53,053 bases of DNA from Cyclobacteriaceae bacterium (GTDB taxonomy: Bacteria; Bacteroidota; Bacteroidia; Cytophagales; Cyclobacteriaceae), in the NCBI GenBank assembly GCA_019638285.1, contig JAHBUB010000025.1, forward strand, positions 1 to 53,053, read 5' to 3'. The notes beneath the pieces are model-generated. The model worked only from the letters and a program-made list of their open reading frames with translations, had not been told where the DNA came from and did no database searches. The position numbers and the translations under genes were made by a program. This document shows, in pieces, positions 1 to 53,053 of this stretch (positions are counted from its first letter, which is position 1; each line of letters opens with the position of its first letter).

Positions 1-288
1 TAAATAAGCAACCGACAGATAATCCCCGAAACTAGCCTTGGAGGGCGAGGACGGCACTCTTTGCAGGTTTTCAAAGCATCGTTCAGTACTGGTGGCAAAG
101 CTATAAAGATCCGTGGTAGACGAAGATACTAGAGTAGCTCCATGTGTATCTCGTCTAAGGGATGAATTATCATTGACCCCTATTCCCCCAATTAAAAACA
201 GGAGAATAAACCCGGACAGGATCACCGATCTTAAAATATCATATATATTCTTTACGCTTTTCACCTTTACAAAGGTAAGATGGTTCAA
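1..288 (-). CDS. Partial secreted or membrane protein of unknown function (C-terminus beyond left edge)
   Basis: The minus strand is open without a stop from the TTG at 288 (or the GTG at 264) to the window edge, about 96 codons. The predicted N-terminus has a short basic stretch, then a hydrophobic segment of roughly 15 residues (SVILSGFILLFLIGGIGV), then a polar Ser/Thr-rich region, so it looks like a signal peptide or membrane anchor followed by an exported domain. No domain can be recognised from the part visible. A GGAG lies about 15 bases before the TTG, and a TATTTTTG box (347-354, minus strand) matches the Bacteroidota -7 consensus but has no clear -33 partner. The start codon is uncertain because no ATG fits. 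It could be a chance open frame; the typical leader is the main support. Confidence 0.45.
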   Translation of the reverse strand, partial: MNHLTFVKVKSVKNIYDILRSVILSGFILLFLIGGIGVNDNSSLRRDTHGATLVSSSTTDLYSFATSTERCFENLQRVPSSPSKASFGDYLSVAYL

Positions 289-346
289 GGATAAGAATCA
301 ATAACTCCTTTCATTTTATTATTTACCCGTAAGGATAAATGCACCC

Positions 347-354
347 CAAAAATA
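347..354 (-). promoter_or_regulatory. Possible -7 box for the left-edge gene
   Basis: On the minus strand this reads TATTTTTG, a match to the Bacteroidota -7 element TAnnTTTG, about 60 bases before the proposed start at 288. No TTG was found at the expected 19-21 base spacing upstream, so support is weak. Confidence 0.25.
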
Positions 355-471
355 AGGGTCAGGATGTGTTTTTCTTAAAGATTGTTGTGCTGTAGCAAAG
401 TGCCCTAGGGTAGTTTGAATAAATCTACTCTGCATGTAAGTACAAACAGTTAATTTTAATTACGTGGAGTA

Positions 472-493
472 CTAAATCAGATATCTGGTTTAG
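472..493. promoter_or_regulatory. 22-nt near-perfect palindrome downstream of hmuV
   Basis: CTAAATCAGAT/ATCTGGTTTAG is self-complementary apart from one G-T type mismatch pair. It lies 45 bases past the hmuV stop and about 185 bases before the left-edge gene. There is no T-tract on the minus side, so a protein-binding operator for the downstream gene is as likely as a terminator. Confidence 0.3.
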
Positions 494-537
494 ATTAGAA
501 TACTGAGTAGTGCCTTATCATAAAAGAAGCAAGTGGT

Positions 538-1314
538 TCACTCAAAGAATAAACGCAAACCTCGTTCTTCTCTGTATATAATTGGCTTAAGCTGAAATGC
601 CCCTTCTATGTTCTTTTCAGTAAGCACCTCCTCTTTTGACCCACTGGCTACCAATTGGCCATTTTGGATGAGGTGGATCACATCACCAAATCGGGCGGCC
701 AAGTTCAAGTCATGCACCACCCCCACCACTACTAAATCTTTTTGCTTTAAAAGTTCTATCACCTTGTGCATAAACTGAAATTGATAATGTATATCCAAAA
801 AGGTTAACGGTTCATCTAGCAAAAGATAACGTCCCTGATCAGGCAATGGATACCAAAGTTGTGTAAGCACGCGCGCAAAATGAACGCGCTGACGCTCTCC
901 TCCACTCAAAGTCAGGTAGTTTCGTTCTGCCATTTCTTCTACTTCAAAAAATTTCAAAGCAGCGATACAGGCCTCTTCGTCTACCTGTTTTGGTGCTCCG
1001 GCAAAATGAGGATAACGCCCCATCATTACAATCTCCCATACTTTTAGCGGAAATGCCAGATCAATATTCTGTGAAAGTACCGCCCTCATTCTGGCCAGGT
1101 TTTTATCCCGTAAGGTTTTACTATCCACGGATTGGTACATTACTTTGCCCTCATAATTTGTCATTTGCCTGCTAAGCACTTTCATCAAAGTAGATTTGCC
1201 GGCACCATTTGGCCCAATAATCAGGTTGAGTTTACCGGGCAGGAATTGAGCAGACACTTTATCGAGAAGGATCTTATCTCCAATACGAACAGTAATATTT
1301 TCGGCCTCAAGCAT
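538..1314 (-). CDS. hmuV: Haem/iron-complex ABC transporter ATP-binding protein, HmuV-like
   Basis: This is the cytoplasmic ATPase of a binding-protein-dependent importer. All ABC motifs are present in order: Walker A GPNGAGKST (34-42), Q-loop Gln82, signature LSGGE (136-140), Walker B LLLDE (164-168) and H-loop His201. At 258 aa it is the normal length for the HmuV/FecE/BtuD group. The MMGRYPH block after the Q-loop is typical of the haem and siderophore branch. It starts 3 bases after the hmuU stop and is the last gene of the receptor-hmuT-hmuU-hmuV run, so it is almost certainly co-transcribed and co-functional with them. Haem is preferred over cobalamin or siderophore because the partner binding protein looks like HmuT. 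That substrate is inferred, not shown by this gene alone. Confidence 0.9.
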   Translation of the reverse strand: MLEAENITVRIGDKILLDKVSAQFLPGKLNLIIGPNGAGKSTLMKVLSRQMTNYEGKVMYQSVDSKTLRDKNLARMRAVLSQNIDLAFPLKVWEIVMMGRYPHFAGAPKQVDEEACIAALKFFEVEEMAERNYLTLSGGERQRVHFARVLTQLWYPLPDQGRYLLLDEPLTFLDIHYQFQFMHKVIELLKQKDLVVVGVVHDLNLAARFGDVIHLIQNGQLVASGSKEEVLTEKNIEGAFQLKPIIYREERGLRLFFE

Positions 1315-1317
1315 ACA

Positions 1318-2349
1318 CTAAAAGTAATATTGTTTTTTGCGCAGTAAGGTGATGAATACAGGAACCCCGACTAGCGCGGTAACGATCCCGATGGGAAGTT
1401 CGGCAGGAGCCAAAAGCAGCCGCGAAACAAGATCTGCCATACTTAATAAAATACCTCCGACTATCGCACTCCCGATGATGAGAAACCTATTGTCCGAACC
1501 ACCCATCAAACGCAGAAGATGAGGCACCACAAGACCTACAAAACTGATCACACCCATAAATGCGGTAGACACTGCGACCAGTAGCACATTGAGTGTAATT
1601 ACTATTATCTGCAACCATTTTAAATTCACTCCAAGAAAAATCGCCTCATCCTCTCCCATCATCAGCGCATTGAGTTGTTTGGCATAGCGCATGGAAATGA
1701 TGGTACACACTACCGTAACTATACCAATGATCGTAACCGAAATCCAATTGGCCCCTGATAGCGTTCCCAGGTTCCAGAAGGTAATGGATCGGGCTTGAGG
1801 ATCGCGTGCTAGGTAAGAAAGAAATCCCACACCACTAAGAAAGAGTGCATTGATGGCAAGGCCCATAAGCAGTAAAGCCACCACAGAACTCTTTCCTGTG
1901 GCTCTGTTTTGAGACAATAAAAAGACAGCCACGGTGGATACCGCCCCGCCAATACAAGCCGCTAACGGCAAAGTCCACTCACCCAAATGAAACTTAATGA
2001 CAGAACCTAATACAAAATAAAGTGATGCGCCAAATGCCGCACCACTGGACGTGCCTATAAGACCAGGTTCTACAATGGGGTTGCGAAATAGGGCTTGCAT
2101 TAGTACACCCCCTACAGCAAGGCTTGCACCCACCAACACTCCGGCAAAAGCACGGGGCAACCTGATCTGCAAGAATATCCTTTCGTTCAAATTGAGTTCA
2201 TCCCCACTTATCCATTTGGAAATAGAAGATTGTATCTCTGTCCATGAAATAGTAATGGCTCCAAACTTTAAAGACAGAAAAAAAGTAATTATCAGAAGGA
2301 TTATAAGAACCGGAAATAATACTTTATTCTTTTTATTGAGTCTTTTCAT
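1318..2349 (-). CDS. hmuU: Haem/iron-complex ABC transporter permease, FecCD family, HmuU-like
   Basis: This is the inner-membrane permease, which would form a homodimer with two HmuV subunits. The 343-aa protein has an N-terminal anchor and about nine to ten hydrophobic segments. It carries the family block RLPRAFAGVLVGASLAVGG near residue 65, the FRNPIVEPGLIG stretch, and the conserved cytoplasmic coupling region GVISFVGLVVPHLLR near residue 265, which contacts the ATPase. Length and motifs match BtuC/FhuB/HmuU. Its first 17 bases overlap the end of hmuT and it lies 3 bases before hmuV, so translation is probably coupled. Substrate assignment follows the neighbouring HmuT-like protein. Confidence 0.9.
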   Translation of the reverse strand: MKRLNKKNKVLFPVLIILLIITFFLSLKFGAITISWTEIQSSISKWISGDELNLNERIFLQIRLPRAFAGVLVGASLAVGGVLMQALFRNPIVEPGLIGTSSGAAFGASLYFVLGSVIKFHLGEWTLPLAACIGGAVSTVAVFLLSQNRATGKSSVVALLLMGLAINALFLSGVGFLSYLARDPQARSITFWNLGTLSGANWISVTIIGIVTVVCTIISMRYAKQLNALMMGEDEAIFLGVNLKWLQIIVITLNVLLVAVSTAFMGVISFVGLVVPHLLRLMGGSDNRFLIIGSAIVGGILLSMADLVSRLLLAPAELPIGIVTALVGVPVFITLLRKKQYYF

Positions 2350-3211
2350 CTCGATGAATTAACTCCTGGAGCATAAGTATCACCTCGCCTGTTCTTGGGC
2401 CAAAGTATACCATATCATGTTCTTCTACGCGATAAATTCTGTTATTGGCAGCCGCACGGGTGCCCGCTACACCCGGTAGGGATTTTATTTGTTCAGGTGA
2501 ACCAAGACGGTCGTATCCGTAGTCAGTTAACAGAATTACATCTGGATCAGACTTGGCTATTACCTCAGCTGACAATTGCATCATACCTTTGTCTCCGGGA
2601 ATAGGAATTGTTCCTCCGGCCATTCGTATTAAGTCTCCGGTAGTACTATTTTCTGTCATGGTGAGATATAGGTTACCAGCTCTTCCATAATGAATAACCA
2701 CTACTTTTGGTTTTTCTGTGTACTTGGCCAGTGCTTCTTCTGCCCTACGTACATCCCGATCGAGCTTTGTGTTCAATGAGTCTGCGGCTTTCTCCTTTCC
2801 AAAATATTTTCCTATCTCTGATACCAGTGCTTTTGAACTTTCAATGTCGTTACCTTTTGTGTTAAATACCATCATTGGTATTTTCAATTCTGCCATTTGT
2901 TGCATCACCTGCTCGGGGCCTACATTATTATCGTGAATGATCATGGTCGGTTTCATAGAAAGTATCCCCTCTGTACTTAACGCCCGATGATACCCCACTG
3001 TGGGTAATTCTTTTATTTCGGGAGGATAGGTACTGGAAAGATCAACCGCAACGAGATCTTTTTGTGCATCTAATTCATAAATAATTTCATTGTATTGCTT
3101 GGAAAGGCACACTATCCTCTTTTCGTTTTCTGCCTTTTGATCCTTATTAGAGAATCTTCCACATCCGGTAAGTAGAATTACCAGGAGGTAAATAATATTA
3201 GACATTCTCAT
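2333..3211 (-). CDS. hmuT: Haem-binding lipoprotein of ABC importer, HmuT-like
   Basis: This is the periplasmic substrate-binding component, 292 aa, tethered by lipid: the N-terminus is hydrophobic and ends in the lipobox LLTGC (Cys near residue 17). A class III (BtuF/FhuD-like) binding fold is indicated by the RIVCLS start, the long central helix region and the SDPDVILLTDYG segment. The blocks VAVDLSSTYP and LPTVGYHRALSTEGILSMKP closely resemble those of haemin-binding HmuT proteins, where a Tyr in this area ligates the haem iron. This is the main reason for calling the operon haem-specific. The ATG at 3211 is used; a second ATG two codons in (3205) is possible. It overlaps hmuU by 17 bases and follows the TonB receptor by 56. 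Confidence 0.85.
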   Translation of the reverse strand: MRMSNIIYLLVILLTGCGRFSNKDQKAENEKRIVCLSKQYNEIIYELDAQKDLVAVDLSSTYPPEIKELPTVGYHRALSTEGILSMKPTMIIHDNNVGPEQVMQQMAELKIPMMVFNTKGNDIESSKALVSEIGKYFGKEKAADSLNTKLDRDVRRAEEALAKYTEKPKVVVIHYGRAGNLYLTMTENSTTGDLIRMAGGTIPIPGDKGMMQLSAEVIAKSDPDVILLTDYGYDRLGSPEQIKSLPGVAGTRAAANNRIYRVEEHDMVYFGPRTGEVILMLQELIHRDEKTQ

Positions 3212-3267
3212 AGTTATAATTTTAAAAAAAAAGAGAGCAGGTAGTGAACCCGCCCTCTGTTCTTGAT

Positions 3268-5654
3268 TTAGAATATGTATTTCAAATTTAATCCACCAAA
3301 GTAATTAATTTTATCGGGTGCTGGAATATATGCATCTGCTAACTGGTTAACGAAAACCATATAGTAGTATCGCTGTCCTGTAATATTATTTGCACCAAAA
3401 TATGCATCTATATCAAAATGATCTGAAACCATTTTATGATACCCCACCTTTGCGTTCACCAGGCGGTAGATTTGGGATTCAAATGCACCATCCGATGTGA
3501 TTGGCATAGAATCTTTGAATGAATAATTCAAATTGCCATAAAAGCCATTGTTGGCCGATAAATCGATACCCACATTGGCTACTATTGGAGATACACCTGC
3601 CACAGCCTTTCCTGTGTAGTCTGCAATGGCCTTTTGCCCTGCAACGATTGTCTCATACGTAAAATCTTTATACTTAAAATCTGAATAGGTAAGATTTGCA
3701 AACGGACGCGCATAATTTAAGAAACCTGTTGACGATTGATAAGCCTTATAGGCCACTGCAATTTCCAAGCCTCTATTTTGCTGCTTGCCGCCATTGGCTA
3801 TGTAGCTGTACAATGTGGTGGTGTTATTAAGAGGGACTGCTACAGATGTCATCTTATCAGAAAATTCAGCGTCAAATAATGCCACTTGATAATTTAATTT
3901 ACTGTCTAACAAAGAACCTTTTGTGCCAATCTCAAACTGATTGCCTATCTCGGGCCTTAGCCCGGTATTTAATTCACCAGTAGTAGAAATTACAATATTG
4001 GAACTAACGGGTGCCTTGTATCCTTTGCTATAAGAAGCATAAGCAGAAAGGGAACTGTTAAATACTTTGTTAATGGCAAAATGAGGTGACACCATGTTAT
4101 CATAAGTAATTTCATAATGTGTAGGCTTGCCTCCTGAAGGAATATTGTTGGCTGCTGAATAAACGCGATCGTTCAATTCAATATTCATTGTGCTCATGCC
4201 TACTCCAGCAGTAATAGAAACATTATGAGGCAGCGATAGTGTCCATTCAGTAAATGAGGATGTGGTTCCACTCATGGCGGACTGGTTACTTCTCAAATTG
4301 CTAATTATATTATATCCACTGAGGTTGGTGCTGTCCGCAACCATTCCATAACCTATAATCTGAGCATATTGACGTTGTGATTCAACTCCAACAATACCAC
4401 TTAGGCTTACGTTGGATCCTAGCAAAAAATTCATGTCCAAGGTAGAACGCACACCATAGTTGATAGGATTTTTATCTGTCCAACCGCCCGCAGAACTTGA
4501 GTTGTTGCTAACCCCTGATCCGAAAAAAGTAGTCGTATTACTAATTTTGTCGTTGAAGGTATAAATGTGACTTAGTCCCGCCCTGAAGCTGGTAATTTCT
4601 GAGTGTGCGTTATTCTTGATGTACCTGGGGTTGCCAGTATAGTCTCCGGTATTGTACTGATCAATGGTAAGTTCCCCTCCACGCTCATCATAACTGTGGC
4701 TGTATCCTAAATAAGTATTGATCCTTTGTTTTGAATTGGGATAAAATTCAGCGGCCATATTTACAAAATCTTTTTTTGATTCATTATGACTCATGAATCC
4801 ATCTGAATGCTGATTTCCATAATTCAACAAAAGCGAAGCACGATCACTGCCAATTTCTAATTGAGTGGTATATCGTTGAAGTCCATAATCACCAACCATC
4901 ACCTGCTGGCCAATGGATGTTTTTCCAGGTTCAGGTTTTTTGGTTTCAAGATTAACTACTCCGGCAATTGCCAATCCGTACAACGACCCAGCTGGACCTT
5001 TGATTACTTCTACATTTCCTACAGACCCAAAATCAATATCGTCCATCAAAGTGACTCCTTCCGCATCCGTAATTGGAATACCATTTAGATACACCTTATA
5101 GCCCTGACCATCAAAGTTGTTGTTTGCTCCTTTGAAGCCCACACCACTACCATACCCTCTGATATTAAACTGTTGACCAGAAGATACAGCGCGTCTTGAC
5201 ATATATACACCAGGTACGTTTGTGTTGATGGCATCGTCTAAAAACAAACCAGTGCCTCGTTGAATTTCCACTTCACCCATCTTGGAAATAGATTCCTTGG
5301 CTGATATAAAATAGAGTGGTTGGCATTGGAGGTTGCGGTGATTACCACATTATCAAGTATTTGATTGGCCATGACCATACCAATACTTAATTCATCATTG
5401 CAGTTTTCAACTCTTTGTCTTACCTCCCTGTAACCAACAAAAGAAACAATGATATCAACTGGACCATTGCAGGGTAAAGAGAACATTCCATCATTATCTG
5501 TTGTAGTTCCACTACCTCCTACAAGCCGTACATTAGCGTTTGCCATTGGCTTGTTATCCACGGCATCAAATACCTTTCCTTTAAGTTGACCCGATTGGGC
5601 CATCATAGAAAGGCTAATCAATAATCCTAAAAAGGACATGTATATTTTTTTCAT
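3268..5654 (-). pseudogene. TonB-dependent outer-membrane receptor, interrupted by a one-base frameshift
   Basis: This would be the outer-membrane gate feeding HmuTUV. The first part, from the ATG at 5654, encodes a signal peptide (MKKIYMSFLGLLISLSMMAQ) and a carboxypeptidase-regulatory-like beta domain, then a LDNVVITAT plug entry. The frame then runs off into another frame and stops at 5238. The second frame, open from before 5280 to 3268, holds the plug (FNIRGYGSGVGFKG, VEVIKGPAGSLYG) and a full 22-strand-type barrel ending in an aromatic residue (LKYIF). Adding one base at the A4 run 5308-5311 (T4 in the coding sense) restores a 795-aa receptor reading SIFISAKESISKMGEVEIQ across the junction. 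This is either a real inactivating or phase-variable deletion or a homopolymer error. The rest of both frames is intact, suggesting a recent event or an artefact. Confidence 0.85.
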
Positions 5655-5891
5655 GAATATTTTATAAGTAACAACCCAAGTACGCACGCATAATTAATTA
5701 CACATACATAAAATGAGTTCATTGAAAATTATTAGAAAGTATTAATTTCAGTTTATGGAATATCCATCAACTTTGATTGCAGTATATCAAAGGCAAAAGA
5801 TTACATCAGCATTATATATAAATTACAAAACTGCTCAATGTAACAGGAAGCCTCCATCACATGCATCGTCCAACATAAAATGGTTAGACAT

Positions 5892-6413
5892 TTAAGAGAA
5901 TAGAAAGAACTCTGGTGGGGGAGAAATTATCTCATTAAAAGCTTGAGAAGGTTTTTGAATTGGTTCAAAGCGGATCATTTTACAATGAGTTTCAACAGGT
6001 GCAATTTTTAAAATTTTTTGAGCAAAATGCTTTGTGGAGAAACCTTTTCTGCTTCGCTTTTTTACTGGCAGATTGTTAGATCCTCCATTTTTAAGGGGTG
6101 TTAACGCCTTTACAACAAAACTTTCAACTACGTCATGCTTGCAAGTCACCCTATAGCCATCATCATTCTTCTCAATTGAAGATATATCGAACATCTTCTC
6201 CTGCCATTGAAATTCCCGTCCTTTTTCTGTCCAGTTTAGTCTTTCAAATTCTTCTTCAGAGAAGTGGAGCACTGTAAGCTCAGAAGTATCTGCCATCGTA
6301 ACGTAAGATTGATAGGCTGCCTGATGAAGGAGTACTAAATTGGAATCAAAGAATCCCAAAGAAGCTATCATGTAGAGTGATAGAACGGAAAATAATGTAA
6401 AACTCCTAAGCAA
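5892..6413 (-). CDS. Small membrane-anchored protein of unknown function upstream of the haem receptor
   Basis: The 173-aa product is not recognised as a named family. It has one N-terminal hydrophobic segment (residues 2-22), an acidic/aromatic central part (FSEEEFERLNWTEKGREFQW) with a VTCKHD element, a basic stretch (KKRSRKGFSTKHF), and a C-terminus ending ISPPPEFFLFS. Small single-pass proteins with such a proline-rich PPPE tail recur beside metal and haem TonB receptors in Bacteroidota, to my recollection, and here it lies 237 bases upstream of the receptor on the same strand. A role linked to metal or haem uptake is therefore inferred from position only. Overall composition looks like a real exported protein. 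Confidence 0.65.
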   Translation of the reverse strand: MLRSFTLFSVLSLYMIASLGFFDSNLVLLHQAAYQSYVTMADTSELTVLHFSEEEFERLNWTEKGREFQWQEKMFDISSIEKNDDGYRVTCKHDVVESFVVKALTPLKNGGSNNLPVKKRSRKGFSTKHFAQKILKIAPVETHCKMIRFEPIQKPSQAFNEIISPPPEFFLFS

Positions 6414-6949
6414 TGCTTTATATTAGAATTTGTGCATGTTCGATCTAAATTGTCAATCAAGCAACCAGAAATGCATATTTAAGTAAATTAACAGTGGCAA
6501 GCGGCTTTTTACGGTTTTGAAATTAAGAGTTATGTATTCAATTTAAAAAAATACAATTTCTCCATGCCCCATGATTAAGATTTTCAAGTATTTAACTCAG
6601 TTAATATTCCTGTTTTATGAAATAATGAAGTAGTTGGTAAAATATTTAACACCCCAGCAGATCTATATAAAACCATCTCATTAGGGGTTAGGTCACTCAC
6701 CAATATTACTAGAATTAAAATTAACCGCTATCAAAAGTGAAGACAACAGAAAGTGAATTTACTTTTTGCTTCTTGGGCTCAAACACTTTGTACTTACAGC
6801 AATAATTTCTGGTATGAATGGAGAAATTGGCTGTTGAAATAGAATACCACTCAAGTTGTGTCTGTGTAGAGCCGCTTGTGTATAATTATGTTCATTAATT
6901 GACCTAATTGTGTCAATTTGGTTAATCCAATCATTAACCTAAACAAACT
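6414..6949. other. 536-base divergent intergenic region between the haem locus and the M24 array
   Basis: AT-rich, no convincing open frame on either strand. It must contain the promoters for the minus-strand 5892-6413 gene and for the plus-strand peptidase array. No complete TTG-N20-TAnnTTTG element was found on the plus strand. The only clear structures are the two inverted repeats at its right end (6897-6939). Confidence 0.6.
6897..6939 (+). promoter_or_regulatory. Two adjacent inverted repeats before the M24 array
   Basis: AATTGAC (6897-6903) pairs with GTCAATT (6912-6918) across 8 bases, and GGTTAAT (6920-6926) pairs with ATTAACC (6933-6939) across 6 bases. Both are perfect 7-bp dyads and together occupy the last 50 bases before the ATG at 6950. 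This is an operator-like layout; no regulator gene is adjacent. They could also form hairpins in the 5' leader. Confidence 0.45.
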
Positions 6950-8227
6950 ATGACCCTTAAAAGACGAGATTTTATAAAACTTACTGCCGGAAGTACAGCT
7001 GGCGCAGCATTTTTAACTTCCATTACCTCCTCTGCTCAAACAACCACCAAATCAAACTCCCCGCTTGATAAGCTGAAGCCCATGACGGGTGATGTAAAAC
7101 CCATCACCGTACAAGAAAGGGAGGCACGAATCGAAAAAGCACAACGGTTAATGACGGATAACAAGATCAAAGCTTTGTATCTTGAAGGAGGTACCAGTTT
7201 GAATTATTTTACCGGTATCCGTTGGGGAAGAAGTGAAAGAATGATGGCAGCCATTATTCCTGCTAAAGGAGAGGTAAAATATATTAGTCCTGCCTTTGAA
7301 GCAGCACGCGTGCAAGAGTTGATGACCATTGGAAGTGATATCCGCGTGTGGGAAGAACATGAAAGTCCTTACAAACAAGTAGTACTTGCATTTAAAGATT
7401 TCGGAATAAATAGCGGTAACATCGGTATAGAAGAAGAGGTGCGCTTCTTCCTATTTGATGGTATCCATAAAGAGGCATCCAACCTTAACTATGTAAGTGG
7501 TACGCCAGTTACTGCCGAGTGTAGGAAGTATAAATCACCAGCAGAAATTGCATTGCTGCAAAAAGCCAATAACATTGCCATCGAGGCATATAAAGCAAGT
7601 GTGGCCATGCTTGAAGAAGGAATGACTCCACAAGAATTTTCTGCCATCACAGCAGAAGCGCACAAACGCCTTGGCGTGAGCGGTGGAATTGGTGCCAACT
7701 TTGGTGAGCCTTCCGCTTATCCACACGGAAGCATTCAACAACAATACTTGAAAAAAGGGGATATTGTACTGATGGATGGTGTGTGCAAAGTGGAAGGATA
7801 TAGTTCAGACATTAGCCGTACGATCGTATTTGGCGCTGAACCAACGGATCGTCAAAAAGAAGTATGGAATCTACAGAGAAAGTCTCAAGATGCTGGTTTT
7901 GCTGCAGCTAAACTAGGAGACCCCTGCGAAAACGTAGACATCGCTGCGCGCAAAGTGCTTACCGATGCTGGTTATGGTCCAGGATATAAAGTACCTGGAT
8001 GTCCTCACCGCACGGGTCACGGTATAGGAATGGATACCCACGAATGGGGCAACATGGTCTTGGGCAATAAAGAGCCATTAAGACCCGGCATGTGTTTTAG
8101 TATTGAACCTACCATCTCTATATATGGTGAATTTGGTGTACGCACCGAAGACTGTGCCTATATGACGGAAGAAGGTATTAAATGGTTTACCCAGCCAAGT
8201 CCATCCATCGACAAAACCTTTGCTTAA
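6950..8227 (+). CDS. Tat-exported M24 (Xaa-Pro dipeptidase/creatinase-like) metallopeptidase, array copy 1
   Basis: Predicted periplasmic metallopeptidase of the aminopeptidase P/prolidase fold, 425 aa. The N-terminus has a twin-arginine motif (KRRDFIK, 4-10) and a hydrophobic segment. Position 25, where copies 2-5 have the lipobox Cys, is Ile, and a signal peptidase I site (S-S-A before Gln30) follows, so this copy should be soluble. An N-terminal creatinase-like domain spans about 60-190. The catalytic domain has all five metal ligands: Asp276, Asp287, His357, Glu386 and Glu400. The block around the first Asp reads MDGVC with KVEGYSSD, against MDGGC with xVGGY in the others. It is the first gene of the array, 47 bases before copy 2, and lies behind two operator-like dyads. 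The substrate cannot be read from sequence; imino-dipeptides or creatine-like amides are possibilities from the family. Confidence 0.88.
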   Translation: MTLKRRDFIKLTAGSTAGAAFLTSITSSAQTTTKSNSPLDKLKPMTGDVKPITVQEREARIEKAQRLMTDNKIKALYLEGGTSLNYFTGIRWGRSERMMAAIIPAKGEVKYISPAFEAARVQELMTIGSDIRVWEEHESPYKQVVLAFKDFGINSGNIGIEEEVRFFLFDGIHKEASNLNYVSGTPVTAECRKYKSPAEIALLQKANNIAIEAYKASVAMLEEGMTPQEFSAITAEAHKRLGVSGGIGANFGEPSAYPHGSIQQQYLKKGDIVLMDGVCKVEGYSSDISRTIVFGAEPTDRQKEVWNLQRKSQDAGFAAAKLGDPCENVDIAARKVLTDAGYGPGYKVPGCPHRTGHGIGMDTHEWGNMVLGNKEPLRPGMCFSIEPTISIYGEFGVRTEDCAYMTEEGIKWFTQPSPSIDKTFA

Positions 8228-8274
8228 AAAAGAACCTACCAACTATCTAAATCAATACTTAACCTCAACACATT

Positions 8275-9561
8275 ATGACCCTTAAGAGAAGAGATTTTAT
8301 AAAACTTACCGCAGGAACAACTGCTGGTGTTGCATTATTAGCCGGCTGTTCAACACCTGCTTCTACCCCACCCCCTAGCAGCAGTCCACTGGACAAGCTT
8401 CAGTCAATGACCAAAGACATTGTGCCAATTTCCAAAGCGGAAAGAGAATCAAGAATAGAAAAGGCACAGCGTCTTATGACTGAAAATAAGATTGAAGCGT
8501 TGTACCTGGATGGAGGCACAAGCATGGCTTATTTTACCGGCATCAACTGGGGCACCAGCGAGCGGATGATGGCTGCTATTATTCCTGCAAAAGGAGAAGT
8601 AAAGTATATCAGCCCTGCTTTTGAGGCGGCACGCGTAGAAGAGTTGATGACCATTGGTAAAGACATCCGCGTGTGGGAAGAACATGAAAGTCCCTACAAG
8701 CAAGTAGCATTGGCATTTAAAGACTTCGGAATTCGCAGTGGCAATATCGCTATGGAAGAGCGGGTAAGATTCTTCTTATTTGATGGGATTCGAAAAGAAG
8801 CATCAAACCTCAACTACGTAAGTGGAGACCCAGTAACCATCCCCTGCCGCATGTTCAAATCACCTGCAGAACTTGCATTGATGCAACGTGCCAACGACAT
8901 TACCATAGAAGCTTACAAAGCGAGCGTAGCCATGATGGAAGAAGGGATGACACCACAGGAATTCAGTGCGATCACTGCAGATGCGCACAAACGGCTTGGG
9001 GCTAGAGGTGGCATAGGTGTAAATTTTGGTGAACCGTCAGCTTACCCACACGGCAGTATTCAACAACAATATTTGAAAAAAGGAGATATCGCTCTTATGG
9101 ATGGAGGATGCAGTGTAGGTGGGTATAGTTCTGACATCAGCCGTACCATTGTGTTTGGTGCTGAACCTACCGCTCGCCAAACTGAAGTTTGGAATTTGCA
9201 GAAAAAATCTCAAGCCGCTGGCTTTGCTGCTGCCAAATTAGGCGACCCATGTGAGAATGTGGACATCGCAGCGCGCAAAGTGCTTACCGATGCGGGTTAT
9301 GGCCCAGGATACAAAGTACCGGGTTGTCCTCATCGCACGGGACATGGTATTGGAATGGATGGACATGAGTGGGGTAACATGGTGTTAGGAAATAAACAGC
9401 CTCTTATGCCTGGCATGTGCTTCAGCATTGAACCAACCATTTCTATCTATGGAGAATTCGGTGTACGTCTTGAGGACTGCGCCTATATGACGGAAGAAGG
9501 AGTAAAATGGTTTACTGTGCCAAGTCCTGCTATCGACAAACCCTTTCATGACGTGGCTTAG
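8275..9561 (+). CDS. Tat lipoprotein M24 metallopeptidase, array copy 2
   Basis: 428-aa paralogue with KRRDFIK twin-arginine motif and lipobox LLAGC (Cys25), followed by a Ser/Pro/Thr-rich linker, so it is probably exported folded and lipid-anchored in the periplasm. Domain 2 retains Asp276, Asp287, His357, Glu386 and Glu400 plus the accessory His259 (AYPHG) and His364 (GMDGHE). DNA from 8480 to 8900 is identical to copy 4 (11127-11547), and from 8413 there is a single further difference, while the flanks diverge normally. This points to recent gene conversion. It follows copy 1 by 47 bases and precedes copy 3 by 40. Confidence 0.88.
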   Translation: MTLKRRDFIKLTAGTTAGVALLAGCSTPASTPPPSSSPLDKLQSMTKDIVPISKAERESRIEKAQRLMTENKIEALYLDGGTSMAYFTGINWGTSERMMAAIIPAKGEVKYISPAFEAARVEELMTIGKDIRVWEEHESPYKQVALAFKDFGIRSGNIAMEERVRFFLFDGIRKEASNLNYVSGDPVTIPCRMFKSPAELALMQRANDITIEAYKASVAMMEEGMTPQEFSAITADAHKRLGARGGIGVNFGEPSAYPHGSIQQQYLKKGDIALMDGGCSVGGYSSDISRTIVFGAEPTARQTEVWNLQKKSQAAGFAAAKLGDPCENVDIAARKVLTDAGYGPGYKVPGCPHRTGHGIGMDGHEWGNMVLGNKQPLMPGMCFSIEPTISIYGEFGVRLEDCAYMTEEGVKWFTVPSPAIDKPFHDVA

Positions 9562-9601
9562 TTCACCTAATTAATAAATAATATTCTATCAATAAATAAT
9601 C

Positions 9602-10888
9602 ATGGCCCTTAATAGAAGAGACTTTATAAAACTTTCAGCGGGCACAACTGCCGGAGCAGCATTGTTGGCTGGCTGCTCAACACCGACAGCCACACCCCCT
9701 TCTGCAAGCAGTCCACTGGACAAACTTCAACCAATGACGAAAGACATTGTGCCTATTTCCAAAGCGGAAAGGGAAGCGAGAATCGCAAAGGCACAGCGTC
9801 TTATGACCGAAAATAAGATTGAAGCGCTGTACCTCGATGGCGGCATAAGCATGTCATACTTTACAGGAATTGACTGGGGAACCAGTGAGCGGATGATGGC
9901 TGCCATAATACCCGCCAAGGGTGAAGTCAAATACATTAGTCCAGCATTTGAAGCCGCACGCGTGGAAGAACTGATGACCATTGGTAATGATATACGCGTA
10001 TGGGAAGAACATGAAAGTCCTTACAAGCAAGTAGCGTTAGCATTTAAAGACTTTGGAATTCGCAGCGGTAACATCGCCATGGAGGAACAGGTGAGGTACT
10101 TCTTGTTTGATGGGATTCGAAAAGAGGCGTCAAATCTCAACTATGTAAGTGGTGATCCGGTTACTGCCGGCTGTCGCATGTTCAAATCACCTGCAGAAAT
10201 AGCATTGATGCAACGGGCCAGCGATGTAACCATAGAAGCTTATAAGGCGAGTGTGGCCATGTTGGAAGAAGGAATGACACCACAGGATTTTAATGCAATT
10301 GCTACCGAGGCGCATAAACGACTTGGTGCTCGTGGTGGCATTGACGTTAATTTTGGCGAAGCCTCTGCCTACCCACATGGAAGTATTCAACAGCAATATC
10401 TGAAAAAAGGTGATGTTGTGTTGATGGACGGAGGGTGCGGTGTGGGCGGATATCGTTCTGATATCAGCCGCACCATTGTATTCGGTGCAGCGCCTACCGA
10501 TAGACAACGCGAGGTTTGGGACCTGGAAAAGAAATCCCAAGCCGCAGGTTTTACAGCTGCCAAATTGGGTGATCCTTGTGAGAATGTGGACATCGCTGCA
10601 CGGAAGGTGCTTACCGATGCCGGCTACGGGCCTGGATACAAAGTACCTGGGTGTCCTCATCGTACGGGTCATGGAATTGGAATGAAGGTACATGAATGGG
10701 GCTATATGGTGCTTGGAAATAAACAACCCCTTATGCCTGGCATGTGCTTTAGCATTGAACCTACTATTTCTATCTATGGAGAATTTGGTGTAAGGCTTGA
10801 AGACTGCGCTTACATGACGGAAGAGGGAGTAAAATGGTTTACTGGGCAAAGCCACTCTATCGAAAAACCCTTTGGAGATTTCAGTTAA
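9602..10888 (+). CDS. Tat lipoprotein M24 metallopeptidase, array copy 3
   Basis: 428 aa; twin-arginine motif is NRRDFIK and the lipobox is LLAGC (Cys25). The five metal ligands are conserved (Asp276, Asp287, His357, Glu386, Glu400). It differs from all other copies just after the His ligand: GMKVHEWGY replaces GMDGHEWGN (Asp362 to Lys, Gly363 to Val, Asn to Tyr), which should lie beside the substrate pocket and alter charge. Another private change is RSDISR with Arg before the second metal Asp pair. These point to altered specificity rather than loss of activity. Spacing is 40 bases after copy 2 and 33 before copy 4, consistent with one transcript. Confidence 0.87.
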   Translation: MALNRRDFIKLSAGTTAGAALLAGCSTPTATPPSASSPLDKLQPMTKDIVPISKAEREARIAKAQRLMTENKIEALYLDGGISMSYFTGIDWGTSERMMAAIIPAKGEVKYISPAFEAARVEELMTIGNDIRVWEEHESPYKQVALAFKDFGIRSGNIAMEEQVRYFLFDGIRKEASNLNYVSGDPVTAGCRMFKSPAEIALMQRASDVTIEAYKASVAMLEEGMTPQDFNAIATEAHKRLGARGGIDVNFGEASAYPHGSIQQQYLKKGDVVLMDGGCGVGGYRSDISRTIVFGAAPTDRQREVWDLEKKSQAAGFTAAKLGDPCENVDIAARKVLTDAGYGPGYKVPGCPHRTGHGIGMKVHEWGYMVLGNKQPLMPGMCFSIEPTISIYGEFGVRLEDCAYMTEEGVKWFTGQSHSIEKPFGDFS

Positions 10889-10921
10889 TCCGACTTGAAT
10901 TAATTATCTTATCTAAAAACT

Positions 10922-12208
10922 ATGACCCTTAAAAGAAGAGATTTTATAAAACTTTCAGCAGGCACAACTGCTGGTTTAGCTTTTTTGTCCGGCTGCACCA
11001 CACCGTCAACTATTCCGCCTTCTACAGATAGCCCAATGGACAAACTTCAGTCAATGACGAAAGACATTGTGCCAATTTCCAAAGCGGAAAGAGAATCAAG
11101 AATAGAAAAGGCACAGCGTCTTATGGCTGAAAATAAGATTGAAGCGTTGTACCTGGATGGAGGCACAAGCATGGCTTATTTTACCGGCATCAACTGGGGC
11201 ACCAGCGAGCGGATGATGGCTGCTATTATTCCTGCAAAAGGAGAAGTAAAGTATATCAGCCCTGCTTTTGAGGCGGCACGCGTAGAAGAGTTGATGACCA
11301 TTGGTAAAGACATCCGCGTGTGGGAAGAACATGAAAGTCCCTACAAGCAAGTAGCATTGGCATTTAAAGACTTCGGAATTCGCAGTGGCAATATCGCTAT
11401 GGAAGAGCGGGTAAGATTCTTCTTATTTGATGGGATTCGAAAAGAAGCATCAAACCTCAACTACGTAAGTGGAGACCCAGTAACCATCCCCTGCCGCATG
11501 TTCAAATCACCTGCAGAACTTGCATTGATGCAACGTGCCAACGACATCACCATAGAAGCCTACAAAGCGAGTGTGGCCATGTTGGAAGAAGGAATGACAC
11601 CACAGGAATTTAGGGCAATCACCTCGGAGGCACATAAACGCCTTGGAGCGAGTGGTGGAATGGGTGCCAATTTTGGTGAAGCATCCGCCTACCCGCATGG
11701 CAGCATTCAGCAACAATATCTTAAAAAGGGAGATATCATTATCATGGATGGAGGATGCAAAGTGGGCGGATATAGCTCTGACATCAGCCGCACAATCGTA
11801 TTTGGTGCAGAACCTACGGACAGGCAACGCGAAGTATGGAATTTGGAAAAGGAGTCACAGGCTGCCGGCTTTGCCGCTGCCAAACTAGGAGACCCTTGCG
11901 AGAATGTAGACATTGCTGCACGCAAGGTACTCACTGATGCAGGTTATGGACCTGGATATAAAGTTCCGGGACTTCCTCATAGAACAGGTCACGGAATTGG
12001 AATGGATGGACACGAATGGGGTAATATGGTATTGGGAAATAAACAGCCTCTTATGCCCGGCATGTGTTTTAGTATTGAACCCAACATTTCGATCTATGGG
12101 GAATTTGGCGTACGTCTTGAAGATTGTGCTTACATGACGGAAGATGGTGTAAAATGGTTTACAGAACCTAGCCCATCTATTGATAAGCCTTTTCATGATG
12201 TAGCATAA
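10922..12208 (+). CDS. Tat lipoprotein M24 metallopeptidase, array copy 4
   Basis: 428 aa with KRRDFIK and lipobox FLSGC (Cys25). All metal ligands are present. The N-terminal domain and the linker into the catalytic domain are nearly identical to copy 2 (DNA 11127-11547 identical to 8480-8900), whereas the catalytic half is closer in places to copies 3 and 5, for example PGLPHRTGH and SIEPNIS. The gene is thus a mosaic. The 33-base gap from copy 3 is the shortest in the array. Confidence 0.87.
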   Translation: MTLKRRDFIKLSAGTTAGLAFLSGCTTPSTIPPSTDSPMDKLQSMTKDIVPISKAERESRIEKAQRLMAENKIEALYLDGGTSMAYFTGINWGTSERMMAAIIPAKGEVKYISPAFEAARVEELMTIGKDIRVWEEHESPYKQVALAFKDFGIRSGNIAMEERVRFFLFDGIRKEASNLNYVSGDPVTIPCRMFKSPAELALMQRANDITIEAYKASVAMLEEGMTPQEFRAITSEAHKRLGASGGMGANFGEASAYPHGSIQQQYLKKGDIIIMDGGCKVGGYSSDISRTIVFGAEPTDRQREVWNLEKESQAAGFAAAKLGDPCENVDIAARKVLTDAGYGPGYKVPGLPHRTGHGIGMDGHEWGNMVLGNKQPLMPGMCFSIEPNISIYGEFGVRLEDCAYMTEDGVKWFTEPSPSIDKPFHDVA

Positions 12209-12245
12209 TCTGTTAAGTTGATTTAAACTATTTTATTTAATTACT

Positions 12246-13532
12246 ATGACAATAAAAAGAAGAGACTTTATAAAACTTTCTGTAGGAACAACGGCAGGGG
12301 CAGCATTTCTTAGTGCATGTACCACACCTGACTCCTCCAGTATAAAATCAGGCGGTCCTATGGATGGATTAAAATCCATGACAACAGATATTGTTCCCAT
12401 TTCGGTAGAAGAACGGCTTGCAAGAATTGAAAAAGCACAGCGCTTGATGACTGAAAATAAAATCAATGCCTTGTTTTTGGACGGTGGCACCACCATGGAA
12501 TATTTTACAGGAGTTCGATGGGGAACAAGTGAAAGGATGATGTCAGTCATTATTCCTGCAAAAGGAGAATTGAAGTATGTAAGTCCTGCCTTTGAAGCCG
12601 CACGCGTAGAAGAATTGATGACCATTGGAAATGACATTCGTGTGTGGGAAGAACATGAAAGCCCCTACAAGCAAGTAGCGTTAGCACTTAAAGATATGGG
12701 AATATCCACTGGCACCATTGCCATGGAAGAGCGGGTTCGATTCTTTTTATACGATGGTGTAAGAAAAGAAGCCCCAAATCTCAATTATGTAAGTGGAGAT
12801 CCGGTGACCATCCCCTGCCGTATGTTCAAATCAGCATCAGAGCTTGCATTGATGCAACGTGCCAACGACATTACACTAAGAGTACACAAGATTTGTACGA
12901 GTATGCTCGAAGAAGGTATGACCCCTCAGGACTTTCAAGCCTTATTTACCGAAGCTCATAAACGACTCGGTGCACGAGGCGGTTGTATTGTCAATTTCGG
13001 AGAAGCATCCGCCTATCCACATGGCAGTATCCAACAGCAGTATCTCAAAAAAGGAGATGTTATTATTATGGATGGAGGTTGCAGTGTGGGGGGGTACGGA
13101 TCTGATATTTCCAGAACGGTTGTATTTGGTGCTGATCCCACCGACAGACAACGCGAAATATGGAACCTGGAAAAGGAATCTCAATCAGCAGGCTTTGCTG
13201 CTGCAATATTGGGAGACCCCTGTGAGAATGTTGACATCGCTGCCAGAAAAGTATTGGAAGATGCAGGTTATGGTCCTGGTTATAAACTTCCAGGCTTACC
13301 ACACCGCACAGGCCACGGTATTGGCATGGACGGCCACGAATGGGGCAATATGGTATTGGGCAACAAACAACCATTTATGCCGGGTATGTGCTTTAGTATC
13401 GAGCCTAACATCTCCATTTATGGAGAGTTTGGAATGCGATTGGAGGACTGTGCTTATATGACAGAAGAAGGCGTAAAATGGTTTACACCACAAAGCCACT
13501 CTATTGATGATCCTTTCAAAGGCGTAGCCTAA
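12246..13532 (+). CDS. Tat lipoprotein M24 metallopeptidase, array copy 5
   Basis: Last and most divergent of the lipoprotein copies, 428 aa. Twin-arginine motif KRRDFIK, lipobox FLSAC (Cys25), and a linker differing from the others (TTPDSSSIKSGG). The helix leading to the catalytic domain reads TLRVHKICTSM instead of TIEAYKASVAM, and GGCIVNFGEA replaces GGIGVNFGE. The five ligands Asp, Asp, His, Glu, Glu are kept. It shares PGLPHRTGH and SIEPNIS with copy 4. The stop at 13532 is followed by a strong palindromic terminator, marking the end of the operon. Confidence 0.87.
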   Translation: MTIKRRDFIKLSVGTTAGAAFLSACTTPDSSSIKSGGPMDGLKSMTTDIVPISVEERLARIEKAQRLMTENKINALFLDGGTTMEYFTGVRWGTSERMMSVIIPAKGELKYVSPAFEAARVEELMTIGNDIRVWEEHESPYKQVALALKDMGISTGTIAMEERVRFFLYDGVRKEAPNLNYVSGDPVTIPCRMFKSASELALMQRANDITLRVHKICTSMLEEGMTPQDFQALFTEAHKRLGARGGCIVNFGEASAYPHGSIQQQYLKKGDVIIMDGGCSVGGYGSDISRTVVFGADPTDRQREIWNLEKESQSAGFAAAILGDPCENVDIAARKVLEDAGYGPGYKLPGLPHRTGHGIGMDGHEWGNMVLGNKQPFMPGMCFSIEPNISIYGEFGMRLEDCAYMTEEGVKWFTPQSHSIDDPFKGVA

Positions 13533-13569
13533 TAAAACAAAAATTAGTAGTCAAAAACTGGATTACCAC

Positions 13570-13603
13570 AACAAACCCTTTGAGATATCTCAAAGGGTTT
13601 GTT
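13570..13603 (+). terminator. 34-nt perfect palindrome ending the M24 array
   Basis: AACAAACCCTTTGAGAT pairs exactly with ATCTCAAAGGGTTTGTT, 17-bp arms with no spacer, followed by ATTTTTA. It lies 38 bases past the last M24 stop and works as an intrinsic terminator candidate. The M48 start follows within 26 bases. Confidence 0.8.
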
Positions 13604-13628
13604 ATTTTTAATGGGTAACCCCACTACA

Positions 13629-14903
13629 ATGAAATACTTCCTGCTCATCACTTCCATCATTTTTAGCAGCCATAATTCCTTTGGCACCACAACTCTTCAA
13701 AGTGATTCCATCGCACAGGCCTCCTCTCAAGTCATATCATTTGATGTAGAAAAGGAAACACAAAAATATATTGACACCCTTACCCCAGCGCAAAAAGAAA
13801 AGTCTGATTCCTATTTTGAAGGCGGCTATTGGTTGCTTCTTTGGAGCCTTCTTTACGGTATCGCAGTGGCATGGATCTTTTTAACAAAAGGTCTGTCCAT
13901 TAGAATAAAGAGCATCGCCTCAAAAGTGAAGAATATAAATTTACAAAACGCAATATATTTTATGCTCTACTTTATTGCAGCTTATATATTGTCTTTTCCC
14001 CTCAACTATTATAAGAATTTTTACCGCGAACACCAGTACGACCTTTCTAACCTCTCTATCGGTGCATGGATGGGAGAAGAAATGATTGGATTGATCCTTA
14101 TGACAATATTTGGAAGTATCATACTGGCCATTCTTTATATGATCATGCGCAAAGTAAAGGAAAAGTGGTGGATATGGGGAGGACTTGTCACTTTCTGCTT
14201 TCTCGTATTTATCATGTTTATCGGTCCCGTATTCATCAGCCCTCTTTTTAATGATTACAAGTCATTAGAAGAAGGCCCGGTGAGAGAATCTATACTTTCC
14301 ATGGCCAGGGCAAACAGTGTGCCTGCCGATAACGTATATCAATTTGATGCCTCCAAACAAAGCGATAGGATCAGTGCCAACGTAAGTGGTATTGGAAGTA
14401 CCATTCGCGTTTCTCTCAATGATAATTTGCTCAATCGTTGCACACCCGAAGAAATAAAAGCAGTAATGGGACACGAACTTGGTCATTACGTGCTTAACCA
14501 TGGGCCTGAGAATTTAATCTATTTTAGCCTTATCATCATCATAGGATTTGCGTTTGTGCATTGGTCATTTCAAAAGACAGTCATTAAATGGGGAGATAAT
14601 TGGAAACTTAAAGATATCTCTGATGTGGCTGGATTTCCTTTATTCGTCATACTCTTCGCTGTCTATCTATTTCTGGCCACTCCATTCCTGAACAGCATTA
14701 TAAGGAGCGCTGAAATGGAATCAGATGTGTTTGGTCTCAATGCAGCACACGAGCCAGATGGCTTCGCCTCTGTGGCAATGAAACTTTCCGAATACAGAAA
14801 AATAAATCCAGGTTATTGGGAAGAAATAATCTTCTTTGACCATCCCAGCGGACATACCAGGGTGCACACTGCCATGAAATGGAAGGCGGAAAACTTAAAT
14901 TAA
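13629..14903 (+). CDS. M48 family integral-membrane zinc metalloprotease, Ste24/CAAX protease 1-like
   Basis: Membrane-embedded zinc protease of 424 aa from the ATG at 13629, chosen because it gives a signal peptide (MKYFLLITSIIF). An ATG at 13611 would add six residues, and the frame upstream runs into the terminator. It has an M48_N-type N-terminal membrane half with helices near 68-88, 108-125, 150-172 and 184-204, then the zinc site HELGH (282-286) with the third ligand Glu362 in EMESD, and two further helices between. The ending CHTALKWK-like segment is FDHPSGHTRVHTAMKW, where the HPS motif is typical of Ste24 relatives. Bacterial members are implicated in membrane protein quality control; the exact substrate is unknown. 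It is separated from the M24 array by a terminator, so it is probably transcribed independently. Confidence 0.85.
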   Translation: MKYFLLITSIIFSSHNSFGTTTLQSDSIAQASSQVISFDVEKETQKYIDTLTPAQKEKSDSYFEGGYWLLLWSLLYGIAVAWIFLTKGLSIRIKSIASKVKNINLQNAIYFMLYFIAAYILSFPLNYYKNFYREHQYDLSNLSIGAWMGEEMIGLILMTIFGSIILAILYMIMRKVKEKWWIWGGLVTFCFLVFIMFIGPVFISPLFNDYKSLEEGPVRESILSMARANSVPADNVYQFDASKQSDRISANVSGIGSTIRVSLNDNLLNRCTPEEIKAVMGHELGHYVLNHGPENLIYFSLIIIIGFAFVHWSFQKTVIKWGDNWKLKDISDVAGFPLFVILFAVYLFLATPFLNSIIRSAEMESDVFGLNAAHEPDGFASVAMKLSEYRKINPGYWEEIIFFDHPSGHTRVHTAMKWKAENLN

Positions 14904-14960
14904 AAAAATAAATTGAAGGCTTCAATTAGATTAAAGTGATTGCCTCGCTGTAATAAGAAA

Positions 14961-14993
14961 AATTAGTCCTCGTTTTTGTCTCGAGGACTAATT
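14961..14993. terminator. Bidirectional hairpin between convergent genes
   Basis: AATTAGTCCTCG (14961-14972) pairs perfectly with CGAGGACTAATT (14982-14993) across a 9-base loop. It sits between the M48 stop and the DUF4136 stop and is flanked by A-rich sequence on the left, so it can serve both strands, best for the minus gene. Confidence 0.7.
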
Positions 14994-15011
14994 ATCATCA
15001 AATAAAAATTC

Positions 15012-15563
15012 CTATTCCTTTGATTTCTTAGGCGGATAATTTTTCAAAGCGATTGCAATTCCCTTGCGAATATTCTTCTCAGACAAGTCAGGATTAATGT
15101 CCATATATCCAATGGCCTCTGAGCGCCACACCATTCTACCTTCCACTTTATCCACCATGTGTATTACAATAGTTCCTTTTAGATAGTGGATTACCTCTTG
15201 GTCAGGGAAAGACTTGAATTGATAAACATTATCACCACCATGATGATAGATAATAGATGATTCATTTTCCATAGAGATGTGAAAGTCAATCAGTAAATCC
15301 GGATTATCATCATCTTGCATAAGTCCTTTTTTGTTCATCTCAGCAACGATTGATTCCCTTATTTTCTCTCTAATTAAACTGTCGTTGAGGTAGGTAGGCC
15401 CGGTGTAAGTAAACTCACAACCATTGAGCCAACAGAAGGTCTTATATTTTGAAAAATCCACACCCTTGTCATACGTAGAATGAACTTTTATACTACAGCT
15501 TGAAAGAATAATTACCAGCGATAGGATGCCTAAAAGTTGAAGTTGAAATCGTTTCATTTTCAT
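15012..15563 (-). CDS. DUF4136 family lipoprotein
   Basis: 183-aa envelope lipoprotein. The leader has a basic start, a hydrophobic core and the lipobox ILSSC (Cys near 23). The mature part begins with VHSTYDKGVDFSKYKTFCW, the signature opening of DUF4136, and continues with the DLLIDFHI strand and the terminal pattern GRMVWRSEAIGY...NIRKGIAIALKNYPP. Function of this family is unknown. MKMKRF gives two possible ATG starts (15563 or 15557). It stands alone between convergent M48 and the ceramidase-like gene. Confidence 0.8.
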   Translation of the reverse strand: MKMKRFQLQLLGILSLVIILSSCSIKVHSTYDKGVDFSKYKTFCWLNGCEFTYTGPTYLNDSLIREKIRESIVAEMNKKGLMQDDDNPDLLIDFHISMENESSIIYHHGGDNVYQFKSFPDQEVIHYLKGTIVIHMVDKVEGRMVWRSEAIGYMDINPDLSEKNIRKGIAIALKNYPPKKSKE

Positions 15564-15756
15564 ATATGTTTTTACAAAAATACTTTACATTGAATCAATA
15601 AAAGCTGATAATTATCAGGTATCCATCTGTCGATTGTCTTATAAACTCATTTCCATTTACCCAAACTTTTCCCCCTACTTCCCTGGTGGCATCAGTGAAA
15701 CAAATTCAACTTACATAACCACCCCTTATGACCAGGGGCAAATTGATCTTCAGACT

Positions 15757-17097
15757 TTATTGATCAGACTTCTCGATGATTTGTTCAATGATCTCGGTAT
15801 AGTATTCCCCAAAATAAGGCCCGACCCAGTTTAATGCGCGTACTTCTTCGTGTGCGCTTTTTGAATAATGTGCATCTGCAGTGATGTACCCCGTGTATTC
15901 TCCATTAAAACTCGTGATGATCAATTTGGAATTGACTGCTGCAGCCTTCTCGTCAAAGCTATTGTCTCTGGATATCTCTCCGGAAAAATCACAGGAAGTG
16001 CCGAGAAATAAAATATTTCCTATTTTAATTACATCAATCTCTCCCTCCAAAGGACCTACTAAATCTTCAAATACCCAATTTCTTAATTTAATATTTTTAG
16101 TAAGGCGAAGTTGTGATGGGCCATGTTCAATTTTAATACGCCCGGTTTTTATAGACAACTGATTGCCTTCTGGAATTTGTTCTGCCCCTAAAATGTTTCG
16201 AGACAGCGATTTTCCCACCAAATCGACAAACGGAAATTCATAAATCGGCAATCCGGAAATACCGTGACTTCCAACCATACCCGCAAGAAATTGGGCGTAC
16301 TGATACTTCTTTTTCAATTCCGAAATTACCACACCTGGATAATCAGCTGACAGAGAGGTTCCCTTTCTTGAAATCAATGTGGGATGAGCACTAAATGTAA
16401 ACAACAATGCCTTTGTGCTATCATCACGAACAATACTAATCCCTCGCAATTTACCATCTACTAACGATTTGCCAGATTTATCAATGCGGTGCGAAACATG
16501 TTTCATTCCGCTAGCCTCCCAACTCAACAATGATGCAGGCCGCATAGTGATTTTTGCCTTCTGCATATGATGTACAATTTCGTCCGCTAACTGAGTCATC
16601 CATGCTTCCTCATAATCACCCATCAGAAATTTACCCAGCCTTGACGGGTCCCAACCACCAACACCGGTATGCGTATGCGTTGCTGAAAAATACATAAAGT
16701 CAGAAGTGTCCAACTTTGCCCTTTTCATCAAAAGATTCTTCAAGGCAGGTGGGAACAACAACAAATCAACTGAAATAAAATAGACCGTGGTACTTCCGTT
16801 ATCGATGGCCATCACTCTTGCATACAATGAATCATGCACATCTGTAAATTTTTCTCGTGGTTTATATCCTGCCATCACCACCGGATGATCTGGAACAATT
16901 GAAAATTGACTCCACCCTACTTTCAATGCCTTGGATGCCTGATATTCATTCAAATGAAAAGTATCCAACTTTTCCATCATGCGATGATAAAATGGCTGTT
17001 GGTCAAGTGGGGTGTAATCAATCGGAGCAACGAGAGAGAGAAGGAGAGCAAATACAAATAAAAATGTGGCGATTAGCCACTTCAAACCTTTTCTCAC
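15757..17097 (-). CDS. Neutral/alkaline ceramidase-family hydrolase, membrane-anchored
   Basis: 446-aa exported amidase-like enzyme. Residues 7-25 form an N-terminal anchor or uncleaved signal. The catalytic domain carries the family hallmarks: VGWSQFSIVPDHPVVMAGY near the start, the SATHTHTGVGGWD zinc block, TFSAHPTLIS with a second His, and FNGEYTGYITADAHY, which matches the Glu/Tyr region of neutral ceramidases. It is shorter than the 650-760 aa classical enzymes and lacks their C-terminal domain. In place of the GDVSPN nucleophile region it has FLAGMVGSHGISG, so the catalytic Ser is uncertain. Hydrolysis of an N-acyl lipid is an inference from family; Bacteroidota do make sphingolipids. 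A TATATTTG -7 box lies 60 bases upstream. Confidence 0.75.
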   Translation of the reverse strand: MRKGLKWLIATFLFVFALLLSLVAPIDYTPLDQQPFYHRMMEKLDTFHLNEYQASKALKVGWSQFSIVPDHPVVMAGYKPREKFTDVHDSLYARVMAIDNGSTTVYFISVDLLLFPPALKNLLMKRAKLDTSDFMYFSATHTHTGVGGWDPSRLGKFLMGDYEEAWMTQLADEIVHHMQKAKITMRPASLLSWEASGMKHVSHRIDKSGKSLVDGKLRGISIVRDDSTKALLFTFSAHPTLISRKGTSLSADYPGVVISELKKKYQYAQFLAGMVGSHGISGLPIYEFPFVDLVGKSLSRNILGAEQIPEGNQLSIKTGRIKIEHGPSQLRLTKNIKLRNWVFEDLVGPLEGEIDVIKIGNILFLGTSCDFSGEISRDNSFDEKAAAVNSKLIITSFNGEYTGYITADAHYSKSAHEEVRALNWVGPYFGEYYTEIIEQIIEKSDQ

Positions 17098-17156
17098 TTC
17101 AATAAATTGTATTTATAAACTAAGCCGAGACTGTATAATACAGCATCAACAAAGGG

Positions 17157-17164
17157 CAAATATA
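17157..17164 (-). promoter_or_regulatory. -7 box for the ceramidase-like gene
   Basis: The minus strand reads TATATTTG, a full match to TAnnTTTG, 60 bases before the start at 17097. A TTG exists upstream but at 15 bases rather than about 20, so only the -7 element is supported. Confidence 0.4.
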
Positions 17165-17389
17165 TCCTCAATTCACCACCAATCTAAAAACCTGGCACTT
17201 AACAATTAAAAAAAATTAATGAGGATTGTTGTGAAAAATATCGAGTTGATTCTAACAAAAAATTCTGGCCACTAAGTGTAGCATTACTCGTTTGAATCCT
17301 GTTGTTCTGAAATGATTCATTTATGATTTGGCTATGGATTTATGCTCAAATAAAAATCGTTCACTACAATTTCATCCATATAATTAGGA

Positions 17390-17419
17390 TTGCTATTATC
17401 TAATAATAATAATACTTTG
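17390..17419 (+). promoter_or_regulatory. Bacteroidota-type promoter for the BNR/VPS10-like gene
   Basis: TTG at 17390-17392 and TACTTTG at 17413-17419 are separated by 20 bases, the normal -33/-7 geometry, although the -7 box is one base short of TAnnTTTG. Transcription would begin near 17426, which excludes the upstream TTG as a translation start and supports the ATG at 17450. The rest of the 352-base gap 17098-17449 is AT-rich without other recognisable features apart from the divergent -7 box at 17157. Confidence 0.55.
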
Positions 17420-17449
17420 TATTCCAGAATATCCAAAACCCATACTTTT

Positions 17450-20400
17450 ATGAAATTTAGATTTGTCTATACGGTATCCACCATTGTTCTCGCATTAATG
17501 GTGACCATAACCTCCAATGGCCAAAGCCAAACAAAACCAGTTTTCGACCCCTCATTTTATAATAACCTTACATGGCGCAATATCGGGCCCAATCGTGGTG
17601 GTAGGTCCCTTAGCTCCATGGGAAGCCCTGGAAGAAGCAATGAATATTACTTTGGAGCTACTGGTGGCGGACTTTGGAAAACAGTGGATGGGGGAAATGA
17701 ATGGTTTCCCGTAACCGATGGGCAAATCAACTCATCTTCTATTGGAGCAGTTGCAGTAGCTGAAACCAACCCCGACATTGTCTATATCGGAGGAGGCGAA
17801 ACGCAGCTAAGAGGAAGTATCACACAAGGCGAGGGTGTATATAAAACTACCGATGGTGGAAAAACGTGGAGATCACTGGGGCTCAAAGACACACAGGCCA
17901 TTTCCCGTATTAGAATTCATCCTACCAACCCCGATATCGTGTATGTAGCCGCTCTTGGTCACCCATACGGTGATAACGAAGAACGCGGAGTATTTAAATC
18001 TACAGATGGTGGCAACACCTGGAAAAAAGTTCTATATGTAGGCCCAAAAGCCGGAGCAGTTGATTTAGTGATTGATCGTACCAATCCGAAGGTACTTTAC
18101 GCTTCCACATGGCAAGTATACCGCAAAGCCTGGAAGATGTGGGGAGGTGGACCGGATTGCAAACTTTGGAAATCAGAAAACGGTGGAGACACCTGGACCG
18201 AGTTAACCAAAAACCCGGGAATGCCAGAAGGCCCGTTGGGAAAAATTGGAGTTGCCGTTTCACCCGCAGACCCCAATCGCGTGTGGGCAGTAGTAGAAGC
18301 CAATGAAGGAGGTGTGTTCCGCTCAGATGATGGTGGATGGACCTGGAAGCAGGTAAATAATGAAAGAAAATTACGCCAGCGTGCATTCTATTATTCACGT
18401 CTGATTGCTGATCCTTTAAATAAAGATATAGTGTATGGTCTCAACGTTGACTTCTGGAAATCTACTGATGGCGGAGTCACTTTTGATAAAGAAATTCAAG
18501 TACCTCATGGCGACAATCACGATTTGTGGATTGACCCAAATAATCCACAACGAATGATTGCTTCCAATGACGGGGGTGCTTGCGTGAGTATAAATGGTGG
18601 GGAGACCTGGACAGAAGAAGACTATCCTACCACTCAATTCTATCATGTAATGGCTACCAGTGATGTGCCCTATCATGTTGCTGGAGCACAGCAAGACAAT
18701 AGCACCTTGGCCATGCCAAGTGATGGATGGAGTCACATGCAAGCCAGTGGCCCCAACCATGGTTGGTATTATGAAGTCGGTGGTGGTGAGAGCGGATGGA
18801 TTACACAAAGCCCCACCGATCCAGATGTGTTTTATGCAGGAAGCCAGGGCGCCCTATTAACCCGTATTAACAGAAAAACCGGTCAAGAGAGGGACATTCA
18901 GGTCTATCCAAGGTTCTTTTCAGGGGAACCTGCAAGTGCTCTTCCAGAACGCTGGCAGTGGACTTTCCCAATTATGTTTGCTCCAAAAGATCCCAACATC
19001 ATGTACACTTGCTCACAACATGTATGGAAAACTACCAATGATGGCCAAACCTGGGAAAAAATCAGTCCAGATTTAACATATGCTGACCCGGAAACTCTCG
19101 GAATAACCGGAGGGATTATCACCAATGATATGAATGGCCCTGAAATTTATGCCACCGTATTTGCTTTGGCCCCCTCCCATCATGATGTGAATACCATTTG
19201 GGCTGGCTCCGATGATGGAAAAGTTCATATCACCCAAAATGGAGGTAAGACCTGGAAGGATATTACACCCAAAGATTTACCAAAGTTTTCACGCGTTAGC
19301 ATTATTGATGAATCCGTACACAAGCCGGGTACTTTATACTTAGCTGCAAACAGATATCAGGTGGACGATCGCCAGCCTTACGTATTCAGAACCACCGATT
19401 ATGGAAAAACATGGACTAAAATTATCACCGGTATAAAAGACGGTCATTTTGCGAGGACTGTGCGTGAGGATCCTGAAAGGCCAGGATTATTATTTCTTGG
19501 AACAGAACATGGTGTTTATGTTTCCTTTAATGCGGGTGACTTATGGCAACCCCTCCAGCTCAACCTTCCCGATACTCCTATTCGCGACCTGGTAATAAAA
19601 GACAGCGATGTGGTACTGGGAACACACGGACGTGGATTTTGGATTTTAGATGACATTAATCCCATGCGTCAAATTACTGCTGAACTGGCCAAGCAAAACA
19701 CGATACTTTTTAAACCATCAGATCCGATTCGCGGTATTTATGATCTAAAGGTTCAATACTATTTGAAGAACAGTTTGGACTCTGTTAAAATCGAAATCCT
19801 GGATGCACAAGGCAAGGTAATTTCTACACACGTTGGTAAAGAGAAAGTGAATAAGGTAGCCCCTAACCTTCCATGGTGGATGAGAGGGGGAAGCTCAAAG
19901 CCTACCACAGGAATTGGTCTTAACTCATTTACATGGGACTTGAAGTATCCTGGTGCTACCGTATTTGATGGTATCATTATCTGGGGTGGCAGCCCCAAGC
20001 GAGGTCCTTCAGCCCCTCCAGGGGATTACAAAGTGCGCCTTACAGCCGGCAGCTATACGGACACTCAACCTTTCACTATAATGATCAACCCCAATTTGAA
20101 GGGCATAACCACAGCTGACCTAAAAGAAACTTATGACCTGGCCATCAAAATCAGGGACAAAGAGAGTGCAGCCAATGAGGCCGTGATTAAGATACGTGAC
20201 GCGCGCAAGAAGATTGAGGAAGGATTGAAAGGTGCAAATGATCCCTCAGTGGCGGCAGCAGCTAAAGCATTTTTAGATAAAATAACGGTCATAGAAAATG
20301 ATATTTATCAAACCAAAAATCAAAGCGGCCAAGATCCATTGAACTTCCCCATAAAACTTAACAACAGATTATCAGCCCTGCGTAGAAGCGTAGAGACTGG

Positions 20401-20542
20401 TGACGCAAAACCAACTGATGCTGCTTATGTGGTTTTCAAAGAACTTTCTGCTGAACTGGACGTGCAATTAAATAAATTGAATACCATATTTAGCGGTGAG
20501 GCCTCTAATCTCAATCAGAAATTAAATCTGGAGATCAATTAG
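17450..20542 (+). CDS. Secreted VPS10/sortilin-like BNR (Asp-box) beta-propeller protein, putative glycosyl hydrolase
   Basis: Large exported protein of 1030 aa with signal peptide (MKFRFVYTVSTIVLALMVTI). About ten Asp-box repeats of the pattern S/T-x-D-G-G-x-T-W are visible in the first 680 residues, for example KTVDGGNEW, KTTDGGKTW, KSTDGGNTW, KSENGGDTW, RSDDGGWTW and RTTDYGKTW, which build one or two beta-propellers like those of sortilin and exo-sialidases. The region after about 740 holds a beta-sandwich-like stretch (FTWDLKYPGA) and a helical C-terminus. Annotated relatives are often called glycosyl hydrolases, but no catalytic residues are evident and binding or processing of another secreted protein is equally possible. 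It has its own promoter and a strong terminator, so it is monocistronic. Confidence 0.8.
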   Translation: MKFRFVYTVSTIVLALMVTITSNGQSQTKPVFDPSFYNNLTWRNIGPNRGGRSLSSMGSPGRSNEYYFGATGGGLWKTVDGGNEWFPVTDGQINSSSIGAVAVAETNPDIVYIGGGETQLRGSITQGEGVYKTTDGGKTWRSLGLKDTQAISRIRIHPTNPDIVYVAALGHPYGDNEERGVFKSTDGGNTWKKVLYVGPKAGAVDLVIDRTNPKVLYASTWQVYRKAWKMWGGGPDCKLWKSENGGDTWTELTKNPGMPEGPLGKIGVAVSPADPNRVWAVVEANEGGVFRSDDGGWTWKQVNNERKLRQRAFYYSRLIADPLNKDIVYGLNVDFWKSTDGGVTFDKEIQVPHGDNHDLWIDPNNPQRMIASNDGGACVSINGGETWTEEDYPTTQFYHVMATSDVPYHVAGAQQDNSTLAMPSDGWSHMQASGPNHGWYYEVGGGESGWITQSPTDPDVFYAGSQGALLTRINRKTGQERDIQVYPRFFSGEPASALPERWQWTFPIMFAPKDPNIMYTCSQHVWKTTNDGQTWEKISPDLTYADPETLGITGGIITNDMNGPEIYATVFALAPSHHDVNTIWAGSDDGKVHITQNGGKTWKDITPKDLPKFSRVSIIDESVHKPGTLYLAANRYQVDDRQPYVFRTTDYGKTWTKIITGIKDGHFARTVREDPERPGLLFLGTEHGVYVSFNAGDLWQPLQLNLPDTPIRDLVIKDSDVVLGTHGRGFWILDDINPMRQITAELAKQNTILFKPSDPIRGIYDLKVQYYLKNSLDSVKIEILDAQGKVISTHVGKEKVNKVAPNLPWWMRGGSSKPTTGIGLNSFTWDLKYPGATVFDGIIIWGGSPKRGPSAPPGDYKVRLTAGSYTDTQPFTIMINPNLKGITTADLKETYDLAIKIRDKESAANEAVIKIRDARKKIEEGLKGANDPSVAAAAKAFLDKITVIENDIYQTKNQSGQDPLNFPIKLNNRLSALRRSVETGDAKPTDAAYVVFKELSAELDVQLNKLNTIFSGEASNLNQKLNLEIN

Positions 20543-20562
20543 GTCTAATAATTTATTGTCTC

Positions 20563-20596
20563 AGACGCCCTATCGTTCAGCAACGATAGGGCGTCT
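20563..20596 (+). terminator. Strong intrinsic terminator after the BNR protein gene
   Basis: AGACGCCCTATCGTT (20563-20577) pairs perfectly with AACGATAGGGCGTCT (20582-20596), 15-bp arms with a CAGC loop, followed by a run of T. It is 20 bases past the stop. Confidence 0.92.
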
Positions 20597-20625
20597 TTTT
20601 TGTTCCTCTTCTATTTACGCATGGC

Positions 20626-20633
20626 TATCTTTG
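20626..20633 (+). promoter_or_regulatory. -7 box for dinB
   Basis: TATCTTTG matches TAnnTTTG exactly and lies 18 bases before the dinB TTG start, leaving a very short leader. The nearest TTG upstream is 23 bases away, slightly long for a -33 element. Confidence 0.45.
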
Positions 20634-20651
20634 AAAAGAAATTAGAGTTGA

Positions 20652-21734
20652 TTGAGAAAAATTATTCATATCGACATGGATGCCTTTTATGCTTCTATTG
20701 AGCAACGAGACAATCCATTTTACAAAGGCAAACCTTTGGTGGTAGGCGGATCACCTCAGGGGCGCGGTGGTGTGGTGGCTGCTGCCAGCTATGAAGCGAG
20801 AAAATTTGGTATCCGCTCCGCCATGTCGTCAAAACAAGCGGTGCAATTGTGCAAAGACTTAATTATCATTCGTCCCCGGTTTGATGTATACAAAGAAGTT
20901 TCAAGAAAAATAAGAAACATTTTTCATCGGTATACCGATCTCGTTGAGCCACTTTCACTCGATGAAGCCTACCTTGATGTGACGGAAGACAAGCAACAAA
21001 TAGGATCTGCCATTGAAATCGCAGAACGCATCAGAAAAGAAATTAAGGATGAACTTCAATTAACTGCTTCCGCAGGGATATCTATCAATAAGTTTGTTGC
21101 TAAAATCGCTTCCGACATTAACAAGCCTAATGGAATCACCTTTATTGGTCCCTCCAAGATTGAATCATTTATGGAGAAATTACAAGTAGAGAAATTTTTT
21201 GGTGTGGGTAAGGTTACCGCTGCCAAAATGAAAACCATGGGACTTTATACCGGTGCAGATTTAAAAAAACTTTCTGAAGCTGAGTTGATTAAACACTTTG
21301 GTAAAAGTGGCAAATTCTTTTACAAAATCGTACGGGGTGAAGACAATCGACCCGTTCAACCTTACCGAAAAGCCAAATCAGTGGGTACTGAAGATACCTT
21401 CCCTCAAGACCTGACTATCCTTGAGGAAATGAATGAAGCCCTGGATAAAATCGGGCAATCTGTCTACGATCGGCTATCTAGAAATCAATTAAAAGGGCGA
21501 ACCGTTACGCTGAAAATAAAGTACCATGATTTTAAACAAATAACTCGCAGCAAATCGTTTACAAATCCTTTTTGCGATCTGGATATCATCGTGCGTACTG
21601 CCAAAGAACTCCTGATTGCTACCGATCTTGAAACGCAAAAGATAAGACTCCTTGGTATTTCATTGTCCAACTTCAACGAGCCCGAACCCGCAAAGAGCCA
21701 TGATGAAGAAACTGATCAGCTTAGGTTATTTTGA
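20652..21734 (+). CDS. dinB: DNA polymerase IV (Y-family translesion polymerase)
   Basis: Error-prone polymerase for lesion bypass, 360 aa, the usual length. The catalytic carboxylates are Asp8 in HIDMDAFYAS and Asp104/Glu105 in LSLDEAYLD. The palm-finger block ASYEARKFGIRSAMS, the thumb helix-hairpin-helix (FFGVGKVTAAKMKTMG) and the little-finger domain (KSVGTEDTF) follow in order. The C-terminus ends QLRLF, a sliding-clamp-binding motif. The start must be the TTG at 20652: a TGA directly precedes it in frame, and the first ATG would remove the catalytic Asp8. It is preceded by a terminator and an own -7 box. Confidence 0.95.
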   Translation: MRKIIHIDMDAFYASIEQRDNPFYKGKPLVVGGSPQGRGGVVAAASYEARKFGIRSAMSSKQAVQLCKDLIIIRPRFDVYKEVSRKIRNIFHRYTDLVEPLSLDEAYLDVTEDKQQIGSAIEIAERIRKEIKDELQLTASAGISINKFVAKIASDINKPNGITFIGPSKIESFMEKLQVEKFFGVGKVTAAKMKTMGLYTGADLKKLSEAELIKHFGKSGKFFYKIVRGEDNRPVQPYRKAKSVGTEDTFPQDLTILEEMNEALDKIGQSVYDRLSRNQLKGRTVTLKIKYHDFKQITRSKSFTNPFCDLDIIVRTAKELLIATDLETQKIRLLGISLSNFNEPEPAKSHDEETDQLRLF

Positions 21735-21788
21735 GTATATGTTAAAGAAGGAAATCTTATATTAAAATCAGAATCATTTAAGAATATC

Positions 21789-21796
21789 TATTTTTG
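21789..21796 (+). promoter_or_regulatory. -7 box immediately before the first alpha/beta hydrolase
   Basis: TATTTTTG fits TAnnTTTG and ends 5 bases before the ATG at 21802. If used, the mRNA would be leaderless or nearly so. No -33 TTG is seen at proper distance, so the call is tentative. Confidence 0.3.
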
Positions 21797-21801
21797 TCTG
21801 C

Positions 21802-22617
21802 ATGATAAGTCTTCTTCGTAAGTATAAGTTTTGGAAGGTCCTTCTGCTTCTACTCCTATTGTATTTTCTGACCAATCTCCTATTCTATCTTTTCAGCGAC
21901 CAGATTATCTTTCAATCCACCAAGCTCGACAAAAACTACAAATATGATTTTAAACAACCCTTCAAAGAGTATTTTATAACGACTCCAGATAGCAACACTG
22001 TAAACATCATTCATTTCACTGCTCCAGCTGTATCAAAAGGATTAATTTTTTATCTACATGGAAATGCCGGTGACCTGAGTCGTTGGGGAGAATATGCAAT
22101 TGATTTCACTCAGCTTGGGTATGATGTGGTGATGTTTGACTATCATGGGTATGGCAAAAGCACCGGTAATCCCAATCACGACAATTTAGAAAGCGATGCA
22201 TCGCTGGTGTTCAATTGGATAAATTCAAATTTCAAGTTTTCAAAAATTATAATTTATGGTCGCTCTCTTGGTTCGGCCTTGGCCACGGAGTTAGCCGCAA
22301 AAACATCTCCCGATCTTTTAATACTAGAAACACCCTTTGCGGAATTTGGGGATGTGGTTTACTGGCCTCTTCGACCTTTACTCAACTGGCTTCCCCAAGA
22401 TGAAGATTTTTCCAATGCGGCCTTTCTTTCAAAAGTAAAATGTCGAAAAGTAATTTTTCATGGTACCAACGATTGGGTAGTTCCCCTTTCGTCCGCTCAA
22501 AAGTTAATACCCATGCTGGATGATCCCAGAGATTTCATCCTCATCGAAGGTGGTGGCCACAAAGACCTTCGGGAGTTTGACCTTTATCATTCCAAATTGG
22601 CGGAAATATTGAAATGA
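21802..22617 (+). CDS. Membrane-anchored alpha/beta hydrolase, BEM46/ABHD13-like (first of tandem pair)
   Basis: Serine hydrolase fold of 271 aa with one N-terminal transmembrane helix (residues 12-32), so the catalytic domain is attached to the membrane. The triad is readable: Ser155 in YGRSLGS, Asp224 in HGTNDWVVP, His253 in GGGHKDL. The oxyanion-hole strand is FYLHGNAGD. Members of this family are esterases, thioesterases or lipases of mostly unknown substrate. It is 53 bases before a paralogue with the same layout, and an acyl-CoA synthetase follows, so a lipid ester or acyl substrate is a reasonable inference. Confidence 0.82.
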   Translation: MISLLRKYKFWKVLLLLLLLYFLTNLLFYLFSDQIIFQSTKLDKNYKYDFKQPFKEYFITTPDSNTVNIIHFTAPAVSKGLIFYLHGNAGDLSRWGEYAIDFTQLGYDVVMFDYHGYGKSTGNPNHDNLESDASLVFNWINSNFKFSKIIIYGRSLGSALATELAAKTSPDLLILETPFAEFGDVVYWPLRPLLNWLPQDEDFSNAAFLSKVKCRKVIFHGTNDWVVPLSSAQKLIPMLDDPRDFILIEGGGHKDLREFDLYHSKLAEILK

Positions 22618-22670
22618 TTGCTTAACAAAGAATATCCAATTTGATCTATTCTTTATAATTTGATGGAATT

Positions 22671-23471
22671 ATGGTCAACACACTTATTACGATTGCCATC
22701 ATTTATGTCATTATTTGTGTGTTGTTCTATTTTTTCCAGCACTTCGCTTTTTTTAGGCCTGAGCGATTGTCTCGCACCTTTACCTATAAATACCCCTTCC
22801 CTTTTGAAGAGTTAAATTTCGATATGGAAGATGGTGGAAGAATCAATGCCATCCATTTTAAAGTCCCTAATACCCGAGGTGTAGTATACTACTTAAAAGG
22901 AAACTCGAAAAGTATTAAGGGCTGGGGAAAATTCGCCAAAGACTTTTTAAGCAACGGCTACGATTTTTTTATGATCGATTACCGGGGCTTTGGAAAGAGC
23001 AGCGGTAAGCGGAATCAGCAGAAAGTATTCAGTGACGCACAATACATTTACAAATGGTTGGTGCAAATCTATCCTGAAAACCAGGTGGTTTTATATGGCC
23101 GCTCGTTGGGCAGTGGAATAGCCGCAAGGGTAGCCTCGTGGAACAACCCAAGAATGCTAATCCTGGATTCTCCTTATTACAGTTTTTATTATAACACAAG
23201 AAGGTACTTATTCTTTACACCCCTCAAATGGTTGCTCAAGTATGATATGCGAACGGATCAATACCTAAAGGGAGTGCATTGTCCTGTGCACATCATTCAC
23301 GGAACAAACGACAAACTTATCACATTTGCGCAAAGTGAGAAACTCAAAAAACTCTTTCCAGAAAGAATAACACTTCATCCAATTGTAAATGGAAAACATA
23401 ACAATCTGCCTGAGTTCCCTGAGTTTTTCGAAGTGCTTTACGACATCTTGTATATTAAGCCCCAAAGCTAG
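22671..23471 (+). CDS. Membrane-anchored alpha/beta hydrolase, BEM46/ABHD13-like (second of tandem pair)
   Basis: 266-aa paralogue of the preceding gene with an N-terminal helix (residues 4-24). The triad is Ser146 (YGRSLGS), Asp214 (HGTNDKLIT) and His243 (NGKHNNL). The oxyanion region has changed: YYLKGNSKS replaces FYLHGNAGD, losing the His of the HGN motif, which may affect activity or specificity. The lid region is Tyr-rich (SPYYSFYYNTRRY). The gene pair arose by duplication but has diverged strongly, suggesting separate substrates. An acyl-CoA synthetase begins 74 bases downstream. Confidence 0.8.
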   Translation: MVNTLITIAIIYVIICVLFYFFQHFAFFRPERLSRTFTYKYPFPFEELNFDMEDGGRINAIHFKVPNTRGVVYYLKGNSKSIKGWGKFAKDFLSNGYDFFMIDYRGFGKSSGKRNQQKVFSDAQYIYKWLVQIYPENQVVLYGRSLGSGIAARVASWNNPRMLILDSPYYSFYYNTRRYLFFTPLKWLLKYDMRTDQYLKGVHCPVHIIHGTNDKLITFAQSEKLKKLFPERITLHPIVNGKHNNLPEFPEFFEVLYDILYIKPQS

Positions 23472-23545
23472 ATCAAAGTAACAATCGATAGATGCTATAA
23501 AGTTTCACACAATCTCATTACAACTTATCTAAGGATCTTAAGGTC

Positions 23546-25372
23546 ATGAACAGCAAGAACAAGACTCAAAAAAAAGAAGCCATTGATTTCGTCAGATTGT
23601 TTGATCTAATTTCCTACCAACAGGCAAAATATCCTAATGAGAAAGCACTCAACTATTTCAGCGACAATCAATGGAATGCCATTTCCATAAGCAAATTACA
23701 GAACAAAGTAGACGCGCTCTCATGTTGGTTTATAGAAAATGGATTTCAAAAGGGAGATAAAATCATCCTTGTTCCCCACATGGGCCGCCCGGAGTGGGTA
23801 ACACTGGATTTTGCATGCCAGCAGGTTGGCATAATCACTGTACCTATCCATCCTGGCCTGCATGAGGAAGAAACTGAAGCCATCATCAATGAGACAGAGG
23901 CAAAACTTTGTTTCACTACTGAGCAAGACTTCGACAAGTTTAATGATCTGAAACCTAGGCTAAAAGCCCATCCGAAGATTCATTGCATTGATTCAGGAAT
24001 ACCATCCTATTTTAACCCACTGGATAATTCCACAAATGATTCTCAATTGCTTGAAAAGCTAAAAATAATAAAAGCAGCCATTGACGAAAATGATATTGCT
24101 TCTATCATGTACACTTCAGGAAGTTCAGGTGAACAGAAAGGCGTTATGCTTTCTCACCGTAATCTGGTAAGTAACATAAAAGCAGCACTTACATTTTTTC
24201 CACTGCAACCCGGAGACAGGGTTTTAAGTTTTTTACCGTTTAGCCATATTCTGGAACGCAATACCAATTACGGATACATCGCTTTTGGAGTATCGATCTA
24301 CTACAGTCGAAATCGTGAAAGTTTTACACAGGATTTCAAATCGGTAAGACCGCTATTCAGCACCGCTGTCCCACGTGTTTTGGAAAAAATGTATGATTAT
24401 TTGCAGCAGCAAATGATGTCTAAAAAATTATTAAAACGCAAGACAATTCAATGGGCAATAAACGTTGGCAAACAATACAAGGAGAGAGAAAGAATTAGCT
24501 TGACTTATGGCGTTCGGTTATTCATCGCAAGATTGCTGGTGTTGTATCGTTGGAGAAATCGATTGGGCGGCAAGCTCAGGTATATGGTAGTGGGTGCGGC
24601 TTCTCTCCGTCCTGAAATAGGCCGCTTGTTATCAGCAGCTGGCGTGCAGGTAGTAGAGGGTTATGGACTTACAGAAACCTCTCCGCTTATAAGTATCAAC
24701 CGCTTTGAGCCCGGACTTAATATGTTTGGTTCGGTAGGGATCGTCATTCCTAGTGTGGAAATAAAAATTGATTTAATGGAAGGGGAAGACGAAGGTGAGA
24801 TATTAGTAAAGGGACCAAACGTAATGCAGGGCTATTATCAAAAGCCAGAACTCACACAGGAAGCCTTTACATACGATGGATGGTTTAAGACTGGGGATAT
24901 TGGAAAAATTGTCAATAAGCGCTTCTTACAGATTACAGATCGCAAAAAAGAAATATTCAAGACCTCTGCTGGAAAATACATTGCTCCGCTGCCCCTTCAA
25001 AATTACTTATCCCAATCACCCTTTATTGAACGGTCACTTATTCTGGGTTTTCAACGGCCATTTGTTACGGCCCTTATCTTGCCTCATATCGAAATTCTTA
25101 AAACATGGTGTGAAAATGAAGAAATCCATTGGACATCCCCTGAGTTCATGGTTCATAATATTAAAGTAATCAACAAATACAAGTCCGAAATAGATTCGCT
25201 CAATAAAGTGTTGCCCAACTTCAAACAAGTAAGAGGATTTTTATTGTGTCCACGTGAATGGTCAGTGGAGAAGGGAGAGATTACACACACTTTGAAACCC
25301 GTAAGAACAGTGTTGGAAAAAAATTACAAGGATGAAATTAACAAAATTTACAGCCAGCTTTCTATCGCTTGA
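23546..25372 (+). CDS. Long-chain fatty acid-CoA ligase (AMP-forming)
   Basis: Activates fatty acids to acyl-CoA through an acyl-adenylate. The 608-aa protein has the AMP-binding P-loop SIMYTSGSSGEQKGVMLSHRN (two parts around residues 188-208), the A5-type motif GYGLTETSP, the DGWFKTGDIG motif and the hinge TDRKKEIFKTSAGKYIAP with the catalytic Lys. It belongs to the long, FACL-type branch with an inserted basic helix region (MMSKKLLKRKTIQWAINVG). It may share transcription with the two hydrolases upstream. Its last 11 bases overlap the convergent egtD stop region. Chain-length preference cannot be judged. Confidence 0.9.
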   Translation: MNSKNKTQKKEAIDFVRLFDLISYQQAKYPNEKALNYFSDNQWNAISISKLQNKVDALSCWFIENGFQKGDKIILVPHMGRPEWVTLDFACQQVGIITVPIHPGLHEEETEAIINETEAKLCFTTEQDFDKFNDLKPRLKAHPKIHCIDSGIPSYFNPLDNSTNDSQLLEKLKIIKAAIDENDIASIMYTSGSSGEQKGVMLSHRNLVSNIKAALTFFPLQPGDRVLSFLPFSHILERNTNYGYIAFGVSIYYSRNRESFTQDFKSVRPLFSTAVPRVLEKMYDYLQQQMMSKKLLKRKTIQWAINVGKQYKERERISLTYGVRLFIARLLVLYRWRNRLGGKLRYMVVGAASLRPEIGRLLSAAGVQVVEGYGLTETSPLISINRFEPGLNMFGSVGIVIPSVEIKIDLMEGEDEGEILVKGPNVMQGYYQKPELTQEAFTYDGWFKTGDIGKIVNKRFLQITDRKKEIFKTSAGKYIAPLPLQNYLSQSPFIERSLILGFQRPFVTALILPHIEILKTWCENEEIHWTSPEFMVHNIKVINKYKSEIDSLNKVLPNFKQVRGFLLCPREWSVEKGEITHTLKPVRTVLEKNYKDEINKIYSQLSIA

Positions 25373-26342
25373 CCTTGAAGATCACATCCGCAAAATATTC
25401 TCGTTTATCGCAAATAACATCTACGATATCGAGGCCTGCCTGCGATGCCAATGAATTGATCATTTTTAGATCGTACTTCTGAGATACTTCAGTGTGAATA
25501 ACCTCATACCTATCAAAGTGTATAAATTTATCAAGTGCCTCGATCCAAATCTCTTGTTCCCGCTCACTCACCAAAAAACTTTTTGTAACTCCGATTTCAG
25601 GGTCATAATAGGGATAGTGTGAAAATAAATCCAAATCAAACTCTCCGCCAAATTCTCTATTTATTCTACCTAGCAAATTCAGATTAAAATCACGTGTAAT
25701 TCCTTCAACGTCATCGTATGCCGCAAGAATAAGGCGTGGATCCTTTTTTAGATCAAAACCTATCAGCAACCTATCATTCTCATTCATATTAATAGCCAAC
25801 TTCTTTACGAAGGTGATGGCTTCTTCTTTATTGAAGTTCCCGATATTGGCACCCAGAAACAATATCAGCTTCTTTTCACTGGTGTCATTTTTCATGCTTT
25901 CCAAGGCATCACTATAAAGTTCACACTTAGCGTGAATCTTCAAATCAGGCAATGATTTATTTAGTCTAGAAACAAGTTGGGTCAGCACAGCCTCAGATAC
26001 ATCTACAGGCACATAAGTAAAGTCAATGCGTTGGCTAATAAAATGATTTAACAGCACCTCTGTTTTGGTGCCATCGCCCGCACCTAACTCTACCAATTTA
26101 AATACCGCATTGCTTGCTTCATTATCTCCTACGATGTGCCTTAAAATTCTATGCTTCTGGGTTTGTAAAATTTCAAACTCACTTGAGGTGAGGTAATACT
26201 CCGGCATTTGCATAATGGCCTGAAATATTTTATCACCTTTCTCATCGTAAAAAAGCCAACTTGGCAATCGTTTTGGTGAGCCGGAAAGTCCTTTTCCAAT
26301 GACACTCAAAATCTCGGGATTATAGGTGCTGGTTTGAGTCAT
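25362..26342 (-). CDS. egtD: L-histidine N-alpha-methyltransferase
   Basis: Trimethylates histidine with three S-adenosylmethionine to give hercynine, the first step of ergothioneine synthesis. The 326-aa protein has the EgtD pattern: LPSWLFYDEKGDKIFQAIMQMPEYYLTSSE at the N-terminus (a Tyr-rich histidine-binding area), the SAM motif LVELGAGDGTKTEVLL, the VPVDVS block, FLGANIGNF and LIGFDLKKDP. The ATG at 26342 is chosen over an overlapping GTG; it begins 2 bases after the egtB stop, so the two are translationally linked. It converges with the acyl-CoA ligase and overlaps it by 11 bases. The egtB partner removes most doubt about function. Confidence 0.9.
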   Translation of the reverse strand: MTQTSTYNPEILSVIGKGLSGSPKRLPSWLFYDEKGDKIFQAIMQMPEYYLTSSEFEILQTQKHRILRHIVGDNEASNAVFKLVELGAGDGTKTEVLLNHFISQRIDFTYVPVDVSEAVLTQLVSRLNKSLPDLKIHAKCELYSDALESMKNDTSEKKLILFLGANIGNFNKEEAITFVKKLAINMNENDRLLIGFDLKKDPRLILAAYDDVEGITRDFNLNLLGRINREFGGEFDLDLFSHYPYYDPEIGVTKSFLVSEREQEIWIEALDKFIHFDRYEVIHTEVSQKYDLKMINSLASQAGLDIVDVICDKREYFADVIFKVKR

Positions 26343-26344
26343 CA

Positions 26345-27547
26345 CTATTTCTTACAAAGTCTTATGCCAGAAAATTGCCATTGAAGATGGGTATAGAAGA
26401 AATTTCTATATGTTTTTCGTTTATGCCCTTTGGGCGTTGCTACTGAGCTGCCGCGCAATACCATTTGGTTTACCATAAATTTGCCATTGTATTCGCCAAT
26501 GGCTCCTTCAGGTTTAAGAAAACCAGGATAAGGCAGATAGGCACTATTGGTATGTTCCCATCGCTGTCCCCAATGGAACTGATCGCTGGCTACCTCCCAT
26601 TCAAATTCCGTAGGCAATCGCATTCCAGCCCACTCAGCAAATGCAGACGCTTCATAAAAGTTAACATGGGTTACGGGCTCGCTCTTATCAAGTTCATGCA
26701 ATCCGGACAATGAGTACCTGTGCCACTCTCCATCTATTTGATGCCAATAAAGAGGGGAAGTAATTCTATTTTCCTGAATCCATGCCCAGCCATCGCTGTG
26801 CCAGTATTTATGGTTGCTATAAGCACCTGACACCACAAATTCAAGGTACTTCTCATTGGTCACTAATGCTTTGCTAATTTCAAATCGATTGAGATAAACT
26901 TTATGCCGCTCTCCTTCATTATCAAAATGAAATCCCTCTCCTTCAAATCCAACTTCATACACACCCTCTTCTTTCACAACGAATCCTTCTTCAGGCGTAC
27001 AATTTTTAGTTTCCTCAAATTGCTCATCATAGGGAGGGAACAAAGGATTATGCCCCAGCACGTATTTAATATCCGTCAACATCAATTCCTGATGTTGTTG
27101 CTCATGATTTAATCCTAGCTCCAATAACTGAAGTGATTCATCATCCAGCAGGGGGATTAATTCCTGCATGTACCGGTCCACGTATTGACGATAGTCTCTT
27201 ATTTCCTCCACGGTTGGACGAGACATATTGCCGCGGTTGGGACGCAACACACGCTCCCCTACACTTTCGTAATAACTATTGAAAAGAAAAGCATATCTCG
27301 GATGAAATCGCTTATAGCCCTTATACAACTTTGCCAGAAAAAACTCTTCGAAGAACCATGTGGTATGTGCCATGTGCCACTTTGCAGGACTGACATCCAC
27401 CACAGGCTGCACCACAAAATCCTCCGTTTGTAATGTCCGGACAATATGAAGTGTGAATGATCTCACATCTATAAACTTCTTCAGCAATGTTTCAGCCGCT
27501 TTGTCTATTAAGGATGTTGACTTTTGAGTTTCAGTGATTGCGTTCAT
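26345..27547 (-). CDS. egtB: Ergothioneine biosynthesis sulfoxide synthase EgtB
   Basis: Non-haem iron oxygenase joining hercynine to a cysteine-type thiol with O2 to form a C-S bond and sulfoxide. The 400-aa protein has an N-terminal DinB-like four-helix domain with the iron ligands His61 (HMAHTTWFFEE) and the HX3HXE motif His148/His152 (NHEQQHQE). A C-terminal formylglycine-generating-enzyme-type domain follows (PVTHVNFYEASAFAEWAGMR, LPTEFEWE, RNFFYTHLQWQFSGIRL). Whether the thiol donor is gamma-glutamylcysteine or free cysteine cannot be decided from sequence by eye. No egtA or egtE lies beside it; a class II amidotransferase resembling EgtC is 16 kb away. Start is the ATG at 27547. Confidence 0.9.
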   Translation of the reverse strand: MNAITETQKSTSLIDKAAETLLKKFIDVRSFTLHIVRTLQTEDFVVQPVVDVSPAKWHMAHTTWFFEEFFLAKLYKGYKRFHPRYAFLFNSYYESVGERVLRPNRGNMSRPTVEEIRDYRQYVDRYMQELIPLLDDESLQLLELGLNHEQQHQELMLTDIKYVLGHNPLFPPYDEQFEETKNCTPEEGFVVKEEGVYEVGFEGEGFHFDNEGERHKVYLNRFEISKALVTNEKYLEFVVSGAYSNHKYWHSDGWAWIQENRITSPLYWHQIDGEWHRYSLSGLHELDKSEPVTHVNFYEASAFAEWAGMRLPTEFEWEVASDQFHWGQRWEHTNSAYLPYPGFLKPEGAIGEYNGKFMVNQMVLRGSSVATPKGHKRKTYRNFFYTHLQWQFSGIRLCKK

Positions 27548-27710
27548 TATCGAAAGTTGTGTATGGCGCTAGGCATATTCACTTCTATCTAAACCATAAC
27601 CCTAACCTATGCTACATACTTATCCTCCTAATAGTTCAAGAATATTGTGGAAATATAACATGAAGGCGGTAAATCACTAATTTTCAAACAGATTTGTTCT
27701 TGCACATCAA

Positions 27711-28292
27711 TTACTCCTTCTCTTGCCTATTCTGGAGCATCTCAGTTTCTAAGGCTTTTTTAAACTTTTCGTAATTAAAATCAATTGTCAAACTCGCACT
27801 ATTTTGTAGTCTCTGGTAATAAGCGTCCACCAATTCCTGTGCGGAGAGTTCAATGGCCACGTAGGTTCTATATTTACCCTCAGTTGTACGATAATAACGT
27901 TCGCATATTTTTCTTATCCCCCTTAATTCTTGACTCACCACTTCCCTATTCAAACTTTCAAATCGTTCTTCAATTTCTTCCTGATTGTTGTTTTCAGTGG
28001 ACTTTACATAATTATCAGTTACCATCCTCACCGTTGTTTGGATACTGGCCGCTAATTGGGACCGGGCATTAGTCATTGCTTTTCTTTTTGATACGGATAA
28101 ATCAATGCTTTCGCCAATAGAATTGGCTCTGAATACCTCTCCATCGGTAAAATATTCAGGACCGGAGCAAGGGATGATTACCTCCTCTTCCCCTTTAGAT
28201 AAAGAAGGTTGCTCAACAGTAGTTTGATTTTGAGTACTGCGGCAGGAAAAAATAAGTGTTAGGAAAAAAAAGATGAAAAAATTTGTTTTCAT
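27711..28292 (-). CDS. LPP20-like lipoprotein
   Basis: 193-aa envelope lipoprotein: a Phe-rich leader (MKTNFFIFFFLTLIFSC) with lipobox Cys17, a polar linker, then a domain with the LPP20 pattern AMTNARSQLAASIQTTVRMVTDNY and KICERYYRTTEGKYRTYVAIELSAQEL, where repeated A-rich helices alternate with a strand. The C-terminus is acidic and helical. Function is unknown in this family outside Helicobacter. It lies 50 bases after the LytTR regulator stop on the same strand; it might be read through from the operon at 28343-31261, but a separate promoter cannot be excluded. Confidence 0.7.
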   Translation of the reverse strand: MKTNFFIFFFLTLIFSCRSTQNQTTVEQPSLSKGEEEVIIPCSGPEYFTDGEVFRANSIGESIDLSVSKRKAMTNARSQLAASIQTTVRMVTDNYVKSTENNNQEEIEERFESLNREVVSQELRGIRKICERYYRTTEGKYRTYVAIELSAQELVDAYYQRLQNSASLTIDFNYEKFKKALETEMLQNRQEKE

Positions 28293-28342
28293 AATCTTTG
28301 ACTGCTAAATCATAATACAACATTGCAATAAACGAGCCGAAA

Positions 28343-29077
28343 TCACAGACCCAAAACTTCCTTCAATCTGGAATAGCCGGTTTTACTCATTGGGATAACC
28401 GATCCATCCTTCATTTTGGCTACATAACTTTCCTTTTCTTTCATTTCAATTTTAGTCAGTTGGGCCAATGAAATAATATAAGATCGATGCACGCGCACGA
28501 ATTGATTATTATCCAGTGCCTTCTCAAAGAAATTCATAGTCTTCTTCTTTAGATGATATCCATCTTGGGTGTGAATCTTTACATAATCATCATAAGCCTC
28601 GATGTAGTGTATGTCATGCACCGGTAAAATCTTTATTGCATTGCCCACCTTTACCACTACTCTATTGCGCTCTTCTGGTTGTCTGAGACTCTCAGAAAAC
28701 GCGGGAGCAAGTCCTTCATTTTTCGTAATTCGACTTTTCCATTTTAAAATTGCTTTATCAAATCGATCTTGATTGAATGGTTTCAGTAAATAATCTATGG
28801 CATTGGTCTCAAATGCCTGCATAGCATATTCATCAAATGCAGTGGTAAAAATAACACTTGGTTGATTCTCTACCAGCTCCAACATTTCGAAGCCGTTTAT
28901 CTTTGGCATTTGGATATCCAAAAATATCAGGTCGGGTTGCCTGGCTGCAATTGCCTTCACCCCCTCAAAGCCATCGCCACACTCTTGCACCACCTGCATA
29001 TCCGGGTAAGCCATTAAGTATTCTTTCACAATACTTCTAGCCAGGGGCTCGTCATCTATGATAATTACATTAATCAT
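28343..29077 (-). CDS. LytTR-family response regulator
   Basis: Two-component output protein of 244 aa. The receiver domain has the acidic pair Asp8/Asp9 and phosphoacceptor Asp54 (IFLDIQMPK), with the conserved Lys in LLKPF. The C-terminal LytTR DNA-binding domain is recognisable by KILPVHDIHYIEAYDDYVKIHT and FVRVHRSYIISLAQL. The ATG at 29077 overlaps the kinase stop as ATGA, so translation is coupled; the longer frame to 29101 is not needed. The cognate kinase is the gene directly upstream. Targets are unknown, but autoregulation of the LiaF-like operon is a natural possibility. Confidence 0.92.
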   Translation of the reverse strand: MINVIIIDDEPLARSIVKEYLMAYPDMQVVQECGDGFEGVKAIAARQPDLIFLDIQMPKINGFEMLELVENQPSVIFTTAFDEYAMQAFETNAIDYLLKPFNQDRFDKAILKWKSRITKNEGLAPAFSESLRQPEERNRVVVKVGNAIKILPVHDIHYIEAYDDYVKIHTQDGYHLKKKTMNFFEKALDNNQFVRVHRSYIISLAQLTKIEMKEKESYVAKMKDGSVIPMSKTGYSRLKEVLGL

Positions 29078-30105
29078 TTTGTTTGAGGGATATGAATGCA
29101 TGTTTTGAATGTTGAATTCTTATTCTCTGTGGTAAGCAGGTCATTACGTCCGTATAACAAATACAATCTCCGCTCGATGGAACTCAGCCCAAACCCTACT
29201 CCTTTACTCGGAGATGTTGTTTCCGGATCGTATGGATTTTCAACACATATCCTCAAGTCATCTCCCATTACTTCGGCTTGTATGCTTATTAGCACATCCC
29301 CAGTGACATCGTACAAGCCAAATTTAATGGCATTCTCAACCACTGGTTGCAACAAGAGCGATGGAATCATCATACCGATGCTTTTTTCGTCCATAAACAC
29401 CTCTGTTTGTAGGCGATGACCAAAGCGGACTTTTTCAATATCTAAATATAGTTTTAGTTGATCCAATTCCTCTGTTAGAGTAACCCTGTGTGAATCCTGT
29501 CGTCTCAATGTTCCTCTGAAGAAATCAGATAGTTGTTGTACCATCGTGCGTGCTCTGGCAGGTTCTGTCCCAATTAAGGCGTTGATCGAGTTCAGACTGT
29601 TAAAGAGAAAGTGGGGCTGCAACTGTTGCCGCAGACTGTATAACTCAGCCTCTCTTGATAATCTTTCCATATCTGACTTACGACTCTCATCCCGTTGTTG
29701 GGTTTGTAGATAGAACCATATCCAGCCAAGCACAGAGATAAAAGCAAGCATGAGAAAGGAAACTCCAAACCGCAACAATATTGTGTTATCAAGGAATTGT
29801 AAGTAGGTAATGTTTCCTATAAATGCAATTCCCAACGCAAACTCAACTAACAATATATAAATTCCAGCAAGCGCAGCACTCCAAATCAACAGGTAATACA
29901 ATTTCGATTTATCAGGCTGATAAACCTTCAGTATAAGTATAATTGAATAGCCCTCCAACCCCAAAATGAAATTAGAAATTACTGCATCTGTAATACTTAT
30001 TTTCCAATCAAACCCAGCAAAATTCAATGCAAAGACTTGCAAGCAAGTCCATGCAAGCCACCAAATAATTTCCAGAAGGACAATTTTTTGGCTTTGCTGC
30101 TTCAT
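29074..30105 (-). CDS. LytS/YehU-type sensor histidine kinase
   Basis: 343-aa membrane kinase with four hydrophobic helices in the first 145 residues and no large periplasmic sensor, so it probably senses the membrane or a partner protein. The HisKA_7TM-independent His_kinase domain shows the phosphoacceptor block LQPHFLFNSLNSINALI, and the ATPase part has VVENAIKFGLYD (N box) and GVGFGLSSIERRL (G box). Start and stop both overlap neighbours by 4 bases (ATGA) with the DUF4288 gene upstream and the response regulator downstream. The LiaF-like protein encoded in the same operon could be the sensory partner, as LiaF is for LiaS in Firmicutes. Confidence 0.92.
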   Translation of the reverse strand: MKQQSQKIVLLEIIWWLAWTCLQVFALNFAGFDWKISITDAVISNFILGLEGYSIILILKVYQPDKSKLYYLLIWSAALAGIYILLVEFALGIAFIGNITYLQFLDNTILLRFGVSFLMLAFISVLGWIWFYLQTQQRDESRKSDMERLSREAELYSLRQQLQPHFLFNSLNSINALIGTEPARARTMVQQLSDFFRGTLRRQDSHRVTLTEELDQLKLYLDIEKVRFGHRLQTEVFMDEKSIGMMIPSLLLQPVVENAIKFGLYDVTGDVLISIQAEVMGDDLRICVENPYDPETTSPSKGVGFGLSSIERRLYLLYGRNDLLTTENKNSTFKTCIHIPQTK

Positions 30106-30458
30106 GCATTTTCTTTTACTGCTTCCAATTTACCCCTCACATAAGCTGTCTTCATTTTTACCACTTCCAAATAGGAACCACGATCCTCCTCCTCATTGAT
30201 GGCGGAGAAAAGCTCCATACCATCTCTCAAATCGTTGAATGGATACAATTCAGTAACACCCACAAAATCCCACCTCACAATTTCTTGCTTTATATTTATG
30301 AGCAACTCTTCTTCATTAAATCCAACCTGTTCTGCTTTATAAAGGGCTTCTTCTAGCGTATCCGCTTTGATAAGTCTGTATTGTTCATCGAACTGGGCTT
30401 TGTGATCGCCCGTACCGCTTACAATATTGAATACTACTTTTGCAATATACCAATTCAT
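30102..30458 (-). CDS. DUF4288 domain protein
   Basis: 118-aa soluble protein with no signal or membrane helix. It begins MNWYIAKVVFNIVSG and continues QFDEQYRLIKADTLEEALYKAEQVG, IKWDFVGVTELYPF-like (here VRWDFVGVTELYPF), the DUF4288 pattern. Function is unknown. Its stop overlaps the kinase start as ATGA and it lies 23 bases after the LiaF-like gene, so it is an obligatory part of this four-gene operon, perhaps an intracellular modulator of the kinase. Confidence 0.8.
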   Translation of the reverse strand: MNWYIAKVVFNIVSGTGDHKAQFDEQYRLIKADTLEEALYKAEQVGFNEEELLINIKQEIVRWDFVGVTELYPFNDLRDGMELFSAINEEEDRGSYLEVVKMKTAYVRGKLEAVKENA

Positions 30459-30481
30459 AAAATTTACTTTTAGCTTAATCT

Positions 30482-31261
30482 CTAGAAACTCTTAATTTCA
30501 AGTCCACCAAAAATCGAAGTGCCTTTTAATACAAGTGTCTTTTCCTGATCTGAAGATTGGTCATTCTGAAATGTGCGCTTGTCTTCAATTCCACCAAAAA
30601 CAGAAACCATTTCAGATTGAAGGCGCCAGTTGGCCGGTATGATTAATTCTGCTCCACCAAAAATTTGTGTGAGTTCTAATACCGCTCTTCCTTTAATATC
30701 CGATTTCATCAAATTAATAGAGGATCCTCCAAATAAAGTGGTCACTTCTCCACCTTTAAAATCCTTAGTAACTACGTTTTTCTGAACTCCACCAAAAACG
30801 GAAACTGAGACAAGATAATCGTCCATATTATTTACTCCTTCATTGTCCTGATTTGAAAAGCCGGCACTACTGCCCCATCCTCCTCTTCTGCCCCACCTGC
30901 GCCTGCCCACATCATTCCTTGGGTTAAAAATGATAAATAAACCGACTCCAATAATAACAATCGGCCAGAGGTAAGGTCTGATCTCTAAATCGGGAACAAT
31001 TCGATCTGCAAGGAAAATAGAACCAATTAATACCGGAACCATCCAACTCCAATTTTTAAAGGAATGCTTGGCTCCAACATAAAAACCAATGGCAATCAGT
31101 AACATTGGCCAACTAATAACCCAGCGCGGAATTTCTGTCCCCATTTGGTTGGCCAACAATACACAACCAACAATTACTACAATTACACCAGAAAATATTT
31201 TACCAGAATTATTGTTGGGTAAAAACTGGTTATCTCCATCTGTTCTTTTTGTTGTTTCCAT
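30482..31261 (-). CDS. LiaF-like membrane protein (4TMS plus C-terminal beta domain)
   Basis: 259 aa with about four to five hydrophobic helices in the first 110 residues (DUF5668-type), a Gly/Arg-rich linker (RRRWGRRGGWGSS), and a cytoplasmic or periplasmic C-terminal domain made of five repeats ending in an FGG motif: VFGGV, LFGGS, IFGGA, VFGGI and IFGGL. This is the LiaF/cell-wall-active antibiotic response domain, a beta-helix-like stack. In Firmicutes LiaF inhibits the LiaS kinase; here the kinase is a LytS type instead. It is the promoter-proximal gene, with a clear promoter 20-50 bases upstream. Confidence 0.85.
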   Translation of the reverse strand: METTKRTDGDNQFLPNNNSGKIFSGVIVVIVGCVLLANQMGTEIPRWVISWPMLLIAIGFYVGAKHSFKNWSWMVPVLIGSIFLADRIVPDLEIRPYLWPIVIIGVGLFIIFNPRNDVGRRRWGRRGGWGSSAGFSNQDNEGVNNMDDYLVSVSVFGGVQKNVVTKDFKGGEVTTLFGGSSINLMKSDIKGRAVLELTQIFGGAELIIPANWRLQSEMVSVFGGIEDKRTFQNDQSSDQEKTLVLKGTSIFGGLEIKSF

Positions 31262-31280
31262 GTTTTCTTATTATTTAAAT

Positions 31281-31311
31281 CAAAAGTAGGCCGGACATTT
31301 ACATCCCACAA
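31281..31311 (-). promoter_or_regulatory. Promoter of the LiaF-like/DUF4288/LytS/LytTR operon
   Basis: On the minus strand a TTG (31311-31309) is followed after exactly 20 bases by TACTTTTG (31288-31281), a full match to the Bacteroidota housekeeping promoter. The -7 box ends 20 bases before the ATG at 31261, giving a leader of about 12 bases. Confidence 0.75.
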
Positions 31312-31471
31312 GGGGAATTAGGCCGCCTCTAGTCAATTGTAGGTGAACACCCGAAAAGTGTAGGTAAAGGCTTCTCCCCAGGTCAATCTTGAATTCCATC
31401 GATAATTGCAGTAACTTGATACCCGATATCTATTAAATCTTTCAAATCCTTTCAATAAAACGTTCTACACA

Positions 31472-32062
31472 ATGAAATCAATAACTTTTTTTGCAGCCTG
31501 GCTTTTTATCTTTTCTATCTCGTTTGCACAAACCAACGTACCTAGCAAGGATGTACAAATAAAGTCCGCAGTAATGGCAGCTCAGGAAGATATGCGAGAT
31601 GGGGCTATGATCTATGGTTATTCTGAAAAGGGAGAGTTTATAGTGCTGAGAAAAGGAAGCAATGATCTGGTCTGTCTGGCTGATGATCCCAACCAAAAAG
31701 GATTCAATGTAGCCTGTTATTTTAAAGACCTTGATTCATTCATGGCACGCGGGCGAGAATTACGAAAGGAAGGGAAAGATTTTAAAGAGGTATTTGACAT
31801 CCGAGAGAATGAAGTAAAGTCAGGGAAATTAAAAATCCCACAAAACGCCAGCTTGTTTGTATTGTCAGGCTCCGATGAAGTCTTTAATACTCAAACTGGA
31901 GAGGTGACTGGTGCTAATTTAAGATCTGTAGTTTACATTCCATATGCTACTTCAAAGACTACAGGGCTTCCCTTAAAGCCTGCTGCCCCAGGTATGCCAT
32001 GGCTCATGGATCCCGGCACACACCGTGCGCATATTATGATCACTCCTCCATCAAAAAATTAG
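31472..32062 (+). CDS. Secreted protein of unknown function
   Basis: 196 aa with a clear signal peptide (MKSITFFAAWLFIFSISFAQ, cleavage after about residue 20). The mature part has EDMRDGAMIYGYSEKGEFIVLRKGSNDLVCLADDP with two Cys separated by 15 residues (LVCLADD and NVACYF), which may form a disulfide. The end is PWLMDPGTHRAHIMITPP. I do not recognise the family. It is expressed from its own upstream region, divergent from the LiaF-like operon, and separated by 323 bases from the peroxiredoxin genes. Confidence 0.75.
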   Translation: MKSITFFAAWLFIFSISFAQTNVPSKDVQIKSAVMAAQEDMRDGAMIYGYSEKGEFIVLRKGSNDLVCLADDPNQKGFNVACYFKDLDSFMARGRELRKEGKDFKEVFDIRENEVKSGKLKIPQNASLFVLSGSDEVFNTQTGEVTGANLRSVVYIPYATSKTTGLPLKPAAPGMPWLMDPGTHRAHIMITPPSKN

Positions 32063-32385
32063 CCGCTGCTTCTTAATGGATTTCGATCTTTGGTTGGATC
32101 TAAACAAATCCAATTAGTCTGAGTCTTTGTGCTTTAGAGTAGCACTGAGCAAATCTTGTCCAGTGTCAAAAATATTTTGCTAAATAATATATTTGGCACT
32201 TACATAGTTTTTGTCACAATTTATACTGACAAAATCACTTCAACACAATATAAAGGTTACTTCTATCAGAATGGAAGAATCTTATTTGGATTGACAGTGC
32301 TTTCAATGCCCGCTCCCCGCTCCCCATCTACAAACTATTAGGATAAATTTGTGGTTAGATATTGAACAACAAAAGTAATTCACAA
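32063..32385 (+). other. 323-base intergenic region before the peroxiredoxin operon
   Basis: No gene is convincing here. A TATATTTG at 32188-32195 and a TAAATTTG at 32344-32351 both match the -7 consensus; the second is well placed, about 35 bases before the ATG at 32386. No proper -33 TTG is found for either. A short tandem CGCTCCC/CGCTCCC occurs near 32311-32324. Confidence 0.45.
32344..32351 (+). promoter_or_regulatory. -7 box for the peroxiredoxin operon
   Basis: TAAATTTG, exact TAnnTTTG match, 35 bases before the chosen ATG at 32386. It would place the transcription start near 32358 and makes the upstream TTG at 32362 an unlikely translation start. Confidence 0.45.
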
Positions 32386-33024
32386 ATGACATTAGTAGGT
32401 AAAAAATTTCCAAGCGTAAAAGTAAACGCTATCAATGAATTAGGTGACACGATACAAATAAACGTGCTCAATGAAGCAATTGAAAATAAAAAGAAAGTGC
32501 TTCTATTCTGGTATCCAAAAGACTTCACATTTGTGTGCCCTACAGAGCTTCACGCCTTCCAGGAAGCGCTTGGAGAGTTTGACAAAAGAAATACCATCGT
32601 AATAGGTGCTTCGTGCGACACTGCTGAAGTACATTTTGCATGGCTCAACACTCCAAAGGATAATGGAGGTATTGAAGGTGTTACTTATAACCTGTTGGCC
32701 GATAGCAATCGGAACTTGGCAAATGCATTGGGGATTCTTGATATCACAGGAGTTGAATACGATGAGAAACAAGACCTGGAGTTGATACAAGGTGATAATG
32801 TAACCTACCGCGCCACTTACCTGATCGATGAGGACGGAACTGTGTTTCATGAAGGGATCAATCACATGCCTTTGGGTAGAAATGTAAAAGAATATATACG
32901 ATTAATAGATGCCTATACGCACGTTCAGACAAATGGAGAAGTTTGTCCTGCCAACTGGGAAGAAGGAAAAGAAGCGATGACCGCAGATAGAAAAGGAGTA
33001 GCCAACTATTTAAGCATGAACTAA
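32386..33024 (+). CDS. Typical 2-Cys peroxiredoxin (AhpC/Prx1 type)
   Basis: Reduces H2O2 and alkyl hydroperoxides; 212 aa. The peroxidatic Cys51 is in DFTFVCPTELHAF and the resolving Cys187 is in EVCPANWEEG, so a decameric typical 2-Cys enzyme is expected. The Arg of the active site is in the TYRATYLIDEDG block. The ATG at 32386 is preferred to a TTG eight codons upstream because it starts at the conserved fold boundary (TLVGKKFPSV). It lies 2 bases before the thioredoxin gene, which is probably its reductant, so the operon forms a self-contained peroxide defence unit. Confidence 0.93.
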   Translation: MTLVGKKFPSVKVNAINELGDTIQINVLNEAIENKKKVLLFWYPKDFTFVCPTELHAFQEALGEFDKRNTIVIGASCDTAEVHFAWLNTPKDNGGIEGVTYNLLADSNRNLANALGILDITGVEYDEKQDLELIQGDNVTYRATYLIDEDGTVFHEGINHMPLGRNVKEYIRLIDAYTHVQTNGEVCPANWEEGKEAMTADRKGVANYLSMN

Positions 33025-33026
33025 AA

Positions 33027-33341
33027 ATGGTAAACGAATTAACAGAAGATAACTTACAGGAATTAATTTCTGGGGCTGATAAAGTTGTGGTGCAGTACAC
33101 TGCCGGTTGGTGTGGCAATTGCAGGATCATGAAGCCAAAATTTAAGAAGCTGGCAACAGAAACACCTGGGATAACCTTCATCATTGCTGATGCAGAGAAG
33201 TTCCCCAATTCGCGTAAGCTGGCCAATGTAGATAACCTCCCTACCTTTGCTGCTTTCAATAAAGGTGAATTGTCAAAACAAGTGCAAACCAACAAATTTG
33301 AAGTACTTAAAGATTTTGTGAATGAGACTACCCCTAATTAA
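33027..33341 (+). CDS. Thioredoxin-family protein with CGNC active site
   Basis: 104-aa cytoplasmic thioredoxin fold without a signal peptide. The active site is TAGWCGNCRIMKP, with Cys29 and Cys32; Asn replaces the Pro of classical WCGPC, which usually changes redox potential. The cis-Pro is in NLPTFAAF. It lies 2 bases after the peroxiredoxin and its end overlaps the next gene by 20 bases. Role as electron donor to the adjacent peroxiredoxin is inferred from context. Confidence 0.88.
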   Translation: MVNELTEDNLQELISGADKVVVQYTAGWCGNCRIMKPKFKKLATETPGITFIIADAEKFPNSRKLANVDNLPTFAAFNKGELSKQVQTNKFEVLKDFVNETTPN

Positions 33342-33579
33342 ACACTTCACAGAGTTTGTAGAACAAAATGATGCTGACTTTTTACAGGAAACGATTGAAA
33401 CCCTGGAGTCGGTAACAGAGGTATCCTCGCTAAAAGATGAAGAACTTGACGTGATTGGTGAGTTACTTTCCAATATGTATGGTGCTTTAGAAGTAAGTGC
33501 GATGATAAAAGAGGGCAAACCAAAAAAGGAGGCCTTGAATGAATTCATGAAGCGCGTGGTGGGCGCTATTGATAAGTAA
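33322..33579 (+). CDS. DUF6952 small acidic protein
   Basis: 85-aa helical, acidic protein (ETIETLESVTEV, LKDEELDVIGELLSNMYGALEV, KKEALNEFMKRV). The pattern fits DUF6952, found in Bacteroidota behind thioredoxin/peroxiredoxin genes. It starts at an ATG 20 bases inside the thioredoxin gene in another frame, so it is translationally coupled to it. No Cys is present, so it is not itself a redox enzyme; an adaptor or regulator of the peroxide system is possible. Confidence 0.8.
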   Translation: MRLPLIKHFTEFVEQNDADFLQETIETLESVTEVSSLKDEELDVIGELLSNMYGALEVSAMIKEGKPKKEALNEFMKRVVGAIDK

Positions 33580-33600
33580 ACCCAACCAAAATCAATTTAA

Positions 33601-33628
33601 AAATCCCCAGCAAAACACCTGGGGATTT
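33601..33628. terminator. Bidirectional intrinsic terminator
   Basis: AAATCCCCAG (33601-33610) pairs with CTGGGGATTT (33619-33628) across 8 bases, with A-tract on the left and T8 on the right. It separates the plus-strand peroxiredoxin operon from the convergent amidohydrolase. Confidence 0.88.
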
Positions 33629-33657
33629 TTTTTCAACAAGGAAAATTCTTGCTTACA

Positions 33658-35145
33658 CTATTTCCTAAATACAGGATGTTCCGGAAGGAGGGAAATGTCA
33701 ATCACTTTCCCATCTTTAATTACAGCACTTACTTTTCTAATATTAGAAATGTCCGCTAAAGGATTAGCATTCAACAAAACTATATCAGCAATTTTATTCT
33801 TCTCAATCGTTCCAAAATTATCCAATCCTCTGGCCGCCATTGCCCCTGTTTTTGTTACACTTACTATAGCCTGAGAGGGTGTCATCCCTAACTCAACCAA
33901 TCCCTCAATGGCCATAATACTGCCAGAACCTGGCTCCTGATTGGGAGGTTTGGGAGCTTGCAAAAACTCTGGAGCAGATCCCTGGTAACTGTCAGTGCCG
34001 ATAGTTACAAGGCAACCGGCATCAATTAATTTTCTCGCATTGGTTCGGGCTATTTCCAGATAATCTTCTGCATCTTGTGCTTCACGTCCCTTTTGGGTTG
34101 AAGTTTTAATATGTTCAGGGCCAAATGCCTCATCTCTTCCTTTAATACTTTCAAGAACTGTCTTTCTTTTTTGTACATGTTGTTGCCATACATCCCCTGT
34201 AATCGTATTGCTTAGCATGGCACAAATAATATTACGATCCTTAATAATTTGTACCAATTCATCCGGCAGTACTCTGGAAGAGTGTTCAGGATGCTGAATG
34301 AGATCAATGCCTGCTTCAATAGACATGCGTAGCCCCTCCAAACTAGTCGAATGGGTCTCTGCTACAAGTCCTCTTTTATGTGCTTGCTCCACAATCACCT
34401 TTTGGGCCCTTGTGGAAAACGCAATCATGACAGGATTATCAAAATGAGATGTACCTCCGTACTTAATAAAATCAGGTCCTTTATCAAGGTATTTATTGAT
34501 CGCCACATTAAGTTCATCGGGCAACATATCCATAAGATCCTCCCCACTTCCCTGGGTAATAAAATCATTCCACTGCTCTTGAAATACATTGATTTCAGAA
34601 GGTTTCGCCAATGCCCAGCTGACAGAAAACGGACCGCCCCACCCCACTATGTTACCTGCCACCAACATTCGGGGCCCTGCCAATTCTCCTCTGTTAATAC
34701 GATCCCGAACCGCCATCAAAGGAAGTAAAGCACCAAAACTATCACGAATAGTAGTTACGCCATATTTCAATTGAATTTGCGCAAACTCTGTCACCAGCGC
34801 CTCACTTTGCGATTCATATTTTATAATTGTCTCAGGGCGGTTCATACCACCGTAAATGGAGGCGTGTACATTAGAGTCTACAAAACCAGGTGTGATAAAC
34901 TTGCCCTTTCCATCTATCACTTTTGTGTTTTTGGGGATTTTAGTGGAGGATGCTTTTCCGATCTCTTCGATTCTACCATTTCTAATAAGTACCGTTTGAT
35001 CAGAAATAGGTTCACCTCCATTTCCATCAATTAACGTGACATTTGTTATTGCCAGTGTCGGCTGATTTTGAGAATAGCTGATGTTGTACGCCAAAAGCGT
35101 GGAAAAAATTGCAATAAGAGAAATCTTGTAAAGCAATTGTTGCAT
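33658..35145 (-). CDS. Secreted amidohydrolase-superfamily protein (imidazolonepropionase/prolidase-like)
   Basis: 495-aa exported protein with signal peptide (MQQLLYKISLIAIFSTLLAYNISYSQ). The urease-type fold begins with the N-terminal strand set LAITNVTLIDGNGGEPI and shows the KFITPGFVD entry. The first metal motif reads N-V-H (Asn92, His94) instead of H-x-H, while other ligands are present: the carbamyl Lys in FIKYGGTSH, His in VAETHSTS, His in LIQHPEHS, and Asp in TIGTDSY. A mononuclear or altered metal site is likely. The C-terminal ADIVLLNANPLADISNIRKV block closes the beta sandwich. Substrate unknown; many such envelope enzymes act on peptides or cyclic amides. Confidence 0.82.
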   Translation of the reverse strand: MQQLLYKISLIAIFSTLLAYNISYSQNQPTLAITNVTLIDGNGGEPISDQTVLIRNGRIEEIGKASSTKIPKNTKVIDGKGKFITPGFVDSNVHASIYGGMNRPETIIKYESQSEALVTEFAQIQLKYGVTTIRDSFGALLPLMAVRDRINRGELAGPRMLVAGNIVGWGGPFSVSWALAKPSEINVFQEQWNDFITQGSGEDLMDMLPDELNVAINKYLDKGPDFIKYGGTSHFDNPVMIAFSTRAQKVIVEQAHKRGLVAETHSTSLEGLRMSIEAGIDLIQHPEHSSRVLPDELVQIIKDRNIICAMLSNTITGDVWQQHVQKRKTVLESIKGRDEAFGPEHIKTSTQKGREAQDAEDYLEIARTNARKLIDAGCLVTIGTDSYQGSAPEFLQAPKPPNQEPGSGSIMAIEGLVELGMTPSQAIVSVTKTGAMAARGLDNFGTIEKNKIADIVLLNANPLADISNIRKVSAVIKDGKVIDISLLPEHPVFRK

Positions 35146-35621
35146 AGGGAAAGGGTGTTTGCCCTAAAGCTACACTTTTCAAACATTTTAAGTGATTGAT
35201 TATATCTGAAAATGAATTGGATAATGCTCGCTATTTAGGATTATATGAAGTTGTTTTTAAAGAGGCGATAGGAATGGTTCATCTTATTACCAGATAGAAG
35301 GACTAAAATTAGGGTTGTGGGAACAGCCTCCGTTGGGTATCATCTCTCCTCAAAAACCCAAGTATGATTATAAGGATTATCCTTTACCATACGCATCCAA
35401 TTGTTACTACCAGTTAAACCCTATAATTCGTCCGGTTTTGGCCAAATTTGGTCAGAAACACCTAATTATGAGGATAATACTAATTCTAGGGTTCATTCTT
35501 TTTCCTCAATACATGCCTATTTAACCACACATCTATACATTCTACGAACTCCTCTACTGAATTATTTCATTCTTTAAATTTTAGAGCCAAATTGGTGCTG
35601 AATTAAAAAAATTACTATCAC
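35146..35621. other. 476-base divergent intergenic region
   Basis: Between two divergent amidohydrolase genes. No tRNA, terminator or complete promoter element was recognised. A 69-codon TTG-initiated frame at 35315-35524 lacks any recognisable domain and is not supported. A CCAAATTTGG palindrome occurs near 35443-35452. Confidence 0.5.
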
Positions 35622-38600
35622 ATGAAGAAGTTCAAATTTATGCTAACCCTCATTCTGCTGGTTTCAGGATGGGGAGCCTGGGCACAGGAGACCTTTCCCC
35701 GAAATGACGTAAAGGACATCCGGACGGGTCAATATGCTTTTACCAATGCCACTATTGTGGTAGACCCACAAACTACCTTGCAAAATGCCACATTGTTAAT
35801 TAAGGGCGACAAAATAGAGCAAGTGGGGGCCAATCTTTCCGTACCTAAAGGGTATGTGACCATTGACCTTAAAGGGAAGTTTATTTATCCTTCACTCATT
35901 GATATGTTCACTAACTACGGTTTGCCTGATGTAGAAAGGCCAACCAGTAGCCCCTATGGAGGAAAAGAACAGACACAGTCTAAAACAAAGGGGGCCTATA
36001 ATGCCAACGAAGCGATAAAGGCGCACTACAATGCTGCTGATGAATTTACTATTAATTCCAAAACAGCTGAAGAATTACGGAAATCCGGATTCGGATCCGT
36101 CCTTACCACCAAATACGATGGACTCGCCCGCGGTACAAGCGCCTTCGTTACTCTAAGTGAGAAAAATGATAATACTGCCCTGCTAAGACAAAAGGCCGCT
36201 GCTCAATATTCGTTTGCAAAAGGAACATCTTCCCAAACCTATCCTGTTTCGCTGATGGGATTTATTGCAGTGCTCCGTCAAACTCACTTTGATGCTGAAT
36301 GGTTTGGAAGCCAGACACCTCGGCCATTTGCAGACAATTCCCTGGAGGCCTGGATCCAAAATCAAAGACTGCCACAAGTTTTTGATGCCGGCAGCTGGAT
36401 CAACGTTTTACGTGCCGATAAACTCGGTGATGAGTTTGGTACACAGTATATCATTAAAGGTGGTGGAGATGAATACCAGCGTATCAATGAAGTAAAAGCT
36501 TCAAATGCCATTCTTATAGAACCTGTAAATTTCCCTGATGCCTACGATGTAGAAGATCCATTGGATGCACAAAATGTTACGCTTGAAGAAATGAAGCATT
36601 GGGAGCTGGCACCTGCCAACCTTGCTGCGTTGGAAAAAAACGGAATTAATTTTTCTATCACTACTTCAGGCCTTAAAAAAACAAGTGACTTCCTACCCAA
36701 CGTAAGAAAAGCCATCGCTAATGGTCTTACAGAAACCACTGCCTTAAAGGCTTTGACTACCACCCCTGCCCAATTACTTAAAATTGATAATCAGGTGGGT
36801 AGCCTGAAAAAAGGTATGTTGGCCAACTTCATCATTACTTCCGGCAAATTGTTTGATGATAAAACCATCATTCATCAAAACTGGGTGCAAGGTGAATCCT
36901 ATAACATAAAGCCTCTAAATGCCAGGGATTTTAGCGGTACCTATAATCTCTCCATCAATGGAAAAAGCTATAATCTTGAAGTAACAGGAGAAGCTGGCAG
37001 CCATAAGGCCAAAGTAAAAATTAACGACACAACAGTAGATGCAATTGCTACCTTTGACAACGATCTGGTTACCCTTAGTTTCAGGCCAGAGAAAGACAGT
37101 AAGGGAAGCATTCGTCTTTCAGGATGGAGCGAAGGAAATGGCTGGAAAGGAAAGGGACAATTAATTGACGGCAGCTGGGTATCATGGACAGGTGAACGGA
37201 CTGGCGATGCAATAGCCCAAGCCACTAATAAAACCAATAATGAAGGAGCCAAAGAAGAGCTGGGAAAAGTTATTTACCCATTCAACGGGCATGGCTACCC
37301 TAGCCTTCCGGTTACAGAAACAATCTTAATTAAGAACGCAACCGTTTGGACCAACGAGAGCGAAGGTGTGCTTCAGAATACAGATGTACTCTTGAAAGAT
37401 GGCAAGATTGCCAAGATTGGAAAGAACTTGTCTGATGCCAGCGCCAAAGTAGTCGATGGCACCGGCAAGCATCTCACCGCAGGAATTATTGATGAACACT
37501 CTCATATTGGAGCAGCTAGCGTCAACGATGTGGCCACCAACTCAGGCATGGTGCGCATGGGTGACGTACTGGACTCTGAAGCCATAAACATTTACAGAGC
37601 GCTGGCCGGTGGTGTGGTAGCCGTTCAGGTACTTCACGGATCCGCCAACCCCATCGGAGGGCAATCTGCGATGATCAAATTGCGCTGGGGAGAGTCTCCT
37701 GAAAATCTAAAAATCCAGGGGGCAGATGGGTTCATTAAGTTTGCGCTCGGAGAAAACGTAAAGAGATCCAGCAATCCAAACTCCATACGTTTTCCACAAA
37801 CACGCATGGGGGTAGAACAGGTGTATGTAGACGCCTTCACCAATGCACGAGAGTATGAGAAAAAATGGAATGCCTACAACAGTCTTTCCGCAAAAGCAAA
37901 ACCATTGGCCCTTAAACCAAGAAGGGACTTGGCTGATGAGACCATGTTAGAGATTGTCAACAGGAAAAGATTCATTACCTGCCACTCTTACGTACAGTCT
38001 GAAATAAACATGCTGATGAAGGTGGCTGAGCGATTTGATTTTCGCGTCAACACATTCACTCATATTTTAGAGGGCTATAAGGTAGCAGACAAAATGTTTG
38101 AACACGGTGCTGCTGGCTCCACTTTTGCCGACTGGTGGAACTATAAATGGGAGGTTCGCTATGCCATCCCTTATAATGCCGCCATTATGCAACGTGCTGG
38201 TATCGTTACTGCCATCAATTCCGATGATGCAGAGATGGGCCGTAGGTTAAATCAGGAAGCAGCAAAATCGGTGAAGTACGCAGGAATGTCGGAAGAAGAT
38301 GCACTTAAAATGGTGACGCTGAATCCCGCCAAAATGCTTCACCTGGACGGTCAGATGGGAAGTATTAAACCGGGTAAATCAGCCGATGTGGTACTGTGGA
38401 ATGATCATCCCCTATCTGTATATGCGAAGCCATTGAAAACCATTGGTGGAAAAGTGTACTTTGATGTAGAGAAAGACAAGAAGCAAAACAACAAGGCCCT
38501 TGATACCGAACGTGCCCGATTGATCCAAAAAATGAAAGGCGCTAAGAAGTCAGGCAGTCCAACTCAGCACGGTGATGGAAGAATCCAGGTTCAGTTTCAT

Positions 38601-38636
38601 TGCGATGACATCATGGGCTTAGAAACAGAAGAATAA
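35622..38636 (+). CDS. Secreted bimodular amidohydrolase: degenerate N-terminal and intact C-terminal module
   Basis: 1004 aa with signal peptide (MKKFKFMLTLILLVSGWGAWAQ). Two amidohydrolase modules lie in tandem. In module 1 (about 25-435) the metal motif position reads IDMFTNYG, so H-x-H is lost, though the C-terminal MLANFIITSG closing block remains. A beta-rich linker (about 440-545) follows. Module 2 (about 560-1000) has AGIIDEHSHIG, the Lys in FIKFALGENVKR, His in ITCHSY, His in FTHILEG, and Asp in INSDDAEM, then SADVVLWNDHPLSV, a complete set. Catalysis therefore should reside in module 2 with module 1 as a structural partner. It is 19 bases before a third amidohydrolase, with which it is surely co-transcribed. 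Confidence 0.83.
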   Translation: MKKFKFMLTLILLVSGWGAWAQETFPRNDVKDIRTGQYAFTNATIVVDPQTTLQNATLLIKGDKIEQVGANLSVPKGYVTIDLKGKFIYPSLIDMFTNYGLPDVERPTSSPYGGKEQTQSKTKGAYNANEAIKAHYNAADEFTINSKTAEELRKSGFGSVLTTKYDGLARGTSAFVTLSEKNDNTALLRQKAAAQYSFAKGTSSQTYPVSLMGFIAVLRQTHFDAEWFGSQTPRPFADNSLEAWIQNQRLPQVFDAGSWINVLRADKLGDEFGTQYIIKGGGDEYQRINEVKASNAILIEPVNFPDAYDVEDPLDAQNVTLEEMKHWELAPANLAALEKNGINFSITTSGLKKTSDFLPNVRKAIANGLTETTALKALTTTPAQLLKIDNQVGSLKKGMLANFIITSGKLFDDKTIIHQNWVQGESYNIKPLNARDFSGTYNLSINGKSYNLEVTGEAGSHKAKVKINDTTVDAIATFDNDLVTLSFRPEKDSKGSIRLSGWSEGNGWKGKGQLIDGSWVSWTGERTGDAIAQATNKTNNEGAKEELGKVIYPFNGHGYPSLPVTETILIKNATVWTNESEGVLQNTDVLLKDGKIAKIGKNLSDASAKVVDGTGKHLTAGIIDEHSHIGAASVNDVATNSGMVRMGDVLDSEAINIYRALAGGVVAVQVLHGSANPIGGQSAMIKLRWGESPENLKIQGADGFIKFALGENVKRSSNPNSIRFPQTRMGVEQVYVDAFTNAREYEKKWNAYNSLSAKAKPLALKPRRDLADETMLEIVNRKRFITCHSYVQSEINMLMKVAERFDFRVNTFTHILEGYKVADKMFEHGAAGSTFADWWNYKWEVRYAIPYNAAIMQRAGIVTAINSDDAEMGRRLNQEAAKSVKYAGMSEEDALKMVTLNPAKMLHLDGQMGSIKPGKSADVVLWNDHPLSVYAKPLKTIGGKVYFDVEKDKKQNNKALDTERARLIQKMKGAKKSGSPTQHGDGRIQVQFHCDDIMGLETEE

Positions 38637-38655
38637 AACTATTAACTGAGATATT

Positions 38656-39957
38656 ATGAAAAAGTTAAACTATATACTCGTACTGGTTCTAATTGTCAGT
38701 CATTGGGCAATAGCACAAAAACCAGTTCCAGCTCCACCGCAGACGAAGCCAATCGCCCTCACAGGGGGAACGGCTCACATCGGGAACGGACAAATAATAG
38801 AAAACGCACTCATCACATTTGATAAGGGAAAACTTACCAATGTAGTAGATGGAACTACGGCAAAAATTGATCTTTCCGGCTATGAAGTAATCAACGCAAC
38901 GGGCAAACAAATTTACCCTGGCTTTATCCTCCCCAACTCGCAAGTGGGACTTGAAGAGGTAAGTGCCATCCGTGCCATGAACGATACCGAAGAGGAAGGT
39001 GATATGAATCCCAATGTGAGATCGCTCATTTCTTACAATGCAGATTCTGAATATCCACCTACCTTCAGGTTCAATGGAGTATTGTTGGCCGAAAGCACCC
39101 CTCTTGGAGGAACGATCTCAGGAAGTTCCTCACTCATGGAGATGGAGGGATGGAATTGGGAAGATGCTGTCCATTCAGCTGATATTGGCATTCACATCAA
39201 CTGGCCTCTGATGATGAAGAGGCAGTTCAGTTTCGCCACTTTTTCTTTTACAGAATCACCTAACAAAGAATACGATAATCAGGTATCAAACCTCGAGCAT
39301 TTCTTTAAGGACGCTGTTGCTTACGGAAACCAATCCAACAAAGAAGCAAATTTGAAAATGGAGGCGATGCAGGGCTTGTTTGATGGAACCAAAACTCTTT
39401 TCATCCATGTCAATAAACCCAAAGAAGTCATTACTTCTATACGCACGGCACAACGCAACGGTGTGAAGCACATTACTTTGATCAGCGGTGAAGCAGCCCT
39501 GACAGTAGCTGATTTTTTAAAGGAAAATAAAATTCCTGTCATCCTGCCATCTACCCACAACCTTCCAGATCGGGTAGACGATGATGTAGACATGGCCTAT
39601 AAGTTGCCTTACCTTCTTTCTCAAGCAGGTGTAATGGTGTCTTTGTCACAGGATGGATCGCTGCATGGTGCCCGCAACCTTGGCTTCTTCGCAGGCACGG
39701 CCGCAGCTTATGGCATGAGCAAGGAGGATGCACTAAAAACCATCACTTCCAATACGGCCAAAGCGTTGGGCGTAGACAAACGTGTAGGAACTTTAGAAGT
39801 CGGTAAAGACGCTACCTTGTTCGTTTCTGAAGGCGATGCGCTAGACTACAGAACCAACGTACTCTTGCACGCGTTTATCAGTGGTAAACACATCACCCTG
39901 CCAGGCAATCAAGAAGAACTGTACGAACGTTATTCTAAGAAATACGGTCAGAAGTAG
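38656..39957 (+). CDS. Secreted amidohydrolase-like protein lacking the HxH metal motif
   Basis: 433 aa with signal peptide (MKKLNYILVLVLIVSHWAIAQ). The fold is that of the amidohydrolase superfamily: TAHIGNGQIIENALITFDKGK at the start, YPGFILPNSQVGLEEV at the metal strand, then GVKHITLISGEA, and a closing block LEVGKDATLFVSEGD. At the metal strand N-S-Q replaces H-x-H, and no Lys/His/His/Asp set is evident except VSLSQDGSL. It resembles module 1 of the preceding protein. It is best read as a non-catalytic paralogue that may pair with the neighbour. It ends with a good terminator 20 bases downstream. Confidence 0.8.
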   Translation: MKKLNYILVLVLIVSHWAIAQKPVPAPPQTKPIALTGGTAHIGNGQIIENALITFDKGKLTNVVDGTTAKIDLSGYEVINATGKQIYPGFILPNSQVGLEEVSAIRAMNDTEEEGDMNPNVRSLISYNADSEYPPTFRFNGVLLAESTPLGGTISGSSSLMEMEGWNWEDAVHSADIGIHINWPLMMKRQFSFATFSFTESPNKEYDNQVSNLEHFFKDAVAYGNQSNKEANLKMEAMQGLFDGTKTLFIHVNKPKEVITSIRTAQRNGVKHITLISGEAALTVADFLKENKIPVILPSTHNLPDRVDDDVDMAYKLPYLLSQAGVMVSLSQDGSLHGARNLGFFAGTAAAYGMSKEDALKTITSNTAKALGVDKRVGTLEVGKDATLFVSEGDALDYRTNVLLHAFISGKHITLPGNQEELYERYSKKYGQK

Positions 39958-39978
39958 AATTAAAAATAGTGCCATTTT

Positions 39979-40006
39979 AAAAGCAACCTCATTTGGGGTT
40001 GCTTTT
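39979..40006 (+). terminator. Intrinsic terminator after the amidohydrolase pair
   Basis: AAAAGCAACC (39979-39988) and GGTTGCTTTT (39997-40006) form 10-bp arms with an 8-base loop followed by more T. Twenty-two bases past the stop. Confidence 0.88.
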
Positions 40007-40152
40007 TTATTTCCAATACAGGTGAACTCTCCAGTCCAATCAATGCATAATCTAAATAGCATTGGAATTAAATCAAAGGTGCTACTATTGTCATGTATAT
40101 TCCTTTTGTACCTTGAATACTTCCGAAGGAAAACCAACAATAATTAAAAGTC

Positions 40153-40857
40153 ATGAAGAAGGAAAAATTTATTAGTGACCTTTCCCAAAAAGAATTCCCA
40201 ATTTCCAACAGAGTTTCGGCTCATACCATCAGACAATCTCTGTTTGAGTTTATTCAAAAGGTAAATCCCGAATTTACCAGGGCACAATTTCTTTCCAATA
40301 GCGAATTGAATCATTATCGGGAGCAATACATTTCAAATTATCTTATCAAAGAAGCGGGTGAACTATCCGAGGCAGAAAAGACAGTGCTTGAATCCATCAC
40401 TTCCAAATCTACCCTCACGGACAAAGTAGATGATGATGATCAGGAAACTCCCAATCAAGGGCAACGGGTGGCTGATAAGGTCGCCTCGTTTGGCGGCAGC
40501 TGGACCTTCATCATTTCCTTTGGGGTATTTTTACTCTTGTGGATTGTCCTCAATGCCTTCTGGTTGGCCAACAGAGGATTTGACCCCTACCCTTTTATAC
40601 TGCTGAACCTGATACTCTCCTGCCTTGCAGCCATGCAGGCACCCGTGATTATGATGAGTCAAAACAGGCAGGAAGAAAAAGATCGTAATAGGGCCAGAAA
40701 GGATTACATGATCAACCTCAAATCAGAGTTGGAGATTAGGGTGCTCCATGAAAAAATTGATCACCTTATCATGCATCAACAGCAGGAGTTATTGGAAATT
40801 CAAAAAGTACAGATTGAAATGATGAGCGACATCCTTGCCAGGGTAGAAAAAAAGTAA
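40153..40857 (+). CDS. DUF1003 membrane protein
   Basis: 234-aa cytoplasmic-membrane protein. Residues 1-110 are soluble and acidic, then two transmembrane helices appear in the DUF1003 signature: RVADKVASFGGSWTFIISFGVFLLLWIVLNAF and DPYPFILLNLILSCLAAMQAPVIMMSQNRQEEKDR. The C-terminal 60 residues are a coiled coil (MINLKSELEIRVLHEKIDHLIMHQQQELLEIQKVQIEMM). Function unknown; DUF1003 proteins are small accessory membrane proteins. Own transcription unit between a terminator and the chaperone genes. Confidence 0.88.
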   Translation: MKKEKFISDLSQKEFPISNRVSAHTIRQSLFEFIQKVNPEFTRAQFLSNSELNHYREQYISNYLIKEAGELSEAEKTVLESITSKSTLTDKVDDDDQETPNQGQRVADKVASFGGSWTFIISFGVFLLLWIVLNAFWLANRGFDPYPFILLNLILSCLAAMQAPVIMMSQNRQEEKDRNRARKDYMINLKSELEIRVLHEKIDHLIMHQQQELLEIQKVQIEMMSDILARVEKK

Positions 40858-40950
40858 CTCTTATTTACAGTGGCTCACACTAAACCATTATCATCTTTTT
40901 TCATGATGAATATCATTCATGGGTTTATCAAAAATAGCTTGTTTGCATCG

Positions 40951-40958
40951 TATATTTG
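40951..40958 (+). promoter_or_regulatory. -7 box for cbpA
   Basis: TATATTTG is a full TAnnTTTG match, 42 bases before the ATG at 41001. No clean -33 TTG at 20 bases. Confidence 0.4.
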
Positions 40959-41000
40959 TCGTTGTCGCCAATCGAAATACGGAAGTTAACCTCAACATAC

Positions 41001-41885
41001 ATGACTTTTATTGATTATTATAAAGTTCTCGGTCTAAACAAAGACGCCACCGAAAAGGAAATCAAAAATGCTTACCGCAAACTAGCACGTAAATACCATC
41101 CTGATGTTAACCCTAACAATAAGGAAGCAGAACATAAATTCAAAGAATTAAATGAGGCCAATGAAGTATTAAGCAATCCGGAAAACCGTAAAAAATACGA
41201 TCAATACGGAAAAGACTGGAAACATGCTGAACAGTTTGAAAAAGCCAAACAACAGCAGCAACAACAACGCACCTACCAAGGTACAGGTCATGATTTTGGA
41301 GGCGGTGACTATTCTGATTTCTTTGAATCAATGTTTGGGGGAGCCTCCTCCCATCAGGGTCGGCAAAACATTAGGTTCAGAGGACAGGATTACCATGCCG
41401 AACTTCACCTCAACCTGAAAGATGTTTATTCTACCCACAAGCGTACGCTTACAGTGAATGACAAAAATATTCGCATCACCATCCCCGCGGGTGTTGCCAA
41501 CGGACAGGAAATAAAAATAAAAGGCCATGGGGGACCAGGAATAAATGGTGGACCGCATGGAGATTTATATATCAAGTTTATCATTCAGAATGATACGCAA
41601 TTCAAAAGAGACAAAGATGATCTCCACGCCACAATAGATTTGGACTTATACACAGCCCTACTCGGTGGGGAGTTAACAGTAGATACCTTTGATGGAAAAG
41701 CTAAAATAAAGGTGAAGCCTGAGACTCAAAATAACACAAAAATAAAACTCAAAGGAAAGGGATTTCCCATCTATAGAAAAGACAATTTGTTTGGTGATCT
41801 ATATATTACTTATAACATTAAATTACCCACCTCATTGAGCGAAAAAGAAAAAGAACTGTTCACTGAATTAGCCAAATTAAGATAG
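41001..41885 (+). CDS. cbpA: CbpA-type DnaJ co-chaperone
   Basis: Hsp40 co-chaperone stimulating DnaK, 294 aa from the ATG at 41001 that opens the J domain (FIDYYKVLGLNK). HPD is at residues 33-35. A Gln-rich stretch (KQQQQQQ) and a Gly/Phe segment (GGGDYSDFFESMFGG) follow, with no zinc-finger CxxCxGxG repeats, which separates CbpA from DnaJ. The two C-terminal beta-sandwich domains are marked by ITIPAGVANGQEIKIKGHGGPG and LKGKGFPIYRKDNLFGDLYI. CbpM lies 2 bases downstream, the usual pairing. Confidence 0.92.
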   Translation: MTFIDYYKVLGLNKDATEKEIKNAYRKLARKYHPDVNPNNKEAEHKFKELNEANEVLSNPENRKKYDQYGKDWKHAEQFEKAKQQQQQQRTYQGTGHDFGGGDYSDFFESMFGGASSHQGRQNIRFRGQDYHAELHLNLKDVYSTHKRTLTVNDKNIRITIPAGVANGQEIKIKGHGGPGINGGPHGDLYIKFIIQNDTQFKRDKDDLHATIDLDLYTALLGGELTVDTFDGKAKIKVKPETQNNTKIKLKGKGFPIYRKDNLFGDLYITYNIKLPTSLSEKEKELFTELAKLR

Positions 41886-41887
41886 CC

Positions 41888-42178
41888 ATGGCAGAACAAA
41901 ATATAATATCTATAGAGACCTTCTGTATACAATACAATGTACCCGTTAAATTTGTCCAGTCACTGCAAAAATACGAACTGTTGGAAACCGTGAAGGAGGG
42001 CAACAAAGAGTATATCCGAATAACTCATTTACAACGTGTTGAAAAAATGATCAGACTACATTATGAATTGAACATCAATATGGAGGGACTGGATGTGGTG
42101 AATAATCTGTTGCATCAAGTCGCAGAACTTCAACAGGAAAACCAAAGGCTAAAAGATCGACTGAATCTATTTGAATGA
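41888..42178 (+). CDS. cbpM: CbpM-like chaperone modulator (MerR-like fold)
   Basis: 96-aa inhibitor of the CbpA J domain. The sequence has a MerR-type helix-turn-helix opening (ISIETFCIQYNVPVKFVQSLQKYELLE), a wing (IRITHLQRVEKMIRLHYEL) and a C-terminal coiled coil (VVNNLLHQVAELQQENQRLKDRL). It lies 2 bases after cbpA and regulates it by binding, as in Gammaproteobacteria. The assignment rests on pattern plus position. Confidence 0.85.
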   Translation: MAEQNIISIETFCIQYNVPVKFVQSLQKYELLETVKEGNKEYIRITHLQRVEKMIRLHYELNINMEGLDVVNNLLHQVAELQQENQRLKDRLNLFE

Positions 42179-42281
42179 TTCCTTCATGAAAGGCTGAGAT
42201 ATCCAATTTCAATTTTTAAATTCCTCAAAACCTTTTTATCTTCAAATTCGTTTTATTGAATTATTCATTTAATGAATCGTC

Positions 42282-42911
42282 ATGTTCATAGGACACTACG
42301 CCCTGGGGTTGGCATCAAGAAAAATAAGTAAACTTCCTTCCCTTGCCCTCTTATTTATTGCGGCTCAATGGCTCGACTTGATTTGGCCCATATTTGTTTT
42401 GCTGGGAATAGAGACCTTCCATATTGAAATTGGAAATACACAAATTACGCCACTCAGTTTCGATTTTTATCCCTACTCGCACAGTCTGCTCATGGCTATA
42501 GTATGGGGGCTTATGTTAGGCACCGTTTACTACTTATTCACTAAGAACAAACAGGGCTCAACGTTACTTGGTGCTTTAGTATTGAGCCATTGGGTACTGG
42601 ATTTCATCACCCATCGTCCTGATTTGCCTTTGTCTCCTTTTAGTGACGTAAAAGTTGGACTTGGATTGTGGAACCATTCTGTATTGGCCATCATCATAGA
42701 GCTAGGATTGTTCATACTTGGAACAGTTCTTTACTATCGCTACGCTAAACCACAGAAAAAGATATCCTTTTGGTTACTTATAGGATTCTTTGTGGTCATT
42801 TATTTTATGAATATCCTTGGGGCCCCTCCACCAAATGTACAAGCGGTAGCCTGGTCGGCTAACTTAATGTGGCTCTTTGTCATCTGGGCCTGGTGGATAG
42901 AGAAGAAGTAG
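42282..42911 (+). CDS. YdjM-like membrane protein (putative metal-dependent hydrolase)
   Basis: 209-aa integral membrane protein with about five helices. The metal-dependent-hydrolase-like family motifs are present: GHYALGL at the start, QWLDLIW, YSHSLLMA, SHWVLDFITHRPD and the WNHS stretch. His and Asp residues cluster at helix ends, so a metal site is possible, though activity is not established for any relative. Standing alone 103 bases after cbpM. Confidence 0.75.
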   Translation: MFIGHYALGLASRKISKLPSLALLFIAAQWLDLIWPIFVLLGIETFHIEIGNTQITPLSFDFYPYSHSLLMAIVWGLMLGTVYYLFTKNKQGSTLLGALVLSHWVLDFITHRPDLPLSPFSDVKVGLGLWNHSVLAIIIELGLFILGTVLYYRYAKPQKKISFWLLIGFFVVIYFMNILGAPPPNVQAVAWSANLMWLFVIWAWWIEKK

Positions 42912-42927
42912 TTTGGATAAGCCTTTC

Positions 42928-42947
42928 GATCGGTGTTATCACCGATC
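42928..42947 (+). terminator. Possible terminator hairpin after the YdjM-like gene
   Basis: GATCGGTG (42928-42935) and CACCGATC (42940-42947) form an 8-bp stem with a TTAT loop, 16 bases past the stop. There is no T-tract, so it may be Rho-dependent or only a structured tail. The 289-base gap 42912-43200 otherwise holds no recognisable gene; a TAATACC/GGTATTA dyad occurs at 43142-43166. Confidence 0.4.
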
Positions 42948-43200
42948 CGAAATGAGCCTCATCCCCTATCTCGGAGATTGCTTCGGCAGGCCTACCGCAT
43001 TCCTAACTCGCTTCGCCAGGACCTATTCTTCTTGAATCCTGGAAACTCAACAACAACACGCCTGAACCATTCTTCTCCCCATTTGTTATTATTGCATAAC
43101 AGAAAGCAGTCGGAAAAAGAAAAAAATCATTTAGCAATTTTTAATACCCTGAATGACCAGGTATTACGTATATCTTATTAAACAAAAATCCGTCTATACG

Positions 43201-43692
43201 ATGAAAAAGATCAATTATATCTACCTTCTTTTGATGACGATGGCCCTTGGGGCCTGTGCACAAAACAGCAAGAATGAACAAAAACAAGCGAACAACTTCC
43301 CTATGAAAAAGACAGAACAAGAATGGAAAGCAGCGCTCACCGCTGAACAATACAATATCTTAAGAGAGAAAGGAACAGAACGGGCTTTCACCGGCAAATA
43401 TTGGGATAACCATGAAAAAGGCAAATATTATTGTGCCGCCTGTCATCAAGAACTATTTGATTCCAACACTAAGTTTGAGTCCGGTTCTGGATGGCCCAGC
43501 TTCTACCAACCCCTAAAAGACGAGGCAGTAGTGGTAGGTAAGGACAATAGCCTTGGTATGGAGCGTGATGAAGTGGTATGTAGTCGATGTGGTGGGCATC
43601 TGGGACACGTATTCCCAGATGGTCCGAAGCCAACTGGCCTCAGGTATTGCATGAACTCTGCTGCCATGGAGTTCAAGAAGGCAGATAAATAA
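43201..43692 (+). CDS. msrB: Peptide-methionine (R)-S-oxide reductase, lipoprotein form
   Basis: Repairs methionine-R-sulfoxide in proteins. From the ATG at 43201 the 163-aa product has a leader with lipobox ALGAC (Cys19), so it is an envelope lipoprotein. MsrB zinc site Cys78/Cys81 (YYCAACHQ) and Cys127/Cys130 (VCSRCGG), the [10 protein letters not shown] block, [11 protein letters not shown], and catalytic Cys150 in RYCMNSAAM are all present. No MsrA is fused or adjacent. A second Cys for resolving may be one in the 60s region of the family but is not obvious. Ends in a terminator. Confidence 0.93.
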
Positions 43693-43716
43693 AGAACAGA
43701 TTTAAAAATAAGTAGG

Positions 43717-43742
43717 AGGCCGTTGAATACTATCAACGGCCT
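43717..43742 (+). terminator. Intrinsic terminator after msrB
   Basis: AGGCCGTTGA (43717-43726) and TCAACGGCCT (43733-43742) with a 6-base loop and T6 downstream, 24 bases past the stop. Confidence 0.9.
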
Positions 43743-43774
43743 TTTTTCATACCTTTTCAGTAAATACTATTGTC

Positions 43775-44629
43775 ATGTGCAGATTAATGGCCTACAAAGG
43801 CACGCCCATCATTGCAGATAAATTGCTGTATCAGCCTAAGAACTCCCTCATCCGACAGAGTATCAACGCCAAAGAGATAGAAGAACCACTTAATGGAGAT
43901 GGTTTTGGAATCGGATGGTATGTGCCCGAGGTAAATAACGAACCTGTTAATTTTGTCTCCGTGCACCCCGCTTGGAATAGCCGAAACCTTCGTAATCTGG
44001 CGCCTAAAATAAAAACAAATTGCCTACTAGCGCATGTACGTGCCGCCAGTGTGGGTGAAGTATCGGAATCAAATTGTCATCCATTTCAGTACAAGCAACT
44101 TTTGATGGCACACAATGGCGGACTTGAAAATTTTCCCCTCATCAAAAGAAAATTAAGAGAGCCTTTGGATGATGAACTTTACAATTGGATAAAGGGACAG
44201 ACCGATTCAGAACATCTCTTCGCCTTTCTACTTAATTACTTGTATACAAATCACAAGGTAATCACCGGAGATGCAGTTGCGGATGCCTTCAACTACACTT
44301 TTGATAAAGTAAATGGGTTGATGAAACAAGTAGGTATTAATGAACCCGCTTACCTCAATATGGCCATCACCAATGGAGAGTTTATAGTGGCCACCCGATA
44401 CGTCTCAGATGCCTCGTATGAACCGCTTACACTCTATCATTCAGAAGGCAGCCGTTATGTGGTGGAGAATGGAATCACTCATCTGGAGGCCCCTAAAGAT
44501 GATGACAATGCTGTACTGGTGGTGTCAGAAAAACTAACGGAAGGGAAGCAATGGACGATGATCCCCAAGAATCATCTGGTAATTGTAGAGTCCAGCCTGA
44601 ATGTAAGAATAAGGCCTATTTCAGCATAA
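43775..44629 (+). CDS. Class II glutamine amidotransferase (YafJ/EgtC/DUG3-like)
   Basis: 284-aa N-terminal-nucleophile amidohydrolase. The sequence starts MCRLMAYKG so Cys2 becomes the nucleophile after Met removal. DGFGIGWY, LLAHVRAASVG, NCHPFQ and MAHNGGLENF are the GATase_6 oxyanion and glutamine-binding blocks. The C-terminal half has no synthase domain, so the enzyme hydrolyses gamma-glutamyl amides. The closest families are YafJ, DUG3 and mycobacterial EgtC. EgtC removes glutamate from the product of EgtB, and an EgtB is encoded 16 kb away. That link is a hypothesis only; the start MCRLMAYKG looks more YafJ-like. Confidence 0.85.
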   Translation: MCRLMAYKGTPIIADKLLYQPKNSLIRQSINAKEIEEPLNGDGFGIGWYVPEVNNEPVNFVSVHPAWNSRNLRNLAPKIKTNCLLAHVRAASVGEVSESNCHPFQYKQLLMAHNGGLENFPLIKRKLREPLDDELYNWIKGQTDSEHLFAFLLNYLYTNHKVITGDAVADAFNYTFDKVNGLMKQVGINEPAYLNMAITNGEFIVATRYVSDASYEPLTLYHSEGSRYVVENGITHLEAPKDDDNAVLVVSEKLTEGKQWTMIPKNHLVIVESSLNVRIRPISA

Positions 44630-44661
44630 ATTTTAGTAGTTTTCAGCCAAAATTTTAGTCT

Positions 44662-45858
44662 GTGAAATACGATGTAGTAATTATCGGTGGGGGAATTGTG
44701 GGTTTGGCCTCGGCACTCCAACTGCAAAACGACAACCCCAATATCAAGTTACTTCTTCTCGAAAAAGAGAAAGCACTTGCCCTTCATCAAACCGGTAATA
44801 ACAGCGGTGTAATTCACTCCGGCATTTATTATAAGCCTGGAAGCCTAAAGGCAACCAACTGCTTACGCGGCTACAACTTATTGGTTGATTTTTGTAAACT
44901 GAATGCCATCCCCTTCGAGTTGTGTGGAAAAATAATCGTAGCCACCAATACTGAAGAAATTCCTTTGTTGGATAAATTATTTGAACGTGGACAACAGAAT
45001 GGCCTTACCCATTTAAAAAAAATAAATAAAGAAGAACTAAAAGAATATGAACCGCATGTCAATGGTATTGCGGGTGTGGTGGTACCGCAAACCGGCATTG
45101 TAGATTACAAAATGGTAGCCAAAAAATATGGTGAACTGATTCAAAACAAAGGTGGTGAAATACGGTTGAGTGAAAAGGTAATTGAAATCCAGGAAAATGA
45201 AACCGAAATTGTGGTGGTGTCCCAAAGAGAAAGTTATACTACAAAACTGGTCATTAATTGTGGTGGATTGTATTCGGACAAGATAGCGCGACTCACCACA
45301 CCGGATCTCAACCTTAAAATTATCCCATTTAGAGGTGAGTACTATAAATTGAAAAAAGAAAAGGAATATCTGGTTAAAAATTTAATCTACCCCGTACCTG
45401 ATCCCAATTTTCCTTTTCTCGGTGTTCACTTTACCAGAATGATCGAAGGAGGAGTCGAGGCCGGACCCAATGCCGTGTTGGCGTTCAGTCGTGAGGGCTA
45501 CAAAAAAAGTGACATTAATCTGGCAGAATTGGCCGAGTCACTGGCATGGCCGGGATTTCAGAAGGTAGCTTTCAAATATTGGAAAACAGGTATGGGTGAA
45601 ATGTACCGTTCATTTTCAAAGGCTGCTTTTGTAAAAGCGTTGCAAAAATTAATTCCTGAAATACAATATGAGGATCTCGAAAATGGAGGTGCGGGTGTGA
45701 GAGCCCAAGCTTGTGATAGGAACGGAGGCCTGGTGGACGATTTTATGATTGTAGAAAAAAAGCACGTGATCAATGTGTGCAATGCCCCCTCTCCTGCTGC
45801 CACCTCTTCATTGGCCATTGGAGAGACAATTGCTCAATTGGCAGCCAAAAGGTTTTAG
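44662..45858 (+). CDS. lhgO: L-2-hydroxyglutarate oxidase
   Basis: FAD-dependent oxidase converting L-2-hydroxyglutarate to 2-oxoglutarate, a metabolite-repair enzyme. The 398-aa protein begins with a GTG and the Rossmann motif VVIIGGGIVGLASALQ (GGGIVG 9-14), then HQTGNNSGVIHSGIYYKPGSLKA, the signature of LhgO, and RGEYYKLKKE and GGAGVRAQACD further on. The C-terminal FAD block CNAPSPAATSSLAIGE is intact. It overlaps the convergent ridA stop by 4 bases. It may share a promoter with the amidotransferase 32 bases upstream. Confidence 0.9.
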   Translation: MKYDVVIIGGGIVGLASALQLQNDNPNIKLLLLEKEKALALHQTGNNSGVIHSGIYYKPGSLKATNCLRGYNLLVDFCKLNAIPFELCGKIIVATNTEEIPLLDKLFERGQQNGLTHLKKINKEELKEYEPHVNGIAGVVVPQTGIVDYKMVAKKYGELIQNKGGEIRLSEKVIEIQENETEIVVVSQRESYTTKLVINCGGLYSDKIARLTTPDLNLKIIPFRGEYYKLKKEKEYLVKNLIYPVPDPNFPFLGVHFTRMIEGGVEAGPNAVLAFSREGYKKSDINLAELAESLAWPGFQKVAFKYWKTGMGEMYRSFSKAAFVKALQKLIPEIQYEDLENGGAGVRAQACDRNGGLVDDFMIVEKKHVINVCNAPSPAATSSLAIGETIAQLAAKRF

Positions 45859-46247
45859 TTGCTCTTAATAGCGGTGGCTTCTATCTCTACCAGATGATCC
45901 GAATCGATTAGTTTGCTAATCTCTACCATAGAAGTCACTGGCTTTATCTTCTGAAAGAATTCGCCATGTGCCCTACCTATTTCCTCCCAATGGCTGATGT
46001 CAGTTACAAACATCCTTGTTCGCACCACATCTTTTAATTCAAAGCCGGCTTTTATCAATACCTTTTCGATCTTTTCAAGAATAAATCTTGTTTGTTGGTA
46101 GTGATCTCCTTTACCCACCAACTCTCCACCTTCATCCACAGCAACAGTTCCGGATATTTCGAGCTGATTTCCGATTTGTACAGCACGGCTATAGCCCACA
46201 ATGTCCTCCCATTTGGCACCCGAAGAAAAATTATTTCGTTTATCCAT
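45855..46247 (-). CDS. RidA family protein
   Basis: 130-aa member of the YjgF/YER057c/UK114 group of enamine/imine deaminases. The features are SGAKWEDIVGYSRAVQIGN, a Gly-rich turn GTVAVDEGGELVGKG, and VVRTRMFVTDISHWEEIGRAHGEFF, with the Arg of the active site. The C-terminus lacks the typical PxxRxxxxxx of RidA itself: KPVTSMVEISKLIDSDHLVEIEATA has Met-Val where RidA usually has Pro-Ala-Arg, so a RidA-like subgroup is more likely than the archetype. It is transcribed divergently from the MoeB/ThiF gene and convergently with lhgO. Confidence 0.85.
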   Translation of the reverse strand: MDKRNNFSSGAKWEDIVGYSRAVQIGNQLEISGTVAVDEGGELVGKGDHYQQTRFILEKIEKVLIKAGFELKDVVRTRMFVTDISHWEEIGRAHGEFFQKIKPVTSMVEISKLIDSDHLVEIEATAIKSN

Positions 46248-46300
46248 TTTTTTAATGATTTACCAATCACACAAGTATCGTAAATTGAAGAGAATTAGCT

Positions 46301-47431
46301 ATGAGTAAAGTAATTGATTTTAATAAAAAAGAACTAGAGCGATACAGTCGCCACTTTGTGCTACCCCAATTTGGAATAGAGGGCCAGCAAAAGTTAAAAG
46401 CTGCTTCTGTGATTGTGATCGGTGCCGGAGGTCTTGGCTGTCCCGTTTTGCAATACCTAGTGGCCGCGGGTGTAGGCACCATTGGTATTTTGGATTTTGA
46501 CATTGTAGGTGAATCCAACCTACAACGACAAGTTCTTTACGGAGTTGATGATATCGGTAAACCCAAAGCCCAGCAAGCGGCCGAAAAACTCAAAGCCCTT
46601 AATCCATATATCAAAATTGAGATCATCAATAACAAAATTGATTCTGCTAATGCATTAGAGTTGTTAGGGCCCTTTGATATCATCGTGGACTGTACAGATA
46701 ACTTCCCCACTCGGTATTTGCTGAATGATGCGTCTGTTCTATTGGACAAACCGTTGGTGTATGGATCTATTTTTCGATACGAGGGACAGGTAGCAGTGTT
46801 TAATCTAAATCGGAGTGCTAGCTACAGAGATCTTTACCAAGCCCCACCCTCACCTGGTTCTGTCCCTAATTGTGAAGAGGGTGGCGTGTTGGGTGTATTA
46901 CCCGGAATTATCGGATGTTTACAGGCCAATGAGGTACTAAAAATAATAGCCGGGATTGGTGAGCCCCTTATCAACAAAGTACTCTTGATAGACACACTGA
47001 GTATGGATATTAATGTGATTAAATTTCCAAACCGGAATGAAAGGAATTCAATAAAAAAACTAATAGATTACGAATCATTTTGTGGGATTAATAATACAAC
47101 GAAAGAAATGGATATGAAAGAGGTAACCGTCAACGAGTTAAAAGCCTTGAAGGAAAATGGTGCTGATTTTCAATTGATCGATGTGAGAGAAGAGTACGAG
47201 TGTGAAATATGTAGCATTAATGGAGAGCATATTCCTATTGGAAATATACCTGAAAGTATAGAAAAAATAAGTCGTAATAAGAAGGTAATCATCCATTGCC
47301 GGAGTGGGTCACGGAGTGGCAACACCATAAAATGGTTAGAAAAAAACTACCACTTTGATAATCTCTACAACCTGAAAGGGGGCATCATAGCTTGGGCAGA
47401 AGAAATTGATACTTCGCTCACCAAATACTGA
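46301..47431 (+). CDS. moeB: MoeB/ThiF-family adenylyltransferase fused to a rhodanese domain
   Basis: Activates a sulfur-carrier protein C-terminus (MoaD- or ThiS-type) by adenylation, then passes sulfur through its own rhodanese domain. The 376-aa protein has GAGGLG (41-46), DFDIVGESNLQRQ, the catalytic Cys191 region (SVPNCEEGGVLGVLPG) and, after about residue 270, a rhodanese module with LIDVREEYECE and the thiol-carrying Cys333 in HCRSGSRSG. The zinc-binding CxxC pairs of E. coli MoeB are missing, as in many Bacteroidota. No moa or thi gene is near, so partner identity (molybdopterin, thiamine or tRNA thiolation) is open. Confidence 0.85.
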   Translation: MSKVIDFNKKELERYSRHFVLPQFGIEGQQKLKAASVIVIGAGGLGCPVLQYLVAAGVGTIGILDFDIVGESNLQRQVLYGVDDIGKPKAQQAAEKLKALNPYIKIEIINNKIDSANALELLGPFDIIVDCTDNFPTRYLLNDASVLLDKPLVYGSIFRYEGQVAVFNLNRSASYRDLYQAPPSPGSVPNCEEGGVLGVLPGIIGCLQANEVLKIIAGIGEPLINKVLLIDTLSMDINVIKFPNRNERNSIKKLIDYESFCGINNTTKEMDMKEVTVNELKALKENGADFQLIDVREEYECEICSINGEHIPIGNIPESIEKISRNKKVIIHCRSGSRSGNTIKWLEKNYHFDNLYNLKGGIIAWAEEIDTSLTKY

Positions 47432-47452
47432 TTTCTTCACAGCGTATCGGAA

Positions 47453-48829
47453 TTACCCTTTTTTCCACATTAAGCTCCCCAGAATTAACGAGGCAATGCT
47501 GACCGTAGTGGCTGGCACCAGACTGGGTATTTCTAATGGATAAACCCACTCAAAGAACAACCAGGCTATTAACCCCATCACCATACTCAATATTGCTCCT
47601 GTGCTTCTGGTTCTCTTCCAATATAAGCCAAACGTAAGTGACGCAAAAAGCGATACCAGGCTTAGTATAGAGGATTCTGCCACCAATTCATAAATATTCT
47701 CACGAAGACTGGCCATCACCGTTGCCACGATAGCAAAAAATAATATAGATAGTCGGGTAACATAGAGTAGCTGTTTATCCGACAAAGTGTTTTTCGTTAA
47801 GGGCTGAATTAGGTTTTTAGAAAATATAGCAGCAGGTGCAAGCAGTGCCGAACTAGTGGTGCTCATAATAGCTGACAACAGGGAACCAAAGAATAGTATT
47901 TGAACTGGCATGGATGTATGCATTAACACCATGTGGGGTAGCACCAATTGGGCATCACCCGCCAGTTGGTCCGCATAAAGATATTTGGTACATAAACTAA
48001 TAAACAAAGGAAGCATGGCAATCGTCAAATACAATCCCGCAGCAATAAAGCACGAGCGAACAGCAATCTTTACTGACCCGGAAGACATCACTCGCTGAAA
48101 AATATCCTGAGAGGGAATAGAACCCAGGCCAAGTACCGACCATGCCGCGATGTATGTGGTTATTTCTTTAATGTCCCATGAGGGCACAAATTTATAGTTG
48201 CGTGGATGTACCTCACTGAGAACGTTTGCCACTCCGCCCGCTTTATCAGCAAGCACAAAGGACAAGACCAATAGCCCAATAACAATAATTATGCTTTGAA
48301 TAAAATCTGTAATAGAGATCGCCCACATTCCCCCTATGAAAGTATAAAAAGTAACTACTATAGCACTGATGACCACTCCCTGCCAGACTTCAATACCCAC
48401 CACCACATTTAGAATAAGTCCCATTGCTACCAATTGCGCAGCGATGTAACCCACATAAGGAGGGGCAAGGAAAATACTTGCTATCAATTCTGTTCTCTTG
48501 CCATAGCGATACTTAAAGTAATCACCCAGCGTGAGGAGGTTCATGTTGTATAACTTTCTGGCAAAAAAAAGTCCAAACAAAACAAGACAAAGTGCTGCAC
48601 CAAATGGATCTTCAATCACAGCATACAATCCTCCCTGCAGAAACTCTGCTGAAGCACCAAACACAGTTTCGGATCCAAACCAGATAGCGAACAACGCGGC
48701 AGAGCTAAGCATAATGGGCAAGCTTCGCCCTGCAAGCATAAAATCCCCCGAGGTTTTTACCTTCCGCGATGCCCAATAACCAATGGCCACTGTTAAGAGT
48801 AAATACGCAATGATGGAAAGTAATAACAA
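47453..48829 (-). CDS. Sodium:solute symporter (SSS/SLC5 family)
   Basis: Cytoplasmic-membrane transporter of 458 aa with about twelve to thirteen hydrophobic helices. Family blocks are SAALFAIWFGSETVFGASAEF, the LGDYFKYRYGKR loop, GGMWAISITDFIQSIIIVIGL, and GSLLSAIMSTTSSALLAPAAIFSKN, the last carrying the sodium-coordinating Ser/Thr. Substrate is not predictable; solute class in this family ranges over sugars, amino acids and organic acids. The start is TTG at 48829, forced by a TAA four codons upstream and absence of an early ATG. Convergent with moeB at 22 bases. Confidence 0.88.
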   Translation of the reverse strand: MLLLSIIAYLLLTVAIGYWASRKVKTSGDFMLAGRSLPIMLSSAALFAIWFGSETVFGASAEFLQGGLYAVIEDPFGAALCLVLFGLFFARKLYNMNLLTLGDYFKYRYGKRTELIASIFLAPPYVGYIAAQLVAMGLILNVVVGIEVWQGVVISAIVVTFYTFIGGMWAISITDFIQSIIIVIGLLVLSFVLADKAGGVANVLSEVHPRNYKFVPSWDIKEITTYIAAWSVLGLGSIPSQDIFQRVMSSGSVKIAVRSCFIAAGLYLTIAMLPLFISLCTKYLYADQLAGDAQLVLPHMVLMHTSMPVQILFFGSLLSAIMSTTSSALLAPAAIFSKNLIQPLTKNTLSDKQLLYVTRLSILFFAIVATVMASLRENIYELVAESSILSLVSLFASLTFGLYWKRTRSTGAILSMVMGLIAWLFFEWVYPLEIPSLVPATTVSIASLILGSLMWKKG

Positions 48830-49149
48830 CTCAGCCGTTTATAGAAGGTAAAAGGTTTTAAACTTAAAAGTATCAAACCATTCAATATATTCTATGGATT
48901 AAAAATAAAAATGAAGAATCAATCTGTCTTCGTGCTACAGATATTTCCAAAGGATCAGAAGAGTTATTACAAGACGAAGGGCAAGGAGAAAATGGAATGG
49001 GTTATAAAGAGAAAATCCCCCGAAGTCCTTGACCCCGGGGGATAATCCTGTCTATAGTTGGCTTTAATCTGATACTAAAGTACAGCAGCCTATGTTTTTA
49101 AAAAATAGCGATCCGGCAATATGATTCTACAGTTGATAAGTTGCTGTTT
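48830..49149. other. 320-base region between the symporter and a small membrane protein
   Basis: Contains the terminator of the minus-strand translation cluster (49015-49043). A 44-codon frame on the plus strand (48911-49045) has no recognisable features and runs through that hairpin; it is not accepted as a gene. Otherwise nothing was seen. Confidence 0.5.
49015..49043 (-). terminator. Intrinsic terminator for the minus-strand cluster
   Basis: On the minus strand ATCCCCCG and CGGGGGAT form an 8-bp stem with a 13-base loop, followed by TTTTCTCTTT. It lies 107 bases after the stop of the small membrane protein gene, ending the thrS-to-49150 run. Confidence 0.75.
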
Positions 49150-49341
49150 TCACCGTTGAATTGCTTTCAGAGTATCCCTTAACAGGGAATCTGGGACCAT
49201 AAATTGAGATTTAGCCCTCTCCTTAGGTTGAGATTTAGCCCCGGGAAAGGTAGTACGAGTAGCAATATCGTAACCCATGTATCCCAACCCCATAAAAAAT
49301 AGCACAGCCAGCGCAATGAATATCTTTTTAGAATTGCTCAT
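49150..49341 (-). CDS. Small single-pass membrane protein of unknown function
   Basis: 63-aa protein: basic start (MSNSKK), one hydrophobic helix (IFIALAVLFFMGLGYMGYDIA), then a short polar tail rich in Lys/Ser/Gln. It is downstream of rplT, from which it is separated by an intrinsic terminator, so its expression is probably by read-through or its own promoter. The family is not recognised. The clean topology and ATG start argue that it is a real gene. Confidence 0.6.
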   Translation of the reverse strand: MSNSKKIFIALAVLFFMGLGYMGYDIATRTTFPGAKSQPKERAKSQFMVPDSLLRDTLKAIQR

Positions 49342-49368
49342 AAATCACAAAAGTAGGAATTAAACAAA

Positions 49369-49389
49369 AAAAGGGCGCAAGGCCCTTTT
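49369..49389 (-). terminator. Intrinsic terminator after rplT
   Basis: The minus strand reads AAAAGGGC, 5-base loop, GCCCTTTT with further T from the A-run 49366-49372. Twenty-one bases past the rplT stop. Confidence 0.8.
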
Positions 49390-49409
49390 CAATATTTAGT
49401 AAATCGTAA

Positions 49410-49754
49410 TTAACCAAGTTTCTTGATGATGGCTCCAAAAGCCTCAGGATGGTTTGCGGCAAGGTCAGCAAGCACTTTTCTGTTAAGTTCAACACCGGCT
49501 TTCTTTGCTTTACCCATAAACTCAGAATACGACATGCCATGAAGCCTTGCTCCCGCATTGATTCTTTGAATCCAAAGTGCTCTGAAATCTCTTTTCTTAG
49601 CTTTACGATCTCTGTATGCATATACAAGACCTTTCTCGACAGCATTTTTGGCTACTGTCCAAACATTTTTCTTTCTCCCAAAATAACCTTTGGCTAATTT
49701 GAGGACGCGTTTTCTCTTCGCTCGCGATGCTACACTGTTTACTGAACGTGGCAT
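49410..49754 (-). CDS. rplT: 50S ribosomal protein L20
   Basis: 114-aa rRNA-binding protein essential for early 50S assembly. The sequence is canonical: [35 protein letters not shown] split by the basic stretch, then [25 protein letters not shown] and the [27 protein letters not shown] end. In other bacteria L20 also represses its own operon by binding the leader RNA; the 99-base rpmI-rplT gap here is structured. It is the last of the thrS-infC-rpmI-rplT genes and has a terminator. Confidence 0.97.
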
Positions 49755-49770
49755 TATTTTTTCAATTTTT

Positions 49771-49815
49771 GGTCAGTGGCGCCTCGAATGAACGAGATCT
49801 TAATGCTCAGTGACC
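49771..49815 (-). promoter_or_regulatory. Structured leader between rpmI and rplT
   Basis: In the minus strand GGTCA (49815-49811) pairs with TGACC (49775-49771), enclosing an inner CTCG/CGAG hairpin (49796-49783). The gap is 99 bases, long for an otherwise compact operon. It could be an autoregulatory L20-type RNA element or simply a spacer; the pairing was found by eye. Confidence 0.35.
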
Positions 49816-49853
49816 GGGTTTAACAATACTGTGACTGCGTATCAATCACAAAC

Positions 49854-50054
49854 CTAAAAAGCATAAGGAAGCATCGGCTTAATATTATCCTCGTCAACTT
49901 TCTTAACGGTGGTTTTTTGGGCCAGTCTTCTCTTCTGCTTAGTTCCTTTTTTTGTCAGGATGTGGTTCATGAAAGCCTTCTTACGCTTAATTTTACCACT
50001 GCCAGTGATTTTAAATCTCTTTTTTGCACCTGACTTCGTCTTTAACTTTGGCAT
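49854..50054 (-). CDS. rpmI: 50S ribosomal protein L35
   Basis: 66 aa, normal length, highly basic. [28 protein letters not shown] and the [13 protein letters not shown] block are typical of L35. It is 20 bases after infC and 99 before rplT, in the conserved order. Deals with assembly of the 50S subunit. Confidence 0.97.
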
Positions 50055-50074
50055 TCTATTTACACTTAAAAAAA

Positions 50075-50647
50075 TTACTTTTTTGCTTTTGGCGCAATCA
50101 TCATATACATCCTCTTCCCTTCCAGCTTAGGCATCAATTCTACCTTACCGTAATCCTCCAATGATTGTGCAAATTTTAAAAGGAGAATCTCTCCCCGCTC
50201 TTTATACACAATCGATCTTCCTACAAAATGAACGTACGCCTTTACTTTCGATCCTTCCTGAAGAAAATTAATGGCGTGCTTTAGTTTAAAATTAAAGTCA
50301 TGCTCATCTGTATTAGGCCCAAAACGGATCTCTTTGATTACCGTTTTCTGAGCATTCTGCTTTATTTCCTTCTGTTTCTTCTTCTGCTCGTATTTAAACT
50401 TAGAATAATCAATGATTTTACACACTGGAGGTACCGCATTAGGCGATATCTCTACTAAGTCCAACCCTTGCTCTTTTGCCAATTTGATGGCCATCGAAGT
50501 AGAATACACATCTACCTTGATATTTTCCCCAACCACCCTCACCTGAGGTGCGATTATCCTTTCATTTACACGATAAGGTTCTTCTACTACTCGTTGTCTA
50601 AAACCTCTTCTGTTAAAAGGTTTCTTGCTGCCTGGAAATATTGCCAC
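50075..50647 (-). CDS. infC: Translation initiation factor IF-3
   Basis: 190-aa factor that keeps ribosomal subunits apart and proofreads initiator tRNA and start codons. N-domain is marked by [14 protein letters not shown] and [31 protein letters not shown], the C-domain by [41 protein letters not shown]. The start is a GTG at 50647: a TAA precedes by four codons and no ATG is available. Non-AUG starts are common in infC, as IF-3 discriminates against them and limits its own synthesis. It follows a terminator-like hairpin 28 bases upstream. Confidence 0.95.
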
Positions 50648-50674
50648 TAAATGGGTTTAAGTTTAAAAAAATAA

Positions 50675-50695
50675 CCTGCCAGCCATGCCGACAGG
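50675..50695 (-). terminator. Terminator or attenuator hairpin between thrS and infC
   Basis: Minus strand: CCTGTCGGC, ATG loop, GCTGGCAGG, giving nine pairs with two wobbles, followed by TTATTTTTTT. It is 88 bases past the thrS stop and 28 before the infC GTG, and is either the end of thrS transcription or an attenuator of infC-rpmI-rplT. A partial -7 box (GATATTTG, 50707-50700) is just upstream. Confidence 0.7.
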
Positions 50696-50783
50696 GGTGC
50701 AAATATCGCCATATTTTCAACTTTTCAAAAATGCAGGGAAACTTATCTTACCATTATTATATGTAATAATAAGCCATTATTGG

Positions 50784-52721
50784 CTAAAATGGCGGCTTGC
50801 TCTCCTGCTCAAAATAGGAAGCAAACACTTCAAGGTCCATGGCGCCCTGATCTCCGGCCCCGTGTCTCCGTACTGATACCTTGCGATCTTCTACCTCCTT
50901 CTCCCCTACAATGAGCATAAAAGGCACCTTTTTCATCTCTGCATCCCTTATTTTTCGCCCTATCTTTTCATCCCTATCATCTGTAAACCCTCTGATATCC
51001 CTGTTCCTGAGCTCCTCGATCACCTCGTGCGCATAGTCGTTGAACCGCTCGGATATTGGCAGTACAGCAATCTGATCAGGCGAGAGCCACAACGGGAAGT
51101 TACCCGCACAATGCTCAATCAAAATAGCTACAAACCGCTCCAGAGAGCCAAAAGGCGCTCGGTGAATCATCACTGGTGTGTGCTTCTGGTTGTCGGAGCC
51201 TGTATATTCCAATTCAAAGCGCTGTGGAAGCTGGTAATCTACCTGTATGGTGCCCAACTGCCAATTGCGTCCTAAGGCATCCTTTACCATAAAATCCAAT
51301 TTAGGTCCATAAAAGGCAGCCTCGCCTTTAACTGCAACCGTCTCTAAACCACGCTCATCTGCAGCTTCCTGTATTTCTCTTTCAGCCCTATCCCACAATT
51401 CATCATCACCAATATATTTTTCCCTATTGGCCGGGTCTCTTAGGGAGACTTGCGCGGTATAATTTTCAAAACCCAAAGATTTGAACACATGAAATACCAA
51501 ATCTATCACTTTAATAAACTCTTCTTTCACCTGATCTGGTCTGCAAAAGATGTGAGCATCATCCTGAGTGAATCCACGCACGCGTGTTAAGCCATGAAGC
51601 TCACCACTTTGTTCATAGCGGTATACGGTTCCAAACTCCGCATAACGAATAGGCAGGTCTTTGTAAGACCTGGGTTTGGTTTTGTATATCTCGCAGTGAT
51701 GCGGACAGTTCATTGGCTTCAGCAAAAACTCTTCGCTTGCATCCGGTGTATGAATGGGTTGGAATGAATCCTTCCCATACTTTTCATAGTGCCCAGAAGT
51801 GACGTACAGTTGCTTACTGCCAATATGAGGTGTCACCACTGGATCATATCCAGCTTTCACCTGTGCTTTTCGCATAAATTGCTCCAATCGCTCTCGCAGG
51901 ATAGTCCCTTTTGGTAACCATAAAGGAAGGCCCATGCCTACCTTTTCAGAAAAGGCAAACAACTCCAATTCGCGACCTAGTTTCCGATGGTCTCGTTTCT
52001 TTGCTTCCTCCAGCAGAGTAAGGTATTCTTCCAACTCCTTTTGCTTGGGAAAAGTGATACCATAAATCCTGGTGAGCATTTTATTCTTTTCGTTGCCCCG
52101 CCAGTAAGCACCAGCAACACTCAAAAGCTTTATTGCTTTGATTACATCGGTTGATGGAACATGTGGGCCACGGCATAGGTCAGTAAAGTTACCTTGCTCA
52201 TAAAAAGTGATTGAGCCATCTTCCAAACCGTCAATTAGCTCCAGCTTATATTCATCCCCTTTCTTCTTAAAGAAGGAAATTGCATCTGCTTTTGATACTT
52301 CTCTTCGAGTGAACGTGTTTGCCTGGCGAGCCAACTCGATCATCTTCTTTTCCACTACCAATAGCTCATCATCCCCAAATGGGCGATCACCTAAGTCCAC
52401 ATCGTAGTAAAAACCATTTTCAATAGGTGGCCCAATGCCAAATTTTACTCCTGGGTAAAGTGCCTCTAAGGCTTCCGCCAATAAGTGGGCAGACGAGTGC
52501 CAGAAAGCATATTTTCCTCCTTTATCTTTCCATGTAAAAATCTTTATTTCAGCATCCGTTTCAATTGCTCTGTCCAGATCCCAAATCTCACCGTTTACCT
52601 CTACGGATAAAGCATTTCGGGCAAGTCCCTCGCTGATACTTTTTGCAATTTCAATACCTTTTACTCCCCTTGGAAACTCTTTGGAGGAACCATCGGGTAA
52701 TGTTATTTTAACAACACTCAT
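50784..52721 (-). CDS. thrS: Threonine-tRNA ligase
   Basis: Class II aminoacyl-tRNA synthetase charging tRNA-Thr, 645 aa from the ATG at 52721. Domains in order: TGS (residues 1-60, [16 protein letters not shown]), tRNA_SAD editing domain with the [14 protein letters not shown] motif (near 72), catalytic core with motif 2 ([26 protein letters not shown]), the zinc Cys in [13 protein letters not shown], motif 3 [12 protein letters not shown], and the C-terminal anticodon-binding domain ([23 protein letters not shown], then FMLIVGEKE). The TTG one codon upstream is not needed. It heads the infC-rpmI-rplT run. Confidence 0.97.
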
Positions 52722-52799
52722 CAAATTCTAGATTAAGAATGCAAATATGAGGTTTTCTGGGCTCTTAACCACCCTAGGAAGAGAAAAACGGGTATGATT

Positions 52800-53053
52800 C
52801 TAGAGTTGCAACTGGGCGGTGAAAAGAATGCCAAACTTTCGCGCATTTGGGTTGTCCAGATAAGAAACCCGGTGAACGAAATCAACACGGAATATCTTAA
52901 AGATGTTTTCTACTCCATAGCCCAACTCGATATACGGCTTCCCGTCCTTAAAAAACCCAACAGGCAATGCTGCTTCACCTGTGGGTGTAAATTGAGAAAT
53001 TAAATCTTTGTTGGATTGACGCATGCCACCAAAAATCACATTCGATGTAGCCA
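52800..53053 (-). CDS. C-terminal fragment of an outer-membrane protein, DUF5686-like
   Basis: Only the last 84 residues lie in the window; the start is beyond the right edge. The frame is open to the edge (upstream residues ATSNVIFGG), so no start should be placed here. The sequence PYIELGYGVENIFKIFRVDFVHRVSYLDNPNARKF, given here in part, and the aromatic-terminated strand ILFTAQLQL are typical of the last beta strands of DUF5686 proteins of Bacteroidota, which combine a carboxypeptidase-like domain with a barrel. Function is unknown. It lies 76 bases upstream of thrS on the same strand. Confidence 0.7.
   Translation of the reverse strand, partial: ATSNVIFGGMRQSNKDLISQFTPTGEAALPVGFFKDGKPYIELGYGVENIFKIFRVDFVHRVSYLDNPNARKFGILFTAQLQL

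Follow-up and report, generated by a model that had tools for sequence, protein, structure and literature searches.

The tandem M24 genes

Five adjacent genes occupy positions 6950 to 13532 on the plus strand of the window (the whole 53,053-nt stretch of Cyclobacteriaceae DNA that was analyzed), with intergenic gaps of 47, 40, 33, and 37 nt from copy 1 to copy 5. They and the associated features are as follows, all on the + strand.

6950 to 8227, +: copy 1 (type A), M24B peptidase with a Tat leader, 425 aa; Ile25, V278, T363
7022 to 7024, +: Ile25 codon, copy 1, at the lipobox Cys position
8275 to 9561, +: copy 2, a type B M24B peptidase of 428 aa and probable Tat lipoprotein
8347 to 8349, +: lipobox-type Cys25 codon, copy 2
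8480 to 8900, +: 421-nt tract, copy 2 side, identical to 11127 to 11547
9602 to 10888, +: copy 3, a type B M24B peptidase of 428 aa and probable Tat lipoprotein; D248, K362, V363, Y368
9674 to 9676, +: lipobox-type Cys25 codon, copy 3
10922 to 12208, +: copy 4, a type B M24B peptidase of 428 aa and probable Tat lipoprotein
10994 to 10996, +: lipobox-type Cys25 codon, copy 4
11127 to 11547, +: 421-nt tract, copy 4 side, identical to 8480 to 8900
12246 to 13532, +: copy 5, a type C M24B peptidase of 428 aa and probable Tat lipoprotein
12318 to 12320, +: lipobox-type Cys25 codon, copy 5
13599 to 14903, +: M48-type membrane metallopeptidase (CAAX protease-like), a conserved neighbor of the array in relatives, for which no functional role is claimed

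A first-pass annotation of this DNA had described five same-strand genes of 425 to 428 aa with these gaps, each with an RRDFIK leader and five intact M24 metal ligands. The open reading frame coordinates bear this out: all five N-termini read M(T/A)(L/I)(K/N)RRDFIK, and D276, D287, H357, E386, and E400 are present in every copy. Each copy also matched the Pfam models Creatinase_N (PF01321; 61 to 62 bits, cut-off 22) and Peptidase_M24 (PF00557; 154 to 160 bits, cut-off 23). By domains and ligands, the five copies are M24B peptidases (MEROPS family M24). Identity across all pairs of copies was 70 to 87% at the nucleotide level and 73 to 92% at the amino acid level, and a profile search placed PF00557 at 11 sites in the whole genome, including the five array copies. 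Spacing and shared strand suggest that the array is one operon. A Bacteroidota promoter motif had one match in the window compared to 2.61 expected, and none lay upstream of position 6950. The array had no match among plasmids in megablast mode, and a literature search yielded, among the matches listed, no paper on the Tat-leader M24 subfamily or the array.

Export and lipidation

A twin-arginine leader was found in 83 of 87 aligned rows (the 5 copies and 82 from relatives). The Tat export proposed in the first-pass annotation is thus backed by a leader in all five copies but is not peculiar to the array; by this count, the leader is a property of a Bacteroidota subfamily, mostly single copy, rather than of the tandem genes. 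These single-copy Tat-leader M24 proteins have about 52 to 77% identity to the array copies, share their leader and domains, and are usually encoded by one gene. The genome carries two TatC genes, both above cut-off. Pfam TAT_signal scored above its cut-off in copy 3 and below it in copy 2, with copies 1, 4, and 5 not listed, and TIGR01409 was listed for copy 3 only, above its cut-off. From the leaders, we infer that all five copies are Tat exported.

Copies 2 to 5 are probably Tat lipoproteins, since the leader of each closes with a lipobox-type Cys25. In copy 1 this position is Ile25, where its type A orthologues retain Cys. A lipobox-type Cys was present in 42 of the 87 rows, and about half of the single-copy relatives lack it. 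Neither Cys25 in copies 2 to 5 nor Ile25 in copy 1 had been remarked on in the first-pass annotation. Bacteroidota surface lipoproteins are described as carrying an acidic motif just after the Cys, such as K-(D/E)2, SDDDD, or SDDFE (PMC5080379). No such motif follows Cys25 in copies 2 to 5 (CSTPAS, CSTPTA, CTTPST, and CTTPDS, respectively). This suggests that these copies face the periplasm rather than the cell surface, although the comparison is only indicative because the motifs are known from other classes of Bacteroidota.

Copy types, gene conversion, and selection

The first-pass annotation had treated relatives with invariably single copies as evidence against a genuine array. The gene was present in 26 of 62 genus genomes and single copy in 22 of those 26, and multiple copies occurred in HKST-UBA63 (G026; three copies), UBA2371 (G422; two adjacent copies), and UBA2338 (two copies). 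The A, B, and C types also turn up in other species with gene order and synteny preserved, and three type B copies (2, 3, and 4) were found only in the window's genome, in which type B was probably tripled locally. Type B had weak support in the full tree and did not resolve in the C-domain tree. The amplified and diversified set of exported M24 enzymes envisaged at first pass is therefore supported but takes on a different history: amplification appears to be old and layered, with a shared, ordered A-B-C set overlain by a probable local triplication of type B and by gene conversion. The presence of the old A-B-C set in close relatives points to long-kept, partly diverged enzymes rather than to an error or a recent increase in copy number.

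Copies 2 and 4 have undergone gene conversion across the N-domain, as they are identical over 421 nt of it. Outside the tract they are about 80% alike, and nearly all of the catalytic domain lies outside. This identity had escaped the first-pass annotation. When copy 4 was considered as a B/C mosaic, the N-domain tree grouped it with copy 2, and the C-domain tree gave it no resolved place. The N-domain tree also set L022_2 next to type A (support, 84/86), although the full tree makes it a type C sequence; this is a hint that copies in that species have exchanged sequence further.

Ratios of dN/dS were 0.018 to 0.066 in the 12 of 23 pairs for which they were computable, and synonymous sites were mostly near saturation across the compared pairs. 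In these pairwise comparisons the copies are under purifying selection. Relaxed selection, which the first-pass annotation had named as a sign against its proposal, was not visible in the pairwise ratios for any of the copies.

Differences at conserved positions were concentrated in type A. T210A and G278V alter residues that are the same in every other row, and type A is fixed for six changes at sites where the other rows are at least 90% conserved, compared to one to three in six three-member control clades; counts of 5 and 6 were reached in controls of one or two rows, and the single-copy L003 had 10. Among the type A changes, E309Q also occurs in copy 2 and in both type B orthologues, and G363T was readable in three of the four rows, L010 being truncated. 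By hand count, 2 of the 13 type A fixed sites (278 and 363) are no more than three residues away from a ligand or the catalytic His. At highly conserved positions, type B has one fixed change and type C none; many of type C's own fixed residues lie between 212 and 248. Since types B and C differ so little at these positions, the case for divided specificity would depend chiefly on type A and copy 3. At residues 363 and 368, the Xanthomonas campestris dipeptidase has Ile and Tyr, copies 1, 2, 4, and 5 have Gly or Thr and Asn, and copy 3 has Val and Tyr.

Substrate class and competing explanations

Sequence searches with copies 2 and 3 matched the X. campestris "Proline dipeptidase" entries 4r60, 5cik, and 5cde with E values of 2e-95 or better. 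This Xaa-Pro dipeptidase (4R60, 5CIK, 5CDE, 5FCF, and 5FCH) shares the two-domain architecture and ligands of the array copies, with about 42% identity over 391 aligned columns; the match begins at query residue 40 to 42, and the array leader has no visible counterpart there. An AlphaFold2 model of copy 2, the sole copy modeled, had a mean pLDDT of 88.7 and a two-domain M24 fold whose top Foldseek match was 4r60 (TM, 0.86/0.92). The five ligands and H259, H353, R354, H364, and R398 were invariant in 53 of 53 aligned sequences, including the five copies. In the alignment with the X. campestris enzyme, R398 falls on Arg372, the residue mutated in 5cde. The Lactococcus lactis prolidase (4ZNG, 6XMR, 7N02, and 7K3U) has the same M24B prolidase fold at about 30% identity; R354 corresponds to its R293 (mutated in 7k3u), and G93 and S95 correspond to its residues 36 and 38 (mutated in 7n02 and 6xmr). 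Escherichia coli PepP and PepQ share the M24B catalytic domain and are not known to carry an exported leader. Because the nearest solved structures are Xaa-Pro dipeptidases, imino-dipeptides are the most likely substrate class of the array.

On balance, and with a little better than even confidence, we favor a periplasmic, mostly tethered set of prolidase-type enzymes with partly divided specificity. The five genes would encode periplasmic, Xaa-Pro dipeptidase-like dinuclear M24B metallopeptidases that leave the cytosol folded via Tat, presumably with metal loaded beforehand. Copies 2 to 5 would be held to a membrane on the periplasmic side by an N-terminal lipid, and copy 1 would be soluble. 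Together they might finish the degradation of proline-containing peptides, with types A, B, and C differing in preferred substrate, most clearly type A and copy 3. Lipidation, periplasm-facing orientation, and co-transcription are all predictions from sequence here, and the Xaa-Pro substrate is predicted from sequence and the model. Prolidases are usually treated as cytosolic housekeeping enzymes; this Bacteroidota subfamily apparently exports them folded, often as lipoproteins. The array may bear on whether the last step of peptide hydrolysis is periplasmic in these bacteria and on why Tat carries a dinuclear metal enzyme, and its three distinct types, retained together in one lineage through synonymous divergence close to saturation, would offer a natural paralogue set for prolidase specificity.

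It is also possible, though unlikely, that all copies catalyze one reaction and are kept for a larger amount of exported prolidase, their differences being tolerated drift of old duplicates. Intact ligands in all copies, homogenization of copies 2 and 4, the small difference between types B and C at family-conserved sites, and the restriction of three type B copies to the window's genome would all fit such a dosage effect. However, A, B, and C remain separate types from one species to the next despite mostly near-saturated synonymous sites, type A has changed at sites invariant elsewhere (one of them two residues past a metal ligand), and the identical tract omits nearly the whole catalytic domain.

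We consider it more doubtful still that the subfamily, or at least type A, cleaves another C-N bond, with prolidase activity absent or incidental. Creatinase and ectoine hydrolase, of the same fold, also matched the copy 2 model, more weakly, and the five copies scored far below the PepQ/PepP equivalog cut-offs of NCBIfam (NF040821, 124 to 138 bits versus 630; NF008131, 59 to 71 bits versus 465), with no NCBIfam equivalog cut-off reached by any copy. Nor did the neighborhood indicate a substrate pathway: across 76 loci, the 43 same-strand neighbors within 200 nt, 10 of which were scanned, fell into 33 groups of at most three members, none common enough across loci to identify a peptide pathway. 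Against this, the closest relatives of solved structure, at about 42% identity, are dipeptidases, and the array retains the Arg that was mutated in 5cde. The downstream genes of three single-copy loci (L029, L031, and L045) are mutually similar, and that of L029, the only one scanned, matches S10 serine carboxypeptidases.

There is a slim chance that co-expressed paralogues form mixed dimers with many active-site combinations, in which the soluble copy 1 has acquired a new reaction. In E. coli PepQ, one subunit contributes an N-domain loop that extends to the active site of the other (PMC4213023). By analogy, conversion in copies 2 and 4 would keep the N-domain alike and leave the catalytic domains free to diverge. 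Copy 1 has changed near a metal ligand and the catalytic His.

Finally, multiplication of fewer real copies by the assembler might be suspected from a draft genome in 85 contigs with 421 identical bases in two copies but is extremely improbable, as the copies differ by 13 to 30% in DNA, copy 3 sits between the identical tracts, copies 2 and 4 diverge beyond them, and orthologous three-copy and two-copy arrays with the same order and synteny occur in separate assemblies.

An array of predicted exported M24B enzymes

The five adjacent M24 metallopeptidase genes form a genuine and old set of exported M24B enzymes that has in part been homogenised and in part diverged. They lie head to tail on the forward strand at 6950-13532, with intergenic gaps of 47, 40, 33, and 37 nt:

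6950-8227, forward strand, copy 1 (type A)
8275-9561, forward strand, copy 2 (type B)
9602-10888, forward strand, copy 3 (type B)
10922-12208, forward strand, copy 4 (type B)
12246-13532, forward strand, copy 5 (type C)

Each copy combines an RRDFIK leader with Creatinase_N and Peptidase_M24 domains, and each retains the metal ligands D276, D287, H357, E386, and E400. Coordinates, gaps, leader motif, and ligands in the first-pass annotation were correct when re-read from the ORFs and domain matches; its amplified and diversified exported set stands as to reality and divergence, but the array is also old and, as an identical tract in copies 2 and 4 indicates, partly homogenised. The array accounts for 5 of the 11 places in its own genome (3.98 Mb, 85 contigs, 99.4% complete) that match PF00557.

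Sequence search against solved structures, run with copies 2 and 3, returned the X. campestris Xaa-Pro dipeptidase structures 4r60, 5cik, and 5cde as closest relatives. E-values were 2e-95 to 3e-96 with copy 2 and 4e-98 to 6e-99 with copy 3. Copy 2 was also modelled with AlphaFold2 on 53 sequences (mean pLDDT 88.7, below 50 at residues 1-32), and the top-ranking PDB chain for the model was 4r60 (TM 0.86/0.92; 41-42% identity). R398 aligns with the Arg mutated in 5cde, titled "R372A mutant" ("gvaled" in the mutant chain versus "gvrled" in the query), and R398, H259, H353, R354, H364, and the five ligands are invariant in 53/53 aligned sequences. None of the five copies reached an NCBIfam equivalog cut-off; other subfamily members match the same NCBIfam families (cut-offs given for the first member alone). 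Because of the nearest structures, R398, and the equivalog result, we file the copies, by relationship, as M24B enzymes of the X. campestris dipeptidase type, neither PepQ nor PepP, with a putative prolidase role. The enzyme class itself is already known.

Predicted export and lipid attachment

Of 87 rows (82 proteins from 79 loci together with the five copies; L049_1, which is truncated, and the additional, 46% identical protein of locus L057 were left out), 83 carry a twin Arg inside the first 14 residues. This count may be slightly inflated, since relatives' start codons were picked by a script favouring the motif. In three of the four exceptions, KR takes the place of the twin Arg. This frequency points to the Tat leader as a property of the whole subfamily. 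The Tat route may serve to load the metal before export. Two TatC matches are present in the own genome, and copy 3 alone among the five passed the cut-off of the Pfam and NCBIfam Tat models.

In copies 2 to 5, Cys25 closes a lipobox-type sequence (LAGC, LAGC, LSGC, and LSAC, respectively), and a lipobox-type Cys is present in 42/87 rows. Since residue 25 is Ile in copy 1 and Cys in its type-A orthologues (L010, L021_1, and L022_1), copy 1 was probably converted from a tethered to a soluble protein. Acidic motifs direct Bacteroidota lipoproteins to the surface (PMC5080379); no motif of that kind follows Cys25 in copies 2 to 5, which makes a periplasmic orientation the better guess.

Copy number and three types in relatives

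The gene was found in 26 of 62 genomes of the genus (E ≤ 1e-100): five copies in the own genome, three in G026 (HKST-UBA63), two adjacent in G422 (UBA2371), two on separate contigs in G434, and one in each of 22 genomes, at least three of which (G029, G431, and G006) have the locus cut by contig ends. Relatives are thus not always single-copy, the point on which the first-pass annotation had let its amplification reading depend. Draws across the order (33/390 genomes) and phylum (17/395), which include the own genome and overlap the genus set, showed more than one copy in the own genome only, with the top four candidates per genome scored. Among 79 loci from named genomes (taken from the best 80 of 122; some short or ending at contig ends), a second copy lies close by at four: L021, which by contig coordinates is G026; L022, likewise G422; L023; and L057, where the second gene is a different protein. 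L057:8880-13854, from a MAG labelled Woeseiaceae (Pseudomonadota), holds a relative (63%) and the second M24 gene (46%) after an enolase-superfamily gene (MR_MLE), reflecting either horizontal transfer or a binning error.

In the full tree (41 rows), type A comprises copy 1, L021_1, L022_1, and L010 (support 100/100); type C comprises copy 5, L021_3, L022_2, L023_2, and the basal single-copy L003 (99/97); and type B comprises copies 2, 3, and 4, L021_2, and L023_1 (83/92), its internal order open. A separate C-domain tree recovers types A and C, with type B breaking up; an N-domain tree recovers type B (95/88) but places L022_2 with type A (84/86). L021 (also L102), L022, and L023 have an M48 membrane metallopeptidase gene downstream of the array and, just upstream, a CorA-type metal transporter gene:

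L102:12096-13289, reverse strand, CorA-type gene
L022:8682-9899, forward strand, CorA-type gene
L023:5204-6397, forward strand, CorA-type gene

Between these flanks L021 keeps the order A-B-C, L022 is without B, and L023 is without A. The CorA-type gene is absent at that place in the window, with one CorA match elsewhere in the own genome. The three B copies in the window arose most simply by local duplication. The conserved three-type array and Tat-lipoprotein form are a variant of the known enzyme class, and no description of either was found in the literature searched. At the syntenic locus L100:7988-9271 (G017), the lone copy falls in type C and departs from the family at ten conserved sites, C191L among them; A and B were perhaps lost there before a phase of fast change.

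Constraint, conversion, and divergence

Pairwise dN/dS, computed from residue 48 onward, was 0.018 to 0.066 in the 12 of 23 pairs with finite dS; these values are rough because dS exceeded 1.2 in 9 of the 12 and synonymous sites were saturated in the remaining 11 pairs. None hints at relaxed constraint, which the first-pass annotation had named as a counter-reading. Copies 2 and 4 share 421 identical nt (8480-8900 = 11127-11547), flanked by 98.5% identity in the preceding 67 nt, 77.5% before that, and 80.2% after. The tract takes in residues 69 to about 209: Creatinase_N (60-193) and a short initial stretch of the catalytic domain, which begins at 202. The run, a mark of gene conversion, spans 156 shared polymorphic sites (largest run in 2000 permutations, 35). 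Weaker runs—copies 2-5 (P = 0.0015), 3-4 (P = 0.011), and 4-5 (P = 0.01), all uncorrected—may be traces of older conversion events.

Fixed changes were counted at sites where ≥90% of the other rows agree (98 rows after removal of near-duplicates and L057_2, with L057_1 kept out of the comparison rows). Type A carries six (M203L, D208N, T210A, G278V, E309Q, and G363T), against one in type B and none in type C. Control values were 1 to 3 in six three-member clades, 0, 0, and 5 in three two-member clades, and 0 to 6 in six single rows, but ten in single-copy L003, so type A is exceptional among clades of equal size, but fast change is not peculiar to arrays. Every other row with a residue at these positions has T210 and G278. 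Ligand D276 lies two residues before G278, and G363 adjoins H364. G363T was read in three type-A rows (L010 is cut), and E309Q is common to type A, copy 2, L021_2, and L023_1. Type C is marked by fixed residues of its own at family-variable sites, many in 212-248. Copy 3 carries V363 and Y368, where the X. campestris dipeptidase has the similar pair Ile and Tyr. Residues 91 and 94, which differ among copies, flank the position matching residue 36 of the L. lactis prolidase. A loop of the PepQ N-domain extends into the partner's active site (PMC4213023), and we infer that the 91/94 region is the same loop. Changed specificity is most plausible for type A and copy 3; types B and C may differ less.

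Upstream of the array, the following genes likely form an iron, haem, or cobalamin uptake operon:

538-5280, reverse strand, ABC ATPase, FecCD permease, BtuF/IsdE-like binding protein, and TonB receptor

All four adjoin the M24 gene in G017 and G029, as do three in the stretch read from G026. The TonB-dependent receptor gene (3268-5687, reverse strand) is interrupted: its two pieces lie in overlapping frames and match a single continuous protein in G026 and G029. This is a frameshift, real or assembly-born. The M48 gene, CAAX protease-like, follows the array at 13599-14903 (forward strand), and three amidohydrolase-family genes, one of 1004 aa, cluster at 33658-39957.
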